Shown here: piece after piece, positions 1-64,000 of the stretch
Position numbering within the stretch: position 1 is the first letter of the stretch
Layout: each line of letters begins with the position of its first letter
Origin: Arthrobacter cheniae
GTDB lineage: Bacteria > Actinomycetota > Actinomycetes > Actinomycetales > Micrococcaceae
Assembly: GCF_003602275.1 (NCBI RefSeq)
Contig: NZ_QZVT01000003.1
Coordinates: 248,001 to 312,000, forward strand
Length of the DNA stretch: 64,000 nt
Direction of reading: 5' to 3'
Position numbers and translations under genes: made by a program
Notes under the pieces: model-generated
Seen by the model: the letters and a program-made list of their open reading frames with translations, nothing else
What the model was told of the DNA's origin: nothing
Databases searched by the model: none

Positions 1-1
1 C

Positions 2-1111
2 TCGACGAACGACGACGGCGCACAGGCAACACCGCCGACCGCCACCGCATTCCCCACTCCGGCGCAAGCAACCCTTGCACCCCGGGCGACCGCGACGAGC
101 GGGTCCGGCAACGGAGATGAGAAGACGGAGGAACCCGACGACGAGGAGAACGAGGAACCCATCACCGCACCGGGTATCGAGGCCCAGGCCCAGCCGGGGC
201 AGGCCGATCTTCCCGACTACAGGAAGCTCGAATGTCCTGCTGCAACCCAGCAGGTCGCCACGAGCGCGGAACTGGCGGATGCGCTGGAGTCAGCCGCACC
301 CGGCGATGTCATCCGGCTCGCCGACGGCGTCTACGGCGGGCCGTTCGTAGCCCGCTCGTCAGGTACGGCAGTGGAGCGGATCTTCCTCTGCGGTGGACGC
401 GGTGCCGTCCTCGACGGCGGCAGCATCAAGGGCGGTTACGTCCTGCACCTCGACCAGGCGGAGCACTGGGCCCTGATCGGCTTCACCGTCCGTAACGGGC
501 AGAAGGGCGTCATGGCCGATGCGACAACCGGAACCTTCATTCAGGATCTGGCCGTCACGGGCATCGGGGACGAGGCGATCCACCTCCGGAACAACAGCAC
601 GGCGAACGTCGTCCTCAACAACACGATCAGCAACACGGGACTGCGCAAACCGAAATTCGGTGAGGGCGTCTATATCGGCTCCGCCGAGAGCAACTGGTGC
701 ACCGTGACCGAGTGCCTCCCCGACCGCAGCGACCGGAACGTCATCGCCGGCAACACGATCAGCGGAACGACCTCCGAGAGCATCGATGTGAAGGAAGGAA
801 CAGTGAACGGCCTGATCATCGACAACACCTTCGACGGGTCCGACCTGTCCGGCGCCGATTCCTGGGTCGACGTCAAGGGGACGGCCTGGACCATCACCGG
901 CAACCGGGGCGAGAACACTCCGCTCGACGGGTTCCAGACGCACGAGATCATCGACGGCTGGGGCACCCGAAACCTGTTCGCCGACAACACGGCCATCGTC
1001 AACGGAGCAGGTCATGCGATAGCGACCCGCCCCGAACGAGCGAACATCGTCGACTGCGCGAACCTCGTGGAGAACGCAGGAGAGGGCCTCACGAACGCGG
1101 ACTGCCGCTGA
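2..1111 (+). CDS. Secreted right-handed parallel beta-helix protein, 5' end outside the window
   Basis: The frame is open from base 2 to the TGA at 1109-1111, so the N-terminus lies left of the window. Visible protein: a Thr/Pro/Glu-rich linker (about residues 1-70), then a Cys-Pro-Ala segment and roughly 290 residues of short Asn/Gly/Asp-rich turns typical of a right-handed parallel beta-helix (pectate lyase/AlgG/NosD fold), e.g. DGGSIKGGYVLHL, GEGVYIGSAESNWC and DSWVDVKGTAWTI. It ends in a Cys-containing AGEGLTNADC tail. It is a close paralogue of the proteins at 54199-55272 and 51341-52645, including the conserved cysteines, which probably form disulfides outside the cell. It lies directly upstream of ugd copy 1, as its paralogue lies upstream of ugd copy 3. 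A role in modifying or degrading a uronic acid polysaccharide (C5-epimerase or lyase) is inference; no catalytic residues were assigned. Confidence 0.8.
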   Translation, partial: STNDDGAQATPPTATAFPTPAQATLAPRATATSGSGNGDEKTEEPDDEENEEPITAPGIEAQAQPGQADLPDYRKLECPAATQQVATSAELADALESAAPGDVIRLADGVYGGPFVARSSGTAVERIFLCGGRGAVLDGGSIKGGYVLHLDQAEHWALIGFTVRNGQKGVMADATTGTFIQDLAVTGIGDEAIHLRNNSTANVVLNNTISNTGLRKPKFGEGVYIGSAESNWCTVTECLPDRSDRNVIAGNTISGTTSESIDVKEGTVNGLIIDNTFDGSDLSGADSWVDVKGTAWTITGNRGENTPLDGFQTHEIIDGWGTRNLFADNTAIVNGAGHAIATRPERANIVDCANLVENAGEGLTNADCR

Positions 1112-1218
1112 GCCACGGCTCACTACCGCACCTGCACCACCGAGCACGTACCTTCCTGGCTACACCCATCCCGAAAACAGCCCGATCATCACCTCACCCA
1201 CCATGTCTGGAGCATGTC

Positions 1219-2655
1219 ATGACCATCACCCACATCTCGGAAGCACAGTCGACCTCGAGCGACTCCCCCATCATCGAACAGCCGCGTATGTCGGTGATCG
1301 GTACGGGCTACCTCGGCGCAACCCACGCCATCTGCATGGCCACCCTCGGCTACGACGTCGTCGGCGTCGACGTCGACGAGAACAAGGTCGCGGCCCTCCA
1401 GTCCGGGCGGGTGCCCTTCTTCGAGCCGGGACTCCCCGAGCTCCTGCGCACCGCACTCGACTCCGGGCGCCTGCGCTTCACCACCGATTTCGCGGATGCG
1501 GCAGCGTCCGCCGACGTCCACTTCATCTGCGTGGGCACCCCCCAGGCGAAAGATTCTCCCGCCGCCGACATGCAGTACGTCGATGCCGCTGTCTCCCGGC
1601 TCGCCGCGCACCTGGACCGGCCTGCGCTGATCGTCGGGAAGTCCACGGTTCCCATCGGGACGGCGGATCGGCTGACCACCCTGGTGCAGGAGATCGCGCC
1701 GGCCGGTACTGCGGTCCAGCTGGCCTGGAATCCCGAGTTCCTGCGGGAGGGCTACGCAATTCAGGACACCCTGCGACCGGACCGGCTCGTGTTCGGAGTC
1801 AGCTCCGACTGGGCTCGCGAGCAGCTGAGCCGCTGCTACACCGCGCTGCTCGCCGCCGAGGTTCCCCTGGTGGTCACGGACCTGGCCACCGCCGAACTGG
1901 TGAAGGTCGCGGCCAACTCGTTCCTCGCCACCAAGATCTCCTACATCAATGCCATGGCCGAGGTCTGCGAGGCGACCGGAGCTGATGTCAGCCTCCTGGC
2001 GCGGGCGCTCTCGTACGACAGCAGGATCGGCGGACGATTCCTCAAGCCCGGCCTCGGTTTCGGTGGCGGCTGCCTGCCCAAGGACATCCGTGCCTTCGCG
2101 TACCGCGCCGAGGAACTCGGGGTCGGGCAGGCCGTCGCCTTCCTCCGTGAAGTGGACAGCATCAACGTCCGGCGCCGTCACCGCACGGTGGACATCGTGC
2201 GGGACCTGGTCTCCGGAAATCTGGCCGGCGCCAGGATCGCCTGCCTAGGTGCTGCCTTCAAGCCGAACTCCGACGACATCCGTGATGCCCCTGCCCTGGA
2301 CGTGGCCCGCATGCTGCAGCAGGAGGGCGCGTCGGTCACCGTGTTCGACCCGGAGGCGATGGACAACGCCCGCAGGGCCTACCCGCAGCTGAGCTACGCG
2401 GACAACCTCGTCGAGGCCGTCCTCGATGCCGACGTCGTCGTCCTCCTGACCGAATGGGACGAGTTCACGGACGCCAATCCGGAGATCCTGGGGCGCCTCG
2501 TGTCCTCGCGGCGGATCGTCGATGGACGCCACGCCCTGAACGCGGACGCGTACCGCTCCGCCGGGTGGGAGTACCGCGCCCTCGGCCGTCCCGAGCATCC
2601 GGCAACAGCTGTCTTCCTTGCCGACGAGCCGCTGCCGGTGGCCCTGAGCGCGTAG
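1219..2655 (+). CDS. ugd: UDP-glucose 6-dehydrogenase, copy 1
   Basis: This cytoplasmic enzyme oxidises UDP-glucose to UDP-glucuronate with two NAD+. The frame extends upstream, but the ATG at 1219 has a GGAG six bases before it and gives 478 residues, about family size. The Rossmann NAD motif GTGYLG is at about residues 28-33. The AWNPEFLREG segment and the catalytic Cys in GFGGGCLPKD (about Cys285) are intact, as is the C-terminal UDP-binding segment (CLGAAFKPNSDDIRDAP). A C-terminal extension ending in a YRALGRPE-like segment is shared with copy 3 (52713-54122) but not with copy 2, so copies 1 and 3 form one subfamily. It follows the beta-helix gene by about 107 bp. A strong hairpin after the stop ends the unit. 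It probably supplies precursor for a glucuronate-containing polymer. Confidence 0.95.
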   Translation: MTITHISEAQSTSSDSPIIEQPRMSVIGTGYLGATHAICMATLGYDVVGVDVDENKVAALQSGRVPFFEPGLPELLRTALDSGRLRFTTDFADAAASADVHFICVGTPQAKDSPAADMQYVDAAVSRLAAHLDRPALIVGKSTVPIGTADRLTTLVQEIAPAGTAVQLAWNPEFLREGYAIQDTLRPDRLVFGVSSDWAREQLSRCYTALLAAEVPLVVTDLATAELVKVAANSFLATKISYINAMAEVCEATGADVSLLARALSYDSRIGGRFLKPGLGFGGGCLPKDIRAFAYRAEELGVGQAVAFLREVDSINVRRRHRTVDIVRDLVSGNLAGARIACLGAAFKPNSDDIRDAPALDVARMLQQEGASVTVFDPEAMDNARRAYPQLSYADNLVEAVLDADVVVLLTEWDEFTDANPEILGRLVSSRRIVDGRHALNADAYRSAGWEYRALGRPEHPATAVFLADEPLPVALSA

Positions 2656-2688
2656 ACAACGCGCTTCGACACCAGCAGCTCATAAAAG

Positions 2689-2736
2689 ATGCGCTGGTGT
2701 GGTCCGGGTGTCATGGCCCGGACCACACCAGCGCAT
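2689..2736. terminator. Hairpin between convergent ugd copy 1 and LAL regulator
   Basis: A perfect 20-bp inverted repeat (arms 2689-2708 and 2717-2736) with an 8-base loop lies 33 bp after the ugd stop and about 43 bp after the end of the minus-strand regulator gene. It could terminate both. The T-run is weak in both directions, so efficiency is uncertain. Confidence 0.75.
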
Positions 2737-2778
2737 TCGTCTGTCCGCATCTTCTGCGAGTGTGCTGGAGACCAGCCG

Positions 2779-5442
2779 TCAGCGCGAAGCGGTTCCGCTC
2801 GCCCGTAGTGCCTGCTCCTGGTCCTGCAACTCCTGCACCAGCTCGAGGCGCCCGTTGATACCGAGCTTCACGTAGATCCGGTGCAGATGGCCCTCGACCG
2901 TGCGGACGGAGACGAACAGGGACTCCGCGATCCCCTTGTTGCTCTCCCCCGTTGCAATGAGGCGCGCGACCGCGGCCTCACTCCTCGTGAGGTCATTGAC
3001 GGAGCGCGCACCGCCGGGGACCTCGAATCGCGTGCCGACGAAGGGCGCACTGTACTTGCCGAGGCGACGGGAGACCGATCGTGCGCCGGAGGAGGCACGG
3101 AAGTCCGACTGTTGAAGTGCCCGCGCCCGCCCCGCCGCGTCCACCGCGATCAGCGGAAGGCCGAAAGCGGCAGCACGGTCCGAGATCTCGCCGAGCTCGA
3201 TGCCGTCACCTGCGCCGACCGCCCGCGCGAAGCTGCCGAGGATCAGGGCTTCGTCGCCGTGCATGTCCGTCGTGAGCCGCGCGAGGAGGTCTGCGGCCTC
3301 GTCCCGGCCGAGCAGCACCGCGAGTACCAGGATGTCCTTCTCGCAGGCGCGGAGCCCGGCCGGGTGAACCTCTGCCATCAGTGCGTCGAGGGACGCAGGG
3401 GGCTCCGTGGGACGGGGACAAAGCGATGCGGCCGCGTCAGCGAAGGCACGGCCGAGCACCCCGAGTTCGACGCTCCCGCGGGGCTTCAGCTTCCTGAACT
3501 CGTCGATCAGCGACCAGGCCTGGTTCGTCCTGCCGAGTACCGCCGCCCCCCAGGAGGCTGTTCCCAGGGCGTAGGGCAGCAAAAGCTGCGGGTCCGTGCT
3601 GCGCAGCCGGGCCAGCGCCGGCACCAGGCTCTGCATGCCATCCGAGAAATGTCCCTGCCTGATGAGCACGATGCCCCGCAGGGCATCCGCGGCACCGAAG
3701 GGTACGGTGCCGGACTCGGCCTGCTCGAGCCGGGCCAGCGCCTGATCGGCCCTGCCTGCGTGGGCGAGGACAAGGATGTGCTGGGCGAGGACGTCCCCGA
3801 GGATATGGATCAGCGCATACGGATCTGCGGTGGCCGCGTCGAGCGCAGCTTGTGTGCACTGTTCGGCCTCGACAGCCCGGCCCTGCATGCCCAAGGCCTG
3901 TCCGCGCAGTGCCAGGGCGACAGCGCGGAGTTCCGGCGAAAGCTCCTGGTAGTTGTCGGTGAGGACTTCCGCGGCAGCAGCGTTGCCCTGGTCGAGGAGG
4001 AGCTGTGCCCGCAGGAGCTGCGCGCGCACCATGGACTCGTCGCCATCCGTGCTGGTTGCCGCACCGCGTAGGGACGGCATGGAGGAGTCGAGCAGCGCAA
4101 GGAGGTCGGACGGGGCCTCTCCGGCCAACCGCTTCGCCGAGCACTGAAGGACGACGGCGATGCGTGCGCGTTCGTCGTCGACGGCGTCCAGCCCGGTGAC
4201 CAGCTGCGCTGCCGCCACCACGTGGCCGCGAACGGCGAGTAGGCGCGCGCGTTCGATGTCGGCCTCGAACCGGTGCCCGGCAGGGATGGCCCGGATGAAC
4301 CGCTCCGACGCCTCGAGGTGCCCGGTGTGGGTGGCGACCCTCGCCGCGTCGAGCAGCGTGCCCGCCTCCACCTGCAGTCCGGTGTCGACCGCCCACTCCA
4401 CGTGGCGTATGCGGTGGCAACCGTACGGCGGCAGAGCGTGCGCGGAGCCACCGAGCTCATCGCGCAGCAGGGCTTGCCGTCCGAGGGGCAACGTCGCGCG
4501 GATCACCTCCCCGTAGAGTCCATGGCGCAGCGTGAGGTAGCGGGACTCGGACGGGTGCGTGACCGCGAGTCGCTGGGACACCAGCGTGCGGACGGTCCCG
4601 GCACTGGTCAGTCTCTCGACGTCGGCGGTCGCCACCGCACCGCCGAGCGCCAGGAGGTCCAGGGCCTTGCGCTGGGGCTCGGGCATGGGGGCGAGGATCG
4701 ACGCGACGAGGTCCGCCATCGGCCCGGCGACCGGGTGCTTCGTCGACGCGGGATTCCATCCGGCGGTATCCACGGGGCGCGCCCTGCCCGATGCGGTGTG
4801 CCCGAGCACCGCATTCAGCAGCATCGGATTGCCGCCCGTGGCCTGCTGGAGGTGGTGTACGGCCCGACCTCCCAGCGGAGCTTCTCCCAGGGCGGATTCC
4901 GCCACTGCGCCCATGCTGGCGGCAGGAAGCGGCTCGAGATGCAACCGTTCGAGGTAGCCTTCGTTGGCGAAGCTGTAGAGCCCGCTGGACTCGGACAGTG
5001 AGTAATCGGCGAACGCGACGACCCGGATGGCCCCGGTGACGACGAGCTGGGTCAGCACATGCGCGCTCTCCTCGTCGAGGAACTGGGCATCATCCACCAA
5101 CACCTCGCCGGCTTGGCCGCCGTCGGAGCTGCGCAGCCGTTGCCGCACCGCCCGCAGCATCTGGATGGGATCAAGCAGGTCAGGCCCGGGAACCCCGCCC
5201 AGCAGTTCGCCGAGGGCTCCATAGGGCACGGCTCGCAGGGCATGGGTTGCGCGGATGACGTACCGTCGCCGTCCGCCGGAAGGGGCCGAGCGCTCGAGGG
5301 TGCGGAGGAGGTAGGACTTCCCCATTCCCCTCTCTCCGAACACCAGGACTCCGTGCCGGTTCTCCAGCCCCAGGACATCCTGCAGGGCGTCGACGACGGG
5401 CTGCCGACAGGGCAGCAGGTCATCGGTGCGCAGAAAGTTCAT
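2779..5442 (-). CDS. Large ATPase/LuxR-type transcriptional regulator (LAL family), second gene of pair 1
   Basis: An 887-residue protein of the MalT/LAL type. An N-terminal AAA-like ATPase carries the Walker A motif GERGMGKS (residues 36-43) and a Walker B-like VLVDD (about 114-118) followed by the sensor-like run FLDEESAHVLTQL. A long alpha-helical TPR-like middle follows, then a C-terminal LuxR helix-turn-helix (about residues 815-875, LTRSEAAVARLIATGESNKG, then VRTVEGHLHRIY). The ATG at 5442 overlaps the stop of the preceding gene by 4 bp (ATGA), so the two are translationally coupled. Its closest relative in the window is the protein at 32790-35489, which occupies the same second position in pair 2. 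It is likely an ATP- and ligand-dependent activator of nearby surface polysaccharide genes; the inducer is unknown. Confidence 0.88.
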   Translation of the reverse strand: MNFLRTDDLLPCRQPVVDALQDVLGLENRHGVLVFGERGMGKSYLLRTLERSAPSGGRRRYVIRATHALRAVPYGALGELLGGVPGPDLLDPIQMLRAVRQRLRSSDGGQAGEVLVDDAQFLDEESAHVLTQLVVTGAIRVVAFADYSLSESSGLYSFANEGYLERLHLEPLPAASMGAVAESALGEAPLGGRAVHHLQQATGGNPMLLNAVLGHTASGRARPVDTAGWNPASTKHPVAGPMADLVASILAPMPEPQRKALDLLALGGAVATADVERLTSAGTVRTLVSQRLAVTHPSESRYLTLRHGLYGEVIRATLPLGRQALLRDELGGSAHALPPYGCHRIRHVEWAVDTGLQVEAGTLLDAARVATHTGHLEASERFIRAIPAGHRFEADIERARLLAVRGHVVAAAQLVTGLDAVDDERARIAVVLQCSAKRLAGEAPSDLLALLDSSMPSLRGAATSTDGDESMVRAQLLRAQLLLDQGNAAAAEVLTDNYQELSPELRAVALALRGQALGMQGRAVEAEQCTQAALDAATADPYALIHILGDVLAQHILVLAHAGRADQALARLEQAESGTVPFGAADALRGIVLIRQGHFSDGMQSLVPALARLRSTDPQLLLPYALGTASWGAAVLGRTNQAWSLIDEFRKLKPRGSVELGVLGRAFADAAASLCPRPTEPPASLDALMAEVHPAGLRACEKDILVLAVLLGRDEAADLLARLTTDMHGDEALILGSFARAVGAGDGIELGEISDRAAAFGLPLIAVDAAGRARALQQSDFRASSGARSVSRRLGKYSAPFVGTRFEVPGGARSVNDLTRSEAAVARLIATGESNKGIAESLFVSVRTVEGHLHRIYVKLGINGRLELVQELQDQEQALRASGTASR

Positions 5443-8228
5443 CGCACCCCGACCAGGATCAGGTCCACGAGTTCGCCCCTGGTCCGAAGGTGGAGCTTCG
5501 AGAAGATCTGGTAGAGGTGACCCTCCACCGTTCGCGCGGTGACGCCCATCGTCACGGCTATCGATTTGTTGTTCTCCCCTCGGGCCACGAGTTGGGCAAC
5601 CTCGCGCTCGCGCTTGGTCAGACGTTCGAGCGCGACCCCCATCTGCAGGTCGGTGGTGTCCCCGAAGAGCCGGCCCGCCCGCCGCTGGACATCCCTCAGG
5701 ACGCCGCGTGCATCGGAGAGCTGCGCCGCCTGAAGGGCCTGGGCGGCGCAGTCCCGCGCCAGCCCGCTGTCACCGGCGAGCTGGGCGCTCTCCATCGCCT
5801 GGGCGAAGAGTTCTGCATCTCCCGTATCGGTAGCCCTGCCATACAGCTCGCAGGCCGCCGCATAGACCCCCTCGATACCCGCGGCCGCGGCCGCCAGCGC
5901 ACGCGCGGCACTTGTGTCACCTGCGCGGAGTTGCGCGAGCCGGTGCATCATCTCCAGCATCGGAGCGCCCTGCGCGTGGGCCGCGTCCGCGAGATCAGCG
6001 AACTTCGCGGCTGTCTCCATGCGCGATTCACGCACTCCTGGCGACGCCGACCGCAGGTGGCCGATCAGGGCGTTCACGGTCCATGGCGTCGACTGCGCGG
6101 CTGCCTGCGGGAAATAGCCGATGACCGCGCCCGCCGCGTCGGTGTCGGCGGGAGTGCTCGCGAGCGCCGCCGTCACCAGTGGGAGGAGGCAGTATGCATC
6201 CTTGAGCACGAGCTGCTGCGCCACGGGGAGGAGCAGCGCCCGTGCCTGGTCCGGCCGGCCCTTGAGGGCCTCACGGACTCCCGCGATGATGTCCTCGATC
6301 GAATCACGGGTGACGGAGGAAGGGTGTGTCCCGATGTCCTGGCCGGCGTCCGACACCGGCCCACCCGCAGTGCCCCCGGCATCGAGGGCGACGGCGATAC
6401 GCAGCCGGGTGGCGTCGCGCACCTCTCGGCTGATCGACGGGGATCCGAGGCCGGCCCCCATGGAGCGGGCCAACCCGTCGGCGGCGAGTTGCTGATCGGT
6501 CATGGCGAGCGCCTCGCACAACAGTCCGTCGCCGAGCGCCTCCTGGTCCTGGGTCCATCCGGTCCGGTCCGCCCCCTGCAGGAGTTTCGCGACCATCTGG
6601 TAGTTCCCGCCGAATGAACCATCCTCGGCGCGCGTGAGGGTCACATCGGCGCGATGCTCCAGGAACTGCTGCGGTGCGAGGCCACGCGCGGCTCCGGGTT
6701 GCCGCTCGGCAAGGGCTATACGCCGCTCCGCGTCGTCGAGCAACGCCGTCCGTTGTGCGGGAGCGCTGCCGACGAGCCGCAGTGCGCGGCAACGCAGGAT
6801 GAGAAGGCGGACCGCTGCCGGGATGGGGGCGCTGTCCGCTGCCACCAGGGCGTGCCCCTTAGCCAGCAGGGCCTCGGCTTCACCTCCGTGCCCGACGGCG
6901 AGCGCCGCGTGGGCCGCCTCAAGGATGCGCTCGAGGTCCTGATCGTCGGGGTGCAGGTCGATCCAGAAGTGTGCGCGGTCATCGAGACCGAGGAAGATGC
7001 ACCGCCTCGCCGCCGCCAGGGTCAGGTCTTCCGGGACCGGAAAGCCTGCAGCGAGCAGCCATTCGGCGTGCATCATCGGATCGAGGCCGGCGGGATCGAA
7101 GGCATCGGTGGGCTGGCCGGCGAGCAGCGTGTACAGCGCCGCCGCCTCGTCCGTCGTCGTCTGCTCCCGCACGGCGGCGGCGAAGAGCCCGGAGGCAAGG
7201 GACACGGTGGTGACTCCCCCGCTGTTCCCCAGCACGATCAGGGACTGCAGGGCGTCGAGGTGCGCGGCTGCCTCTTCTGATCGGGCCGATGCTCCTGGTC
7301 CTGCTGTGGTGGCCGGTGCATTCGATGGATCGCGTGCGAGGCCTGCGAGGTGCCGGACTGCTCCGGCGGGAAGAGAGCCGGCATAGGCGAGTGCGCGCAC
7401 TATCTGCAGTTCCCGGTCCTGGAGCGCCCCGAGCGTCGAACGGGCCTTGGCATGGACCGGCGACGGGACGAGGTTCTGACCGGACGCGGCGACCCAGGTC
7501 CCCTCCTGGACGCGTAGCCCCGACATCGACAGTTCCTCGAGAGCGGCGTAGAGGTAGCGGGCATTGCCCTCACTGGAGCGCCACAGCACCTCGACGGCTT
7601 CCCAGGACACGGGGGCGTCGAGCGCCGCCTCGGCGATGGCGCGGATCTGCGTCCGCGTCAGGCACGGGAGGTCGAAGCGCTCCAGGTCTCCCTCACGCCA
7701 CAGGTCCGCGAAGCAATCGTCCATCAGCCTGAGCGCTTTGGAAGCGATGAGTACCGACGCCACTCCGGCCATCACGAGCCGGCTGATGATCATGGCCGAT
7801 TCGTGATCGAGACACGCCGCGTTGTCGATCGCCAGGACGATGGGCCTGCCGTTGGACTGCTCCTCCAGGAGGGCGCGAATCCCCTGGAGGATGGTCAGCG
7901 GGTGCCCGGTCTGTTCCGTTTCCAGCTCGGCGAGCAGGAAGGCGATGGCCCTGTAGGGCTCGGAGGAAGCCCGCTTGGAGGCCCAGATCCGCACGACGTG
8001 ATGAGTCTGGGAGGCACGGTGCGCGACAGTGCGCAGGATGGCTGTCTTACCGCTCCCCTCGTCGCCCAGCAGCACGGCTCCGATCCTGTCCGGCGACCTG
8101 ATGCGCTTCAGGACACTCTCGACGAGTTGCTCCCGCGTGGCGAGGAATGCCTGCTCTCCCCCGGCTGCCGAGGGGCCGCTGAACAGGGGCCTACCCGTGC
8201 TGATAAGACCGTGCGTCTGAGATACCAC
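5439..8228 (-). CDS. Large ATPase/LuxR-type transcriptional regulator (LAL family), first gene of pair 1
   Basis: A 929-residue protein from the GTG at 8228. A TTG at 8252 would add eight residues but has no ribosome-binding site; the GTG has an AGGA about 11 bases upstream. Walker A is GDEGSGKT (about residues 55-62). A degenerate Walker B (VLAIDN) is followed by ACLDHESAMIISRLV. The middle is helical and Ala-rich, and the C-terminal LuxR helix-turn-helix is LTKREREVAQLVARG with VTARTVEGHLYQIF. It is the counterpart of 35489-38185: both have the same N-terminal layout and both precede a second LAL gene with a 4-bp or similar overlap. It is first in the operon, transcribed away from the Pel-like operon; the 450-bp divergent gap holds CTACTYG repeats. 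Confidence 0.87.
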   Translation of the reverse strand: MVSQTHGLISTGRPLFSGPSAAGGEQAFLATREQLVESVLKRIRSPDRIGAVLLGDEGSGKTAILRTVAHRASQTHHVVRIWASKRASSEPYRAIAFLLAELETEQTGHPLTILQGIRALLEEQSNGRPIVLAIDNAACLDHESAMIISRLVMAGVASVLIASKALRLMDDCFADLWREGDLERFDLPCLTRTQIRAIAEAALDAPVSWEAVEVLWRSSEGNARYLYAALEELSMSGLRVQEGTWVAASGQNLVPSPVHAKARSTLGALQDRELQIVRALAYAGSLPAGAVRHLAGLARDPSNAPATTAGPGASARSEEAAAHLDALQSLIVLGNSGGVTTVSLASGLFAAAVREQTTTDEAAALYTLLAGQPTDAFDPAGLDPMMHAEWLLAAGFPVPEDLTLAAARRCIFLGLDDRAHFWIDLHPDDQDLERILEAAHAALAVGHGGEAEALLAKGHALVAADSAPIPAAVRLLILRCRALRLVGSAPAQRTALLDDAERRIALAERQPGAARGLAPQQFLEHRADVTLTRAEDGSFGGNYQMVAKLLQGADRTGWTQDQEALGDGLLCEALAMTDQQLAADGLARSMGAGLGSPSISREVRDATRLRIAVALDAGGTAGGPVSDAGQDIGTHPSSVTRDSIEDIIAGVREALKGRPDQARALLLPVAQQLVLKDAYCLLPLVTAALASTPADTDAAGAVIGYFPQAAAQSTPWTVNALIGHLRSASPGVRESRMETAAKFADLADAAHAQGAPMLEMMHRLAQLRAGDTSAARALAAAAAGIEGVYAAACELYGRATDTGDAELFAQAMESAQLAGDSGLARDCAAQALQAAQLSDARGVLRDVQRRAGRLFGDTTDLQMGVALERLTKREREVAQLVARGENNKSIAVTMGVTARTVEGHLYQIFSKLHLRTRGELVDLILVGVR

Positions 8229-8682
8229 TGTGATCGTCGTCCTGTTCCCCAAATGATGCAGCTAAAGACCTGTTCCCACCCTAGGAATCCAGGCCGCAGC
8301 AAACACGAGTGGAAGCTACGGAGGGTAGGAACAGAGCTACTCGCTTAACCCCTGCGGTCATCTCGAGCGCTACTTGAAATGGACGACGACGACTACGCGC
8401 CCTTGCAACCCCAGAATCGGCCGCCTGCACCGGAGTGCCCCCAGTTCCCGGGCCGGATGGGTAGTTTCCCCTGCCAGGGCAAGTGCGCACGCGCGTAAGC
8501 CTGCCGTAAAGCGCGCAGTAGACGCGTGAAACCTACTCGTGCTGTGCCTGCCACGACCACCTGTACTGGAAGTGCTATGTCACCGATCAGCGAAGGGTCA
8601 CAATGTTGGTTCGTACGGCATCCATTGGAAGCATGCGCCCGAAATTCCGGCGAGCGCTCCGGCACGCGGGATCGGCGGCCTC
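8229..8682. other. Divergent intergenic region between LAL pair 1 and the Pel-like operon
   Basis: There is no convincing gene in these 454 bp. An open frame from 8539 into the glycosyltransferase is an unsupported upstream extension. The region must hold the promoters for both directions. CTACTCG at 8337-8343, CTACTTG at 8370-8376 and CTACGCG at 8393-8399 recall heptamers upstream of the other regulator and cassette genes. Confidence 0.5.
8337..8376. promoter_or_regulatory. Putative operator: two CTACTYG heptamers 33 bp apart
   Basis: CTACTCG at 8337-8343 and CTACTTG at 8370-8376 are spaced about three helical turns. They lie about 110-150 bp upstream of the LAL gene start and about 310 bp upstream of the pelF-like gene. 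A near-identical pair (34 bp apart) precedes LAL pair 2. Binding by the LAL proteins themselves is a hypothesis. Confidence 0.35.
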
Positions 8683-10206
8683 GTGAAGATCGTCCTGGTC
8701 ACCGAAGGAACCTATCCGATCGTCACCGGCGGCGTCAGCACCTGGTGTGACCAGCTCATCGGGGGAATGCCCGAGCACGAGTTCGACGTCGTCGCGCTGA
8801 CCGGGAGCGGTGTTACCAAGCTCGCCTGGGACCTGCCGTCCAATGTGCAGGCCGTACGCACGATTCCGGTGTGGGGGCCGCCTGCTTCTGCGCTTCGCCC
8901 CGGTTCCCGACGCCGAGCCTGGGTCGATTCGACGCAGCACGCTCTCACCCAGCTCTGGGATGCCGCGCTCGGCCCGGACAGTGGGGACCCAGTAGGGCGA
9001 ACGGCCGACGCACTCCAGCAGCTCGTGGGCATCAGCGACAGGATCGGGCTGGCCCGCTCACTGTCCACACGCGGATCCGTGGCTCCCATCCTCGCCGCCT
9101 GGGAGCGCCACGCCCGGACGTCGGGAGAGGCACCGATGTCCGTTGCCGACGCGGTCATGGCTGCCAGCATCGTGGACCGCGCGCTGGCCCTCATCGACCA
9201 TGAACTGGGGACCGCCGATGTGGTCCATGCATCCAGCAACGGGCCCTCGTCCCTGCTTGCACTGGCGCACTCCTGGCGGCACGGCACCCCCATCCTGTTG
9301 ACCGAACACGGCGTCTACCTGCGGGAGCGGTACCTTGCACTTCACGGTGCGAAGCTGTCCTGGCCGGTGCGCCGAGCGGTGACGGCATTCCTGCGGCGAC
9401 TGTGCGAGGTGGTGCACGTCCACGCACTGATGATCCTGCCGGTCAACCAGTTCAACGCCCGGTGGGAGCGGAAACTCGGTGCCGCCCCGGAGAAGATCCA
9501 CACCATCCCCAACGGCGTCGATCCCGGAAAGTTCGAACCCATCACCGGCGAGCCGGACCTGCCGACAATCAGCTTCGTCGGCCGGATCGATCCGCTCAAG
9601 GACCTGGAAACTCTGCTGTCCGCCTTCGCGGTGGTCCGCGATCGCATCCCGAATGCCCAACTGCGCATCTTCGGACCGACTCCTGCCGAGAACGCTGCCT
9701 ACAAGACACGGCTCGTGGAGCTGGCTGCCGCGCTCGGAGTCTCCGGTGCCGTCCACTGGGAGGGCTCCAGCAAGGGGAGCCGACCGGCAATCGAGGCCGG
9801 TCATGTAGTGGCTCTGTCGAGCGTCTCGGAAGGGCTGCCGTTCACCCTGATCGAGTCGATGATGTGCGGCCGCGCCACGGTCAACACCGACGTCGGGGGC
9901 GTGTCCGAATGCCTCGACGAGCAACAGACAACGGGCCTGCTGGTCGCGGCCCGTGACCACGTCGCATTCGCGGACGCCTGCGTCACCTTGCTGTCCGACC
10001 ACGTGTCGAGAGCCGCCATGGGCGCCGCTGCCCGCCGGCGAGCGCTGTCCCTGTTCACCCTCGAGCGATGCCTCGACCGTTATCGCGAGGCCTACCTGGC
10101 TGCGTGGGACGGACGGCTGCTCGAGCACGAACCGAGCACGGCCGACGCCGTGATCCCCCGTGCGCCCTGGCTGACCGGTAGACATGCACTCGAGTTGTCG
10201 GCATGA
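8683..10206 (+). CDS. pelF: PelF-type family 4 glycosyltransferase
   Basis: The GTG at 8683 gives a 507-residue protein, matching PelF length. It begins with the PelF/DUF3492 hallmark EGTYPIVTGGVSTW (residues 8-21). The C-terminal GT4 half contains IPNGVDPGKF, SFVGRIDPLKD and the donor-binding VSEGLPFTLIESMMCG, with the E-x7-E glutamates. In Pseudomonas, PelF is the cytoplasmic UDP-sugar transferase that polymerises the partially de-N-acetylated GalNAc/GalN Pel polymer. It is the first gene of a tight operon: the next gene overlaps by 4 bp, and two downstream genes belong to families acting on galactosaminoglycans. The symbol is by homology; the polymer here is not known. Donor UDP-sugar epimerase genes are not in the window. 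Confidence 0.85.
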   Translation: MKIVLVTEGTYPIVTGGVSTWCDQLIGGMPEHEFDVVALTGSGVTKLAWDLPSNVQAVRTIPVWGPPASALRPGSRRRAWVDSTQHALTQLWDAALGPDSGDPVGRTADALQQLVGISDRIGLARSLSTRGSVAPILAAWERHARTSGEAPMSVADAVMAASIVDRALALIDHELGTADVVHASSNGPSSLLALAHSWRHGTPILLTEHGVYLRERYLALHGAKLSWPVRRAVTAFLRRLCEVVHVHALMILPVNQFNARWERKLGAAPEKIHTIPNGVDPGKFEPITGEPDLPTISFVGRIDPLKDLETLLSAFAVVRDRIPNAQLRIFGPTPAENAAYKTRLVELAAALGVSGAVHWEGSSKGSRPAIEAGHVVALSSVSEGLPFTLIESMMCGRATVNTDVGGVSECLDEQQTTGLLVAARDHVAFADACVTLLSDHVSRAAMGAAARRRALSLFTLERCLDRYREAYLAAWDGRLLEHEPSTADAVIPRAPWLTGRHALELSA

Positions 10207-11531
10207 GCGCCGACAGCGTCATGATGCCGGCGTCGGGTGACTCTCTGCCGACCATCGGGAATGACCGCATCGCCTTCGATGCCGTCGACACGTACGAGGT
10301 CACTGCACGGCTCGAAGCTTCCGGCCTCAGCGACCGCACCGTCCGCCTCCGCAACGGAGCGACGGACGTCTTCGCCTACGCGCAATCGCTCGACCGGTCG
10401 AGGGACCCCGCGCGGGCTCCGCTGACTCCGGGCGGTTGGCTGGCCCGGACCGATCTGCTCGAGGCCGTACGGCGGGGCATCGTCCTGATCCTGGGTGCCG
10501 TACTGGGCGGCCTCACCGCGACCGTCCTGGTCATCGACACCAACGCGATCCTCATTGCCGGCATCGGCGCCTGGATCATCGGCCAGTCCGTCTCGGGAAT
10601 CGTCTGGGCACATGCAGGAACAGGCCAGGTGCACCGCGGTGTCGCCAGGGGTACCGGCGCAGCCCTGATCGTAGGGTCTGTCCTCGCCTGCTACCTCGCG
10701 GTGTCCCTGCTCCTTCCCACTCACCACGCGTCCACGGCCGTCCTCACCCTCGCGTGGTGCTGGTACTCCTGCGTCGTCTCGATGCTCGTGATCCTCGGTC
10801 GCTCCTGGTACCTGCTGACGGTGCTCGCCGGCGCCGTATCGGTGATGACCGTCGCACTGGTGCTGGGACACGACGCCACGACTCCCATCGTCGTGGCCGC
10901 GGCCCTCCTGGTCCTCGTCGCCGTCACCATCAACCTGGTCGCCGTCCTGCGCACCATCGATGAGCCGCACCTGCCCGGCCGGGGCGACGTGCGGGCCGCC
11001 CTCGCCCCGGCCGCGCAGGCGGGTTTCCTTGCCGCCGCACTGTCCATGGCGCTGACCCGGCTGCCGGACTGGGAAGGGACCGCGCTCATCGTGGCCACCG
11101 TTGTCGCCGCAGCGGCCACCGATCCGGCCCTGGTGCTCATGCGCCAGCGGTTGGTGTGGTCCTCGCATCGCACGCCCTTGCTGACGCATGCAGCCCGGCA
11201 CGCGTGGGTGTCCACCCTGGTGATGTCCACGGTGATCGTCGTCGTCTCCGCCGTCGTCTCCACCCTTGTGGTCATCTTTCTGGTCAAGGACGCCCGAGCG
11301 ACGACCGTCATCGTCGCCGCGGCCTTCAGCTCCCTGGCGACGACGTCGACGACCATCAGCGCGTTCGGCCTGCCGCGCGCGGGTGTACTTTTCGCCGGCG
11401 CGGCGTGCCTGTCCGCAGCAGCGTGGCTGTCCCTGGGCGCCGTGCCCGCCATGCTCCTGGCGATCGTCTTCGTCACCGCGGGCAGTGCCATGCTCCTGGC
11501 ACGGGTGTCCGATCCCCGCGCCTACGCATGA
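10203..11531 (+). CDS. Multi-pass membrane protein of the Pel-like operon
   Basis: A 442-residue protein with a start overlapping the pelF-like stop (ATGA). The first 90 or so residues are soluble and contain an AxRLEASGLSDRTVRLRNGA segment ending in DVFAYAQSL. About ten hydrophobic helices then follow to the C-terminus. Its position matches that of PelG, the 12-helix export partner of PelF. However, no clear PelG/MATE sequence signature was recognised, so it may be a different membrane component that replaces it or works beside it. Export of the polymer is an inference from position and topology only. The downstream gene again overlaps by 4 bp. Confidence 0.7.
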   Translation: MSADSVMMPASGDSLPTIGNDRIAFDAVDTYEVTARLEASGLSDRTVRLRNGATDVFAYAQSLDRSRDPARAPLTPGGWLARTDLLEAVRRGIVLILGAVLGGLTATVLVIDTNAILIAGIGAWIIGQSVSGIVWAHAGTGQVHRGVARGTGAALIVGSVLACYLAVSLLLPTHHASTAVLTLAWCWYSCVVSMLVILGRSWYLLTVLAGAVSVMTVALVLGHDATTPIVVAAALLVLVAVTINLVAVLRTIDEPHLPGRGDVRAALAPAAQAGFLAAALSMALTRLPDWEGTALIVATVVAAAATDPALVLMRQRLVWSSHRTPLLTHAARHAWVSTLVMSTVIVVVSAVVSTLVVIFLVKDARATTVIVAAAFSSLATTSTTISAFGLPRAGVLFAGAACLSAAAWLSLGAVPAMLLAIVFVTAGSAMLLARVSDPRAYA

Positions 11532-12211
11532 GGAGGGCTCGCCTCGCGCTCCCCTGGTACGTGCATCCCGCTGAGGCTCCCCAGGACTGGGCCTGGCTCG
11601 CGGCACAGCGCCGGAACGTCTCCTTCGCCGTCCTCAATGTCCACAACGGTCCCGGCCAGGAGGACGACGAGTACTACCCGGACGCCATAACCACGCTGCG
11701 AGGCATCCGCATCCTCGGCTACGTCCCGGTCGACTACGGCAACCGGCCGGTGGCGGAGGTCGCAGGCGATATCGCCCGGTGGCAACGGCTGTACAACGTA
11801 GACGGAATCATGCTGGACGAACTTCCAACGACGGCGCAGAGCCTTGCGCGGTGCGCACAGTACGCAGCTGCGGCGCGGGCTGCGGGCATCACGTTCCTGG
11901 CAGCGAATCCCGGCGTATTCCCCTCACTGGCTCACCTGAATCTCTTCGACGTCATCTCGGTCTTCGAAGGGACCGCCGAAGCCTACGGGAACTTCGAGCA
12001 CCCGTCGTGGGCACGGGACGTAGCACCGTCCCGGTTATGGCATCTGGTGTACGAGTGCGACCCGGACCAGCTGACCGCCCTCCACCGCGCCGCCCGCCAT
12101 CGTGGTGCCGGGCACGTCTTCGTGACCGATCGATCCCTCCCCAACCCATGGCTGGGTCCGCCGGCCGTCGTCTCCGCGCGTCTCCTCGCCGAGCACCGGG
12201 ACCACGTGTGA
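11528..12211 (+). CDS. Spherulation-specific family 4 (spherulin-4, GH135-like) protein
   Basis: A 227-residue protein starting at the ATG at 11528, inside the previous stop. The opening LALPWYVHP, the middle VLGYVPVDYGNRP-like strand (written ILGYVPVDYG here), the DGIMLDELP acidic cluster and the FLAANPGVFP strand are typical of the spherulin-4 TIM-barrel family. That family includes fungal Sph3 (GH135), which cleaves galactosaminogalactan. No signal peptide is visible, so either the protein works inside the cell or export is non-classical. Next to a PelF-like synthase and a GH114 gene, a role in trimming or remodelling a GalNAc/GalN polymer is plausible but unproven. Confidence 0.8.
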   Translation: MRRARLALPWYVHPAEAPQDWAWLAAQRRNVSFAVLNVHNGPGQEDDEYYPDAITTLRGIRILGYVPVDYGNRPVAEVAGDIARWQRLYNVDGIMLDELPTTAQSLARCAQYAAAARAAGITFLAANPGVFPSLAHLNLFDVISVFEGTAEAYGNFEHPSWARDVAPSRLWHLVYECDPDQLTALHRAARHRGAGHVFVTDRSLPNPWLGPPAVVSARLLAEHRDHV

Positions 12212-13029
12212 AGGCGCACCCCTGGCCCGTGGTTGCCGGCCTGACTGTCGTCCTTGCACTGGGCGCCTGTGGGAGTCCGGGCGACGGCGGGCCTCCCGCA
12301 ACGCAGGCCGTCCAGGCAGGCCCCGCCGACTCACGGTGGCTACCGGCCCCCACGACCAGCTGGCAGTGGCAACTCAGTGGCGACCTCGACCTCGAGGTGG
12401 ACGCCGATGTCTTCGATGTCGACTACGAAAGGACGACGCGTGCGGAGGCCGACACGCTGAAGCGCGATGGGCGACGACTGATCTGCTACCTCTCGGCCGG
12501 TTCGTGGGAAGACTTCCGGGCCGATGCCGGCGCCTTTCCGCCAGCCGTCCTGGGCGATGTCCTGTCCGGCTGGCCGAACGAGCAGTGGCTCGACATCCGC
12601 CGCTTGGACGTCCTCCTGCCGATCATGGCAGCACGGATGGATACCTGTGTCGAGAAGGGGTTCGACGCCGTCGAACCGGACAACGTTGACGGCTACCTGA
12701 ATGCGACGGGCTTTCCGCTGACGGCAGCCGACCAGCTGGCGTACAACCGGGCCGTAGCCGAGTTGGCCCACTTCCGCGGATTGTCGGTCGCGCTGAAGAA
12801 CGACGTCGACCAGATCCCGGACCTCGTGGACGATTTCGACTTCGCCATCAACGAGGAGTGCGTCCGGTATGCGGAATGCGACCTGTATGACCCCTTCACC
12901 GACGCCGGCAAGGCTGTTCTGCACGTCGAGTACCAAGGGTCGCTGGGCTTCTGCGCCGAAACGGAGCGGAGGGGTTTGTCCTCGATGCTCAAACCCCTGG
13001 ACCTAGGGGCGGTCCGGCGGCCCTGCTGA
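12208..13029 (+). CDS. Lipoprotein of the endo-alpha-1,4-polygalactosaminidase (GH114) family
   Basis: The GTG at 12208 overlaps the upstream stop and gives 273 residues. An N-terminal hydrophobic stretch ends in a lipobox (LGAC, Cys21), so the mature protein should be lipid-anchored outside the membrane. GH114 signatures follow: WQWQLSG, DVFDVDYE, ICYLSAGSWEDFR, KGFDAVEPDNVDGY (with the family's acidic residues), FAINEECV and HVEYQG. The same fold forms the hydrolase part of PelA and the fungal enzyme Ega3. It probably cleaves the product of this operon during export or release. It is the last gene of the operon. A broken pth fragment begins 20 bp after its stop. Confidence 0.87.
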   Translation: MKAHPWPVVAGLTVVLALGACGSPGDGGPPATQAVQAGPADSRWLPAPTTSWQWQLSGDLDLEVDADVFDVDYERTTRAEADTLKRDGRRLICYLSAGSWEDFRADAGAFPPAVLGDVLSGWPNEQWLDIRRLDVLLPIMAARMDTCVEKGFDAVEPDNVDGYLNATGFPLTAADQLAYNRAVAELAHFRGLSVALKNDVDQIPDLVDDFDFAINEECVRYAECDLYDPFTDAGKAVLHVEYQGSLGFCAETERRGLSSMLKPLDLGAVRRPC

Positions 13030-13048
13030 CGCAGGCGCAGACCCGTGC

Positions 13049-13270
13049 TTCTCCCCCTCCGAGTTTGAGCTTGAGGGTGTTGAACGGGATGTCGATCTCG
13101 TCGTGCACGGCGATCACCTGGTCGGGCGCGACGTCGTGGAAGCGCGCGAGCGCCGATATCGGCCGCCCGTGAGGTTCATGTACGTCGAAGGCTTGGCGAG
13201 GACGAGCCGACGTTGTGCCGGTTGCCGCTGTAGCCGGGCCCGGCGCTTCCGAGCCCAGCTACCAGCCACT
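13049..13270 (-). pseudogene. Degenerate internal fragment of pth (peptidyl-tRNA hydrolase)
   Basis: These 222 bp match the intact pth at 15288-15872 in the same orientation. Positions 13049-13207 correspond to about 15533-15691, and 13208-13270 correspond to about 15798-15860. About 106 bp in between are lost at the junction near 13208, which shifts the frame, and the 3' half of the gene is absent. Translated pieces still show the MNLTGG, AKPSTY and VAGLGSAGPGYSGNRHNVG segments of Pth. It cannot encode a working enzyme. It marks a duplication or recombination event at the border of the Pel-like operon. Confidence 0.88.
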
Positions 13271-13591
13271 GCGGACAATATAGGATCGCTGTACGAGGCC
13301 CTCGAGCGCTCTGGTATTGCCAATTGATACGCTGACCTACCGTCAGGGAACGGTAGCAAGCGGCTGCGTTCGCACTGGTAACGGTCGCTGCTCTGACATT
13401 CATCGAGATCGCGGTGCAGGCACGGTAGCAGCACCGAGAGAAGGTCCCATCTTCGAAAAGATAAGGCTCGATCCCTGCTGCGTTAGCTTGACTATCTGGG
13501 GTGCAGAAGTGCTCTGTCTCGGGTGTGGGCAGTGCCTTGGCGTTGGCAACGTGAGGCATAATCAGTGCAGGTCTCAAATTTAGGGGAAACA
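13271..13591. other. Non-coding stretch after the pth fragment
   Basis: No gene is supported here. The base composition is less GC-rich than the flanks. The promoter of the acyltransferase gene must lie here; a ribosome-binding site AGGGG is at 13582-13586. Confidence 0.4.
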
Positions 13592-14581
13592 ATGGCGCTA
13601 CTAGCGCGAGCTGATAAGGGGACGAGTCAGCGTTCCGGTGCTATCGATTTCATCCGAGTACTTGGAATCGTGGCCGTTGTAGCGGGGCACGTATGGTCGT
13701 CAGACCTCGTCCGGAACCTTCTCTATACGTGGCATGTACCGCTGTTCTTTTTCCTTTCCGGATATTTTTGGCGCCTAGGCAGAACTGCTAAAGACGAAGT
13801 TGTGAAACGAGGGCGAACCCTCGGACTCCCCTACGCAGCCTGGTTCGCCATCATCGGGATACCGTACGTCATCGAGTTGTTGGTATCCGGCAACTTTGGC
13901 TTGGGATCCTTCCTGCGTCCACTTTATGGCGGCTCCGTTGCAGGCCGGCCCTTCACGACATTCTGGTTCGTTTCTGTGCTGTTCTTCACCGCGATTCTTT
14001 ACCGAGCGGTGACGAAGCTACCGATAGCAATTCAGGCGGTGGTCGCCGCAGTTGGTCTTGGCGCGGGCTATTTGGTTGGCGATGTGCTGGCGAAGACGCC
14101 ACTAGCAATAGGGTCTGCATTGCCTTGCCTCAGCTTCATGCTCATCGGGACCGTCGCTTCGAGGTTGCACCCTCGCCTTCGGTGGCGTCCGCTGTTGGGG
14201 TTGGGGCTCCTCTCGGGAGGCTTTGCACTTGTCTGGGGCGGCATCTCGACACCGTTGGACATGAAGGGCGGTGACTTCGGTACTCCCTTCGTAAGCATGA
14301 TCGTGGCATGTGCTATCAGCTTTGGGCTCGTGCTACTGGCCGGGTTCGCTTTCCAGTCTGTGCCACTCGCGGTCAGCCGGCTTTTCACGCGACTCGCGGC
14401 GTCAGGCTTCGCCGCGGTTCTGGCTCACCCCGCGATCCTCTGGTTGCTGCAAACGCCCGCAGACGGGACATGGATTGAATTTTGGATAGCCCTAGTCATC
14501 CCATGGGCGGTGGGATTAATAGCGCTTCAGACCCCACTCTCCGTGTGGCTGACCGGGCAGGATCGAGCCATCCGTCAGTAG
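13592..14581 (+). CDS. Integral membrane acyltransferase (acyltransferase family 3, OafA-like)
   Basis: A 329-residue protein. The ATG at 13592 follows AGGGG by 5 bases and is preferred over the ATG at 13565. The family-3 acyltransferase start is clear: IDFIRVLGIVAVVAGHVW with the conserved His, then WHVPLFFFLSGYFW. About nine to ten hydrophobic helices follow. Such proteins move acetyl or other acyl groups from the cytoplasm onto extracytoplasmic sugars, so it probably decorates one of the exopolysaccharides encoded nearby. It stands alone between two non-coding stretches, and its codon use is less GC-biased than that of the housekeeping genes, consistent with acquired DNA. Confidence 0.85.
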   Translation: MALLARADKGTSQRSGAIDFIRVLGIVAVVAGHVWSSDLVRNLLYTWHVPLFFFLSGYFWRLGRTAKDEVVKRGRTLGLPYAAWFAIIGIPYVIELLVSGNFGLGSFLRPLYGGSVAGRPFTTFWFVSVLFFTAILYRAVTKLPIAIQAVVAAVGLGAGYLVGDVLAKTPLAIGSALPCLSFMLIGTVASRLHPRLRWRPLLGLGLLSGGFALVWGGISTPLDMKGGDFGTPFVSMIVACAISFGLVLLAGFAFQSVPLAVSRLFTRLAASGFAAVLAHPAILWLLQTPADGTWIEFWIALVIPWAVGLIALQTPLSVWLTGQDRAIRQ

Positions 14582-15287
14582 TGGAAGAGTGGCCCACGTA
14601 TCTAAAAAAGGGGCCATTCGCATGGTTTCGCAGGTCTCTTACCCGTTACGAGTGTCGAGAAGCTTCATGCAATGAGGCACCGCCCGCTGTGCAGAAGAGA
14701 TTTTAGGGTTCGCGGTACAGCTGGCAGCAACACCAACTCCTCTCGTCAATTTGTACCGGTTAGCGAGGAACGCCGTGTTAGCACCGATTGCCAATCTCAT
14801 CTCCTCGATGCAGGAGACATTTGTAAGACGGTTGTTGCTGACGGTGTACCGCCGCCCTTGCCTTGCTCTCTGTGAACCGGCTTCGTAATCGCTAAGCCGT
14901 AGTTAGTTCTGAATGAGCCATCGCCCAACTCCAGCCAATATCTTCAAGGCTGGCTCGGTTGTCTCTGTCTCGCGTGGAGCGGCCCCGCTTAACCCGATGC
15001 CGTGACCATGAAACACCGCGCTCTCTGGTTGCACGACGCTTCTCGCGCTGCCGGTGTCATAGCTCATCACCTGTTCGATCGCGTGTCGGCAATTGAGCGA
15101 GTAGGCGTTGTAGGTACACCGGTCCAGCAGCCCTGGAAACGATTGTGGCATCCATGCCCGAAGTTACTCAGTGCGGATACTCTGCGCGGACGTTGCGCTT
15201 CAATGGTCGGCGGCAGTCGAATTGCATGATTAGGTAGACTAGGCGCAATTAGGGCCCGATGCGGGCAAATCAACACAACCAGTCTTC
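14582..15287. other. About 700 bp without a supported gene
   Basis: Only short frames with no recognisable protein are present; the longest (minus strand, 14903-15151) has no ribosome-binding site or known motif. The stretch lies between the acyltransferase and the 3' end of pth. It may be decayed sequence left by the rearrangement that also produced the pth fragment at 13049. Confidence 0.5.
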
Positions 15288-15872
15288 CTACTTCGGCGGG
15301 TGGACCTTTTGCTGGGCTTCCAGCAGGCCGTCCCGGATCAGGAGCTCGACGGCGTCTGCGGCGTCGTCGAGCAGGAACGGCAGTTCCTTTTTCTCGACGG
15401 TGCTGAAGTCCTTGAGCACGAAGTCGGCCGGGTCCTGCCGTCCGGGTGGTCGTCCGACGCCGACCCGCACACGGTAGTAGTCCTTGGTGCCGAGGGTCTT
15501 GCTGATGTCACGGAGACCGTTGTGCCCGCCCTCTCCCCCGCCGAGCTTGAGCTTGAGCGTGTTGAACGGGATGTCGATCTCGTCGTGCACGGCGATCACG
15601 TGGTCGGGCGCGACGTCGTGGAAGCGGGCGAGCGCGGAGATCGGCCCGCCCGAGAGGTTCATGTAGGTCAAAGGCTTGGCGAGGACGAGCCTCGGGCCGC
15701 CGATTCCGAGCCGGCCCTCGAGCGTAACGGCCTGCGCCTTCGAGGAGGTGAAGCGCCCACCCACGCGGCCGGCCAGCAGGTCCAGGACCATCTGGCCGAC
15801 GTTGTGCCGGTTTCCGCTGTAGCCGGGCCCGGGATTCCCGAGCCCGGCTACGAGCCAGGTGTCAGTGGACAC
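15288..15872 (-). CDS. pth: Peptidyl-tRNA hydrolase
   Basis: It releases peptides from prematurely dissociated peptidyl-tRNA in the cytoplasm. The protein has 194 residues from a GTG start, the usual family length. Family blocks are intact: WLVAGLGNPGPGYSGNRHNVG with the catalytic His, LAKPLTYMNLSGG, VIAVHDEIDIP with the Asp, and GGGEGGHNGLRDI. It follows rplY by 14 bp on the same strand, the standard actinobacterial pairing, so the two are probably cotranscribed. A broken second copy lies at 13049-13270. Confidence 0.97.
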   Translation of the reverse strand: MSTDTWLVAGLGNPGPGYSGNRHNVGQMVLDLLAGRVGGRFTSSKAQAVTLEGRLGIGGPRLVLAKPLTYMNLSGGPISALARFHDVAPDHVIAVHDEIDIPFNTLKLKLGGGEGGHNGLRDISKTLGTKDYYRVRVGVGRPPGRQDPADFVLKDFSTVEKKELPFLLDDAADAVELLIRDGLLEAQQKVHPPK

Positions 15873-15886
15873 CGTGGTAATCCGGC

Positions 15887-16537
15887 TTAGCGCTCGTCGG
15901 CGTCGGTGATGACGGCGTCGGCGTCAGCGTGAGCTGCCGTTGCGCCCTCGGAGGTTCCTTCGGTGGCGGCGTCGGTCTCGTCACCCTCGCCGAGGTCCTG
16001 GACCGTGGGGGCCGTGACGTTGACGATGAGCGTCTCGGGATCGGTGAGCAGCGTGACTCCCTCGGGGAGCACGATGTCCGAGGCGTAGACGTGCTCGCCG
16101 ATGTTGTGGCCCTCGATGCTGACGGTGAGGGTCTCGGGCAGGTGGGTTGCCTCTGCCTCGACGAGGACCGTGTTGGTCTCGAGGTTGAAGACGACGTCCG
16201 GCAGGGTCTCGCCCTCGACGTGAATGGCGACGTCGACCTGGACCTTCTCGCCGCGGCGAACGGTCAGGAGGTCGAGGTGCTCGACGATCCGCTTGAGCTG
16301 ATTGCGCTGGATGTCCTTGACCAGGGCCAGGTGGTCCTCGCCGTTGATGTCCAGCGTGAGCAGTGCGTTGGGGGTGCGCACAGCAAGGGTCGTTGCCTTC
16401 GAGGGCAGCAGGACGTGGATGGCTTCGGCGCCGTGGCCGTAGATCACGGCGGGGATCATGTTGGCGCGGCGGGCCTGGCGGGCAGCGCCCTTGCCGAACT
16501 CGGTGCGGACGTGTGCTGCGAGCTTCTGCTCGGACAT
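15887..16537 (-). CDS. rplY: 50S ribosomal protein L25/general stress protein Ctc
   Basis: It binds 5S rRNA in the large ribosomal subunit. The ATG at 16537 has AGGAG a few bases upstream and gives 216 residues: an N-terminal L25 domain (MSEQKLAAHVRTEFGKGAAR, then IPAVIYGHG), the long Ctc (TL5) beta domain (VDVAIHVEGE to LIVNVTAP), and an acidic Ala/Glu/Asp-rich tail of about 40 residues typical of actinobacterial Ctc proteins. It lies directly upstream of pth. Its normal neighbour prs is found more than 20 kb away at 38370, so the original prs-rplY junction is split by the polysaccharide locus. Confidence 0.96.
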   Translation of the reverse strand: MSEQKLAAHVRTEFGKGAARQARRANMIPAVIYGHGAEAIHVLLPSKATTLAVRTPNALLTLDINGEDHLALVKDIQRNQLKRIVEHLDLLTVRRGEKVQVDVAIHVEGETLPDVVFNLETNTVLVEAEATHLPETLTVSIEGHNIGEHVYASDIVLPEGVTLLTDPETLIVNVTAPTVQDLGEGDETDAATEGTSEGATAAHADADAVITDADER

Positions 16538-16773
16538 GGTTTCTCCTGGACGTTGAGGCTCTCCGCGGTCTGCGCGAGCACTGGGACGTTGCCGGGGCGG
16601 AAGGAACACGCGAGTGGGGCAGTTGTCTAGAAACCAGTTGAGTCGCTAGCCACCGTCGATCACGGAGTCCGGCCGGAAAATACTGCAATCCGGCCCGCTC
16701 CCTCGCCTAGGCATCGCGTTCAATGCTACAGGACTGGAAGTTGTCGGCTGTCCTTCAACCGGGGCAGGCCATA

Positions 16774-17280
16774 ATGGAGCAACTCCGCCGTCAGCCGTCC
16801 GGCTCATTCCTCGAAGGAATCCCCCTGAGTACTGCGCCGCTCCCGTCCCGCAGGTACAGGACTATTGTCGCCGCGCTGTGCGCGATATGGGTGATGGCGG
16901 TCGCGTTCATCGTGCTGTGGCCGACGCCGGTAGACCGCGCAGGCGTCGGATGGCTGCGCGGTCTGCTCGGGGCCCTTCATGCGCATGGCCTGCCCGCACT
17001 CGTCTCGTACGGCACGGTCGAGTTCGCCGCGAACGTGCTGATGTTCGTTCCCTTGGGCCTGTTCTGGTTTCTCCTCGCACCCAGGAGCTGGCGCTGGGCG
17101 GGGGTGTTCGCGGGTTTCGGGCTATCGCTGCTCATCGAAGTGGCCCAACTCCTCCTGCTCCCTCAGCGGTTTGCGACGCCGTACGACGTGCTGGCAAATA
17201 CCCTTGGCACATTCATGGGCACTGTGGCGGCCTGGTTCCTGCTTCGCACGAGCCATCTGCGGCCCTCTCCCAAGCTGTAG
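16774..17280 (+). CDS. VanZ-like family membrane protein
   Basis: A 168-residue protein from the ATG at 16774, preceded by GGGGCAGG; an ATG at 16723 is a possible alternative. It has four hydrophobic helices and the VanZ hallmark of a conserved NVLMFVPLG segment followed by a Glu-containing helix (LLIEVAQLL) and DVLANTLG. The biochemical role of the family is not settled; it is often found near cell-wall or capsule genes. It precedes ugd copy 2 on the same strand by about 100 bp and may be the first gene of that locus. Confidence 0.8.
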   Translation: MEQLRRQPSGSFLEGIPLSTAPLPSRRYRTIVAALCAIWVMAVAFIVLWPTPVDRAGVGWLRGLLGALHAHGLPALVSYGTVEFAANVLMFVPLGLFWFLLAPRSWRWAGVFAGFGLSLLIEVAQLLLLPQRFATPYDVLANTLGTFMGTVAAWFLLRTSHLRPSPKL

Positions 17281-17383
17281 TTCACGCGGCGTTAACTCGT
17301 CCCGAGGGCGTGTTCGCGGCCTAGAAGGAGTCCGGCGGCTAGAATCTGCCTGACTGGGAACATTTTTAGGGGACAAAACATAT

Positions 17384-18697
17384 ATGCGTATATCCGTGAT
17401 CGGTTGCGGCTACCTGGGGGCAGTACACGCAGCGTGCATGGCGAAGTTGGGCCATGACGTGGTGGGTATAGATGTCGACCCACGGAAGATCGGCGAACTG
17501 CAGGCTGGCCGTGCTCCCTTCTTCGAACCGGGCCTGCCCGAGCTCCTCGAAGAGGTACTCGCCACCGGGCGGCTGAAGTTCAGCTCAAGCATGGCCGACG
17601 CCAAGGGGGCAGAAGTCCACTTCCTGTGCGTCGGCACGCCGCAGCGGAAAGGCGAGTACGCAGCAGACATGCGCTTTGTCGACGCCGCCTTCGCGTCACT
17701 GTTGGACTCACTCGAGCCGGGCAACGTGGTGGTTGGCAAATCCACCGTGCCGGTGGGTACCGCTGCCCGATTGGCCGACGACCTCGCTGAGCGCCAACTC
17801 GACGCCGTCTTGGCCTGGAATCCCGAGTTTCTCCGCGAAGGCTTCGCCGTCAAGGACACTCTTTCGCCCGATCGCTTCGTCTACGGAGTACCCGAGGGTG
17901 AACCAGGCTCCCGCGCCACAGCGGCCCTCGATGAGGTGTACAGCACTCCCCTCTCGCTCGGCACGCGCCGCCTCGTCGCCGACTACGCCACCGCCGAACT
18001 CGTTAAGGCAGCTGCGAACTCGTTCCTGGCGACGAAAATCTCCTTCATCAATGCAATGGCGGAGGTCTGCGAAGTGACCGGCGCCGATGTCACCGTCCTG
18101 GCTGACGCGATCGGGATGGATGAACGCATCGGCCGCAAATTCCTGAACGCGGGTATCGGTTTCGGCGGCGGCTGCCTGCCCAAGGACATCCGCGCGTTCA
18201 TGGCCCGGGCCGGAGAACTCGGAGCGGACCAGGCGCTCACCTTCCTGCGTGAAGTGGATGACATCAACGTCCGACGCCGTATCCGCGTTGTCGAACTGAC
18301 CCGCGTCCTGGTCGGCGGCTCCCTCCTCGGCAAGCGCATCACAGTGCTCGGTGCGGCCTTCAAACCGAACAGCGACGACGTCCGAGACTCACCTGCCCTG
18401 AGCATCGCCGCTCAACTGCAATTACAAGGTGCAGACGTGACGGTGACCGACCCCGAAGCGATTGACGGCGCGCGTCAGCGGTTCCCCGAGTTGACATACG
18501 AACCACACTTCGAGCGTGCAATGGATAAGGCAGATGCGCTCCTGCTGCTCACTGAGTGGCAGGAGTATAAAGACATCACGCCGGAGCAAGCTGGTCGGTT
18601 CGTATGCACAAAGAACATCCTCGACGGGCGCAACGTGTTGGAGGCCTCGGTATGGCGCGCAGCAGGTTGGAACTACAAGGGAATCGGAACACCGTGA
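17384..18697 (+). CDS. ugd: UDP-glucose 6-dehydrogenase, copy 2
   Basis: A 437-residue protein with a good ribosome-binding site (AGGGGAC, 17368-17374). It starts straight in the NAD-binding fold (MRISVIGCGYLGAVHA). FFEPGLPELL, GKSTVPVGTA, AWNPEFLREG and the catalytic Cys in GGGCLPKD (about Cys264) are present. It lacks the C-terminal extension of copies 1 and 3 and differs from them throughout, so it belongs to a different branch and probably came with the Wzx/Wzy locus. The GTG of the phosphatase gene overlaps its stop (GTGA), so both are coupled. It provides UDP-glucuronate for the capsule repeat unit. Confidence 0.95.
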   Translation: MRISVIGCGYLGAVHAACMAKLGHDVVGIDVDPRKIGELQAGRAPFFEPGLPELLEEVLATGRLKFSSSMADAKGAEVHFLCVGTPQRKGEYAADMRFVDAAFASLLDSLEPGNVVVGKSTVPVGTAARLADDLAERQLDAVLAWNPEFLREGFAVKDTLSPDRFVYGVPEGEPGSRATAALDEVYSTPLSLGTRRLVADYATAELVKAAANSFLATKISFINAMAEVCEVTGADVTVLADAIGMDERIGRKFLNAGIGFGGGCLPKDIRAFMARAGELGADQALTFLREVDDINVRRRIRVVELTRVLVGGSLLGKRITVLGAAFKPNSDDVRDSPALSIAAQLQLQGADVTVTDPEAIDGARQRFPELTYEPHFERAMDKADALLLLTEWQEYKDITPEQAGRFVCTKNILDGRNVLEASVWRAAGWNYKGIGTP

Positions 18698-19293
18698 CAC
18701 GTCAGCTGAAAATATTGGCAGTGTGCACTGGAAATATTTGCAGGTCACCGATGGTCGAGCGTCTCTTGCAGAAGGATTTAGACGCACTCTTTCCTAGTAC
18801 CTTCACCGTCACCAGCGCCGGTACTAGAGCCATCGTAGGTGCACCAATAGACCCCCTCGTTCATCAATTCATTCAGGAGGCCGGGGGGCAGACTTCCAAC
18901 TTCTCAGCCCGCCAAATCACGGCAAGCATGATAGATGATCAAGACATAATCCTTGCGCTCACTCGCGATCACCGAAATACGATCGTCAAACTTTCCCCCA
19001 AAGCTCTAAGGAGAACCTTCACACTGCGCGAAGCATGCGTACTAGTTGCTAACGACCTCGTTCCCCGCGAATCGCCGCCCACAGATAATGACGCTCATCA
19101 ACTCTGGGCATCCTTCCCCAGTCGTGCCGGACGTCTGCGCGTGGCACCGAGCGAGCGCCACAACCCCGACGTGATTGACCCCTACGGCAAACACCAGGAA
19201 ATCTACAACCAGATGAAGGCGGAAATCCTTCCAAGCGTTGCAACGCTAGTGAATTGGACGAAAGGTGCAGACTATCCGCGCCACGCCGACTGA
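18694..19293 (+). CDS. Low-molecular-weight protein tyrosine phosphatase
   Basis: The GTG at 18694 gives 199 residues. The catalytic P-loop CTGNICRS has Cys11 and Arg17 (C-x5-R), followed by PMVERLLQ. The late DVIDPYGK segment supplies the general-acid Asp-Pro. In capsule loci these cytoplasmic enzymes dephosphorylate the tyrosine-rich tail of the bacterial tyrosine kinase and so control polymer length. The matching kinase is at 26629-28086. The insert between residues about 110 and 165 is somewhat longer than in minimal family members. It overlaps the following glycosyltransferase by up to 29 bp. Confidence 0.9.
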   Translation: MTRQLKILAVCTGNICRSPMVERLLQKDLDALFPSTFTVTSAGTRAIVGAPIDPLVHQFIQEAGGQTSNFSARQITASMIDDQDIILALTRDHRNTIVKLSPKALRRTFTLREACVLVANDLVPRESPPTDNDAHQLWASFPSRAGRLRVAPSERHNPDVIDPYGKHQEIYNQMKAEILPSVATLVNWTKGADYPRHAD

Positions 19294-20509
19294 CCACTCG
19301 AGAAAACCCCCACAAGGTCCGCCTCCCAGCCGGAAGCCGCCCATCGAGACGGACCGTGCGGAGGAGCCAGGCAACCGAACGATCGAGACTCATGGTCCGA
19401 CACGTATCGTACTGATTTGGAAGGCAACGTGGCTCTCCGCTTCAGAAACTTTCGTGCGGAATCAGCAGGCCGGGCTACGAAGATTTAAACCTCAAGCCGT
19501 CGGGTTACAAAAGGTCGAATCGGGTATCAGTTCTCGCGAGGACTACGTCTTGTACCACAACGATTTTCTAGGACGGATAGCGCGACGTCTCATTGGATAC
19601 GGCTTCCCAAGCGTCCGCATAAAGCGGGCTCTTGACAATTCACAAGCGAGCGTCATTCACTCCCACTTTGGGCCCGACTCAATCATAATTTCGCAATACG
19701 CGACAGCGGCAAATATCCCACACATCGTTACGCTGCACGGCAACGACGTTACAGGCATGGCAAACGGCAAGGCCCCACGCGCCATACTATACAAAATCCG
19801 ACTGCGAAGAACACTCAATCGAGCCACACGAGTGGTAGCTATTTCAGACTTCATCTACGGCAGAGCAGTCGAATTAGGCGCTCCGCCAAACAAGACGGTG
19901 CGGCATTACATTGGCATCCCCTTGTTACCTACTGGCGCACCGGATGAGAAAATGACTGACGTCGTCTTCATCGGCCGATTAGTTGAGAAGAAGGGCGTCT
20001 CCGACCTACTCTCGGCGCTAGCAGCCCTCCCTGCCGCATACGATGACATCAAGGTCAAGATAATCGGCGATGGACCACTTCGATCGGAACTCGAGAAGCA
20101 GTCAAGAGTTCTTCCAATGAGCGTGACCTTCCTCGGGAGACTCTCGCCTTCGGAATCCATGGACCACCTCAGGAAATCCCGTATCTTCGCGGGCCCTTCC
20201 AAGACCGCTGCCAACGGAGACGCAGAGGGACTAGGCATGGTCTTCCTTGAAGCAGCGTCTGCTGGTATCCCAGTCGTCGCCTACGCTCATGGGGGCGTCC
20301 CTGAGGCCGTGATGCACGGCCGCACGGGGTATCTGGCGAGAGAAGGTGACGTAAAGCAGTTATCAGCCTACATTGAGAAGTTATTGACTGATCGTGAACA
20401 GGCTTTTGAATTCGGGATGGCGGGTCAAAAAATGGTGGAGGAACGTTTCGATATTCTTAAACAGACTCCTGACCTCGAGAAAATATACGAAGAGACCGCA
20501 AAGTGGTGA
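19265..20509 (+). CDS. Glycosyltransferase family 4, capsule locus
   Basis: Up to 414 residues. The first 40 or so are a Pro/Arg-rich stretch before the fold begins (RIVLIWKATWLSASETFV), so a later start is possible. GT-B features include HSHFGPDS, VTLHGNDVTG, FIGRLVEKKGVSDLL and the donor-site AEGLGMVFLEAASAG with an E-x7-E pattern. Colanic-acid-type (WcaL/AmsK-like) transferases are the nearest family. The donor and acceptor cannot be read from sequence. It sits between the phosphatase and the flippase on the same strand, and its codon use is visibly more AT-rich than the flanks. Confidence 0.85.
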   Translation: MQTIRATPTDHSRKPPQGPPPSRKPPIETDRAEEPGNRTIETHGPTRIVLIWKATWLSASETFVRNQQAGLRRFKPQAVGLQKVESGISSREDYVLYHNDFLGRIARRLIGYGFPSVRIKRALDNSQASVIHSHFGPDSIIISQYATAANIPHIVTLHGNDVTGMANGKAPRAILYKIRLRRTLNRATRVVAISDFIYGRAVELGAPPNKTVRHYIGIPLLPTGAPDEKMTDVVFIGRLVEKKGVSDLLSALAALPAAYDDIKVKIIGDGPLRSELEKQSRVLPMSVTFLGRLSPSESMDHLRKSRIFAGPSKTAANGDAEGLGMVFLEAASAGIPVVAYAHGGVPEAVMHGRTGYLAREGDVKQLSAYIEKLLTDREQAFEFGMAGQKMVEERFDILKQTPDLEKIYEETAKW

Positions 20510-21819
20510 CAAAGGAAACGTCCGGTATGGGCCGGAACATAGCGATCTCGGTAGTCGGGAACCTGCTACCAGCAATGGCGGGGTTTGCGTCTGCCCCAGT
20601 CCTTGCTCAGGGACTGGGTCTCGACGGCAGAGGAGAATATGCAGCAGCGACCGCGCCCCTGATCCTCGCTGGGTCCGCACTCGCGTTCGGACTCCCGGAA
20701 GCCATTACCTATTTTACGGCGAAAACAGGGTCTGGAAGAAGGACACTGAAGCGAGCTCTACTTATTCTCACAGCCGTGGGAGTTGCGGGTACGTCGCTTG
20801 CTTGGGCGGTATTTCCAGGGTTTTTCAGCGAAGCATCATCGGCGGAATCTCTCGCTCGTCTGGCTATACTAGCCCTAACTCCAATGCTCCTTGTATCTGC
20901 GCTTCGCGGCTATGCCTCAGGTTGTCAATCATGGATCTTCGTGGCTTGGGAGAAGACTGCCACTGCTTCCTTGAGGCTTGTGGTGTTCGGGTTACTTGCG
21001 TCCCAGCAGCAACTCACTCCATTCGCAGCAGTTACCACTTTCGGGTTGACAGCATGCGTTGGCTTTCTTGCCTATGTGCCACTACTTATTGTAAAAAGGC
21101 GCCGGCCAACCACGGATAACGGCCGGGAAAGCGACGGCACAAGTTACGGAGCGCTCGGCAGCTATAGCATACGAATATGGTTGGGGGCACTGGGAGGTAT
21201 TCTCCTGGCGCGGATTGACCAAACACTTATGATTCCGCTCTCTACAAACTCCCAATTGGCTCTCTACGCAGTGGCAGTAACCATTAGTGAGGCGACTCTA
21301 ATCTTCAACAGCGCCGTACGCGATGTGGTTTTTGCCTCGCAGTCAGGCAAACAATCACCAGGTCTGCTGGAGCGCGCCGCTCGGATCTCGACCCTCATGA
21401 CGGCGGCCTTGTGCGCGGGAACCGCATTGCTCTGCGTATTCTTTATCTCTCCACTTTTCGGCAAGGAATTTGGCGCCTCGATACCAGTGGTCATGGTTCT
21501 TCTCGTCGGTACCATCATCGGTAACCCCGGATCCGTTGCGGGCGCTGGACTGAGTGCAGCAGGCAAACCTCAACTGAGAAGCTACTCCTTGCTCATGGCA
21601 TGCACGATCAACATCGTAGCCGTGCTAATACTCGTACCGGGACTTGGGGCAATGGGGGCAGCAATCGCAACCTTAATCGGCAATGTCGTTGCAGGATTCC
21701 TCAACCTTTGGTTTCAGAAACTTGTAGTTGGTGCAAGGATCCGCGATTACATTGCTCCTCGTCGTGAAGACTTTCATTACGCTGTCCGACTGGTGCGTCG
21801 TGCAGCCCGAAGGCCTTGA
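20503..21819 (+). CDS. Polysaccharide flippase (Wzx-like, MOP superfamily)
   Basis: A 438-residue membrane protein of about 12 hydrophobic helices. It opens with ISVVGNLLPAMAGFASAPVLAQGLGLDGRGEYAAA, the standard first-helix layout of the polysaccharide_synt/MATE-like flippases. Start codons GTG-GTG at 20503/20506 overlap the preceding stop. It moves lipid-linked repeat units from the inner to the outer face of the membrane. It is the last plus-strand gene of this half of the locus and converges with a minus-strand glycosyltransferase after only 2 bp. Confidence 0.87.
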   Translation: MVTKETSGMGRNIAISVVGNLLPAMAGFASAPVLAQGLGLDGRGEYAAATAPLILAGSALAFGLPEAITYFTAKTGSGRRTLKRALLILTAVGVAGTSLAWAVFPGFFSEASSAESLARLAILALTPMLLVSALRGYASGCQSWIFVAWEKTATASLRLVVFGLLASQQQLTPFAAVTTFGLTACVGFLAYVPLLIVKRRRPTTDNGRESDGTSYGALGSYSIRIWLGALGGILLARIDQTLMIPLSTNSQLALYAVAVTISEATLIFNSAVRDVVFASQSGKQSPGLLERAARISTLMTAALCAGTALLCVFFISPLFGKEFGASIPVVMVLLVGTIIGNPGSVAGAGLSAAGKPQLRSYSLLMACTINIVAVLILVPGLGAMGAAIATLIGNVVAGFLNLWFQKLVVGARIRDYIAPRREDFHYAVRLVRRAARRP

Positions 21820-21821
21820 CG

Positions 21822-22988
21822 TTACAGGCCAGCACGCGGCGAAATTGCACCACGAATCTCGCTGTCGTAGACCTTTGATGAGTGCCTCCGCAATGCAATC
21901 TCGCGATCAGATGCTGCTGAGATTGCAAAATCCTCCCAGAAGAGAAGGATATGGCGAACTGCCTCCGCTATTTGGCGGGGGTCTGATGGGTCGACCTGCA
22001 CGACGCCTTCGTATCCGTCAACAGCTTCTGTAAGTCCCGAGAAGTTGGTAACTATCAACGGAGTGGCGGCGAGCACAGCTTCCACTGCTGTATTCCCGAA
22101 CGATTCGGCTGAGCGAGACGGAACAAGTGCTATGTGCGAGCGGCGATAATACGGCCACACTTCGGCTTGAAAACCCTCGAAAGACACCGCTTCACCTAAA
22201 CCGAGCCTGCCGATGCAGTATTTTAGGTCCTTCAAGAAGGCGTCATTCCCTTCGAAGATGTCGCCTACGAGAGTCAGAGTAGCTTGCACCCCCCAGCTGT
22301 GAAGGAGCGCGAGAGCCTCAACCGCATCCATTACTCCCTTCCTCTCGGAGAGGCGACCGACATACAACAAGTTAAGGTTTTCGTCTGTGGGTGCGCCAAC
22401 CCGAACTATCCCGCCTTCTGGAACAGCTATCGCATTCAGAACCTTGAGCGTCTTTCGAGTAGCCCAAGAACCGACACTATCGTGCAGGAAGCGCTTGGTG
22501 TAGTTGCTGTTTACAATCACGCAGTCACTGCAAAATACTGGCGCACAGAGCAACAGCTTGATGATGGCTGGCAAGTGAGTTTCAGCCTCGTGCACGTGCA
22601 GCACCACCCGACTACCTAGTAACTTGCCCCAGAACGCCCAACTGCCAATGGTGAGTGTACTGACGTACACCGCCGAAGGTCGGGCTTTGATTAACCACAA
22701 GGCTGTCCTAAACGAACCTGTGAGCAAGCGAGCAACCGTGCTAGGCAACGACCGTGGGGCTAGCATCTGCTTCCTCAGCACCGGGAAAGCGAAGACCTCA
22801 ACATCTATACCCAACGCTTGCAACTTCGTACTGAGCGGCCCGTGTCTTGGCAGAACTACCCTGACCTGACAATCGGAAGATGCAAGCGCACTTGCCGACG
22901 CAAGAAAGACGCGATCTGAACCGTACATCTCTCCGCCAGGTCCCACCATGACTACTTTGCGCAAGTTACAACGCCTTTCAGGATGCAT
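21822..22988 (-). CDS. Glycosyltransferase family 4, capsule locus
   Basis: Up to 388 residues. The GT-B fold begins at VVMVGPGGEMYGSDRVFL (residues 12-29), so the true start may be a little inside the frame. LLYVGRLSERKGVMDAVEAL and SFGNTAVEAVLAATPLIVTN mark the donor-binding half. The GGEMYGSD motif near the start is common in transferases of actinobacterial exopolysaccharide loci. It follows the polymerase gene on the minus strand by about 40 bp. The sugar specificity is not predictable. Confidence 0.85.
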   Translation of the reverse strand: MHPERRCNLRKVVMVGPGGEMYGSDRVFLASASALASSDCQVRVVLPRHGPLSTKLQALGIDVEVFAFPVLRKQMLAPRSLPSTVARLLTGSFRTALWLIKARPSAVYVSTLTIGSWAFWGKLLGSRVVLHVHEAETHLPAIIKLLLCAPVFCSDCVIVNSNYTKRFLHDSVGSWATRKTLKVLNAIAVPEGGIVRVGAPTDENLNLLYVGRLSERKGVMDAVEALALLHSWGVQATLTLVGDIFEGNDAFLKDLKYCIGRLGLGEAVSFEGFQAEVWPYYRRSHIALVPSRSAESFGNTAVEAVLAATPLIVTNFSGLTEAVDGYEGVVQVDPSDPRQIAEAVRHILLFWEDFAISAASDREIALRRHSSKVYDSEIRGAISPRAGL

Positions 22989-23027
22989 TCAGTATTGGCA
23001 GATTCAGAGTCAGGCCCGAAGCGGTGA

Positions 23028-24290
23028 TTATAGTGCATGGGGCGGCTGCTCAGGTAGAAGTTTCATTGTCGTGTTTTTTAAACGATTCGCGCGGTCGTGT
23101 CCCGCAGCTATCGCCAGTAAGGTGAACGCGAGAGGACCCGCAATTGATTCAGTACTAAGCGAGCTGTACGAAGCGCTCATTACCAGCACGAATATAGTCG
23201 CGATTTTCACGAGAGGGTCAAGCGACATACACGCTAGAATAGACATCGCCGCAAATAGAACCAAGGTAGCGATTATGCCGTAGTCGATCGAGAACATCAG
23301 TATCGCGCTCTCGAAAGACGTCGTCATGCCCGAGAGTTGCGCGAACTCGTAACTTGCCAGCGGACCAAGCCCTAGAACAAGGAATCCAGAAGCGTTATCC
23401 AAAAATACATCAATAGCTTGCAGTCTCGCTCCCGTAGAGCCCGAATCATCGATAACTCGGGATACGATGCCTTGCCCAACATTCGAGGCTGTAAGTAGAT
23501 AAAACAAAACTCCAAATACAACTAGCGACAACCACTTAACCCAGGCCCCTGCAGGCCGACTGAATACGAGCCATAGGATCGCGATTGCACCTAGTAGTAG
23601 CGCCGTTCGAGATTGAGAAAGAAGGATCCCGACGAGGAGCCAGATAGTGAGCACACTTTGGCCCATTGGACTTTTCAGAGTGAATGCAAGAGGAACTGCC
23701 ACAACGAGCAGAGTTCCTAGCGTTAAAGGGTGATCAAGCGTGCCCATTTGGCGATCGGCAAGATACTCGAACCAGTAGTAATTAGTGTACATTGATGCGA
23801 ATGGCTGGTTGACGATATCCATGAAAACTAGCACTACGACTAGGACCTGAACCGATGCCAACAATAGAACAAATTTCACCAAGATCTGTACGGAGTTCTC
23901 ATCCTGCCGAATTGCCCGCATGATTAGGAGTAGCAATAGGTAGGGTGCTACTAATTGATCTATCAACAATGTCGACCCGCGACCGGACAAAGCTGTCACA
24001 ACTGCCATATACACCAGACATATGCCGATCAAGCCCACAATCTTCCCTGCTGGACGATCCACGTACAAGGATTTAGGACCCACGCGAAGAATTATTACAA
24101 GAGCCTGACCGGCAATGATCAACGTACCTGGGTGGAAGTGAGTGTCCGAGTACTCTGCGCCGAGAACGGCGGGGACGGCAACCCAAGGCAGAATTGCCCA
24201 CAACGAAAGCGCGGCGGCAATACCTATCAACGGACGTCGAACTGCGGTAAAGATGGAGGAAACAAGTACCAAGCCGAGGATTATTAGCAC
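23028..24290 (-). CDS. O-antigen polymerase/ligase-like membrane protein (Wzy)
   Basis: A 420-residue protein from a GTG start with about 11-12 hydrophobic helices and one large external loop (about residues 140-190), the typical Wzy/O-antigen ligase topology. SQSRTALLLGAIAILWLVFSR is the conserved Wzy_C-type helix. It would join the lipid-linked repeat units exported by the flippase. Sequence similarity within this family is always weak, so the call rests on topology, this helix and its place among glycosyltransferase genes. It is AT-richer than the surrounding chromosome. Confidence 0.78.
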   Translation of the reverse strand: MLIILGLVLVSSIFTAVRRPLIGIAAALSLWAILPWVAVPAVLGAEYSDTHFHPGTLIIAGQALVIILRVGPKSLYVDRPAGKIVGLIGICLVYMAVVTALSGRGSTLLIDQLVAPYLLLLLIMRAIRQDENSVQILVKFVLLLASVQVLVVVLVFMDIVNQPFASMYTNYYWFEYLADRQMGTLDHPLTLGTLLVVAVPLAFTLKSPMGQSVLTIWLLVGILLSQSRTALLLGAIAILWLVFSRPAGAWVKWLSLVVFGVLFYLLTASNVGQGIVSRVIDDSGSTGARLQAIDVFLDNASGFLVLGLGPLASYEFAQLSGMTTSFESAILMFSIDYGIIATLVLFAAMSILACMSLDPLVKIATIFVLVMSASYSSLSTESIAGPLAFTLLAIAAGHDRANRLKNTTMKLLPEQPPHAL

Positions 24291-24341
24291 AACAGTGACA
24301 TTCCTACCTGCGCCACGCTCTGTAGGAACAGAGCAAACCGA

Positions 24342-25226
24342 TCATAGTCGTCCGCCGTGCTGTTTCATTCGAAGCATGAGAGCCTTTGAGATCATCTGCA
24401 TAACAAAGCCAGGGTCGAGTACGAACGACTTCACCACCAATGTAATCCAAGTGCCCGTAAATCCATTCGGAGCTATCGATTGAGCAACTCTAATGGTGGC
24501 TCTGCTCTTCAATTGTCTATCCGTCCGAGTCTTAACAGGGAGCGAAAGGAGGGACCCATAGTGTCGTCGTATCGACTCAGACGCGATGAGGCTGTTGATA
24601 GGTTCCTTCATTGATTTCCCTCCATCCAAGCTGTACACGAGAGATGTTTCAGTATGCGAAACGATCGGGCCGACCATCGACACGCGAATGAGCACCTCGT
24701 AATCCTCAGCGAACTTGGGCCACACGGCTGGGGGACCCGCAAACATCGCTTCCATCAGCGCCGCCCGACGCCAAACGAATGCTGAAGGTGGGCATGGTGA
24801 GTAACCCACCTTGAGTAGAGCCTGAGTAGTGATTTCCTGATCCCATTGCCGAAAGTTCTTCTCAGTCCCTCTTGCCGTGACTCCGACAGTCACACCAAAG
24901 GCTGCAGTTGCCAATCGCTGGCTTGAAAGCATCTCTAGAGATCTCTGCACTCCATCAGGGAGAAGTCTATCGTCAGCATCGAGCATCACGACGAATTCAG
25001 TGGTGCAAGCTTTCACTCCAACCCGCCGTGCTTCCGCTGCTCCGGCATTGTCCTGTCTTATAACGAGTGAAGCAATCTTGCCGGCTTTTTGAGAAGTGTC
25101 GTCCGATGATCCATCATCAACGACAATCACTTGATTTGCTCCCACAGCAAATGCGCTCTCTACTGCACGGTTGATCGTACCCGCGGAGTTATAAGCTGGG
25201 ATTACAACAGTGAACTCGGTTATCAA
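24342..25226 (-). CDS. Glycosyltransferase family 2
   Basis: A GT-A family 2 enzyme: FTVVIPAYNSAGTINRAVES, VIVVDDGSSDDT, NAGAAEARRVG and the metal-binding MLDADDRLLP. The open frame begins at 25355 but would overlap the upstream gene by 95 bp. A TTG at 25226, preceded by a GGGGTG sequence, starts just before the fold and gives 294 residues, so it is preferred. It is likely to add one sugar of the capsule repeat at the inner membrane face. Upstream and downstream genes are on the same strand. Confidence 0.82.
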   Translation of the reverse strand: MITEFTVVIPAYNSAGTINRAVESAFAVGANQVIVVDDGSSDDTSQKAGKIASLVIRQDNAGAAEARRVGVKACTTEFVVMLDADDRLLPDGVQRSLEMLSSQRLATAAFGVTVGVTARGTEKNFRQWDQEITTQALLKVGYSPCPPSAFVWRRAALMEAMFAGPPAVWPKFAEDYEVLIRVSMVGPIVSHTETSLVYSLDGGKSMKEPINSLIASESIRRHYGSLLSLPVKTRTDRQLKSRATIRVAQSIAPNGFTGTWITLVVKSFVLDPGFVMQMISKALMLRMKQHGGRL

Positions 25227-25260
25227 TGATTCACCCCGCTCTGGTTCCCCGTCAGGCGCA

Positions 25261-26385
25261 TCAATGTGAACGCTCGACTGTTGTGCGCGCTTTGGCCGCA
25301 AGCCGCAGCAAATCATCGTAGGCCCGGCAGACAAGCTGCCACGTGTAGCGCTCATGGATACGCTCGAGTGCCGTGGCTTGAAGCATCTGCCGCTTATTGG
25401 GATCCTTCATGAGCAACGAAATTGCTGAAGCAATCTCAGCTGAAGTCGCGCCGACGAAAATCCCACTAGTTCCTAAAACCTCTCGGTTGTAGGGCGTATC
25501 CCTCGCAACTACTGGGGCCCCTGCGGCCATCGCTTGTAAAAGCGCAGGATTGGTGCCGCCGACACTGTGGCCATGAAAGTAGACGCCGGCATGCTGCCAC
25601 AGCCGGCTTAGTAGATTGTCGTCGCTTATGTGGCCCAGCCAGCTAATATTATGGAATTCTCGGGAGAGTTGGAGCGCTTGTCGTTCAAGCGGCCCGCCGT
25701 ACCCGCTCGAGCCGACTAGCACGACGGGGTGATTCTCGGCGAGTGCCTTAGCGGCATCAAAAAACTCTTCAATGGTATTCTCAGGCACAAATCGCGCCAC
25801 CAAGAGTATGTACTGCCCGTGTCCCAAATCTAGCGCTGGTCCAGATTTCTCTGGCACGTCACCACCGTAGGGAATGAATGTACTTTCTCGTCCAAATTCC
25901 ACCTCCCATCTTCGCGCTATCTCCTCTGAGTCGGCGACGATTTCGTCGGCAAATCGGGCCGTCATTCGGGCGCCTAGTTTGAAAACAGCCCTCGCTATTC
26001 GTCCCCATTTCGCACGCTCCCACTCCATTCCATCAACATTGACTACCGTCGGTATGCGTCTTGCTTTCAGAATCGGTAGCCAAAAGCCGTTTGCAACGTT
26101 CATCACTAGCGCAACATCAGGTTTCAGGAAGACTGCGTGAAGCACAGCGGTCGCACCGTAGGAAAGCGTGCTGAACGCTTTCTTTTCCATACCAATGGTT
26201 TTAACCGATCTGATCCGCTCATCTCGGTCGTGAAAGTTGGCGAGCGTCGCACCGGGCCTGCCGTACACCGTAACCTCCCAGCCGGAGTCCGCAAGGAAGG
26301 GGCAAAGTTTCCGGACTGCCGTCTCGAACCCACCGTAAAAACTCGGGTAGCCTCGCGTCCCGATTACAGCAACGGATTTATTCAT
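25261..26385 (-). CDS. Glycosyltransferase with DUF1972 domain (rhamnosyltransferase-like)
   Basis: A 374-residue protein. The N-terminus VAVIGTRGYPSFYGGFETAV is the DUF1972 signature found in Cps2T/WchF-type beta-1,4-rhamnosyltransferases. The C-terminal GT4 half contains ILLVARFVPENTIEEF and HSVGGTNPALLQAMAAG. In streptococcal capsules such enzymes add the second sugar of the repeat unit. No rhamnose synthesis genes are in the window, so the rhamnose specificity is tentative. It is the first gene of the minus-strand half of the locus. Its upstream region is shared, divergently, with the tyrosine kinase gene. Confidence 0.85.
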   Translation of the reverse strand: MNKSVAVIGTRGYPSFYGGFETAVRKLCPFLADSGWEVTVYGRPGATLANFHDRDERIRSVKTIGMEKKAFSTLSYGATAVLHAVFLKPDVALVMNVANGFWLPILKARRIPTVVNVDGMEWERAKWGRIARAVFKLGARMTARFADEIVADSEEIARRWEVEFGRESTFIPYGGDVPEKSGPALDLGHGQYILLVARFVPENTIEEFFDAAKALAENHPVVLVGSSGYGGPLERQALQLSREFHNISWLGHISDDNLLSRLWQHAGVYFHGHSVGGTNPALLQAMAAGAPVVARDTPYNREVLGTSGIFVGATSAEIASAISLLMKDPNKRQMLQATALERIHERYTWQLVCRAYDDLLRLAAKARTTVERSH

Positions 26386-26628
26386 GGTTGGCCATCCTTC
26401 TATTGCAAAGTTCCTTGCTCAGGGCAGTCGGAGTCTCATCGCTCGAAAATTTAGGCCCGCTCCAGACGAAGTAGAGTCTAGACCCACGCCGGACGGACAA
26501 CGGGCGCTCGCTGACAGGTCGTGTCGTCGGCCATCCAGGGATCAGCGCGTGACCTGACGAGCACGAGTTGGGCGATAGACTCAAGGAGTCACGCGGGGGT
26601 TAGCCGCGGTCTCTTGAAAGGTCTCGCC

Positions 26629-28086
26629 GTGGAATTGAACGACTATGTTCGGCTGATCAGGCGCAGTTGGGGGCTGATATCACTAGCAACTGTTCTCGGT
26701 CTTGCGCTAGCTGTGGCCATCTCGATGTTGCTTCCACGCTCGTATTCGGCAGAAACGAGGCTGTTCGTTGCCGCCCAGAACTCAGGTTCCGCGGTGGAGC
26801 TTCAGCAGGGGAATACCTTCACCCAAGCACGGATTAAATCGTACGCTGAGACAGCTACGACGCCCTTGGTCTTGCAACCGGTCATCGACGACTTGGGGCT
26901 TGCCCAGTCCGCGGACGAGCTTGCGGAGCATGTTGCCGCCACCTCGAATGCGAACACCGTGCTGCTGTCCGTGGTTGCCACAGACGCCTCACCCGTACAG
27001 GCAGCGGCTATTGCGCAGGCAGTGGCTGAGAGCTTGATAGACACCGTCGAGAGCTTGGAGACTACCTCCGATGGGTCATCCCCCGTGAAGCTAGCCGTCG
27101 TCACACCAGCGTCTGCCCCAGAGCAGGCAGCCTCACCGAACGTACGACTCAATTTGGTCGGAGGGACTGGGGCTGGGCTGCTGTTGGGGTTGGGTCTTGC
27201 GCTGTTGAGGCAAAGCCTTGATACGAAGGTTCGTGGCGAGGCGGATTTGAGGAGGGCCAGCAGCGCCGTCATATTGGGGGGCATCTCGTTCGACACGGAT
27301 GCGCAGAAAAAGCCTCTGCTTACCCAAGCACCTGCACAGAGTCCCCGGGCTGAGTCGTTCCGTCAGATTCGAACCAATTTGCAGTTTGCTCACGTTAGCC
27401 ACAAGTCAAAAGCAGTGCTGGTGACTTCATCTCTTCCTGGAGAAGGAAAGAGCACCACGGCCACCAATCTGGCCATTGCTATCGCCCAAGGCGGGCAGTC
27501 CGTGGTCCTCGTAGATGCCGACCTTCGACGCCCGCGTGTGGACGAGTACCTCGGCCTCGAGCGCAATGCAGGCCTAACCACCGCTCTCATTGGCCGCGCC
27601 GATGTTGAAGATCTTTTGCAGCCGTGGGGCATCGACGAGCTCTACGTTCTTACTGCTGGTCAAATTCCCCCAAACCCGAGCGAGCTTCTCGGGTCCGATG
27701 CCATGAAGCAGCTAATCATCCGTCTTGAGCAAAAGTTTGATGCCGTGATTATCGACGCTCCGCCGTTGCTCCCCGTCACTGATGCCGCAGTTCTTGCGCA
27801 AGAGGTAGGCGGCGTCGTGCTCGTTGTGGGATCGTCCAAGGTGAGGGTGCCCGACTTACAAAAGTCGCTAGGCAACCTTGAAATGGTAGGTGCTGACCTG
27901 CTGGGCGTCGTTTTCAATTTTCTGCCCAGCAAGGGCCCTGACGCTTACGCATACAGCTACTACTCTTACGACTCTGTAGCGGCGTCACCGACGGCAGAGA
28001 AGCCAGTCATGGCGAGGCGCTCCACCAAGAACAGTCGTTCTGACTTTGACGAGCGGATCTTTGGGTTGCGGTCTCAGGAAGAGTAA
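26629..28086 (+). CDS. Polysaccharide co-polymerase/tyrosine autokinase (BY-kinase)
   Basis: A 485-residue fusion of a Wzz domain and a kinase. The GTG at 26629 has GAAAGG seven bases upstream; the frame is open for another 108 bp upstream without support. The Wzz part starts with LNDYVRLIRRSW and has a first transmembrane helix at about residues 16-36 and a second at about 168-188. The kinase has Walker A PGEGKST (about 269-275), Walker A' VDADLRRP (about 295-302) and Walker B IIDAPPLLP (about 374-382). A Tyr-rich tail DAYAYSYYSYD (about 438-448) is the autophosphorylation site. It controls chain length with the phosphatase at 18694-19293. Confidence 0.93.
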   Translation: MELNDYVRLIRRSWGLISLATVLGLALAVAISMLLPRSYSAETRLFVAAQNSGSAVELQQGNTFTQARIKSYAETATTPLVLQPVIDDLGLAQSADELAEHVAATSNANTVLLSVVATDASPVQAAAIAQAVAESLIDTVESLETTSDGSSPVKLAVVTPASAPEQAASPNVRLNLVGGTGAGLLLGLGLALLRQSLDTKVRGEADLRRASSAVILGGISFDTDAQKKPLLTQAPAQSPRAESFRQIRTNLQFAHVSHKSKAVLVTSSLPGEGKSTTATNLAIAIAQGGQSVVLVDADLRRPRVDEYLGLERNAGLTTALIGRADVEDLLQPWGIDELYVLTAGQIPPNPSELLGSDAMKQLIIRLEQKFDAVIIDAPPLLPVTDAAVLAQEVGGVVLVVGSSKVRVPDLQKSLGNLEMVGADLLGVVFNFLPSKGPDAYAYSYYSYDSVAASPTAEKPVMARRSTKNSRSDFDERIFGLRSQEE

Positions 28087-28132
28087 CCAGCGCGTCGCGG
28101 TCCGGCGTCGCGCTACACAGTATGGGGAACTT

Positions 28133-29578
28133 GTGTCGGTCATAAAAGAAGATGTCGGGTGGGCCCAGAGGTACGGGCGCCGATTGAGCGTTGTGGATGC
28201 TGCGGTTGTTCTCTGGGCAACGGTAGGCGCCTTGATTGCACGATTCGGTGTACCCGAGACTGAGAGGTTGAGCGTTAGCGGACAACCCTATGTAGCTGTA
28301 TCTCTGGTTCTTGCCGCTGGATGGTGGGCGATGCTCTCGCTGCGGGGCAGCCGCGAGCCGACTGTGCTGGGTCACGGCACGGAAGAATACAAGCGGGTGG
28401 TCAGTGCCTCCCTGATTCTCTTCGGGCTTGTCGCCATTGTGAGTTATGCCCTGCAACTCGACACAGCCAGGGGGTATGTAGGTGTAGCCCTTCCTGCAGG
28501 CCTCACTATGCTCCTGCTAGCCAGGATGATCGTTCGGTGTTTGCTACACATTGAACGTATGCATGGCAAGAGTTCACTCCACGTATTGGTGGTCGGGAGC
28601 ACGAGTGGAGTGCGGCACCTGGCCGACTCCCTACGGGCTCACCCCATGGCCGGTTATATACCCGCGGGTGCCTACCTCCCAGGGGTCGAAATTGACGCCA
28701 ACACTACTGATGGTCTTGATTTGCCAATCGTCGGGAGGGCGATTGAAGCTGACGAGATCATCGCTGACATTCGTCTTTTCGGGCCCGACGCGGTGGCGCT
28801 GTCCAGCAGCATGCAACTAGCACCGGAAACCATCCGCGCGCTTGGCTGGGCCCTTGCAGATCTGAACATCCGGCTCATCATGGCGCCCGCGCTCACGGAC
28901 GTAGCCGGCCCCCGAATTCATACCCAACCCGTAGCTGGCCTTCCGCTGATCCATGTATCAACGCCGAATCTCGAAAAGGGTCAGCGCTTGGTCAAACGGA
29001 CCACAGATATCTTCGGAGCTGGATTGCTGATCGTCGCGCTGTCGCCTCTGCTCGCGTTGATTGCCACACTCGTCCGCGTCGATTCCCAGGGACCCGTGCT
29101 ATTCCGGCAGGAGCGAGTGGGGACGGCCGGTCAAAATTTCGAGATGTTCAAATTCCGCTCGATGGAGTTGAATGCGGAAGCCAGGCTTGAACTGCTTCGC
29201 GAGCAACATGAGGGCAACGACGTACTGTTCAAGCTAAAGAATGACCCGCGCGTCACCACTGTGGGTCGCGTGTTACGCAAGTTCAGCCTCGATGAGTTGC
29301 CGCAGCTCTTCAATGTGCTCGGAGGTTCGATGTCCCTGGTGGGTCCGCGACCACCGCTAGCCGCAGAGGTAGAGCGCTACGACATCCGAGCCCACAGGCG
29401 CCTGCTAGTGCGCCCCGGCATGACGGGGCTGTGGCAAGTAAGTGGACGGTCGCTGCTCTCCTGGGACGAGACCGTTCGCTTGGATCTCTACTACGTCGAG
29501 AACTGGTCTTTCCTGAGCGACCTGGCCATCCTTCTCCGCACTTTCAAGGCTGTCGTCAGCCGCCACGGCGCCTTCTGA
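28133..29578 (+). CDS. Initiating sugar-phosphate transferase (polyprenyl-phosphate glycosylphosphotransferase)
   Basis: It starts capsule assembly by moving a sugar-1-phosphate to undecaprenyl phosphate. A GTG at 28133 with GGGGA five bases upstream gives 481 residues; a longer frame from 28046 would overlap the kinase gene. Four to five N-terminal helices and a CoA-binding-like middle domain (LHVLVVGSTSGVRHLADSL) precede the catalytic WbaP/CpsE-type domain: RTTDIFGAGLLIVALSPLL, FRQERVGTAGQNFEMFKFRS, KFSLDELPQLFNVLGG, SLVGPRPPL and RPGMTGLWQVSGRS. The sugar (glucose or galactose) cannot be told from sequence. It follows the kinase gene by 46 bp. Confidence 0.93.
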   Translation: MSVIKEDVGWAQRYGRRLSVVDAAVVLWATVGALIARFGVPETERLSVSGQPYVAVSLVLAAGWWAMLSLRGSREPTVLGHGTEEYKRVVSASLILFGLVAIVSYALQLDTARGYVGVALPAGLTMLLLARMIVRCLLHIERMHGKSSLHVLVVGSTSGVRHLADSLRAHPMAGYIPAGAYLPGVEIDANTTDGLDLPIVGRAIEADEIIADIRLFGPDAVALSSSMQLAPETIRALGWALADLNIRLIMAPALTDVAGPRIHTQPVAGLPLIHVSTPNLEKGQRLVKRTTDIFGAGLLIVALSPLLALIATLVRVDSQGPVLFRQERVGTAGQNFEMFKFRSMELNAEARLELLREQHEGNDVLFKLKNDPRVTTVGRVLRKFSLDELPQLFNVLGGSMSLVGPRPPLAAEVERYDIRAHRRLLVRPGMTGLWQVSGRSLLSWDETVRLDLYYVENWSFLSDLAILLRTFKAVVSRHGAF

Positions 29579-29612
29579 CGCCCGCTTTCGCCACCCACTA
29601 AGGACAACCTGA

Positions 29613-31514
29613 ATGACTGACGGACATGGAACGAGTGCCGAGCCGGCACAGCGGGAGGAAGCCCTTGCGCCGCGGGACGAGTGGCGTCCATCGACGGACC
29701 GCCGCCGCAAGCGCTTCCGCATGCTCTTGGTGGTGGCGGCCGTCGTGCTGGTGTTACTTGCAGCAACGGGGGGCTGGTTAGCGCACCGCGCGCAGCAGGT
29801 TAGAAGTAATCTGGAGAGCAGCATGTCTCTCCTGCCCGAGCTGCAAGCGTCCGTCCTAAAACGTGACCCCGAAGGTGCCAGCGTTGTGACAGCCCAGCTG
29901 GAGCAGCACACAACCGCAGCGCGCGCTGCCGGCACTGACCCGCTTTGGAAAGCTGCGGGCTTGATACCGTTCGTCGGGCAAAACTTTCGCGCGGTCTCCG
30001 AGGTGACGGTGTCGGCCGACGATGTAGTTAGCCGGGCCGTGGTGCCGATGGTCGAAAAATTCGCAACGTTGCACTGGAACTCTCTAACGCCCGTTAGCGG
30101 GCGAATCGACACGGGTCCCCTGGCCGATATGTCTCCGACCCTCTCCGCGGCGGCCACTACCGTCGAACTCTCCTACGAACGACTCGACGGGATCGACAGC
30201 GCTGAACTACTTCCGCAGATAGCCGAACCCTTGCAGGACGCCGTCGATGCACTCGACGAAGTGCGGGTACCAATCGAGAACGCATCGCGCGCCAGCCAGT
30301 TGCTGCCGTCCATGCTGGGCGCAGAGGGACCTCGCAACTATCTGGTGCTGGTGCAGAACAGTGCCGAGATCCGCGCGACAGGCGGCATCTCCGGTGCGCT
30401 GGCCGTTCTCACGGTCGAGGACGGGCGGATCTCCCTGACAGATCAGGGCAGCGCTTCCGAGTTGGGTAGATTCGACCCGCCACTCGCGGTGGACGCTGAG
30501 CAGGAAGAGATCTATTCCTACCGCATGGCCGCGTTCATGCAGAGCGTCAATATCACGCCCGACTTCCCGACCGCCGCGTCGACCGCCCAGCGGATGTGGG
30601 AAGACCGTCATCCGGAGTCCCTCATCGACGGAGTAATTGCGCTCGACCCCGTGGTCCTCGCAAACATTCTGTGGGCAACAGGACCGGTGGAACTCGGCGA
30701 CTTCGGCGATCCCGCCGTCAACGCCCTCCTCGCCGAGACGTCGCTGCCGGCTGCGCTTGACTCCACCAACGTGGTGCCGACCCTCCTGTCCGATGTGTAT
30801 GCGCAGATCGAGGAGCCGGCGCTGCAGGACGAGTACTTCGCGGCTGTGGCCGGCAAGGTCTTCGGAGCCCTCACCAACGTGCAGGGGGACGGAACTCAAC
30901 TCATCGAGGCCCTGGTGACCAGTGCCGAGCAGGGCCGCCTGTACCTATGGTCCGCCACTTCGGAGGAGCAAGACCTCCTCGCGCAGACCGATCTTGCGGG
31001 CGCTGCTCTTGGCCCGACAGTCGGGGGAGCCGCCTTCGGCGTGTACTTCAACGACGGCACCGGCGCGAAAATGGATTACTACATACGGCGGACAGTGCAG
31101 CTCGTGAAGACCTGCCCCGGTGACGGCTACTCCCTGTATACCGTCAAGGTGACCCTGACGAATACGGCACCGGCCGATGCCGCCACCAGCCTCCCCGAGT
31201 ACGTCACCGGCGGCGGTGATTTCGGTGTGGACCCTGGACGGGTGAAGACCAACACGGTCGGCTACGGTCCCGCGCAGTCCCTCCTGCAGCAGGCAAGGAT
31301 CAACGGCGCCGATGTACCCGTCGGATCCTTTGCCCATGGCAACCGACCCGTCGGCATCCTCACCACAGAGCTCGGGCCCGGCGAGACCACCACCCTCGAG
31401 ATGGACTTCTCGAAGGTGGTGCAGGACGCCGAACCGGTGCTTGACATCACCCCTACCGTGCAGGATCCGGCGGATGTCCTGCTGCCTTCCGAGGGCCTGC
31501 AGTCCTGCGCTTGA
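29613..31514 (+). CDS. DUF4012 domain-containing membrane-anchored protein
   Basis: A 633-residue protein with one N-terminal transmembrane helix (about residues 37-58) after a charged cytoplasmic stretch; the rest should lie outside. The DUF4012 core is recognisable from NYLVLVQNSAEIRATGG, LAVLTVEDGRISL and the DGVIALDPVVLANILWATGP region. The domain is frequent in actinobacterial and Gram-positive exopolysaccharide loci, but its biochemical role is not established. It lies 34 bp after the initiating transferase on the same strand, so it belongs to this operon. A role in attachment or assembly of the polymer at the cell surface is a guess. Confidence 0.85.
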   Translation: MTDGHGTSAEPAQREEALAPRDEWRPSTDRRRKRFRMLLVVAAVVLVLLAATGGWLAHRAQQVRSNLESSMSLLPELQASVLKRDPEGASVVTAQLEQHTTAARAAGTDPLWKAAGLIPFVGQNFRAVSEVTVSADDVVSRAVVPMVEKFATLHWNSLTPVSGRIDTGPLADMSPTLSAAATTVELSYERLDGIDSAELLPQIAEPLQDAVDALDEVRVPIENASRASQLLPSMLGAEGPRNYLVLVQNSAEIRATGGISGALAVLTVEDGRISLTDQGSASELGRFDPPLAVDAEQEEIYSYRMAAFMQSVNITPDFPTAASTAQRMWEDRHPESLIDGVIALDPVVLANILWATGPVELGDFGDPAVNALLAETSLPAALDSTNVVPTLLSDVYAQIEEPALQDEYFAAVAGKVFGALTNVQGDGTQLIEALVTSAEQGRLYLWSATSEEQDLLAQTDLAGAALGPTVGGAAFGVYFNDGTGAKMDYYIRRTVQLVKTCPGDGYSLYTVKVTLTNTAPADAATSLPEYVTGGGDFGVDPGRVKTNTVGYGPAQSLLQQARINGADVPVGSFAHGNRPVGILTTELGPGETTTLEMDFSKVVQDAEPVLDITPTVQDPADVLLPSEGLQSCA

Positions 31515-31781
31515 TTTGGCAGGCCTGATGCTCCTGCGCGGACACCCAAGGTGAACAGTGTGTTACATCTTGGCCAGAGGCCTTCGTAGGCTTTCGCTAC
31601 CTGCAAATCTTTGTTATTTTCTGAGTAGTCAAACTTCCTGATCCGCGTAGTACTTGGTCGCATTTCGAGTATCGTGGCGAGTCGTATATGGTGACGGAAG
31701 TAGGCGCAGGGCATTTGGGGAACGAACGCCCGGTCACTTCTCGTTTTTTCTCTCGTCTCATACATCTTTTGGGGAGCCCTC

Positions 31782-32414
31782 ATGAACAAATCCACCTCCG
31801 TCCTGGCCCTTGCCGGGACCCTTGCCTTCCTCGGAGCAGGCGCGGCGCAGGCCGCACCGGCCTCCATCCCCGCCTACGTACCCGTACAGGGCGGTGCTGT
31901 CAGCGACGGCACCGTCACTCCGGGCGCAACCGTCACCTTCACCGGCGTCGATGGCTTCTTCGGTCCGTTCCAAACCATCACCATCACCGTCGATCGCTCC
32001 AACGGCAGGCCGGGGGGCCCCGGGTTCAGTCCCCGTGGTGGGGCTGGCACAGCCCGCGGCGGCATCATCGTCCTCAACGCTGTCGTCCTGACCGAACAGG
32101 TCAAGGCTGGAGCGAACGGGAACTTCTCCACCTCCGTCAAGCTCGAGGAAGAGGGCGTCTACACGCTGACCGCTTCCAACGCTGAAGGCAAGTCGCTGAG
32201 CCAGACCGTCGTCGTCGATCCTGCTAACGCAGTCGATGGCACGACGGGCGGAACCTCCGGTGGTACTTCCGGCGGAGCCACCTCGTCGGTCAAGGGCCTC
32301 GCCAACACGGGCATCGATTCCGCAATGCTCCTCTGGGGTGCTGCAGGTATCGGCGCACTCGGCCTGGGCGCCGGCAGCATCGTGGTGGCTCGCCGCCGCT
32401 CCGCTGTAGCGTAA
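31782..32414 (+). CDS. Small secreted protein with C-terminal LANTG sorting signal
   Basis: A 210-residue protein with GGGGAG eight bases before the ATG. A signal peptide ends at about residue 25 (AGAAQAA). The mature part is a beta-rich domain of about 110 residues (VTPGATVTFTGVDGFFGPF, then GVYTLTASNAEG) followed by a Gly/Thr linker. It ends in LANTG (about 175-179), a hydrophobic helix and RRR, i.e. a sortase-type signal with Ala in place of Pro. It is probably linked to the cell wall. It stands alone between the DUF4012 gene and a strong terminator. No sortase gene is in the window. Confidence 0.83.
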   Translation: MNKSTSVLALAGTLAFLGAGAAQAAPASIPAYVPVQGGAVSDGTVTPGATVTFTGVDGFFGPFQTITITVDRSNGRPGGPGFSPRGGAGTARGGIIVLNAVVLTEQVKAGANGNFSTSVKLEEEGVYTLTASNAEGKSLSQTVVVDPANAVDGTTGGTSGGTSGGATSSVKGLANTGIDSAMLLWGAAGIGALGLGAGSIVVARRRSAVA

Positions 32415-32439
32415 TCCCCCGCAACACCCAGTACTGAGA

Positions 32440-32477
32440 AAGCCGGGCCGGAGCATTTGCTCCGGCCCGGCTTTTCT
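32440..32477 (+). terminator. Rho-independent terminator after the LANTG protein gene
   Basis: A perfect 15-bp GC-rich inverted repeat (32440-32454 and 32459-32473) with a 4-base loop is followed by TTTCTT. It starts 25 bp after the stop codon and closes the capsule locus. Confidence 0.9.
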
Positions 32478-32789
32478 TGTCCTACATCGATCGGTCTACA
32501 TACCGGAGTCCCCTGTTAAACGGGAAGAGGCCAGCGGCAGCTGGGGACGGAGTCTTGGTCTCAGGAAGACTCCTATGCCGCTGGCCCCGATCCGGGACCC
32601 GCCATCATTCGGGTGAGGGCGCGAGCCCTGCTGTTGAAGCTTCATCGGTTCAACAAGTGCAACCCTACGCAAATCACAAGGACTGCTCACCAGTACTACC
32701 CACTCCAGTTTCACTGCACTACCACCGGGATGGATGCGTTCAACTACCTGTCCCCCCGCAGCGCCTACGTGCTCGGTCCTCACGACTGG
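32478..32789. other. Intergenic stretch between convergent units
   Basis: No gene is supported in these 312 bp. CTACCTG at 32744-32750, followed by TCCCC, resembles the heptamer at 51174-51187, but it lies downstream of both flanking genes, so a regulatory role is doubtful. Confidence 0.4.
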
Positions 32790-35489
32790 TCAGCGGTCGT
32801 CGTCGTACGCTTCCATTTCGCCCGCCAGCTCGTCACGCGCGGTGATGCCGAGCTTCCCGTAGATGCGGTACAGGTGCCCCTCCACCGTGCGCGTCGAGAG
32901 GACCAGCGCCCTCGCGATGGCACGGTTCGTCGCTCCGGCGGCGGCCAGCCTCGCGATCTCGCGTTCCCTGGAGGTCAGTTCGTGGGCGCTGCGCAGGTCT
33001 CCCTCCTCGTGGGGCAGCAGGCCCTCGAGGAGGGACTGCCGGTGCCTCACGGCTCGCAGTGCCAGGCGCCGCAACCTGCTGTCGCCCTGCTGGTCGAACA
33101 GGCGCATGGCCCTGGCCGAAGCTGCCGCCGCGAGGGGGACCTTCTGCATGCGCTCCGCCTGGTCGGCAACCACGAGCAGGGAATTGGCGTCGTCGTCGAC
33201 CACTGCATGCGCGTAGCGGGAGAGGACCTGCGCCTCCGCGCCCTCGAACTGGTCCGCGAGCTCGGCCAGGCGCCAGGCCCGCGCCGTATCGCCGAGGACC
33301 AGGAGGAGCTCCAGGGTGTCCTTCTCGCAGGAGGGGAACGGAGCGGACTGCGCCGTCACCGCCACCCCCTGCAGACCGCTGAAGCTGCCGTCTGCTCCTC
33401 CCGTGCATGCTGCGGCGAGGAACGCCCGCCCGAGCAGCAGCAGCGGGCGGCTACCGATGGAAGCCACCCCATCGAACTCCTGTTTGTAGGCCCGCTTCGC
33501 GGGATAGTCCCCCAGCGAGTGTGCAGCCCAGGCTGCGACGCCCAGCGCATACGGCAACAGCATCTCGCTGTCCACCTGACGCAGCGAGGCAAGGGCCGGC
33601 TGCAGGATGTGCAGTGCTGTCTGGAACCGTCCCCGGCGTACCTCGAGGACGGCCTCGAGCGCAGCCAGCGGACCACTGAGGTAGTCCAGGCTCACCACAG
33701 GCCGCCGCCGGTATTCCTCGAGCGCGTCGATGGCTACGGCGAACTCGCCGGTGTGGATCAGCGCGCTGACGTAGCGTGCCACGACGTGCGGGCGGAGATA
33801 CTCGAGGTCCCCGTGCGAGCGGTTCACCGTGTCGAGCGCCGTCCTGATCTCCGTCAGCGCCGCGTCGGAGTGACCCAGACCGGCGTCGATCTCCCCCCGG
33901 AGCAGCAGGAGGAAGACCGGCAGTCGGGCGTCGGCCTCCGCTACTGCTGCTGGGAGTTCGGCATCGACGGCGTCCACCGCGGTGCGAGCGACGGGGAACT
34001 CCCCTTCCAGAACCGACCCGAGCACGTGAAGCAGCCTCAGCGCATACGGTGCCGGCCCTTCGGCCGGCGTCGATGGACCCGCGTAGTCACTTCCGGGGCC
34101 GGTCGAAGCCAGCCGCTCCATGCAGGCATCGGCTATTCCGTGGATGCCGCCCGGATCGTCGCCCCGCTGCACAGAGGCCAGGGCCTTGAGGGTAGCGGCG
34201 TCCGCTACGGTGGGTGGCCGGACGGCGCCGGACAGGACCTGATCGAGCAGGTCCACGGCGACGGCGTACTCACCGAGGTTGACCCTGACCCGTGCCTCCT
34301 CCACGGCCCCGGCGTCGTCCTCTCCCCCGGCCCTGGCAGCGCTCGCGAACCGCAGGGCCGACTCCGGTTCGGACACGTGCGCCGCGGTCCGCGCCGCACC
34401 GAGAAGAACCGCGGACGGCACCATCACGCCGCAGTCGAGGGCCCAGTCGAGGTACTGCACCATGCCCTCGTGCAGGGCGGGCAGGGCCACCTCGTCACCG
34501 AAGAGCAGATGCCGCAACTCTGCGCTCCGCCCGGCGGGCACGAGCGCCCGGATGACGCGCGCCAGGATGGGATGCGTGACCCGGACCGAACTCGTGGAGG
34601 AACCGAGTGTGCGCAGGAGTCCGCGCCGGAGGAGTTGCTGCGTCACGGCGTCCTCTTCGATCCCCGCGAGCTTCGCCTGGGTGATGCCGCCGCTGAGCGC
34701 GACGACTTCGTAGATGGTCCGCTCCTGCTCCGTGAGTCCCTGCAGCAGCGTCTTCGCCAGGTCCATCAGCTGGGGAACGGGCCGGTGGAAGCGTCCCGAG
34801 AGGCAGAACACCCCATCGCGGTCGACCAGCTCACCGGTGGCGGTGGCGTGATCGAGCAGCGCGCGCAGCATCAGGGGATTTCCGGCGCTCTGCCGCGCAA
34901 GGTAATGCCCTGCTCCCTGGGTCAGGCGCCCGCCCAGGATCGACTCGCAGAGTGTCTCCACCTCGGCATCGTTGAGCCCCTCGAGGTCCACCCGGCTGAT
35001 GAATCCGTCCGTATAGAGGGAGAACAGGTCTCCCGAACGCGGCGGCATGCCATTGGAGAAAAGCACCACCTTGATGATGCGGGAGATCACGAGCTGGGTG
35101 AGGACATGGCTACTGTCCTCGTCGAGGTAGTGGGCGTCATCGATGACGACGACGGCCTCCCGTCCCTCGGATGCCTGGCGGAAGAAGGCGACAAGCGCGC
35201 GCAGGGCGGGAAGGGAGGACTTGAGCGTCTGCGGCGTCGCATGCGTGAGATAGGGGCCGAGGGATCCGTAGGGTACGTCCGCGAGGCTCGCGGACGCGCG
35301 GACCATGAAGACCTTCGTGTGCTGCGGATCGATGATGGACACGAGCCGCCGGGCGATCGCGCTCTTGCCCGTGCCGGCCTCGCCCACCACGAACGCGCCG
35401 TTCACATTCGGATTGGACAGTGTCTTGGCTATGGCGTCGATGGTGCTCTCGACGCCTACGAGGGGAACCCGACCGTCATCGAGCATCAT
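32790..35489 (-). CDS. Large ATPase/LuxR-type transcriptional regulator (LAL family), second gene of pair 2
   Basis: An 899-residue protein from the ATG at 35489 (a second ATG follows at once). The longer frame to 35594 would run deep into the upstream gene. The start overlaps the upstream stop as TGATG, so translation is coupled. Walker A is GEAGTGKS (residues 36-43), Walker B is AVVVIDDAHYLD followed by EDSSHVLTQL, and a helical TPR-like middle precedes the LuxR domain at the end (LTSREREIARLAAAGATNRA, then TRTVEGHLYRIYGKLG). It parallels 2779-5442 in domain order, Walker sequences and position within the pair. It is likely to act with its partner on an adjacent polysaccharide or stress operon. 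Confidence 0.88.
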   Translation of the reverse strand: MMLDDGRVPLVGVESTIDAIAKTLSNPNVNGAFVVGEAGTGKSAIARRLVSIIDPQHTKVFMVRASASLADVPYGSLGPYLTHATPQTLKSSLPALRALVAFFRQASEGREAVVVIDDAHYLDEDSSHVLTQLVISRIIKVVLFSNGMPPRSGDLFSLYTDGFISRVDLEGLNDAEVETLCESILGGRLTQGAGHYLARQSAGNPLMLRALLDHATATGELVDRDGVFCLSGRFHRPVPQLMDLAKTLLQGLTEQERTIYEVVALSGGITQAKLAGIEEDAVTQQLLRRGLLRTLGSSTSSVRVTHPILARVIRALVPAGRSAELRHLLFGDEVALPALHEGMVQYLDWALDCGVMVPSAVLLGAARTAAHVSEPESALRFASAARAGGEDDAGAVEEARVRVNLGEYAVAVDLLDQVLSGAVRPPTVADAATLKALASVQRGDDPGGIHGIADACMERLASTGPGSDYAGPSTPAEGPAPYALRLLHVLGSVLEGEFPVARTAVDAVDAELPAAVAEADARLPVFLLLLRGEIDAGLGHSDAALTEIRTALDTVNRSHGDLEYLRPHVVARYVSALIHTGEFAVAIDALEEYRRRPVVSLDYLSGPLAALEAVLEVRRGRFQTALHILQPALASLRQVDSEMLLPYALGVAAWAAHSLGDYPAKRAYKQEFDGVASIGSRPLLLLGRAFLAAACTGGADGSFSGLQGVAVTAQSAPFPSCEKDTLELLLVLGDTARAWRLAELADQFEGAEAQVLSRYAHAVVDDDANSLLVVADQAERMQKVPLAAAASARAMRLFDQQGDSRLRRLALRAVRHRQSLLEGLLPHEEGDLRSAHELTSREREIARLAAAGATNRAIARALVLSTRTVEGHLYRIYGKLGITARDELAGEMEAYDDDR

Positions 35490-38185
35490 CAGAGTGGTGC
35501 CGGGAGAAGCTCCGCGAGCTGTGATCGCGAGGAGATGTGTAGCTTGGAGTAGATCTGGTACAGGTGCCCCTCGATGGTCCGGACGGAGACGCACATGGAC
35601 TCGGCGATCTCCCTGTTGGTGTAACCGCCGACCGCCAGCTGGGCGATCTCCCCCTCGCGCGGGGTGAGGCAGTCGGGCGGGGATGCGGGACCGCCGACAC
35701 CCATCTCGCTGAGCACGCGCCGTGCTCTCTGCTGCACGTCGCGCACGGTGGATTTGTCACCGAGGGCGCGAGCTACGTTGAGGGCCGAGCGGGCTGCGTC
35801 ACGGCTGAATGCCTGGTCACCGACGGCCGCAGCCAGTTCCATGGCCTGCAGGATGACCTCGGCGTCACGACTGCCCACCCCCTTCGCGAACATCTCGCAC
35901 AGGTGCCCGAAGGGACCTTGCACCCGCGCTGCCAGATCGGACGATTCCGGCAGCGCACCGCTGTTCCCGAGCCTGACCGAGCTCGTCAGGGCGGACAACC
36001 CGAAGAGCGAAGCACCGCGTTCCCTGTCGCTCCGTCCCAGCGCCTGCAGCTGCTCTGCAGCTTCCGGTTTCGCCTCACGTAGCCCCAGGCTGAGCAACTG
36101 CAGCTGCGTGGCCATCCGGCGCACCACCCAGGGCTCACCAGCTGCGGGTTCTGTGTCCCTCAGGAACGGGATCGCGGCCTTGATGTCATCCGCCATCGTG
36201 TAACAGAAGGCGATCGCGCTGGCCGCGAGCGCCAACATCCGGTGCGGGTCGGCGACTCGCAGCTGGTCGAACGCCGGCCCCAGGACCACGAGCGCGTCCG
36301 CGGGCGTACCGTATCGGCCGTGGGCGAGTCCCACCGCCAGCTGCACGGCAGAACCGTGGTAGATCGCCGCACTGTCCTTGCCGGTGAGGCGTAGCTCGCG
36401 GGAGCCCGGACCCCAGCAACCCGTTGCGCTGTAGACGGAGGCCAAGCGCAGGTACGCGATCTCCCTGGTCCGGTGGCCGACGTCCACCTCCCGCAGCCGG
36501 CCCGCGAGGGAATAGGCGAGTTGAAGCGCGTCCAGCTGGTTCTCCATCATCCCCCATGCCTCACACAGCAGCACGTCGCTGGAGATTCCCTGCTCGCTAC
36601 TGAGGCGGATGGAGGATGCCTGCAGGGACAGCACGAGGTCCCGCGACTGGGCGAAGTTGCCCTGCAGGGACGCAACTTCCGCCCGGACTATGACGATCTC
36701 GGCCTGGAGCCGGGCACGTTCGACGGCGTCGAGGCCGGCGTCCGGCGCGAGCCGCTCCTCGGCGTCGACGAGAGTTTCCTCCACTCCGGCCCGGCCGAGG
36801 CGATTCCGCAGCGTGGCGTCTGCAAGGAGCAACGCTACGGCGTCCGTCACCGGCGCCTGGGCCATGAGTGGAGCAGCAGCCAGCACTGCGTCAGCAGCAT
36901 CCGTGAAGCGGCCGGTGAGGGTGAGCGCCCTGACCAGCTCGACTGCGGCTGCGGGCGACGACCGGTGCGCATCCTCCAGTTCGGCGTAGGCCGCGGCCTC
37001 CGAGTACCTTCCGGCGCGGTTGGCTGCCCGTGCGGCGGCAAGGGCGAGCGTGGCGGGTACCGGCCGGTGGCACCTCACCAGCCACTCCGCATGTCGCTCG
37101 GGGTCGAGAAGGTGGCCGAACCCGGCGTCCTCGACCCAGCGCCCGTACAACTCGCCGGCACGCAGCGCGGAGAGGGACGCCGCCGTACCCGCGGCCATGA
37201 CCGGATCCGAGAACTCCACGCACTCCTGCTTGCCGTGCCGCACGGCGAGCAGACCGGCGGTCTGAAGGGCATCCACGTCGGTGCTGCTGGTGATCGCCTG
37301 CGCCACTGCGAGCGGCACCCGCCCTGCCAACGCGGTGACGCGGGCTATGTCCTGCTGCGCGGCGGGCAGGTCCTGAAGGAGGAGCTGGGCCGCATCGATG
37401 ATCTCGGTCGGCACGGGCGTGCTGCCTGGAAGGAGCACCCAGGAAGCGCCCTGCTGCACCAGCCGGCGTCCGCGCAGCGCACGTGTCGAGGCCTGCAGGA
37501 ACCGCGCGTTGCCCCCACTCATCTCGTGCAGCAGGCTCAATCCCTCGGAGCTCACGGGGCCCTCGAGCGCCGTCTCGACGAAGGCCCGGGCCTCCAGCGC
37601 GTTGAAGGGCTCCACGTCGAACCGCCTGAGCGAGCCGTCCCGCCACAGGGCTGCGAACAGGGGATCGGCCGCAGCGAAATTCTGGGCCGTCAGCAGCACG
37701 ATGGCGGTCTCGCTGAGCACGAGTTGCCCGATCAGCGCAGCGGAGGACGGGTCGAGGTACTCGACGTTGTCGACGGCGAGAACCACCCGGCGGCCGCGCG
37801 CCTGCTGGTTGAGCAGGTCGGTCACGGCCCGGAGGACCATCACGGGATGCTCGACCACATCGGCCTCGAACTCCGACAGGAGGAAGTTCACCGGCCGGTA
37901 CGCCTGGTGCCGGGACCCTTTCGACCCGCGGATGCGGAGGATGTAGTGGCTTTCCGCCCGTGATGACAGCACCTGCTGCATGACCGCGGTCTTGCCGACA
38001 CCCGCGTGCCCCACGAGCACTGCACCGGCCGATCCTGCCGTTGCCAGCGCCTCCTCCACGGCGACGAGGAGGTCCTGCCGGCCTACGAAGGATGGCGTAT
38101 CGGGCAGGCGGTTCAGGTCGCCACCGCCTGATGCAGCACCAGTGCGAGACTGTGCAGTCGGTACGCTGAAGGCAGTCGCAGCCAT
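35489..38185 (-). CDS. Large ATPase/LuxR-type transcriptional regulator (LAL family), first gene of pair 2
   Basis: An 898-residue protein with GGGAG seven bases before the ATG. Walker A is GHAGVGKT (residues 59-66), a Walker B-like VVLAVDNVEYLD follows, and the LuxR helix-turn-helix lies at the very end (LTPREGEIAQLAVGGYTNRE, VRTIEGHLYQIYSKLH). It is the paralogue of 5439-8228: both lack the second Asp of Walker B (VDN/IDN instead of DD), whereas the second members of each pair keep it. This suggests a fixed division of labour, possibly a heteromeric regulator with one weak and one active ATPase. The upstream 185 bp before prs hold an inverted repeat and CTACTYG heptamers. Confidence 0.88.
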   Translation of the reverse strand: MAATAFSVPTAQSRTGAASGGGDLNRLPDTPSFVGRQDLLVAVEEALATAGSAGAVLVGHAGVGKTAVMQQVLSSRAESHYILRIRGSKGSRHQAYRPVNFLLSEFEADVVEHPVMVLRAVTDLLNQQARGRRVVLAVDNVEYLDPSSAALIGQLVLSETAIVLLTAQNFAAADPLFAALWRDGSLRRFDVEPFNALEARAFVETALEGPVSSEGLSLLHEMSGGNARFLQASTRALRGRRLVQQGASWVLLPGSTPVPTEIIDAAQLLLQDLPAAQQDIARVTALAGRVPLAVAQAITSSTDVDALQTAGLLAVRHGKQECVEFSDPVMAAGTAASLSALRAGELYGRWVEDAGFGHLLDPERHAEWLVRCHRPVPATLALAAARAANRAGRYSEAAAYAELEDAHRSSPAAAVELVRALTLTGRFTDAADAVLAAAPLMAQAPVTDAVALLLADATLRNRLGRAGVEETLVDAEERLAPDAGLDAVERARLQAEIVIVRAEVASLQGNFAQSRDLVLSLQASSIRLSSEQGISSDVLLCEAWGMMENQLDALQLAYSLAGRLREVDVGHRTREIAYLRLASVYSATGCWGPGSRELRLTGKDSAAIYHGSAVQLAVGLAHGRYGTPADALVVLGPAFDQLRVADPHRMLALAASAIAFCYTMADDIKAAIPFLRDTEPAAGEPWVVRRMATQLQLLSLGLREAKPEAAEQLQALGRSDRERGASLFGLSALTSSVRLGNSGALPESSDLAARVQGPFGHLCEMFAKGVGSRDAEVILQAMELAAAVGDQAFSRDAARSALNVARALGDKSTVRDVQQRARRVLSEMGVGGPASPPDCLTPREGEIAQLAVGGYTNREIAESMCVSVRTIEGHLYQIYSKLHISSRSQLAELLPAPL

Positions 38186-38259
38186 GAGACCACTCCCTAG
38201 TTTCGAAGATCGAAGATCAAAGGTCGTTCGTCTTCGAGCCTAGAAAGAGTTTCAGGTGC

Positions 38260-38335
38260 CTACACGAGTACCACTTACGGGAGTTCTACTCCACCTACTC
38301 GCATTTCACCCGCGTAGGTACCCTACGACTACTTG
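38260..38335. promoter_or_regulatory. Putative operator region of LAL pair 2
   Basis: CTACACG at 38260, CTACTCG at 38295-38301 and CTACTTG at 38329-38335 lie 35 and 34 bp apart (start to start). A perfect inverted repeat CGTAGG-TAC-CCTACG at 38313-38327 abuts the last one. They lie 75-150 bp upstream of the LAL gene. The same heptamer pair (33 bp apart) precedes LAL pair 1. Autoregulation is a hypothesis. Confidence 0.4.
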
Positions 38336-38369
38336 TAAAGCCCGCAATTACTACTGGGGCTGCGCGTAG

Positions 38370-39350
38370 TCAGGAGTTGCCGTCGAACAGGCTGGTGACG
38401 GAACCGTCGTCGAACACCTCTCGGATGGCCCGCGCGATCAGGGGTGCGATCGACAGCACCGTCAGTTGCGGGAAGCGCTTCTCCGAGGGTATCGGAAGCG
38501 TATTGGTCACGACGACCTCGCGTGCGCCCGATTCCGCGAGGCGGCGGGGTGCCGGATCCGAGAAGACGGCGTGCGTGGCGGCAATGATGACGTCCTTGGC
38601 GCCGGCGCTCTTGAGCACCTGCACGGCGCCCGAGATGGTGCCACCGGTGTCGATCATGTCATCGATCAGGACGCAGGTGCGGCCTTCCACCTGGCCCACG
38701 ACCTGCTTGGAGATGGCCTGGTTGGGGACGGTCAGGTCACGGCTCTTGTGCACGAAGGCAAGAGGTGCCCCACCGAGCCGCTCCGCCCACTGCTCCGCGA
38801 CGCGCACCCTGCCCGTATCCGGGGACACGACAGTCACGTTGTCGGCGTCGACCCGTGACCGGATGTAGTCCGCCAGCAGCGGGATGGCCATGAGGTGGTC
38901 CACCGGTCCGTCGAAGAATCCCTGGATCTGGGAGGTGTGGAGATCCACCGACATGAGCCGGTTCGCGCCGGCGGTCTTGTAGAGGTCGGCGATGAGGCGC
39001 GCCGAGATGGGCTCGCGGCCGCGCCCCTTCTTGTCCTGACGGGCGTAGGGGTAGAACGGCGACACCACCGTGATGCGCTTGGCCGATGCCCTCTTGAGCG
39101 AATCCACCATGATGAGCTGTTCCATCAGCCAGTTGTTCAGGGGGGCGGGATGCGCCTGGATCACGAAGACGTCCGTGCCGCGGACGCTCTCACCCGACCG
39201 CACATAGATCTCGCCGTTGGCGAAGTCGTAGGCCGAGACCGGCAGCAGTTCCGTCCCCAGCCACGAGGCGATCTCCTCCGCCAGTTCGGGGTGGGCACGT
39301 CCTGATGCCAGGACCAACTTCTTCTCGCCGCGTGCCGTGATCTCGCTCAT
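38370..39350 (-). CDS. prs: Ribose-phosphate pyrophosphokinase
   Basis: It makes PRPP from ribose 5-phosphate and ATP for nucleotide, His and Trp synthesis. The ATG at 39350 overlaps the glmU stop (ATGA) and gives 326 residues, the usual length; the upstream extension of the frame lies inside glmU and is rejected. LVLASGRAHPELAEEIA, FYPYARQDKK, SVDLHTSQIQGFF and the PRPP loop VLIDDMIDTGGT are all present. The glmU-prs pair is standard in actinobacteria, but the usual next gene rplY is about 22 kb away, separated by LAL pair 2 and the capsule locus. Confidence 0.97.
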   Translation of the reverse strand: MSEITARGEKKLVLASGRAHPELAEEIASWLGTELLPVSAYDFANGEIYVRSGESVRGTDVFVIQAHPAPLNNWLMEQLIMVDSLKRASAKRITVVSPFYPYARQDKKGRGREPISARLIADLYKTAGANRLMSVDLHTSQIQGFFDGPVDHLMAIPLLADYIRSRVDADNVTVVSPDTGRVRVAEQWAERLGGAPLAFVHKSRDLTVPNQAISKQVVGQVEGRTCVLIDDMIDTGGTISGAVQVLKSAGAKDVIIAATHAVFSDPAPRRLAESGAREVVVTNTLPIPSEKRFPQLTVLSIAPLIARAIREVFDDGSVTSLFDGNS

Positions 39351-40870
39351 GCCTGGGTGCTCTCTTCCGTGGGGTTGCCCGAGGGCGTGTCGTTCGTGGA
39401 GGCTGCGCCTGCCGCCGTGGCGGACGCGGTGCCTGGTCGCTTTCCTGCCACCCAGTCGGCGATGTTCCGCTGGGGTGCCACATTCACCGCAAGCGCCCCG
39501 GCCGGGACATCCTGGCGCACCACGGCGCCCGCGCCGGTGTAGGCGCCGTCGCCGACCGTCACCGGCGCCACGAAGACCGTGTTCGAGCTGGTGCGGACGT
39601 GGGATCCGATGACGGTGCGGTGCTTGTTGACGCCGTCGTAGTTCGCGGTGATGTTGCCACACCCGATGTTGGTGAATTCACCGATCTCGGCGTCACCGGC
39701 GTAGCCGAGGTGGGACAGCTTCGAGCCGCGCCCGATGGTGACGTTCTTGGTCTCGTAGAACGCGCCGATCTTGCCGTCCTCGCCCAGGACCGTTCCGGGA
39801 CGGAGGTAGGTGAAGGGTCCCACGCTGGCACCGGCGCCGATGCGCGAGCCGCTTCCGTGCGTGCGGACCACGTGGGCGCCTTCGCCGATGACGACGTCCG
39901 TGAGGGTGGTATCCGGACCGACCACCGCTCCCCGGGCCACGAACGTCTCCCCATGGAGTTGCGTGCCCGGCAGCAGTGTCGTGTCCTCCTCGAGGACCAC
40001 CGTCGCGTCGATCCAGGTGGTGGCCGGATCGATGATGCTGACTCCCGCCAGCATCCACTTCTCGATCAGGCGTCGGTTGAGTTCGACGCCGAGCGACGCG
40101 AGCTGGACGCGGTCGTTGGCGCCCTCGACCTGCCAGCGGTCCTCCTGCACGACGGCGGCCACACGGCCCCCTGCGGCCCGCGCGATGGCGACGACGTCGG
40201 TGAGGTACATCTCGCCCTGGGCGTTGGCCGAGCCGACCTGTGTCAGGGCGCTTCTCAGGACCGCGGCGTCGAAGGCGTAGATGCCCGAATTGATCTCGCG
40301 GATCGCGCGCTGTTCCGCTGACGCGTCCTTGTGCTCCACGATCGCGACCACCGTCCCGTCCTCATGGCGCTGGATACGTCCGTACCCCGTGGGGTCCTCG
40401 AGCACTGCGGTGAGGACGGAGACGGCATTCCCTTCGCCCTGGTGCACCGCCACCAGTTCCTGCAGGGTCTCCGGCGTGAGGAGGGGTACATCACCGTACG
40501 TGACGACGACCGTTCCGCTGACCGCGCTCCCGAGACGCTCGTCGAGGCCTGCGAGTGCCACCTGGACGGCCCTCCCCGTACCCGGGACGTCGTCCTGGTC
40601 GAAGAGGACCGCAGCCGGATCGACGCTGGTCACGTGCTCGGCAACGCGATCGCGCTCGTGGCGGACGACGACGGCGAGTTCCCGCGGCTGCACCGCCCGT
40701 GCTGCCTGCAGGGAGTGGCCGATCATGGAGATACCACCGATGCGGTGCAGGATCTTCGGCGTACGCGACTTCATGCGCGTGCCCGCCCCGGCGGCGAGGA
40801 CGATGACCGCGGCCGGCGCTTCGGTGTCGCTCAGGTGTGTGGTGGCAGTGGTTCCGACCTGGTTGCTCAC
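39347..40870 (-). CDS. glmU: Bifunctional N-acetylglucosamine-1-phosphate uridyltransferase/glucosamine-1-phosphate acetyltransferase
   Basis: It makes UDP-GlcNAc for peptidoglycan and surface polymers. The protein has 507 residues from a GTG start. The N-terminal uridyltransferase shows VIVLAAGAGTRMKSRTPKIL and VVTYGDVPLL. The C-terminal left-handed beta-helix acetyltransferase shows YLRPGTVLG, GAFYETKNV, KLSHLGYAGDAEIG and NIGCGNITANYDGVNK. The Ser/Thr/Ala-rich C-terminal tail of about 40 residues is typical of Micrococcaceae. It lies downstream of tRNA-Gln and is coupled to prs. Confidence 0.97.
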   Translation of the reverse strand: MSNQVGTTATTHLSDTEAPAAVIVLAAGAGTRMKSRTPKILHRIGGISMIGHSLQAARAVQPRELAVVVRHERDRVAEHVTSVDPAAVLFDQDDVPGTGRAVQVALAGLDERLGSAVSGTVVVTYGDVPLLTPETLQELVAVHQGEGNAVSVLTAVLEDPTGYGRIQRHEDGTVVAIVEHKDASAEQRAIREINSGIYAFDAAVLRSALTQVGSANAQGEMYLTDVVAIARAAGGRVAAVVQEDRWQVEGANDRVQLASLGVELNRRLIEKWMLAGVSIIDPATTWIDATVVLEEDTTLLPGTQLHGETFVARGAVVGPDTTLTDVVIGEGAHVVRTHGSGSRIGAGASVGPFTYLRPGTVLGEDGKIGAFYETKNVTIGRGSKLSHLGYAGDAEIGEFTNIGCGNITANYDGVNKHRTVIGSHVRTSSNTVFVAPVTVGDGAYTGAGAVVRQDVPAGALAVNVAPQRNIADWVAGKRPGTASATAAGAASTNDTPSGNPTEESTQA

Positions 40871-40941
40871 GAAGAAGCGCTCCTACCTATAGGTGACCGG
40901 CGTGTGCGGCGGACGGGCCTGTCCGGCCGGCAATTCGCCGT

Positions 40942-41012
40942 TCCGCCCATAGGATTCGAACCTATACTCCACAGCTCCAAAGGCTGGGGTGCTGCCATTA
41001 CACCAGGGCGGA
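40942..41012 (-). tRNA. tRNA-Gln (anticodon UUG)
   Basis: It folds as a 71-nt tRNA on the minus strand. The 7-bp acceptor stem pairs UCCGCCC with GGGCGGA, the T-arm contains GGTTCGAATCC, and the anticodon loop CUUUGGA gives UUG at positions 34-36. No CCA is encoded. It lies about 70 bp upstream of glmU, a known arrangement in Arthrobacter relatives. Confidence 0.93.
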
Positions 41013-41117
41013 CCGCGACGACGCTCCGCTGGGTGGTGGAGCATGTGCGCACGGTTCTCTAGTTTGCCATGCTCGCGGAGGGTGGGCGACATCAGGCGCC
41101 CGCGATCCGGGTAGGGG

Positions 41118-41249
41118 CTAGATCAGAACCAGCACGACGGCTATGGCCATGACCAGCAGAACCGCAGACATGACCATCGCCCGACCACTGGTCCTCGTGA
41201 GGGGTGCGGCTCGACGGCGGCCGTGCGGGGAGGACGATGTGTTGGTCAT
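41118..41249 (-). CDS. Small single-helix membrane protein
   Basis: The frame gives 43 residues: a basic, Ser/Arg-rich N-terminus (MTNTSSSPHGRRRAAPLT) and one C-terminal hydrophobic helix (VMSAVLLVMAIAVVLVLI). The ATG at 41249 has no strong ribosome-binding site. A longer frame upstream of it reads antisense through the neighbouring gene and is rejected. Small proteins of this layout are common in actinobacteria; the function is unknown. It stands between tRNA-Gln and the 41406 gene. Confidence 0.5.
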   Translation of the reverse strand: MTNTSSSPHGRRRAAPLTRTSGRAMVMSAVLLVMAIAVVLVLI

Positions 41250-41405
41250 GCAGCCACGGTACGAGCGACCGTGAATGGGCAACACCGTGTCCGGTACCCG
41301 AGTGCGGACCCGCATCACTCGCTTCCGGCTCCGGCGTCGGTGCCACGGCCGAGGCAGATCCGGCTGGTCATTGAAGCACACAGGCAGCCGGGCTAGATTA
41401 CGAGC

Positions 41406-41951
41406 ATGCGTCCTCCCCGGCCAGCGATGTCCAACGCCGTTCCGCCTCCCGTGCTCAAGGAGGAGTCCCCTCCCCCTTCGGTCCGGAGGTCCGGCGGCCT
41501 CTGGCTCCTGGCAGTGGGCGTCGGGGTCGTGGCGCTCGTCCTCGCCTTCCTCGACCGTGAAGCGCTTCTCGACACTCTGGCGGAGACCGCCGCGACCATC
41601 GACAGCGGGGCGGATGCCGCCAGGCTGGATCAGGTAGCCCTGATCGCCCTGTGGGGAACCACGGGAGTCTTTGCCCTCGTGCTGCTGATCGAGGCGCTCC
41701 TGGTGCGGCCGCTCCTCCGTGGCCGGGGCTGGGCACGCTGGGCGCTCCTCGCGATGGTGGTCGCCGATGCAGGTGCCGTGCTGCTGGTCCTGGCGTTCCT
41801 CGGGGACGGTTCTGCTGGGTTCCAGCCCGCGCCCCACCTGGCAGTCGTCCACCTGGTTCTCGCCGTCGTGGCCCTTGTCCTCAGCCTGTTCCCGTCCGCT
41901 TCACGGTGGTTCAAGGAGCATGGGCGTCAGGCGCGAGCAGTCACGAAATAG
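41406..41951 (+). CDS. Small multi-pass membrane protein of unknown function
   Basis: A 181-residue protein; an ATG at 41427 is an alternative start. A Pro-rich cytoplasmic N-terminus is followed by four hydrophobic helices (about residues 32-50, 80-98, 107-127 and 144-160) and a basic tail. No family was recognised. It converges on the dynamin-like gene with a 9-bp gap between stops. It is the only plus-strand gene between the capsule locus and the beta-helix gene at 51341. Confidence 0.7.
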   Translation: MRPPRPAMSNAVPPPVLKEESPPPSVRRSGGLWLLAVGVGVVALVLAFLDREALLDTLAETAATIDSGADAARLDQVALIALWGTTGVFALVLLIEALLVRPLLRGRGWARWALLAMVVADAGAVLLVLAFLGDGSAGFQPAPHLAVVHLVLAVVALVLSLFPSASRWFKEHGRQARAVTK

Positions 41952-41960
41952 CGGGAAGCG

Positions 41961-43454
41961 TCAACCCCGTGCCAACTCCCTGTCCTGTGTGCCCGAGCCG
42001 GCACGGACCACCAGTTCCTCGCAGGTGCGCACGACGACCTGGCACGCTTCCAGGGCTCCCCTGTCCGTCAGCGGATTCTCCGACAGCACCCTCCACCGGT
42101 GAAGTTTCCCGAGCGACGCGGCGCGAATGTCCTCGGGACCGGCAGCCGGCTCGAGGCCCAGGCGCTCCGGGGCACCTGTACCCGAGCCTCCGACGAGCCG
42201 CTCCGCCTCGCCCACGGCCGGCACCGGCAGCGGCACCTGGCCCGAGCGCAGCGCCGACAGTAGCCTCAACTCGCTGATCTCGTGCGCATTGGCCTTGATT
42301 TTTTCGATGCCTGCCAGAACCGCACCACCGGAGTCCCTCGGATTGCTGTGGACCAACGCCTCGAGGCCCGTCAGCGCCGTCCGGACCCGCAGCGTGGAGG
42401 CGCGGGCGTCGAACTGCCGCGTCACGAGTGACATCAGGTTGTCGAGCCCACTGCGCCGGGCGAGCTCGTGTGCCAGCACCGTGGAATCCCTGATACCGCC
42501 GCGGACCAGCGCGGCTCCGAGGCGGAGTCCGAACATGCCGAAACGGTCGAGGAGGCGTGCCGCTTCATCCATGGGAATGCCGACGGCGCTGCTTCCCGCC
42601 ACGAAGCGGTCGGCGGAGAGCAGCAGGCGTTCACGCTCCGTGTTGCCGAGCGCCGCCAGGGCCACGAAGGCTTCATACTCCGCCTGCCGCAGCGTCCGCG
42701 AGCTCTGGGCGACCAGGCCTGCGATGGGCAGCACGTCCAGGACCAGTGACTTCAGCGAGGGATCAGTGCGGTAGCGGTCAGCGATCCGGGAGGCAGAGAT
42801 GAGGGAGTCGATGCGCCCTGCACCGACCTCGTCCGCCCGTGACAGGACCGCGAGCGCGTTCACGGTCCCGGCGTGGGCGGCGCTGGTATCCCGGAAGGCC
42901 TCGAGGAACTTCAGGTCGGAACTGTGGAGATGCCGCATCAGGTAGATGACCGCGTCCGCTTCGGACGGGGAGTCCTCCGGGGTGAGGAACCGGGTGCTGC
43001 GCGCGGACACATCAGCGGAGAGGGAGGCGATGCCCGGGGTGTCGATCAGGGTCATGGTGCGCAGGTTCTCGGCCGGCCACTCCACGACGAGCCGGGCTAC
43101 GTCCTCGGCCCGCAGCCCACCGAGGTCGAAGACGAGCCGCCCGTCCACCCTCGTCAGGGGAAGCAGCCGCTCCTCACCCTCCAGGGGATACAGCGTGATC
43201 CGGGGCGTCGCGGCGTGACGGTACCAGGTGATGATGCGGGTGCACTCCCCCGTATCGGTGGGAGCGATCTCCTCGCCGATGATCGCGTTGAGGAGCGTGG
43301 ACTTGCCGGCCTTGACCATGCCCGCGACGGCGACGCGCAGCGGTTCCCGGAGGCGCTGGGCGTAGTCCTCGAGCTGCGCCCGCAGCGCCGGTTCGTCGTC
43401 GTACACCTGGATCGCGTCCTGGAGCAGGGCTTCGACGGCGCCGCTGTCCCTCAT
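41961..43454 (-). CDS. Dynamin-like GTPase, IniC-like
   Basis: A 497-residue protein with G1 GMVKAGKS (residues 45-52), a G2-region TDTGECTRIITW, G3 DTPGI and G4 LSRAD. Helical regions follow. This layout matches the actinobacterial IniC/bacterial dynamin-like proteins. It has no obvious membrane hairpin, unlike its partner. Its start overlaps the partner's stop by 4 bp, so both are made together. In mycobacteria the paired IniA and IniC proteins are induced by cell-wall inhibitors and act on the membrane; the same role is inferred here. It is the last gene of the operon. Confidence 0.87.
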   Translation of the reverse strand: MRDSGAVEALLQDAIQVYDDEPALRAQLEDYAQRLREPLRVAVAGMVKAGKSTLLNAIIGEEIAPTDTGECTRIITWYRHAATPRITLYPLEGEERLLPLTRVDGRLVFDLGGLRAEDVARLVVEWPAENLRTMTLIDTPGIASLSADVSARSTRFLTPEDSPSEADAVIYLMRHLHSSDLKFLEAFRDTSAAHAGTVNALAVLSRADEVGAGRIDSLISASRIADRYRTDPSLKSLVLDVLPIAGLVAQSSRTLRQAEYEAFVALAALGNTERERLLLSADRFVAGSSAVGIPMDEAARLLDRFGMFGLRLGAALVRGGIRDSTVLAHELARRSGLDNLMSLVTRQFDARASTLRVRTALTGLEALVHSNPRDSGGAVLAGIEKIKANAHEISELRLLSALRSGQVPLPVPAVGEAERLVGGSGTGAPERLGLEPAAGPEDIRAASLGKLHRWRVLSENPLTDRGALEACQVVVRTCEELVVRAGSGTQDRELARG

Positions 43455-45316
43455 GTCCGTGCTGCAATCTCGTCCGGAGAACGCTGTGCGACCAGCACGG
43501 CCCCGGGGACGGGAAGGAGCGCCTTCGCCTGCGCGTGCACCTGGTCGATCCGGGCAAGTTCGGCTTTCAGCTGGACAACGCGCTCGTCGCGCTGCTGGCG
43601 GTAGGTGGAGGCCGTCCGCTGGGCGGCAGCGACAGAATCGGCCAGCGACCGATGATGCTCCTCGGCGATATCACCGAAGTGGTCGCGGATCTCGCGCTGC
43701 ACCAGGCGCAGCCGGTCCTTCAGTTGCTTCCCGACCTGGAAGACGACGTCGTCCATCTGTCGCCGGACAAGCGCCTTCGCCTCCGACTGACGGCGCTTCA
43801 GCCGGGCATCCTTGTCCTCCCGGTACGCCTTACGGCCCAGTAACAGTCCGGCGCCCACCGACAGTGGATTGATGAGGGACATGCCGATGATGCCGGTCAG
43901 CAACCCGAACATCAGCACACCTCCGTAGGAACCTCGCATGCCGATCAACACCTTTCCTGCTGCGCTGACGTGTCCGGGGTCGAGGAAAGGTACCTCCTCG
44001 ACCGGGGCGAGGACACCGTCCGTGCCGGACACCTCCAGGAGCGGCAGGGGCACGTTGTCCACCGCGAACAGTTCAGCCACCTGCTCGGCGAGCCAGTGCG
44101 AGCGTTCATTCGTCCACACGAACGTGTCCGACACCGCGGAAGCGACCCGCTGCTCGAGCCACTCCGCGAACTGGTCCCAAACGGGCCCGGGGTCCCCTTC
44201 GTCGATAGCGGCCTCCGCCTCCCGCTGGATGGTCCGGAGCCGGTCACGGAGATCGTGCTCCATGTCCGAGATCAGGTCGGAAGCACCATCGTTCAGCGTG
44301 GTCTGCCAGCGTGAGGAACGCTTTCGCTGCTGGTCCGCCTTCTCCTTGGCCTCCTCCAACTCGGCCAGGAGCACAGGCACTCCCTCGGGGTGCTGCAGCG
44401 CCTGGAGTTCGGACTGCACCGACAGGCGCAGGTGCTCTGTCGTGGACAGCAGGTCCTGGGCCACGGAATTCCTGCGCAGCGCCTGGGCCTTGCCGACGAC
44501 GTCGTTCCTGAGGTACGCGATGAGTTCCGGGAAACCGGACTCGCGGTTCAGCTCCGCATCACCGGTCTGGGCAGCGAACAGGCGGAGGTCCGAAGAAACC
44601 GGGATCAGCGGCGTGCTGTCCATGCCCGCAGTCGAGAGGTGGCCCTTGTCGAGGTCGGCGACGGCCCTCCACTGTGGGTAGAGATCGGTCTTGGAGAGCA
44701 GGCACGCCACATTCGGGACGATGCGCTGGGCCTGATTCAGGAACCGCAGCTCCGGTTCGGTGTACTCCTGTGAGGCGTCCGACACCAGGAGCATGGCATC
44801 GGCCGTGGGCAGGGCGGTGAGGGTGGTCAGCGCGTGGGCCGATTCGAGGCCGCCGACGCCCGGGGAGTCGATGATCGAGAGGCCGTCGGCCAGGACCCGT
44901 CGGGGAAGGCGCACCTCCGCAGAGGCCAGGCCCTGCCGGTTCGAGGGGTTGCCCCGTTCCGACACGAAGCCGGCGATGTCCTCGAGCGCGATGGGCCGGC
45001 GCTCGACCGAGGAGGCGTCCTGATCCGGACCCCCGTCCTTGTGGGGTATGAGCACCGAGGCGCTTGCCGGATCACCGAAGCTGACCAGGGTAGGCACGGA
45101 GGTCGCGATGTCATCATCCACAGGGCAGACCGGGGCATTGACAAGGGCATTGATCAGCTTGCTCTTGCCCTGCTTGAACTCCCCCACCACGATCACGCGC
45201 ACATCCGGATTCGCCAGGCGTGCGAGCGTCTGCTCCAGCCTCTGGCGCAGGTCTGCCCGATCGCCGTTGGCAACCAGGCTGAGACCGCGGTTCACGAGCG
45301 TGATGAGATCGTTCAT
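43451..45316 (-). CDS. Dynamin-like GTPase with membrane hairpin, IniA-like
   Basis: A 621-residue protein with GGGGAG before the ATG. G1 is GEFKQGKS (residues 45-52), G3 is DSPGVGG and G4 is LSKTD. A Gly-rich double hydrophobic segment at about 458-495 (GGVLMFGLLTGIIGMSLINP) would insert into the membrane, flanked by long coiled-coil-like helices. This is the layout of IniA and cyanobacterial-type dynamin-like proteins. An 18-bp hairpin separates it from the upstream IniB-like gene, and it overlaps the IniC-like gene by 4 bp. A membrane-remodelling or repair role under envelope stress is inferred. Confidence 0.88.
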   Translation of the reverse strand: MNDLITLVNRGLSLVANGDRADLRQRLEQTLARLANPDVRVIVVGEFKQGKSKLINALVNAPVCPVDDDIATSVPTLVSFGDPASASVLIPHKDGGPDQDASSVERRPIALEDIAGFVSERGNPSNRQGLASAEVRLPRRVLADGLSIIDSPGVGGLESAHALTTLTALPTADAMLLVSDASQEYTEPELRFLNQAQRIVPNVACLLSKTDLYPQWRAVADLDKGHLSTAGMDSTPLIPVSSDLRLFAAQTGDAELNRESGFPELIAYLRNDVVGKAQALRRNSVAQDLLSTTEHLRLSVQSELQALQHPEGVPVLLAELEEAKEKADQQRKRSSRWQTTLNDGASDLISDMEHDLRDRLRTIQREAEAAIDEGDPGPVWDQFAEWLEQRVASAVSDTFVWTNERSHWLAEQVAELFAVDNVPLPLLEVSGTDGVLAPVEEVPFLDPGHVSAAGKVLIGMRGSYGGVLMFGLLTGIIGMSLINPLSVGAGLLLGRKAYREDKDARLKRRQSEAKALVRRQMDDVVFQVGKQLKDRLRLVQREIRDHFGDIAEEHHRSLADSVAAAQRTASTYRQQRDERVVQLKAELARIDQVHAQAKALLPVPGAVLVAQRSPDEIAART

Positions 45317-45351
45317 GTAGGACTCCCCGGTGAGTTGTTCTATGAGACCAC

Positions 45352-45391
45352 AGGCAAGCCCAACGGGGAATCATCCCCGTTGGGCTTGCCT
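45352..45391. terminator. Intercistronic hairpin between iniB-like and iniA-like genes
   Basis: A perfect 18-bp inverted repeat (45352-45369 and 45374-45391) with a 4-base loop lies 15 bp after the IniB-like stop. There is no T-run on the minus strand, so it may be a partial terminator or an mRNA stabiliser that lowers GTPase expression relative to the repeat protein. Confidence 0.7.
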
Positions 45392-45405
45392 TCGTTGTGC
45401 TGCGA

Positions 45406-46698
45406 TCAGAGCGACGAGTCGTCCACCGAGACATCGGTATCGACGACGACATCCAACTCGTTGTCGACGAAGATCGCCGATTCGTCGATGGAGGTGTATT
45501 CCACCGTCGTGTTGTCGGTCAAGACCTCGTTGAACGAGTTCTCCAGCTCGACCTCGGCAACGATGGAGTTGTCGACCTCGTTGAACGAGTTGTCCAGCGC
45601 GACGTCGGTGTCGATGACGGTCGAGGTCTCGTTGAACGCGTCCTCGATCACTACGTCGGTGTTGAGCGAGTTGTCGGAGTTGAACGAGTCCTCGAGCTCC
45701 ACGTCGATCTCGGTCGAGTTGTCGGTGTTGAACGAGTCCTCGAGCTCCACGTCGATCTCGGTCGAGTTGTCGGTGTTGTCGGTGTTGAGCGAGTTCTCCA
45801 GTTCGACATCGATCTCAGTTTCGACCGAGTTGTCCGTGTTGTCCGTGTTGAAGGAATCGTCGACGTCCACGTCCACGTCCGTGTTGTCGGAGTTGTCGTT
45901 GAACGAGTCCTCGAGCTCCACGTCGATCTCAGTTTCGACCGAGTTGTCGGAATTGTCGTTGTTCGAGTCTGTGGTGTTGCCGATCTCGACCTCCGCAGAG
46001 CCGCTCGCGTTGACCTTGGTGGAGCTGTCCTGCGAGTGGTCATCGGAGTTGTCGACGGAGTTGTCGACCTCGGCGTCGCCGTTCGCGGCAACCGCGTTGT
46101 TACCCGAAGCGACGTAGGCCTCGTTGTCGAACATCTGGCTGACGTCACCGTCGGCCCAGATGTTCTGGTTCACCGACTGGTCGGTGATCGTGTCCCGGTC
46201 ATCCACGGACGAGGTGTAGGAGTAGTTGTTGACGACGTGCAGGAGCTGCTGGACAGCATTGCCGTGGTCGTTGTCGTCCCCACCGGTGGCTGGATTGCCC
46301 GGATTCGTCGTTCCGCCCCCGCCGCCCGGATTCGTCGTGTTGCCGCCGCCGCCCCCGCCGCCCGGATTCGTCGTGCTGCCGCCGCCGCCCCCGCCGCCCG
46401 GATTCGTCGTGCTGCCGCCGCCGGTTCCTGGCGTGTAGGCGCCGGGGGTGACATCACCCGAGGAGTTTCCGCCGGTGTCGTACCTGCGGTCGAACGAGCT
46501 GTCGTTGTCGCCGCCGAAGCTCACCGGGGCGTAATCCAGGACCACGGGCATGACGGCGTCGACGTCGTCCATGCAGACGTTGCTGAGGCCTGCCTGTGCG
46601 AGGGCCGCCTCCGGGTCGCTGATGAACTCGTTGGCCGCATCCGCGTCATGGAAGAGGTTCATGAGGAAGTCGAGGAGATCTGAGGCAAGAGTAGTCAT
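45406..46698 (-). CDS. IniB N-terminal domain protein with Gly-rich and acidic repeats
   Basis: A 430-residue protein with AAGGAA before the ATG. Residues 1-60 form the IniB N-terminal domain (LLDFLMNLFHDADAANEFIS, then PEAALAQAGLSNVCMDDVDA). Next comes a Gly-rich block of NPGGGGGGG-(S/N)TT repeats (about 95-140). A helical NAVQQLLHVVNNYSY segment and a 190-residue acidic Asp/Asn/Ser repeat region (about 225-415, unit like STEIDVELEDSFNTDN) follow. No signal peptide is visible. The codon pattern is regular and the repeats are strongly conserved as protein. It resembles mycobacterial IniB, whose function is unknown. A filamentous or beta-solenoid structure is a reasonable guess. Confidence 0.85.
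   Translation of the reverse strand: MTTLASDLLDFLMNLFHDADAANEFISDPEAALAQAGLSNVCMDDVDAVMPVVLDYAPVSFGGDNDSSFDRRYDTGGNSSGDVTPGAYTPGTGGGSTTNPGGGGGGGSTTNPGGGGGGGNTTNPGGGGGTTNPGNPATGGDDNDHGNAVQQLLHVVNNYSYTSSVDDRDTITDQSVNQNIWADGDVSQMFDNEAYVASGNNAVAANGDAEVDNSVDNSDDHSQDSSTKVNASGSAEVEIGNTTDSNNDNSDNSVETEIDVELEDSFNDNSDNTDVDVDVDDSFNTDNTDNSVETEIDVELENSLNTDNTDNSTEIDVELEDSFNTDNSTEIDVELEDSFNSDNSLNTDVVIEDAFNETSTVIDTDVALDNSFNEVDNSIVAEVELENSFNEVLTDNTTVEYTSIDESAIFVDNELDVVVDTDVSVDDSSL
45680..45775 (-). repeat. Two tandem 48-bp repeats inside the iniB-like gene
   Basis: Two apparently identical 48-bp units (45680-45727 and 45728-45775) encode two copies of a 16-residue acidic unit. Related but diverged units extend from about 45500 to 46000. 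The near identity at DNA level points to recent duplication, so copy number may vary between strains. Confidence 0.85.
46310..46430 (-). repeat. Gly-rich coding repeats of the iniB-like gene
   Basis: Three to four near-identical units of about 36 bp encode NPGGGGGGG-(S/N)TT blocks. On the plus strand they read as repeated CCGCCGCCCGGATTCGTCGT. They form the flexible linker of the protein. Confidence 0.8.
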
Positions 46699-46781
46699 GA
46701 CATATTCCTTCGGTATCTGTTACGCCGGCTGCTCTGCCTGGCTTGTTCCAAACCTAGGAGCCCGGGGGCACCCGGTGCATC

Positions 46782-46840
46782 GGTAGGTCCACCCCTACCC
46801 CGGGCCACTGATTAGGGGTTTCGCGCGCTCCGATTAGGGG
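46782..46840. promoter_or_regulatory. Putative operator upstream of the iniB-like gene
   Basis: A perfect inverted repeat GGTAGG-TCCACC-CCTACC (46782-46799) lies about 85-100 bp upstream of the iniB-like start. Two ATTAGGGG copies follow 22 bp apart (46811-46818 and 46833-46840), running into the end of the luxR-like gene. TAGGGG also occurs at 51264-51269, upstream of the beta-helix gene. A binding site for the adjacent LuxR protein is a possibility. Confidence 0.35.
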
Positions 46841-48935
46841 CACTCACGGGTGAACCGCCGCCGGCGGTAGTACCCGGGGTGGTTGTCTGCTCGAGTGAAA
46901 GACGAAGCCGTGCCAGCAGTTCCGAGCGCGACGACGCACCGTAGCGGCGCCTGATACGCGCCACATGGTGCTCCACCGTCCGGGGCGAGATGAAGATCTC
47001 CTCGCTGATCTCGCGGTACGTCTTGCCCTGCAGGACCAGGTGGGCGATCTCGCGTTCGCGGCCACTGAGCATGGGGGTGTCACCCCTCGGCGCACTGTCG
47101 CGGGGAACGCCGCGCTCGCCGGCTCCCGCGCTCGGAGGTCGCGCGATGCCCACCTGCGTGCCGGGCCGCTCCTGGGGTGGCCTCGTCACCTCCGGCCGTA
47201 TCAGCCGCTCCCGGACCGGTCGCAGGTCGCGTGCACACGAAAGCAACCTGGTCATGTCTTTTCGCTCTGCGGCACGCGCCGAAGCATGACCGGCCAGGCG
47301 CGCACCCTCCCAGGGAAAACCTGCTGCCGCAAGGTTCCTCGCCGCAAGCTCGACGAAGTCGGTGTCGAAACGTTCGGCAAGTACCGTCACCCATGCCTTG
47401 CCTGCACCGGCGAACGTGGCTGCCAGGGGGTAGCTCATGGCCTGGTTCACCAACGCCGCCGCATGCGGTCCGAGGTCATCCGGGCGCTCCTGCAGAAGGG
47501 CGGCCTGGACGGCGGACCAGTGCAGGGGCACGGACCACAGGGGAGGATTGCCCAGCCGTGAGAGAAGCAGCCATGCTTCTTCCAGATGCGGCTTGAGCCT
47601 CTCGACGTCGCGCAGCCGGGCCGCGGCGATGACGAGTTCGTTGAGCGGAAGGACTGCCATCAGGTCCACGGAGACGTGAAGAAGTGCCTCCCGTGCGCGT
47701 TGCCAGGCCTGAACGAGCGCGGAGGTGTCCCCCGCGCGCCGTGCCAGCCCCACCTCGAGTGCCTGCAGCAGCAGTTCATCGCGTGGAACGAGTTGCTGCT
47801 CGAGCCTCCCCGCGTCGACGATGAACGTCCGTGCAAGGGCCGGCTGGTCGAGGAGCATGGCCGCCCATCCGCCGAGGAGGCACAGGCGCGGACGCAGGAC
47901 CGGACCCCCCTGGCCGCTTGCGAGAGCTGCCTGGATGACGGAGAGCGCGGTCTGCGGGCTGCCGGCCAGGAGCCCGACGATCGCGGCGAAACACGCGGGC
48001 AACTCCGGCGCGGGCGAGCCCTGCCCCGTCGCGTTCAGGGTGTCGGAGGCACGGATCAGCATCGGTAGCGCGCCGTACGGTTCCGACTCGAGGGACAGCA
48101 GGGCTCCCTCGGCCAACAGCATGTACGCGACGTCCTTCAGGGATGGGGAAGGAGCCGCGGCTCCACCGCCGACCATGGAACGGGCGCCCGTTGCATCACC
48201 GGCAGCGAGCAGTGCCAGGGCGCCGAGAGGCTCGACCCCTGGTGATTGGAGCGCTGCTGCCCACTGTTGTACGTCCGCCGCACGGGACATCATGCCCCGG
48301 TGCGACCAGACTGCGCAGGACACCTGGACCGCCCGCGCGAAATCGGGGAGCACCAGCTGGGAATCGGGTGGCTGCTGCCCGAAATAGATATCTAGGATGC
48401 GGGAGGCGGTGTCGAGGTCACCGACGCCAAGGGCTGCCTCAGCCCGGCGCGGTGCAGTGGACAGGGAATCCGCGCCGGCGGCGACCGCGAGGTCCAGCAG
48501 TTCCAGCGCACCGGCGGGATCAGTGCCGAGGAGGGCTGTGCCCTGGTGCCCGAGCACGTCCGCAAGACGCTCGTCCACGTACCCTTCGGCAGCGAGCCCA
48601 CGGGCGAGTGCACCAAGGGGCAAGGATTCGGAACAGTAGAGGTCGACGAGGGCGCGCTGCAGCCGACGTACCTGGTACACGTCGGCGTCCCTCAGCATGA
48701 CGGTGCGAAGCTCGAGCGATGGCCGCCCGTCGGCCTGGAGGAAGCCGGCACTCGTCGCGCGGGCCGCCAGTTGCTCGGCAGGAACACCTCCGCTGTACAG
48801 CAGTGGCGGAACGAGACCGGGGACACTGAATCCGATGCACAGGGCGAGGACGACCTCGTAGGTTGCTGTGTCCAGGTCCTGCGGATCGATGCCTGTTGTC
48901 ATGCGCACGTGTGTTTCAAGGTAGTTGGCCCCCAT
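46812..48935 (-). CDS. LuxR-type transcriptional regulator with long helical sensor part, no P-loop
   Basis: A 707-residue protein. The ATG at 48935 lies two bases after the Hsp70 stop and is preferred over a TTG six bases upstream. The bulk is an Ala/Leu-rich helical (TPR-like) array. The C-terminal LuxR helix-turn-helix (about 635-695) reads LSGREREIAHLVLQGKTYRE and SPRTVEHHVARIRRRYG. No Walker A motif was found, unlike in the four LAL proteins. It has the same gene order as the regulator found between Hsp70 and IniB genes in other actinobacteria. It probably controls this operon, with the membrane Hsp70 as a possible input. Confidence 0.85.
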   Translation of the reverse strand: MGANYLETHVRMTTGIDPQDLDTATYEVVLALCIGFSVPGLVPPLLYSGGVPAEQLAARATSAGFLQADGRPSLELRTVMLRDADVYQVRRLQRALVDLYCSESLPLGALARGLAAEGYVDERLADVLGHQGTALLGTDPAGALELLDLAVAAGADSLSTAPRRAEAALGVGDLDTASRILDIYFGQQPPDSQLVLPDFARAVQVSCAVWSHRGMMSRAADVQQWAAALQSPGVEPLGALALLAAGDATGARSMVGGGAAAPSPSLKDVAYMLLAEGALLSLESEPYGALPMLIRASDTLNATGQGSPAPELPACFAAIVGLLAGSPQTALSVIQAALASGQGGPVLRPRLCLLGGWAAMLLDQPALARTFIVDAGRLEQQLVPRDELLLQALEVGLARRAGDTSALVQAWQRAREALLHVSVDLMAVLPLNELVIAAARLRDVERLKPHLEEAWLLLSRLGNPPLWSVPLHWSAVQAALLQERPDDLGPHAAALVNQAMSYPLAATFAGAGKAWVTVLAERFDTDFVELAARNLAAAGFPWEGARLAGHASARAAERKDMTRLLSCARDLRPVRERLIRPEVTRPPQERPGTQVGIARPPSAGAGERGVPRDSAPRGDTPMLSGREREIAHLVLQGKTYREISEEIFISPRTVEHHVARIRRRYGASSRSELLARLRLSLEQTTTPGTTAGGGSPVSAPNRSARNP

Positions 48936-48937
48936 GA

Positions 48938-51064
48938 TCAAGCCACCGTTACAGAGGACGAGGCGACGGACGATTCACCAGGAGACGGCGGATCGGCGGG
49001 TGTCGGATCGGCTGATGAGAAGGTGGGCTCAGGTTCAGGGCCCACGGTCGGCGGTTCGGCGGCCGGCGGGGGCGTGGTCGGGTCCGTGACCGGGTCGGGC
49101 GAAACGGGGGTTGTGGGGTCCACGACAGGAGGTTCCAGAGTGGGATCGACCGGCGTCGGGGGCGGCTCCACCGGAGTCGTAGGGGGATCCACCGGAGTCG
49201 TCGGGGTCGGATCCGAGGGTGCTGGACCCGGTTCGACAGGCGTCGTCGGGGCTGGGGTCGTCGGGGCTGGGGTCGACGGGAAAGGGACGGGCGGCGTGGG
49301 GTCTCCCGGGCTTGTGCCGGGCTTCGAACCGGACGCGGACGAGCCGGCGGCAGAAGGTGAAGGAGCGGGCGCTGCTCCTACCCCTGAGGGCGTCCCGTCG
49401 GCTGCTTTGTCGGATGTCGCTTTCCCTCCCTCCGTCTGTTCCGTAGTCTTGGCGGCGTTTCGGCCCGGAAGGTCCGACGAACCGGAGGGTTCGGCCTCCG
49501 CACCCTTGTCCCCGTCCTTCGGCGCTGGCGCCGCTCCCTCGATCCCGGCTCGTTCCAGGAAGTTCTGACCGAGATCGGGGCCGGCCAGGGGACCGACGTT
49601 CTCCCCATCCCGAGCCTCGTCGAGCGGGGTGGGTGACAGCTCCGTCGGCGTGATGGGCTGGGGCTCCTCGGCGGCCTCCGCCCGTTCGTTGGCCACGAAC
49701 CCCGACAGGGCAGCAAGGCCACCGGGAGCATTGACGGCTGTCGCGGTCGCAACTCCCAGCAAGGCAACTGCCGCCGCAATGGCGCCGACGCGCACTCCGA
49801 TGAGCCTGTTCGGCGTCATGGCTGCCGGACCGTGGCGCGGAACCGCTTCCGGCTTCCTGGCATGCAGTGAGAAGCCTGCTCGATTGACGCGATGTGGCAG
49901 CGCATCGCCGTCCTGCATTTCGCCTGCGATGGAAGCCGGCGTCCCTGCGGCGGGAACCAGCCCCTCGTCCTGGTCCGGAATCTCTTCCAGCACCGCTGTT
50001 GCGAAGGCCGCGCCAAGGGCAACCGATGCCTTCGGGTCCAGGTCTACTGCCAGCGGGCGGTTGAATTCGGCGGACAGGAGCTGCGCGACCAACGGTATGC
50101 GTGATGATCCACCGATGAGCAGGATCGCGGTCAGGTCCTCGGCATCGACCTGCGCACTCGTCAGCGCACAGCGCAGGGTGTCCACCGTCTCGCCCAAGGC
50201 GGGTTCGATCATGGCCTCGAGTTCCGACCGAACCAGGCGTACCTGTGAGTGCGCCCCGGGAAGCATGACCGAGATGGTCGCCTCCGAGTCCGACGAGAGT
50301 GCCTCCTTGGCTTCGGCGCACTCCCTGCGAAGCCTGCTCAGTGCGGCAAGAACCTCGGGCGCGGAGGTGTCCAGGTCCGTGAGATGGACTCCGGGCTCGT
50401 TGATGACGTGACTGAAAACCTCCTGGTCGAAGTCGGCTCCGCCCAGCCGCTCGAGGCCCTGGGGTACTCCGAGGACCGTGAACGCGTTGGAGCCGGTCTT
50501 GCGGACCACGGTCGCGTCGAAGGTTCCCCCGCCGAGGTCATACACAGCCAGGGTGGTTCCGCCTTCGATGTGCTCCCGAGAGGCGTACAACAGCGCTGCG
50601 GCTTCGGGTTCGGTCATCAGGACGACGTCCTGCAGGCCTGCCTCGGCCAGCGCCGATCTCAGGAGTGACTGCCTGTGCTCACCCCACCCGACCGGATGCG
50701 TCAGCGTGACGGACTCCGGGGAACAGCCCTGCCTCTCGGCGGCTACGTCCACCACCCACAGAACGACGGTGGCGAAAAGCTCCTGCGGCAGGACGGCGAT
50801 GTCACCCACCATCAGGGGCACTTCGTCGCCTATCCGGCGCTTGAACTCCCGTGCCAGGCGCTCCGGCTGGGAACTTCCCCTGCGTTCGGCGACCTCGCCG
50901 ACCAGTCGGGTGCCGTCCTGGCCGATGAAGACGACCGTCGGTATTACCGAGGCCCTGCTGCCCAGCGCCAGGACCTGTGGCTCGCGAAGCCCCTGCGGTC
51001 CTGTCTCGATGACAGCTGCTGCCGTGAAACTTGTTCCTACATCAATGCTGAGACCGTAGCTCAT
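48938..51064 (-). CDS. Membrane-anchored Hsp70-family protein with Pro-rich extracellular tail
   Basis: A 708-residue protein with GGGGAAGCT before the ATG. Residues 1-370 form a DnaK-type ATPase: DVGTSFTAAAVIE (8-20), AVYDLGGGTFDATVV (about 172-186) and LLIGGSSRIPLVAQLL (about 313-328). There is no recognisable DnaK substrate-binding domain. Instead a linker leads to one hydrophobic helix (GAIAAAVALLGVATATAV, about 425-445), then about 260 residues rich in Pro, Thr, Ala, Glu and Asp, ending in a Ser/Val tail. The ATPase should be cytoplasmic and the tail in the cell wall. It is the first gene of the ini-like operon and may sense the envelope. Confidence 0.9.
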   Translation of the reverse strand: MSYGLSIDVGTSFTAAAVIETGPQGLREPQVLALGSRASVIPTVVFIGQDGTRLVGEVAERRGSSQPERLAREFKRRIGDEVPLMVGDIAVLPQELFATVVLWVVDVAAERQGCSPESVTLTHPVGWGEHRQSLLRSALAEAGLQDVVLMTEPEAAALLYASREHIEGGTTLAVYDLGGGTFDATVVRKTGSNAFTVLGVPQGLERLGGADFDQEVFSHVINEPGVHLTDLDTSAPEVLAALSRLRRECAEAKEALSSDSEATISVMLPGAHSQVRLVRSELEAMIEPALGETVDTLRCALTSAQVDAEDLTAILLIGGSSRIPLVAQLLSAEFNRPLAVDLDPKASVALGAAFATAVLEEIPDQDEGLVPAAGTPASIAGEMQDGDALPHRVNRAGFSLHARKPEAVPRHGPAAMTPNRLIGVRVGAIAAAVALLGVATATAVNAPGGLAALSGFVANERAEAAEEPQPITPTELSPTPLDEARDGENVGPLAGPDLGQNFLERAGIEGAAPAPKDGDKGAEAEPSGSSDLPGRNAAKTTEQTEGGKATSDKAADGTPSGVGAAPAPSPSAAGSSASGSKPGTSPGDPTPPVPFPSTPAPTTPAPTTPVEPGPAPSDPTPTTPVDPPTTPVEPPPTPVDPTLEPPVVDPTTPVSPDPVTDPTTPPPAAEPPTVGPEPEPTFSSADPTPADPPSPGESSVASSSVTVA

Positions 51065-51152
51065 AGCTTCCCCGTGTCATGCTCGTCCTTGACCACTCGG
51101 CCCCAGCTAACAGGACGGTAACGAGCGAAACGAGAGTAATGCCCCGCTTCGT

Positions 51153-51180
51153 GTACTCGTCTTCGATGCAGCACTACTTG
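51153..51180. promoter_or_regulatory. Putative operator upstream of the Hsp70 operon
   Basis: GTACTCG at 51153-51159 and CTACTTG at 51174-51180 are 21 bp apart, about two helical turns. They lie 90-116 bp upstream of the Hsp70 start and about 160-190 bp upstream of the divergent beta-helix gene. The same heptamer precedes both LAL pairs. Confidence 0.35.
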
Positions 51181-51340
51181 TCCCCTTCCGGCACCGTTGG
51201 CGCAAGGAATAACAAGCATTCGCGGACTTTCCCCTGTTTCTTGTGAGGTTGGGACGAAGGGCGTAGGGGTCCTCGGTGAGCTTCGCTAGCCTCTGACGAA
51301 CTGGCCCGCATCTGCGGGATGGTCTCTCAGAAAGAAGCCC

Positions 51341-52645
51341 ATGATTCCTTCCCTCAGCCTGCGCTCGGCACAACGAGCAGCGGTGGGCGTCGTCGTTACC
51401 GCCATCGCCCTGTCCTGTCTGGCATCTCCCGCATCCGCCGCAGTCATCACCATCCTCGGAGATGGGAAGAGCCTTGCCGACACGGTGCAGCAGAACGGCA
51501 GTTTCACGGCATCCGTCCAGGCGCCGACGGGATCGACGGTGAAGTTCAAGCTGGACGGCACCTATCTGGGCCAGGACACCGAGGCTCCCTACACCTGGCC
51601 CGTGACGGCGGGCACCGGACTGCATAAGCTCAATGTCCGGTGGGACACGTCTACCGGACGACAGGAGGCGACCGTGAACTTCTCCATAGGAACCACGACG
51701 CCGGCACCGGTTCAACCGGCACCGCCGGCTCCCGCTCCCGCACCCACGCCACCTACGACGTCGCCCGCCCCCTCGCCCGCTGGTGTTGTCCAGGTGTCCA
51801 CTGCGGCCGGACTGAAGTCCGCCCTTGCCTCCGCGCAGCCCGGACAGGTGATCGAACTGCGGGACGGCCGTTACATCGGCGCGTTCACGGCGTCGGCCTC
51901 CGGTACGGCATCCGCGCCGATCACCCTCCGCGGCTCCCGCAACGCCGTCCTCTCCACAGGATCCACGTCGTCGGGCTACGGCCTCCACGTCACGGGGTCG
52001 AACTGGCGCATCACCGGCATCTCCGTCGCCTCGTCGGCCAAGGGCATTGTGCTCGACGGCTCGAAGAACACGGTCATCAACGGTGTCGACGTCGGCACCA
52101 TCGGCGCGGAAGCGGTGCATTTCCGCTCCGGCAGCTCCGACGGCGCAGTCCTCGACTCCTTCATCCACGACACCGGACTGACCCATCCCGAGTACGGCGA
52201 GGGCATCTATATCGGTAGCGCCAAGAGCAACTGGGTCAGCGGGGCACCGGACCGGTCGGACCGGATCACGGTGCGTGGCAATCGGGTCACCAATACTTCC
52301 GCCGAGGGCATCGACATCAAGGAGGGGACCACGGGCGGCGTGATAACGGGGAACGTGTTCACCAACTCGGGTTTCTCCGGCGCGAACTACGCGGACTCCT
52401 GGGTCGACGTGAAGGGCAACGGCTACCGCATCGAAGGCAATTCCGGCCTCGGGACGAAGCTCGATGCCTTCCAGGTCCACTCCGTCCTGGCAGGGTGGGG
52501 CATGGGCAACAGCTTCACGAGCAACACCGTGCAGGGCGGCGTGCCGGGCTATGAGGTCTGGGTCCAGTCGGCATCGCTCGCGACCACCATCGCCTGCAAG
52601 GCCAGCGGGGCGGCCCGCGGGCTCAGCAACATCGCCTGCCGCTGA
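51341..52645 (+). CDS. Secreted right-handed parallel beta-helix protein with N-terminal Ig-like domain
   Basis: A 434-residue protein with a signal peptide (about residues 1-30, ending in ASPASAA). A small beta-sandwich-like domain (about 32-118, with VKFKLDGTYLGQDTEAPYTW) and a Pro/Ala linker follow. A beta-helix of about 290 residues is homologous to 2-1111 and 54199-55272 (GEGIYIGSAKSNWV, IDIKEGTTGG, DSWVDVKGNGYRI, and the end GLSNIACR). It is divergent from the Hsp70 operon, with a 276-bp gap. A strong hairpin follows its stop. It is likely a polysaccharide-acting enzyme or binding protein of the cell surface; the catalytic type is unknown. Confidence 0.86.
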   Translation: MIPSLSLRSAQRAAVGVVVTAIALSCLASPASAAVITILGDGKSLADTVQQNGSFTASVQAPTGSTVKFKLDGTYLGQDTEAPYTWPVTAGTGLHKLNVRWDTSTGRQEATVNFSIGTTTPAPVQPAPPAPAPAPTPPTTSPAPSPAGVVQVSTAAGLKSALASAQPGQVIELRDGRYIGAFTASASGTASAPITLRGSRNAVLSTGSTSSGYGLHVTGSNWRITGISVASSAKGIVLDGSKNTVINGVDVGTIGAEAVHFRSGSSDGAVLDSFIHDTGLTHPEYGEGIYIGSAKSNWVSGAPDRSDRITVRGNRVTNTSAEGIDIKEGTTGGVITGNVFTNSGFSGANYADSWVDVKGNGYRIEGNSGLGTKLDAFQVHSVLAGWGMGNSFTSNTVQGGVPGYEVWVQSASLATTIACKASGAARGLSNIACR

Positions 52646-52657
52646 TCCACCGTCGAC

Positions 52658-52699
52658 GCCGATAGCGCCGGGTGGAAATTCCCACCCGGCGCTATCGGC
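52658..52699. terminator. Bidirectional terminator hairpin
   Basis: A perfect 18-bp inverted repeat (52658-52675 and 52682-52699) with a 6-base loop lies between the convergent beta-helix gene and ugd copy 3. It probably ends both transcripts. Confidence 0.85.
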
Positions 52700-52712
52700 G
52701 ATCAAACTACAG

Positions 52713-54122
52713 CTACACCACGAGGCTTGGCGTCTCGTCGCGCACGTCGAACGCCAGTTCCACGGTGGCGGCCTGGGCCGGCCGACCGAGGGCCCGGTAC
52801 TGCCAGCCCTTCGAGGTGTAGTCATTGGCGTTCAGCGCGTGGCGTCCGTCGAGGATCCGACGATGACTGACCAGGGCACCGAGGGCGTCCGGATCCGCGT
52901 TACGGAACTCGGACCACTCCGTGAGCAGGGCGACGACGTCGGCCTTGTCCACCGCCTCGGCCATGGAATCCACGTAGTTGAGGTCCGGGTAGGCGCGGTG
53001 GGCGTTCTCGTTGGCCTGGGGGTCGTACACCGAGACGATGGCCCCCTCGAGGTACAGCAGGCGGGCGACGTCGAGCGCCGGCGCATCCCGGACGTCGTCG
53101 GAGTTCGGCTTGAACGCGGCCCCCAGGGCCGCCACCCGTACCCCGGCGAGGCTGCCGCCCGCCAGTTCACGGATGAGGTCGACTGTACGGACGCGGCGTC
53201 GGTTGTTGATGGAGTCCACCTCGCCGAGGAAACTGACGGCCTGTCCGACCCCGAGCTCCTCCGCGCGGTGCTTGAACGCCCTGATGTCCTTCGGGAGGCA
53301 GCCGCCGCCGAAGCCGAGGCCGGGCTTCAGGAAGCGACCGCCGATGCGGTCGTCCAGGCTGAGTGCCTTGGCGAGCTGGTTGACGTCGGCGCCGGTCGCC
53401 TCGCAGATTTCCGCCATCGCATTGATGAACGAGATCTTCGTGGCGAGGAAGGAGTTCGCTGCGACCTTCACCAGCTCGGACGTCGCAAGGTCGGCGACGA
53501 TCACCGGTGTCTCGAGGTCGAGGATGGGCTTGAAGACCCTGCGGAGCTGCTGCTCGGCCCAGCTGGAGCTCACACCGAAGACGAGGCGATCGGGGAAGAG
53601 CGTGTCCTGGACGGCGAAGCCCTCGCGGAGGAATTCGGGATTCCAGGCGAGTTCGAGTTCCGTGCCGAGCGGGGACAGCGACTGCACCATGGAGGTGATG
53701 CGAGCTGCTGTTCCGATCGGGACGGTCGATTTCCCGACGAGCAGGACCTTCCGGTCGATCCGCGTCGCCAGCGCCGTGAAGGCGGCGTCGACGTACTTCA
53801 GATCCGCCGCCGACGAATTCGGAGCCTGTGGCGTCCCGACACAGACGAAGTGCACGTCGCCGAAAGCTGCGGCCTCGTCGAAATCGGTACTGAAGCGCAG
53901 GCGGCCTGTCGCGAGGGCCTCCTGGAGCTTCTCGGGGAGGCCTGGCTCGAAGAAGGGCACACCACCGGCTGACAGCAGGTCGATCTTGCGCTGGTCCACG
54001 TCCACGCCGAGGACCTCGAAGCCCATGATCGCCATGCAGACGGCGTGGGTCGCTCCGAGATAACCGGTGCCGATCACCGTCACGCGGGGTGCGGGCTGGT
54101 CGTTGTGCTGGGAAGTGCTCAT
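52713..54122 (-). CDS. ugd: UDP-glucose 6-dehydrogenase, copy 3
   Basis: A 469-residue protein with AGAGGACG before the ATG. It has NAD motif GTGYLG, FFEPGLPEKL, GKSTVPIGTA, AWNPEFLREG, the catalytic Cys in GFGGGCLPKD (about Cys275) and LGAAFKPNSDDVRDAP. It is closest to copy 1 in the whole chain and in the shared C-terminal extension (YRALGRP). It is the last gene of the cassette GT2, membrane beta-helix, secreted beta-helix, ugd, and lies 76 bp after the beta-helix gene. It should feed UDP-glucuronate to the GT2 synthase. Confidence 0.95.
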   Translation of the reverse strand: MSTSQHNDQPAPRVTVIGTGYLGATHAVCMAIMGFEVLGVDVDQRKIDLLSAGGVPFFEPGLPEKLQEALATGRLRFSTDFDEAAAFGDVHFVCVGTPQAPNSSAADLKYVDAAFTALATRIDRKVLLVGKSTVPIGTAARITSMVQSLSPLGTELELAWNPEFLREGFAVQDTLFPDRLVFGVSSSWAEQQLRRVFKPILDLETPVIVADLATSELVKVAANSFLATKISFINAMAEICEATGADVNQLAKALSLDDRIGGRFLKPGLGFGGGCLPKDIRAFKHRAEELGVGQAVSFLGEVDSINNRRRVRTVDLIRELAGGSLAGVRVAALGAAFKPNSDDVRDAPALDVARLLYLEGAIVSVYDPQANENAHRAYPDLNYVDSMAEAVDKADVVALLTEWSEFRNADPDALGALVSHRRILDGRHALNANDYTSKGWQYRALGRPAQAATVELAFDVRDETPSLVV

Positions 54123-54198
54123 CGTTCGTCCTCTTTTGGGTAGGGGGTATCGCGGATTGTTGAAAGGTGGTCTGGTGAGGGGTAGTGGGAGAAAGTGG

Positions 54199-55272
54199 TC
54201 AGCCGGAGGTACAGGGTTCGTTCGACAGGCCTTCTCCGGCAGCGGAGGCCGTGTTGCTGCATTCGACGACGTTGTCGCGCACGGGCTTCAGTGAGTACCC
54301 GAGACCTGGTCCGTTGACCTGGGCGACGTTGTCACGGAAGACGTTCTCGGTGCCCCAGCCGTCCACGATCTCGTGCGTCTGGAATCCGTCCTGCGGGGAA
54401 TCGGCCCCGGCATTGTCTGCAATGACCCAGCCCCTGCCTTTCACGTCGACCCAGGAGTCGGCCTCGACGATGCCCGACCCGTCGAAGCTGTTGTCGCGCA
54501 GGATTCCGTCCGAGGTGCCCTCCTTGATGTCGACATTCTCGGAGGTGGTTCCCGAGATGGTGTTGCCGGCAATCTCGTTACGGTCACTTCGGTCGGGCTC
54601 GCAGTTGCTGATGTCGCACCAGTTGCTCTCGGCCGTGCCGATGTAGATGCCCTCACCGAACTTGGGCTTCCGCAGGCCCGTGTTGCTGATCGTGTTGCCG
54701 ATGACCCGGTTGTCGGTACTGAACTTCCGGAGGTGTATCGCCTCGTCGCCGGTGGTGGTGACCGTCAGCCCCTGGATCAGCAGGTTGGTGCCCTGGTCCA
54801 CCATGACGCCCTTCTGGCCGTTGCGGACCGTGAAGCCCTGGAGTACCCAGTACGCGGAGTCCTCGAGGTGCAGCACATAGCCGTCGTCGGTCGTACCGCC
54901 GTCGAGGATGCTCTCCGCGTCGCCGCAGACCGTGATGGGCTGCTCCGCAGTTCCAGATGCGGACGCTGCGAAATTACCCGTATATACGCCCGGTCCGAGG
55001 CCGATGACGTCTCCCGGCCGGGCGGCGTCCAGGGCGTTCGACAGATCGGCCGAATTCCCCACCTGCACGGTCGACGCAGGGCATTCGACCGGAGATGCCA
55101 CAGGTCCGGGTTCAGGGCTTGCGTCCTGCGTGGAAGATTGCCCGGGGTCCGGCTGGTCACCGGCCGTGTCCTGGTTGTCGGCCCTGTTCAGGCCCACCAC
55201 GACGACGACGGCTGCAACGACCAGGGCCAGCGCTGCGAGGAGCAGGGCCAGGATCCCTCCGCGGCGGGTCAC
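54199..55272 (-). CDS. Membrane-anchored or secreted parallel beta-helix protein
   Basis: A 357-residue protein. The GTG start overlaps the upstream stop (GTGA). One N-terminal hydrophobic helix (about residues 6-29) acts as signal anchor. A Pro/Asp/Ser linker precedes the Cys-Pro-Ala motif and a beta-helix: RPGDVIGLGPGVYTG, GEGIYIGTAESNWC, DSWVDVKGRGWVI and the tail AGEGLSNEPC. It is the near twin of the partial gene at 2-1111, also placed directly before a ugd gene. Epimerisation or cleavage of the glucuronate polymer outside the cell is the inferred role. The conserved Cys positions suggest disulfides. Confidence 0.85.
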   Translation of the reverse strand: MTRRGGILALLLAALALVVAAVVVVVGLNRADNQDTAGDQPDPGQSSTQDASPEPGPVASPVECPASTVQVGNSADLSNALDAARPGDVIGLGPGVYTGNFAASASGTAEQPITVCGDAESILDGGTTDDGYVLHLEDSAYWVLQGFTVRNGQKGVMVDQGTNLLIQGLTVTTTGDEAIHLRKFSTDNRVIGNTISNTGLRKPKFGEGIYIGTAESNWCDISNCEPDRSDRNEIAGNTISGTTSENVDIKEGTSDGILRDNSFDGSGIVEADSWVDVKGRGWVIADNAGADSPQDGFQTHEIVDGWGTENVFRDNVAQVNGPGLGYSLKPVRDNVVECSNTASAAGEGLSNEPCTSG

Positions 55273-57113
55273 TGGGCCCGCCGGATGTCATCGATGCGCA
55301 CAATGCCGCGGCTGAGGGTCGTCAAGGGGACACGCTCCTTGTAGGGATCGCGGATGGTCCGCACGCGGAGGTGCCGCTTGCGGGTGAAAGCCGTCGCCAC
55401 GAGTAGCGCCCCGAGCAACAGCCAGATGAAGGTCAGGGGCTGGAAGACGGAATTCATGACGCTATGGACGGTGGGAGCGGGATGCCAGCTCAGCAGGTCG
55501 TTCTCCTCCACCACGGCTCCGGTGGAGGTCTCGTCCCAGATCGCCACGGTTCCATAACCGCCCACGTCGTTGCCGGCGACCCTGGTATCGGGCACGTTGC
55601 CGAGGAGGGAGACGCCGTGCCCGGAGAGCGAGCTCATGGTGTTGCCGGTGATGGACGCAGTAGCGTCCCGGACGTACACGCCGGTGTCGCCGCCGGAGAT
55701 CGTGTTCCTGCGGATATCGGCCTGCGCCCCGGCCTCCCGCACCGCGATGCCCTGCTTGTGCTGGTCCCGGATCTCGTTGTCGATGATGCTCACGCCCTCT
55801 GCACCGTAGTTGACGACGACTCCGACCTCGTTGCCCTGGATGGTGTTGCCCGTGAGGCGCAGCTTGTTGCCGCCGCTGAGCTCGACCCCGTAACGCCCGT
55901 TGTCGGCGACGGTGCTTCCCAGGATGCGGTTCCCGCCATAGGTGACGACCGCCGTGCCGACGGCGTTGGGGCCGTCCGCGAGGGGCTGGCCGTCGAGAGA
56001 GATTCCGTTCCTGCCGTTGCCGCTCGCCGTCACGTCCTGCAGCTCGACCCGCGTGCTGGACCGGCCGACGGTGATGCCGTCGACCGCATTGTCCATCGAC
56101 GTGGTCCCGGTGATGGTCGCGTCGGTCACGGAACGGTGCAGCACCAGTCCGTCGACCAGGCTCCCGCTGATGGCGGAGTCACGGATGGCGATGTCCCGGG
56201 CGTTGGTGATGAACAGGCCGAACGCGTTGTCCTTGACCGTGAGGTTGTCGATGCCGGCGGTGACCACGCTGTAGTCGAGGTCCGTCTGGTCGGCCAGGGA
56301 CTTGAGGTCCGCCTCCGGCAGCAGCCGCGCCCCCGCCGGAGCTGCTGGTTCGGCCGCCGTCGCGCCCGATTCCAGGAAGGTACCGGCGGTGTCGGTACCG
56401 GTCAGTGCGAGGCCACCGGTGTTGCCGCTCCAGAACCCGAGTGATGACACCGTGGCGTGGGAGAACGATGCGTGACCGCCGATCACCCGGACGTACGCTC
56501 GCCCGTCCGAGGTGTCGGTATCCGCGCCGGAACCGTCCCAGCTGGTGATCTCGACGTCGGACTCCTCGGTGCCCGCAACCGTCAGCGAGCCGCCCAGGGC
56601 GACGATCGACACGAAGGCATCCTCGTTGCTCTGCAGGCGGACGGTGATGCCCTCTCCGCCGGTGAACGCGAGCGTTGCTCCGGGAAGGACCACGATGCTC
56701 TCGGTCAGCATGAACGTCGACGACGCGAGTTGCTTGAAGGTGTCCGGGGCGAGCAGGAGCAGGTCCGCGGCGGTGTACGGTTCCGTGCGGGCAGGCAGCA
56801 CGAGGGTGTTCGTCACCCCGGTGTGGAGGCGGTAGGGACCCTCGAGCCCGTCGACGCGCCAGCGGGCCGCGGAGGCGATGGTGCGCACGTACACCAGCCG
56901 CTCCTCCTCGCTCTGGACGACTCGGGCTTCACTGCGGGGGTCCCCGGTGTACAACTCGCCCTGCACGTTGCCGTTCGCGGCGATCTCGTTGCGTCCGAGG
57001 GCGTCGACCTCGGACTTCTTCCAGAGGTTGCCGGCCGCGAGGAAGCCGGCTGCGACAAGCGCGATGAAGGCGACCGCGAGCGCGCCCAGGAGGATGGGTT
57101 TCCGGCTGGTCAT
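55269..57113 (-). CDS. Large parallel beta-helix protein with membrane helices at both ends
   Basis: A 614-residue protein. The hydrophobic helix at about 7-29 is followed by a 100-residue lead domain, then beta-helix turns from about 130 to 540 of NosD/AlgG (CASH) type, with many DNAFGLFITNA- and NTIQGNEVGVVVN-like coils. A second hydrophobic helix (FIWLLLGALLVATAF, about 560-578) is followed by a basic cytoplasmic tail of about 35 residues. The middle would lie outside, tethered at both ends next to the synthase. Its ATG overlaps the GT2 stop (ATGA) and its stop overlaps the next start. The topology would suit a polymer-modifying or export-guiding subunit, analogous to AlgG, but this is inference. 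Confidence 0.83.
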   Translation of the reverse strand: MTSRKPILLGALAVAFIALVAAGFLAAGNLWKKSEVDALGRNEIAANGNVQGELYTGDPRSEARVVQSEEERLVYVRTIASAARWRVDGLEGPYRLHTGVTNTLVLPARTEPYTAADLLLLAPDTFKQLASSTFMLTESIVVLPGATLAFTGGEGITVRLQSNEDAFVSIVALGGSLTVAGTEESDVEITSWDGSGADTDTSDGRAYVRVIGGHASFSHATVSSLGFWSGNTGGLALTGTDTAGTFLESGATAAEPAAPAGARLLPEADLKSLADQTDLDYSVVTAGIDNLTVKDNAFGLFITNARDIAIRDSAISGSLVDGLVLHRSVTDATITGTTSMDNAVDGITVGRSSTRVELQDVTASGNGRNGISLDGQPLADGPNAVGTAVVTYGGNRILGSTVADNGRYGVELSGGNKLRLTGNTIQGNEVGVVVNYGAEGVSIIDNEIRDQHKQGIAVREAGAQADIRRNTISGGDTGVYVRDATASITGNTMSSLSGHGVSLLGNVPDTRVAGNDVGGYGTVAIWDETSTGAVVEENDLLSWHPAPTVHSVMNSVFQPLTFIWLLLGALLVATAFTRKRHLRVRTIRDPYKERVPLTTLSRGIVRIDDIRRAQ

Positions 57114-58480
57114 GCGACGGCCTCCCGGGTGTCCTGTGCGGGAGTAGCTGCCTCGGTCTTGGTCTCCAGGCTCACGGCATCCTGGCCGTCACCACCGATC
57201 TGGTCGGCGTGCCGGGTCAGCCAGCCCTGCTTGTTCATGGTGAAGAAGGCATAGAGCTTGATCGGCAGTGCCACGAGGATCACGGCGAAGGCGAGGACGG
57301 GCAGGATCAGGATGTCCTGCGGGTGGCGGCGGAGATGCGAGATACCGCGGATCCCGCGGCCGAGCAGCAGCCAGCAGAGCGCGGCGCTGACACCGAGCAC
57401 CGTGAGGTCGAGGCGGTTGAAGATGAGATAGAACATGGTCAGCCCCATGGTCAGCGGCGTCAGCAGGATCTGCAGGACGGTGACCTTGGTGATGAACGGG
57501 GTCCGCCACAGCCACCCGGTGCCGATGGCGGTGAGGTAGCAGCGGTAGGAGTTGCGGCTCCAGCGGATGCGCTGCTTCACGAAGGCCCGGAAGCTGGCGG
57601 GGAACATCGAGAGGGCACGTGCCGTCGACTGGTGGACGGTCTTGTACCCGGAAGCCAGGACGAGCCAGGTGAGGCGCCCGTCGTCGCCCGAGATGCACCG
57701 CTTGCCCAGGAAGTACTCGTTCTCCAGGTGCTCGAGGACGGGCAGGACGGCGGATCGACGGTAGACAGCCGTCCGGCCCGAGATGCACGGGACGGCCCCC
57801 GCGGCACCCATGGCCGGGACGTAGTCCAGGTACCTGAGGTTCACGAGCCAGTCGGCAACCCGCCGCCAGACGCTGGTTTCCCGCTTGTAGACGGTCTGAT
57901 GGGTTCCCACGGCCCCCACGAGCGGGTCGATGAACGGCATCTGCACGTTCTGCAGGAGATCGGGCTGCCACCAGGTATCCGAGTCCGTGAGCACCAGGAT
58001 CTCGTGCTGCGCAAGGCGGATGCCGGCACCGAGGGCGGATCGCTTGCCCACGTGGTGGAACAGGATCGGCTTGATCACGGGATCCTGGAGTGCCTCGATC
58101 CGTGCGTAGGCGTCGAGGTCCTCGACGTCGAGGACGATGATGATCTCGTCCGGGTGCTGGGCGCGCCACGACTCGAGGGCGCTCATCAGGATGTCCGGAT
58201 CCTCGTGGAAGGACGGCACCACCACGGAGGTCGTCGTCCGATAGTTGGTCACGATCGGTTGCGCCCGGTGGGACAGGATGAAGCGGTAGAGCCACAGTCC
58301 CCAGACGATCGCGCCGGCAACGGCGATCGGGAAGTAGGGCGAGACCTCGACCCAGAAGGCGCTGACGTCCGTCCAGTCGAAACCGGAGGTCCAGGCGGAC
58401 CACCGGGCACCCAGTGCCGCGACGACGAAGTCGACGGCGGGGGTCGGTGTGGATGGTGCTGCAGGCGCAAAGGGGTGCAT
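57110..58480 (-). CDS. Membrane family 2 glycosyltransferase (processive, hyaluronan synthase-like)
   Basis: A 456-residue protein. The ATG at 58480 with GAGGA six bases upstream is preferred over the frame's start at 58597. One or two N-terminal helices are followed by the GT-A domain: TSVVVPSFHEDPDILM, LTDSDTWW (DxD-type), GDDGRLTWLVLASGY and the processive Q-x-x-RW motif KQRIRWSRN. Four C-terminal helices follow. This is the layout of hyaluronan, chitin and alginate-type synthases that polymerise and export at once. With Ugd and beta-helix proteins in the same overlapping operon, the polymer probably contains glucuronate. It is first in the operon. Confidence 0.87.
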   Translation of the reverse strand: MHPFAPAAPSTPTPAVDFVVAALGARWSAWTSGFDWTDVSAFWVEVSPYFPIAVAGAIVWGLWLYRFILSHRAQPIVTNYRTTTSVVVPSFHEDPDILMSALESWRAQHPDEIIIVLDVEDLDAYARIEALQDPVIKPILFHHVGKRSALGAGIRLAQHEILVLTDSDTWWQPDLLQNVQMPFIDPLVGAVGTHQTVYKRETSVWRRVADWLVNLRYLDYVPAMGAAGAVPCISGRTAVYRRSAVLPVLEHLENEYFLGKRCISGDDGRLTWLVLASGYKTVHQSTARALSMFPASFRAFVKQRIRWSRNSYRCYLTAIGTGWLWRTPFITKVTVLQILLTPLTMGLTMFYLIFNRLDLTVLGVSAALCWLLLGRGIRGISHLRRHPQDILILPVLAFAVILVALPIKLYAFFTMNKQGWLTRHADQIGGDGQDAVSLETKTEAATPAQDTREAVA

Positions 58481-59002
58481 CGGATTCCTCGGGCAGGACG
58501 GAATGGCGGGAGGTGCACGACGGTGGGCGTCAGACCGCTCCCCTGCCTGCAGCAGCTCAGCTGCTTCCAGGCGGGGCGCATGGTCCGGAAAGATCATCAG
58601 GGACCTTATGGTCTGAGGCTATGGGAAGGATCCGATCCCGAGCACTACCTGAAAAACCGGCGCTCCTACGTGGTTCCATCCGCATACCTACACGTGCTCC
58701 GGCTCTCCCCCATGCCCCGACCGCATCTCCATCCGCGAGGTCCCGGAAGGCCTGGTCGGAAGGCTGCTCCAAGCCCGTCCTACCCCTCTGACCTGCGCAT
58801 TCATCGTCCGCGCGGAAAGGCAGGACCACCCGGTGCCCGCCCATCGCAGCCGTTTCCACATACTGGTTCCGGGGTCCTGCCGCGTGCCGCGATGGCCACC
58901 TGCCCGGTCGAATCCCCCGACTCGGGTGCACCAAGTGTTAACACAACGCCTACTCGCAGGAAACCTTGCGGACAGGCGGACGAAACCGCCCGGCTTCTGG
59001 GC
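58481..59002. other. Intergenic region upstream of the GT2 cassette
   Basis: No gene is supported in these 522 bp. It must hold the GT2 promoter. CTACCTG (58645), CTACGTG (58666) and CTACACG (58688) lie 21-22 bp apart, about 165-215 bp upstream of the start, and CTACTCG is at 58950-58956. No terminator for the ABC-F gene was recognised. Confidence 0.45.
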
Positions 59003-60823
<1,821 letters not shown>

Positions 60824-60859
60824 GGAGATACTGCTTTCGTTTGAAACGGTGGTGCGCGG

Positions 60860-61831
60860 TCAGCCCGCGAAGTCTGTGGCGATGCGTGCCCCGTGCGCCG
60901 GACCATGGACGGACGCTGCCTGGAGCCCCTCGGTGTCGAGGAGCGCCTCCAGTTCGGCCGCATGGCCGGAGCTTCGGGCGAGGAAGGCGATGGTGGGCCC
61001 CGAACCGGACACGATGCCGGCCAGTGCCCCGAAGGCCTTCCCGGTATCAAGGATATCGCCCAGCGCGGGTGCGAGTTCGAGCGAGGCCTGCTGGAGGTCG
61101 TTGTGCAGCAGCGGCGCCAGCCCCAGCGCGTCCCCCGCGCGCATGGCCCCGAGGATCGCCGGGTCGATCTCCGGCTGGGCGTCCGGCTCCACGCCGTCCC
61201 GCAACCGGATGGCGTCGAGCGTCCGGTAGACCTCCGGCGTGGACAAGCCGTAGGCGGAGGTCACGAGCACCCAGTGCAGGGGTGTCTTGGAGATGGCCGG
61301 GGTGAGCTGGTCCCCCACCCCGAGCCCGACGGCGGTCCCGCCGACGAGCGCGAACGGGACGTCCGCGCCGAGGTCGATGGCGATCTTCGCCAGCTCGTCC
61401 CGGGAGAAGCCGCTGCCCCACAGGGCATCGCACGCGAGCAGGGCTGCGGCCGCGTCGGCCGAGCCACCGCCCATCCCACCGGAGATCGGCACGCGCTTGG
61501 TGATGTCGAGGTGCACGCCGGTGCGGCCCGGGCTGACCTCGGCGAGGAGTTCCGCGGCGCGCACGGCGAGATTGGTCCGGTCCAGCGGGATGGTGTCGGC
61601 GGGGAGGTTGAGCATGCCCTTGCCGTTGACCGTCACGCTGATCCCGTCACCCGGGGTCTCCGTGGCCGTGACCTCCTCATAGAGGGACACGGCAAGGAAG
61701 ACGCTGGCGATCCCGTGGTAGCCGTCCTCGCGCGGCGGGCCCACCTGCAGCGAGACGTTGATCTTGCCGGGCGCCCTGACGCGCACGGACCGTGCTCCGG
61801 AGCGCATGACGACCGTTCTGCCCGAGACCAT
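60860..61831 (-). CDS. ispE: 4-diphosphocytidyl-2-C-methyl-D-erythritol kinase
   Basis: The ATP-dependent kinase of the MEP isoprenoid pathway. The ATG at 61831, with an AGG-rich leader, gives 323 residues; a TTG nine bases upstream is less likely. GHMP kinase motifs are VRAPGKINVSLQVGP (with the catalytic Lys), PISGGMGGGSADAAAALLAC and GIVSGSGPTIAFLA. It lies 23 bp after rsmA on the same strand, the usual actinobacterial order. Confidence 0.96.
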   Translation of the reverse strand: MVSGRTVVMRSGARSVRVRAPGKINVSLQVGPPREDGYHGIASVFLAVSLYEEVTATETPGDGISVTVNGKGMLNLPADTIPLDRTNLAVRAAELLAEVSPGRTGVHLDITKRVPISGGMGGGSADAAAALLACDALWGSGFSRDELAKIAIDLGADVPFALVGGTAVGLGVGDQLTPAISKTPLHWVLVTSAYGLSTPEVYRTLDAIRLRDGVEPDAQPEIDPAILGAMRAGDALGLAPLLHNDLQQASLELAPALGDILDTGKAFGALAGIVSGSGPTIAFLARSSGHAAELEALLDTEGLQAASVHGPAHGARIATDFAG

Positions 61832-61854
61832 ACCCACCAACCTAGCCCACCGCG

Positions 61855-62784
61855 TCAGGCCGCGCCGGGTGCGTCCGGTGCCGTGGGGGACGCAGGTGCG
61901 GACGCGTTGGAGGGCGTCTCCACGCGCGCTTCGGCGATACGCGCGAACGCAGTGATGTCGAGCACCTCACCGCGCGCGGTCGGGTCCACGCCGGCGGCGC
62001 GCAGGGCCTGCTCCGCGAGGACGGGCGAGCCCGCCCAGCCCGCCAGCGCGGCACGGAGCGTCTTCCTGCGCTGCGCGAACGCGGCGTCGATGACGGCGAA
62101 GACCTGCTCGCGCGTGGCCGTGGTGACGGGAGGATCCCGGCGCGTGAACCGGACCAGGCCCGAGGCGATCTTCGGTGCCGGCCAGAAGACGTTCATCCCG
62201 ATCACGCCGGCCTTGGCCATGTTCGAGTACCAGGCGGCCTTGACCGACGGCACGCCGTACACCTTGGAACCGGGAGGAGCCGCAAGGCGGTCCGCCACCT
62301 CGTCCTGCACCATCACCAGGCCGTGGCGGAGCGACGGGAAGCGTGCAAGGAGGTTGAGCACCACGGGCACGGCGACGTTGTACGGGAGGTTGGCCACGAG
62401 CGCCGTCGGCTCGTGGGGCAGCGAGGTGACGCGCAGCGCGTCCTCGAGGACGACGTCGAGCGCCGCTGCGCGCTCCGGCCGCCACTGGGCGATGGTGCCG
62501 GGCAGCTTGCCGGCCAGGACCGGATCGATCTCGACGGCGATGACGCGCTCGGCGGCGTCGAGCAGTCCGAGGGTCAGGGAACCGAGCCCCGGCCCTACTT
62601 CGAGGACCGTCTCGTCGGGGGCCAGGTTGGCCGACGCGACGATCCGGCGGATGGTGTTGCCGTCGATCACGAAGTTCTGCCCGAGCGACTTGGTCGGACG
62701 GATATCCACCTCGGCTGCCAGGCGTCGTACGTCTGCGGCACCGAAGAGGGGTGCGGGCTGGCCGGCGGCCTGGTGCGTGGTCAC
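61855..62784 (-). CDS. rsmA: 16S rRNA (adenine1518-N6/adenine1519-N6)-dimethyltransferase
   Basis: It dimethylates two adenines near the 3' end of 16S rRNA during 30S maturation. A GTG at 62784 gives 309 residues beginning just before the family's typical N-terminus; the open frame extends upstream to 63030 without family similarity. [17 protein letters not shown], the SAM motif [13 protein letters not shown], and NLPYNV (motif IV) are intact. The C-terminal tail is Ala/Pro-rich. It precedes ispE. Confidence 0.95.
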
Positions 62785-63204
62785 CGTGTCATCGTATCGG
62801 CACCATCGAGCGGTTCCCGGCGCGAGGGGCAGCATCTCGTGGTCTTGCCACATACAGGGAGCCGGCAGCGCCGCTGGGGGGGCGCCCTGGTCTTGAGAGG
62901 GCGCTCGACGCTGCCGACCCCTGATATGCCTTCTGGGAAGGCAGACAGCCCACTCCCCGCCTCCGGTCTCAGAGAAGCGGATGGGCCGTCCCGGAAGTGA
63001 ACCCCCTACGCGAACCTCGAGCCGAGGCAACGAGCGGTCCTTCCTCTGAAGACATTACGGATCCGGGACCTGACCTACCCGAGTGGATCGCACCCGATCC
63101 CTGAGGCAAGGTACGTGAACCGGTACGGGGCACTACTTGCTCCATACGGTGCCGGCCACGCCTCACCGCCGGGAAGGCTGCAGCCGGCGCACGCTTCAGC
63201 CGCC
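62785..63204. other. Intergenic region between tatD and rsmA
   Basis: No gene is supported in these 420 bp. In many Arthrobacter genomes rpfB sits here; it is absent. A two-part hairpin at 62863-62916 (8-bp outer stem, 7-bp inner stem, 9-base loop) lies about 80-130 bp upstream of rsmA. CTACTTG occurs at 63133-63139. No c-di-AMP riboswitch pattern was found. Confidence 0.5.
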
Positions 63205-63999
63205 TCAGGCGTTGTTCCAGCTGCCGTAGACGGCCTCGGTATTGCTCGTCAGGCGGGCGCACAGGGTATCGACGTCCGTCCCCAGGATGCCGGCCATGGC
63301 CCGGACCGTGTTCGGCAGGACATAGCTGGCGTTGGGCCGGCCGCGGTGGGGGTGCGGGGTGAGGAACGGCGCATCGGTCTCGGTCAGGACGAGCCCGGGA
63401 TCGGCGGCGAGCAGTGCCTCACGGAGGTTCGTGGCGTTCTTGAAGGTGACCGTCCCGGCGAAGGACATGAACCAGCCGTGCTCGTTGCAGATGCGGGCGA
63501 GGGCTGCGTCACCCGAGAAGCAGTGCAGCACCACGCGCTCGGGAGGTCCGTCGGCGAGCAGGGTGTCCACGACGTCGTCGTGCGCCTCGCGGTCGTGGAT
63601 CTGCAGCGCCTTCCCCAGTCGCTTGGCGATGTCGATGTGGCTGCGGAAGGACGCCAACTGGCCTCCCCGTCCGGCCTCGCCGGTCCGGAAGTAGTCCAGG
63701 CCGGTCTCTCCGAGGGCGCGGATGCGCGGCCCGGCGGCGAGCTGCTCGATCTCCGACAGGGCGTCGTCGAGCGTGCCGGCGTCGGCGAGCAGGGGTGCAT
63801 CGTTCGGGTGCAGGGCGACCGCACCGAGGAGGCGGGCGTCCTGCTCGACGACGGCGGCCGTGAAGCGTGAGGATGCCAGGTCGGTGCCGACCTGCACCGC
63901 TCCCCTGACGCCGGCCGCCTCCGCCGCGTCGAGGGCCTCATGGATCGAGACTTCGACCGGACCGTCCCGGAAGTCGAAGTGGGTGTGGTTGTCGATCAC
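63205..63999 (-). CDS. TatD family metal-dependent hydrolase, N-terminus outside the window
   Basis: A 3'-5' exonuclease/DNase-type TIM-barrel hydrolase. The visible 264 residues run to the right edge. The GTG at 63999 encodes the Val before DNHTHFDF and is probably internal, because actinobacterial members have 30-50 residues before the first metal motif. Metal ligands are visible: HTHFDF, GETGLDYF, QIHDREAHDDV, LHCFSGD and LTETDAPFLTPHPHRG. It heads the rsmA-ispE series, though a 420-bp gap separates them. Confidence 0.93.
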   Translation of the reverse strand: MIDNHTHFDFRDGPVEVSIHEALDAAEAAGVRGAVQVGTDLASSRFTAAVVEQDARLLGAVALHPNDAPLLADAGTLDDALSEIEQLAAGPRIRALGETGLDYFRTGEAGRGGQLASFRSHIDIAKRLGKALQIHDREAHDDVVDTLLADGPPERVVLHCFSGDAALARICNEHGWFMSFAGTVTFKNATNLREALLAADPGLVLTETDAPFLTPHPHRGRPNASYVLPNTVRAMAGILGTDVDTLCARLTSNTEAVYGSWNNA

Positions 64000-64000
64000 G

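Follow-up and report, generated by a model that had tools for sequence, protein, structure and literature searches.

The described systems closest to the locus considered here are those that make alginate, which include the nucleotide-sugar dehydrogenase AlgD, and those that make hyaluronan, whose operons contain hasA-hasB. The alginate system brings together a polymerase, a lyase, and a C5-epimerase with a right-handed beta-helix fold (PMC4444821). The hyaluronan synthases are characterized by a substrate-binding Lys (GKR), a Cys in the switch loop, GlcA-contacting Arg residues, and the GDDR and WGTR/WGTSGRK motifs (PMC11750622). A third point of reference is PsAly of Paenibacillus FPU-7, described as an enzyme that is secreted and degrades alginate and whose gene neighbors chitinase genes; the substrate tested was alginate and not glucuronan. 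It cleaves endolytically with a preference for polymannuronate, through a proposed syn elimination, using Tyr184 and Lys221 for catalysis, a metal site formed by Glu181, Glu216, and Asp219, and Lys252 as a likely pKa-shifting residue; according to the same report, its relatives are almost all uncharacterized proteins, mainly from Gram-positive bacteria (PMC6796002). Here, we describe an actinobacterial cassette of four genes that probably work together as a production line for an acidic cell-surface polysaccharide, consisting of a synthase, a likely modifier with a predicted AlgG fold, a likely lyase, and a dehydrogenase of the UDP-glucose 6-dehydrogenase type (Ugd). We recognized no description of this gene set in the open-access literature searched.

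Gene content of the two cassettes

The whole stretch of DNA analyzed, here termed the window, spans 64,000 nucleotides and corresponds to G000:C37:248001-312000 of a 4.02-Mb assembly in 37 contigs. A first-pass annotation had noted four overlapping or tightly spaced minus-strand genes coding for a GT2 synthase, two beta-helix proteins, and Ugd, and we recovered all four open reading frames (ORFs) with the domains ascribed to them (beta-helix, GT2, and UDPG_MGDP_dh in Pfam). It had also placed paralogs of the last two genes in the same order at the left edge, where they are indeed found (2-1111, and an ORF ending at 2655), and had predicted a GT2 gene and a homolog of the 614-residue beta-helix gene left of base 1. 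Both are present: a GT2 match lies at C37:244656-245837 on the plus strand, with 73% identity to the GT2 of cassette A, and a large-helix match at C37:246002-247840, with 43% identity. The genes are listed below, in window coordinates unless a contig is named.

57110..58480, minus strand: cassette A gene 1, GT2 processive synthase, recognized by ORF and Pfam, with hyaluronan synthases as nearest solved relatives
55269..57113, minus strand: cassette A gene 2, large beta-helix protein of 614 aa, with a hydrophobic helix at each end and a predicted AlgG fold
54199..55272, minus strand: cassette A gene 3, PsAly-type polysaccharide lyase by sequence (small beta-helix protein) of 357 aa, with a hydrophobic N-terminal segment and with catalytic and first metal-site residues
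52713..54122, minus strand: cassette A gene 4, Ugd of the UDP-glucose 6-dehydrogenase type, with the motif GFGGGCLPKD at residue 270
51341..52645, plus strand: third PsAly-type lyase of 434 aa, with a hydrophobic N-terminal segment, convergent with Ugd
17384-18697, in the window: third Ugd
G000:C37:244566-245960 (L009:12566-13960), plus strand, left of the window: cassette B gene 1, GT2
G000:C37:245957-247885 (L009:13957-15885), left of the window: cassette B gene 2, large helix of 642 aa
2..1111, plus strand: cassette B gene 3, PsAly-type lyase with catalytic and first metal-site residues kept; the full protein has 409 aa, and 119 bases at the start of the gene lie left of the window
1219..2655 (start 1219 or 1288), plus strand: cassette B gene 4, Ugd, 69% identical to the Ugd of cassette A

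In cassette A, the GT2 and large-helix genes overlap by 4 bases, as do the two helix genes, and a 76-base gap then separates them from Ugd; the same 4-base ATGA overlap joins the GT2 and large-helix genes of cassette B. The ORF of the cassette A GT2 covers 57110-58597 and its start could be 58597; the likely start is 58480, giving a product of 456 aa that matches database entry P0121. The third lyase is 44% identical to the small helix of cassette A and has a weak Pfam match to Big_7, below the cut-off of that model; its gene occupies the same place in four of the eight named Arthrobacter loci (L011-L014 among L011-L018). Neither this gene nor the third Ugd figured in the earlier observation.

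Synthase and dehydrogenase

Among proteins of solved structure, the hyaluronan synthases come closest to the GT2 protein and are the only ones that align over most of it (profile positions 119-416 of 442). Across 34 aligned GT2 relatives, D166-S-D-T169 (DxDT), Q303 to W307 (QxxRW), K146, and C232 are invariant; K146 and C232 pair with the substrate-binding Lys (GKR) and the switch-loop Cys of the hyaluronan synthases (roles from PMC11750622). The protein departs from the hyaluronan synthases in having GDDG for GDDR and WLTR for WGTR/WGTSGRK. By our reading of the alignment, the segment from the channel Arg to the switch-loop Cys is also 4 residues shorter, and the second GlcA-contacting Arg falls in the gap. 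Its best NCBIfam match is NodC, which we take to be a one-sugar enzyme, at 127 bits against a cut-off of 550. No Alg8 is found among the matches listed from NCBIfam and solved structures.

The Ugd protein has three Pfam domains and the catalytic Cys motif, as expected of a UDP-glucose 6-dehydrogenase, and scores 322 bits against a UDP-glucose dehydrogenase and 201 bits against AlgD. It reaches the cut-off of the subfamily model TIGR03026 and stays below the equivalog cut-offs for TuaD and AglM. In the neighborhood of one related cassette (L064), a dehydrogenase of a different class is encoded, whose best model is again UDP-glucose 6-dehydrogenase (562 bits, below the cut-off of 757), which favors UDP-glucuronate as the shared need of these cassettes.

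The two beta-helix proteins

The small helix protein had been read as a secreted epimerase or lyase; the lyase part of that reading stands, in the specific form of the PsAly type. The best solved relative of the cassette A protein is PsAly itself (6kfn), matched over query residues 68-331 at E 1e-42; the CAZy label of the PsAly family we take to be PL31. The other two small helices of the window match the cassette A copy at 59% (cassette B) and 44% (the third lyase). Counterparts of Tyr184, Lys221, Glu181, Glu216, Asp219, Lys252, and Lys128, in PsAly numbering, are identical in all 65 copies compared, including all three from the window; this count omits the duplicate row L009, which is the same gene as window 2-1111, and lyase matches of <200 bits (one 77-bit fragment, L118). 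By sequence and catalytic residues, these proteins are thus members of the PsAly family, and the small helix protein is likely a lyase of a uronate polymer. As beta-D-mannuronate and beta-D-glucuronate differ only at C2, a syn elimination fits both.

The large helix protein had been described as double-anchored, in keeping with the hydrophobic helices found at both of its ends. A predicted model of residues 92-495 of the cassette A protein matches AlgG (4nk6) over 344-345 residues at 1.6-1.7 A, with 15% identity, so that the protein is predicted to have the fold of this alginate C5-epimerase. His326 aligns with the catalytic His of relatives that carry the DPHD motif, and it is predicted to be the counterpart of the AlgG catalytic base; a His is kept at this position in 69 of 72 aligned rows (L063 left out, the window protein counted twice) and in 28 of 31 further rows. 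Because of the helix repeats the register is ambiguous; in one profile alignment it is Arg327 that falls opposite Arg345. The DPHD motif itself occurs in none of the 120 best homologs listed, cassette A reading DGLVLHR and cassette B DGMVMHR. Because DPHD is absent and the window protein has Asp, Val, and Arg where AlgG has Tyr314, Asp317, and Asp320, we consider its epimerase activity doubtful. In five relatives of the cassette (L065-L068 and L133), however, the protein in the same operon slot has the complete DPHD motif along with Tyr314. These relatives score 56-97 bits against NF038177, compared with 9 bits (E 0.45) for the window protein, and both they and the window copy fall below the NCBIfam cut-off for the AlgG equivalog (700 bits).

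Distribution of the cassette

Conservation of the four-gene order in other genomes, which the first-pass annotation had named as a check, was examined at several phylogenetic depths, and the gene set proved to recur. In the order and class samples pooled (46 genomes and 48 GT2 copies, with G000 and its two copies, G023, and G233 counted once), the large helix gene follows GT2 in 47 of 48 copies and a small helix gene lies <=2 kb from GT2 in 44, three of the four exceptional loci ending at a contig edge. The order sample yielded 21 GT2 copies in 19 of 238 genomes (E 1e-60 or better); the large helix follows in every copy, and the small helix is <=2 kb away in 19, the other two (L044 and L063) ending at contig edges. 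Ugd is present in the fetched stretch of 12 of these copies (a fragment at a contig end in L066, the other class in L064, and G023 being read from L137) and is not found in that of the other 9; in three of these (L044, L060, and L063) a contig end truncates the stretch.

In the class sample, 36 of 394 genomes match the GT2 at 1e-50, and 30 of these are strong matches spanning 15 genera and 9 families. Among the 31 copies in the strong genomes, the large helix adjoins GT2 in 30 (L124 ends at a contig edge), the small helix lies <=2 kb away in 29 (the exceptions are L124 and L119, the latter having no lyase with its GT2), and Ugd lies <=5 kb away in 25, with divergent transcription in 14 of the 25; in the remaining 6 no Ugd occurs within 5 kb. 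Hence, Ugd is not always a neighbor of the other three genes. The lyase family is found in all 30 strong-GT2 genomes and in 7 of the 364 others (Fisher p 1e-38, kinship ignored). As a control, four (L138-L141) of the six weak matches (G675, G757, G824, G944, G961, and G1004; E 1e-50 to 1e-80) were inspected, and all four are without the cassette. A beta-helix gene is present some 2.3 kb from the weak GT2 relative of L139, and the match in G944 is a contig-end fragment with 56% identity. The GT2 genes of G713 and G752 contain one in-frame stop each.

At the level of the phylum, 5 of 396 genomes match, our own included; of the other four, L075 (three genes) and L076 (four genes) carry the set, and L077 and L078 are without the cassette. 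Clustering of the neighbors of 21 loci revealed no further gene family common to >3 of them. The large helix gene is doubled in L112, L115, and L117. Within the genus, 13 genomes match the large helix, and with the weak matches of G030 and G082 excluded, 11 of 38, our own included, are carriers; the cassette is thus patchy even at this level.

Proposed function and alternatives

The earlier reading, that of a synthase-dependent system with beta-helix epimerase or lyase partners, is supported by these findings. None of the three outcomes it had named as refuting was seen: the predicted genes do lie left of base 1, the set recurs elsewhere, and both helix proteins match enzymes, the small one a lyase family with its catalytic residues and the large one AlgG by predicted fold. 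In the production line that we propose, Ugd would oxidize UDP-glucose to UDP-glucuronate, which the GT2 would polymerize, alone or alternating with another sugar, and presumably also pass through the membrane as a chain, as hyaluronan synthase does. From the co-occurrence of Ugd with a hyaluronan-synthase-like GT2, we infer that this chain contains glucuronate. The large helix protein, anchored in the membrane at the exit, would act on the emerging chain and might invert C5 of glucuronate, giving iduronate. With its N-terminal segment as a tether, the lyase could set the chain length, release the chain, or clear stalled chains as AlgL does, and the third lyase, with its signal-like N terminus, would act outside the cell. 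A fuller scenario, which we put forward tentatively and think somewhat unlikely in its entirety, is that Actinobacteria make a glycosaminoglycan-like polymer, adding its glucuronate with one membrane synthase, converting that glucuronate to iduronate outside the cell with an AlgG-fold epimerase, and setting the chain length with a dedicated lyase. This would be an independently assembled counterpart, in Gram-positive bacteria, of alginate and of heparin-type C5 epimerization.

Rather than an epimerase, the large helix protein might be a catalytically altered AlgG-fold scaffold, a sugar-binding channel, or a second lyase on the synthase. The lack of DPHD in the 120 best homologs listed, the hydrophobic helices at both ends, and the tandem copies in three loci all speak for such a role, which we consider a substantial possibility, if short of an even one; it has to be set against the retention of the His326 position in most aligned rows and the full-motif relatives in the same operon slot. 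The polymer itself could also be hyaluronan or a close GlcA/hexosamine heteropolymer, with GT2 and Ugd equivalent to the HasA/HasB pair and the helix proteins as add-ons. That the hyaluronan synthases are the best solved relatives of GT2, with the active-site Lys and switch-loop Cys, DxDT, and QxxRW all kept, is consistent with this, whereas GDDG in place of GDDR, the shortened stretch with the second GlcA-contacting Arg in a gap, and a best NCBIfam match to NodC that is far under its cut-off make it unlikely in our estimate.

That the cassette serves to break down or remodel an environmental polymer, and not to synthesize one, is an idea suggested by PsAly, a secreted alginate degrader. We consider it very improbable: the tight linkage to a processive membrane synthase, the frequent linkage to Ugd, and the lack of any additional gene family shared by more than 3 of the 21 loci compared all argue against it. 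As to the presence of the cassette twice and in inverted orientation, the earlier observation was correct, and the divergence between the copies is deep. Two inverted copies about 57 kb apart on a single contig might suggest an assembly artefact or a segmental duplication that was inverted recently; we regard this as practically ruled out by identities between A and B of only 73% for GT2, 43% for the large helix, 59% for the small helix, and 69% for Ugd. In trees of GT2, the large helix, and the small helix, moreover, eight type A and three type B copies each group as a single clade with a support of at least 100/99, both clades having relatives in other species; G003 holds the same inverted pair, about 62 kb apart, and G025 type B alone. 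These clades, the 11 carriers among 38 genomes, and the contents of G003 and G025 point to separate histories of the two types and a patchy distribution within the genus, and by sequence the cassettes are an old divergent pair and not a recent duplication.

Implications

If the production line with a glucuronate chain is real, the alginate system would have a counterpart in Gram-positive bacteria, undescribed in the open-access literature searched and present in Arthrobacter and many other actinobacteria. A lyase family known from the breakdown of alginate would thereby acquire a native function, hundreds of proteins labeled "NosD-like" or "beta-helix repeat" (490 and 228 homologs) would be placed in the synthesis of polysaccharides, and new enzymes would be at hand for preparing defined polymers of glucuronate or iduronate. 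Should the large helix protein be an epimerase, many actinobacterial families would possess an iduronate-making system annotated only as "beta-helix repeat proteins." Part of the PsAly family in any case gains a genomic home beside a polymer synthase, and the identity of the acidic polymer on soil actinobacteria such as Arthrobacter, along with its epimerization, becomes a testable question.

Comparison with known systems

In its layout of synthase, dehydrogenase, epimerase-like protein, and lyase, the cassette has the same plan as the alginate system of Pseudomonas and Azotobacter (Alg8/AlgD/AlgG/AlgL). The parts differ: hyaluronan synthases and NodC, but no Alg8, are among the matches listed for its GT2; its dehydrogenase is nearer to UDP-glucose enzymes than to AlgD and does not classify as the latter; its lyase is a PsAly-type beta-helix protein; its epimerase-like protein in the window is without DPHD; and no further gene family accompanies it in >3 of 21 loci. 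Hence, we propose that the cassette works like the alginate system, without placing it as a member of that system. The likeness to hyaluronan operons lies in the pairing of a hyaluronan-synthase-like GT2 with a UDP-glucose dehydrogenase; the cassette differs from them in its altered GDDR and WGTR motifs and in also encoding a pair of beta-helix proteins, of which one belongs to a lyase family. With PsAly (6kfn), the cassette lyases share family and catalytic residues, whereas they are tied to a polymer synthase and have a hydrophobic N-terminal segment, with the cassette polymer as a putative substrate. The large helix protein resembles AlgG (4nk6) in its predicted fold, in the aligned His, and, in cassette relatives, in the whole motif; it differs in having 15% identity, a hydrophobic helix at both ends, and DGLVLHR for YGIDPHD. 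In its layout, the cassette would thus follow the same logic as alginate synthesis, using parts drawn largely from other families.

Apparent Polysaccharide Loci Beside and Between the Cassettes

Cassette B, the diverged and oppositely oriented copy of the GT2/beta-helix/lyase/Ugd genes of cassette A, is adjoined by a plus-strand stretch (window 8539-13029) whose genes encode a GT4 protein, a 442-aa protein and a GH114 protein. The GT4 scores 168 bits, above the PelF NCBIfam cut-off of 100; the 442-aa protein has no Pfam or NCBIfam match and, as a guess, could be PelG-like. Taken together, this looks like a Gram-positive Pel-type locus. Directly past the Ugd gene of cassette B (window 2689-2736), two 20-base arms form a perfect inverted repeat around an 8-base loop, perhaps a shared terminator.

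Between the two cassettes, at window 16000-30000, GC falls to 0.53 versus about 0.67. This area, an apparent Wzx/Wzy-type locus, encodes a tyrosine autokinase and a polyprenyl glycosylphosphotransferase along with a product that weakly matches a flippase, and we count with it the following:

17384-18697, third Ugd, outside both cassettes
29613-31514, DUF4012 protein

Large Regulators

Large regulator genes, mostly in overlapping pairs, border cassette B on either side, with two further occurrences in the window (L009 is the own-genome stretch reaching left of it):

window 2779-5442 (-), Pfam-tested, overlapping 5439-8252
window 5439-8252 (-), its partner
L009 6805-9465 (-), Pfam-tested, overlapping 9462-12158
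L009 9462-12158 (-), its partner, Pfam-tested
window 32790-35594 (-), Pfam-tested, overlapping 35489-38185
window 35489-38185 (-), its partner
window 46812-48941 (-), Pfam-tested

All five proteins tested against Pfam end C-terminally in a LuxR-type domain, and four of the five, the exception being 46812-48941, also possess an AAA domain. We would guess that the polysaccharide genes are possibly under the control of these regulators.

Other Genes and Known Systems

AlgG-like proteins with the catalytic motif DPHD are encoded on Rhizobium megaplasmids (loci L079-L082), where in three of the four the AlgG-like part is the end of a reading frame of about 1250 aa. Within the window, a minus-strand gene (48938-51064) encodes an HSP70-like ATPase domain followed by a long tail rich in proline and threonine. 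At 41961-46698 (-) lie genes for two dynamin-type GTPases and, next to them, one for an acidic repeat protein of 430 aa that has an IniB domain at its N-terminus; together they form an iniBAC-like set.
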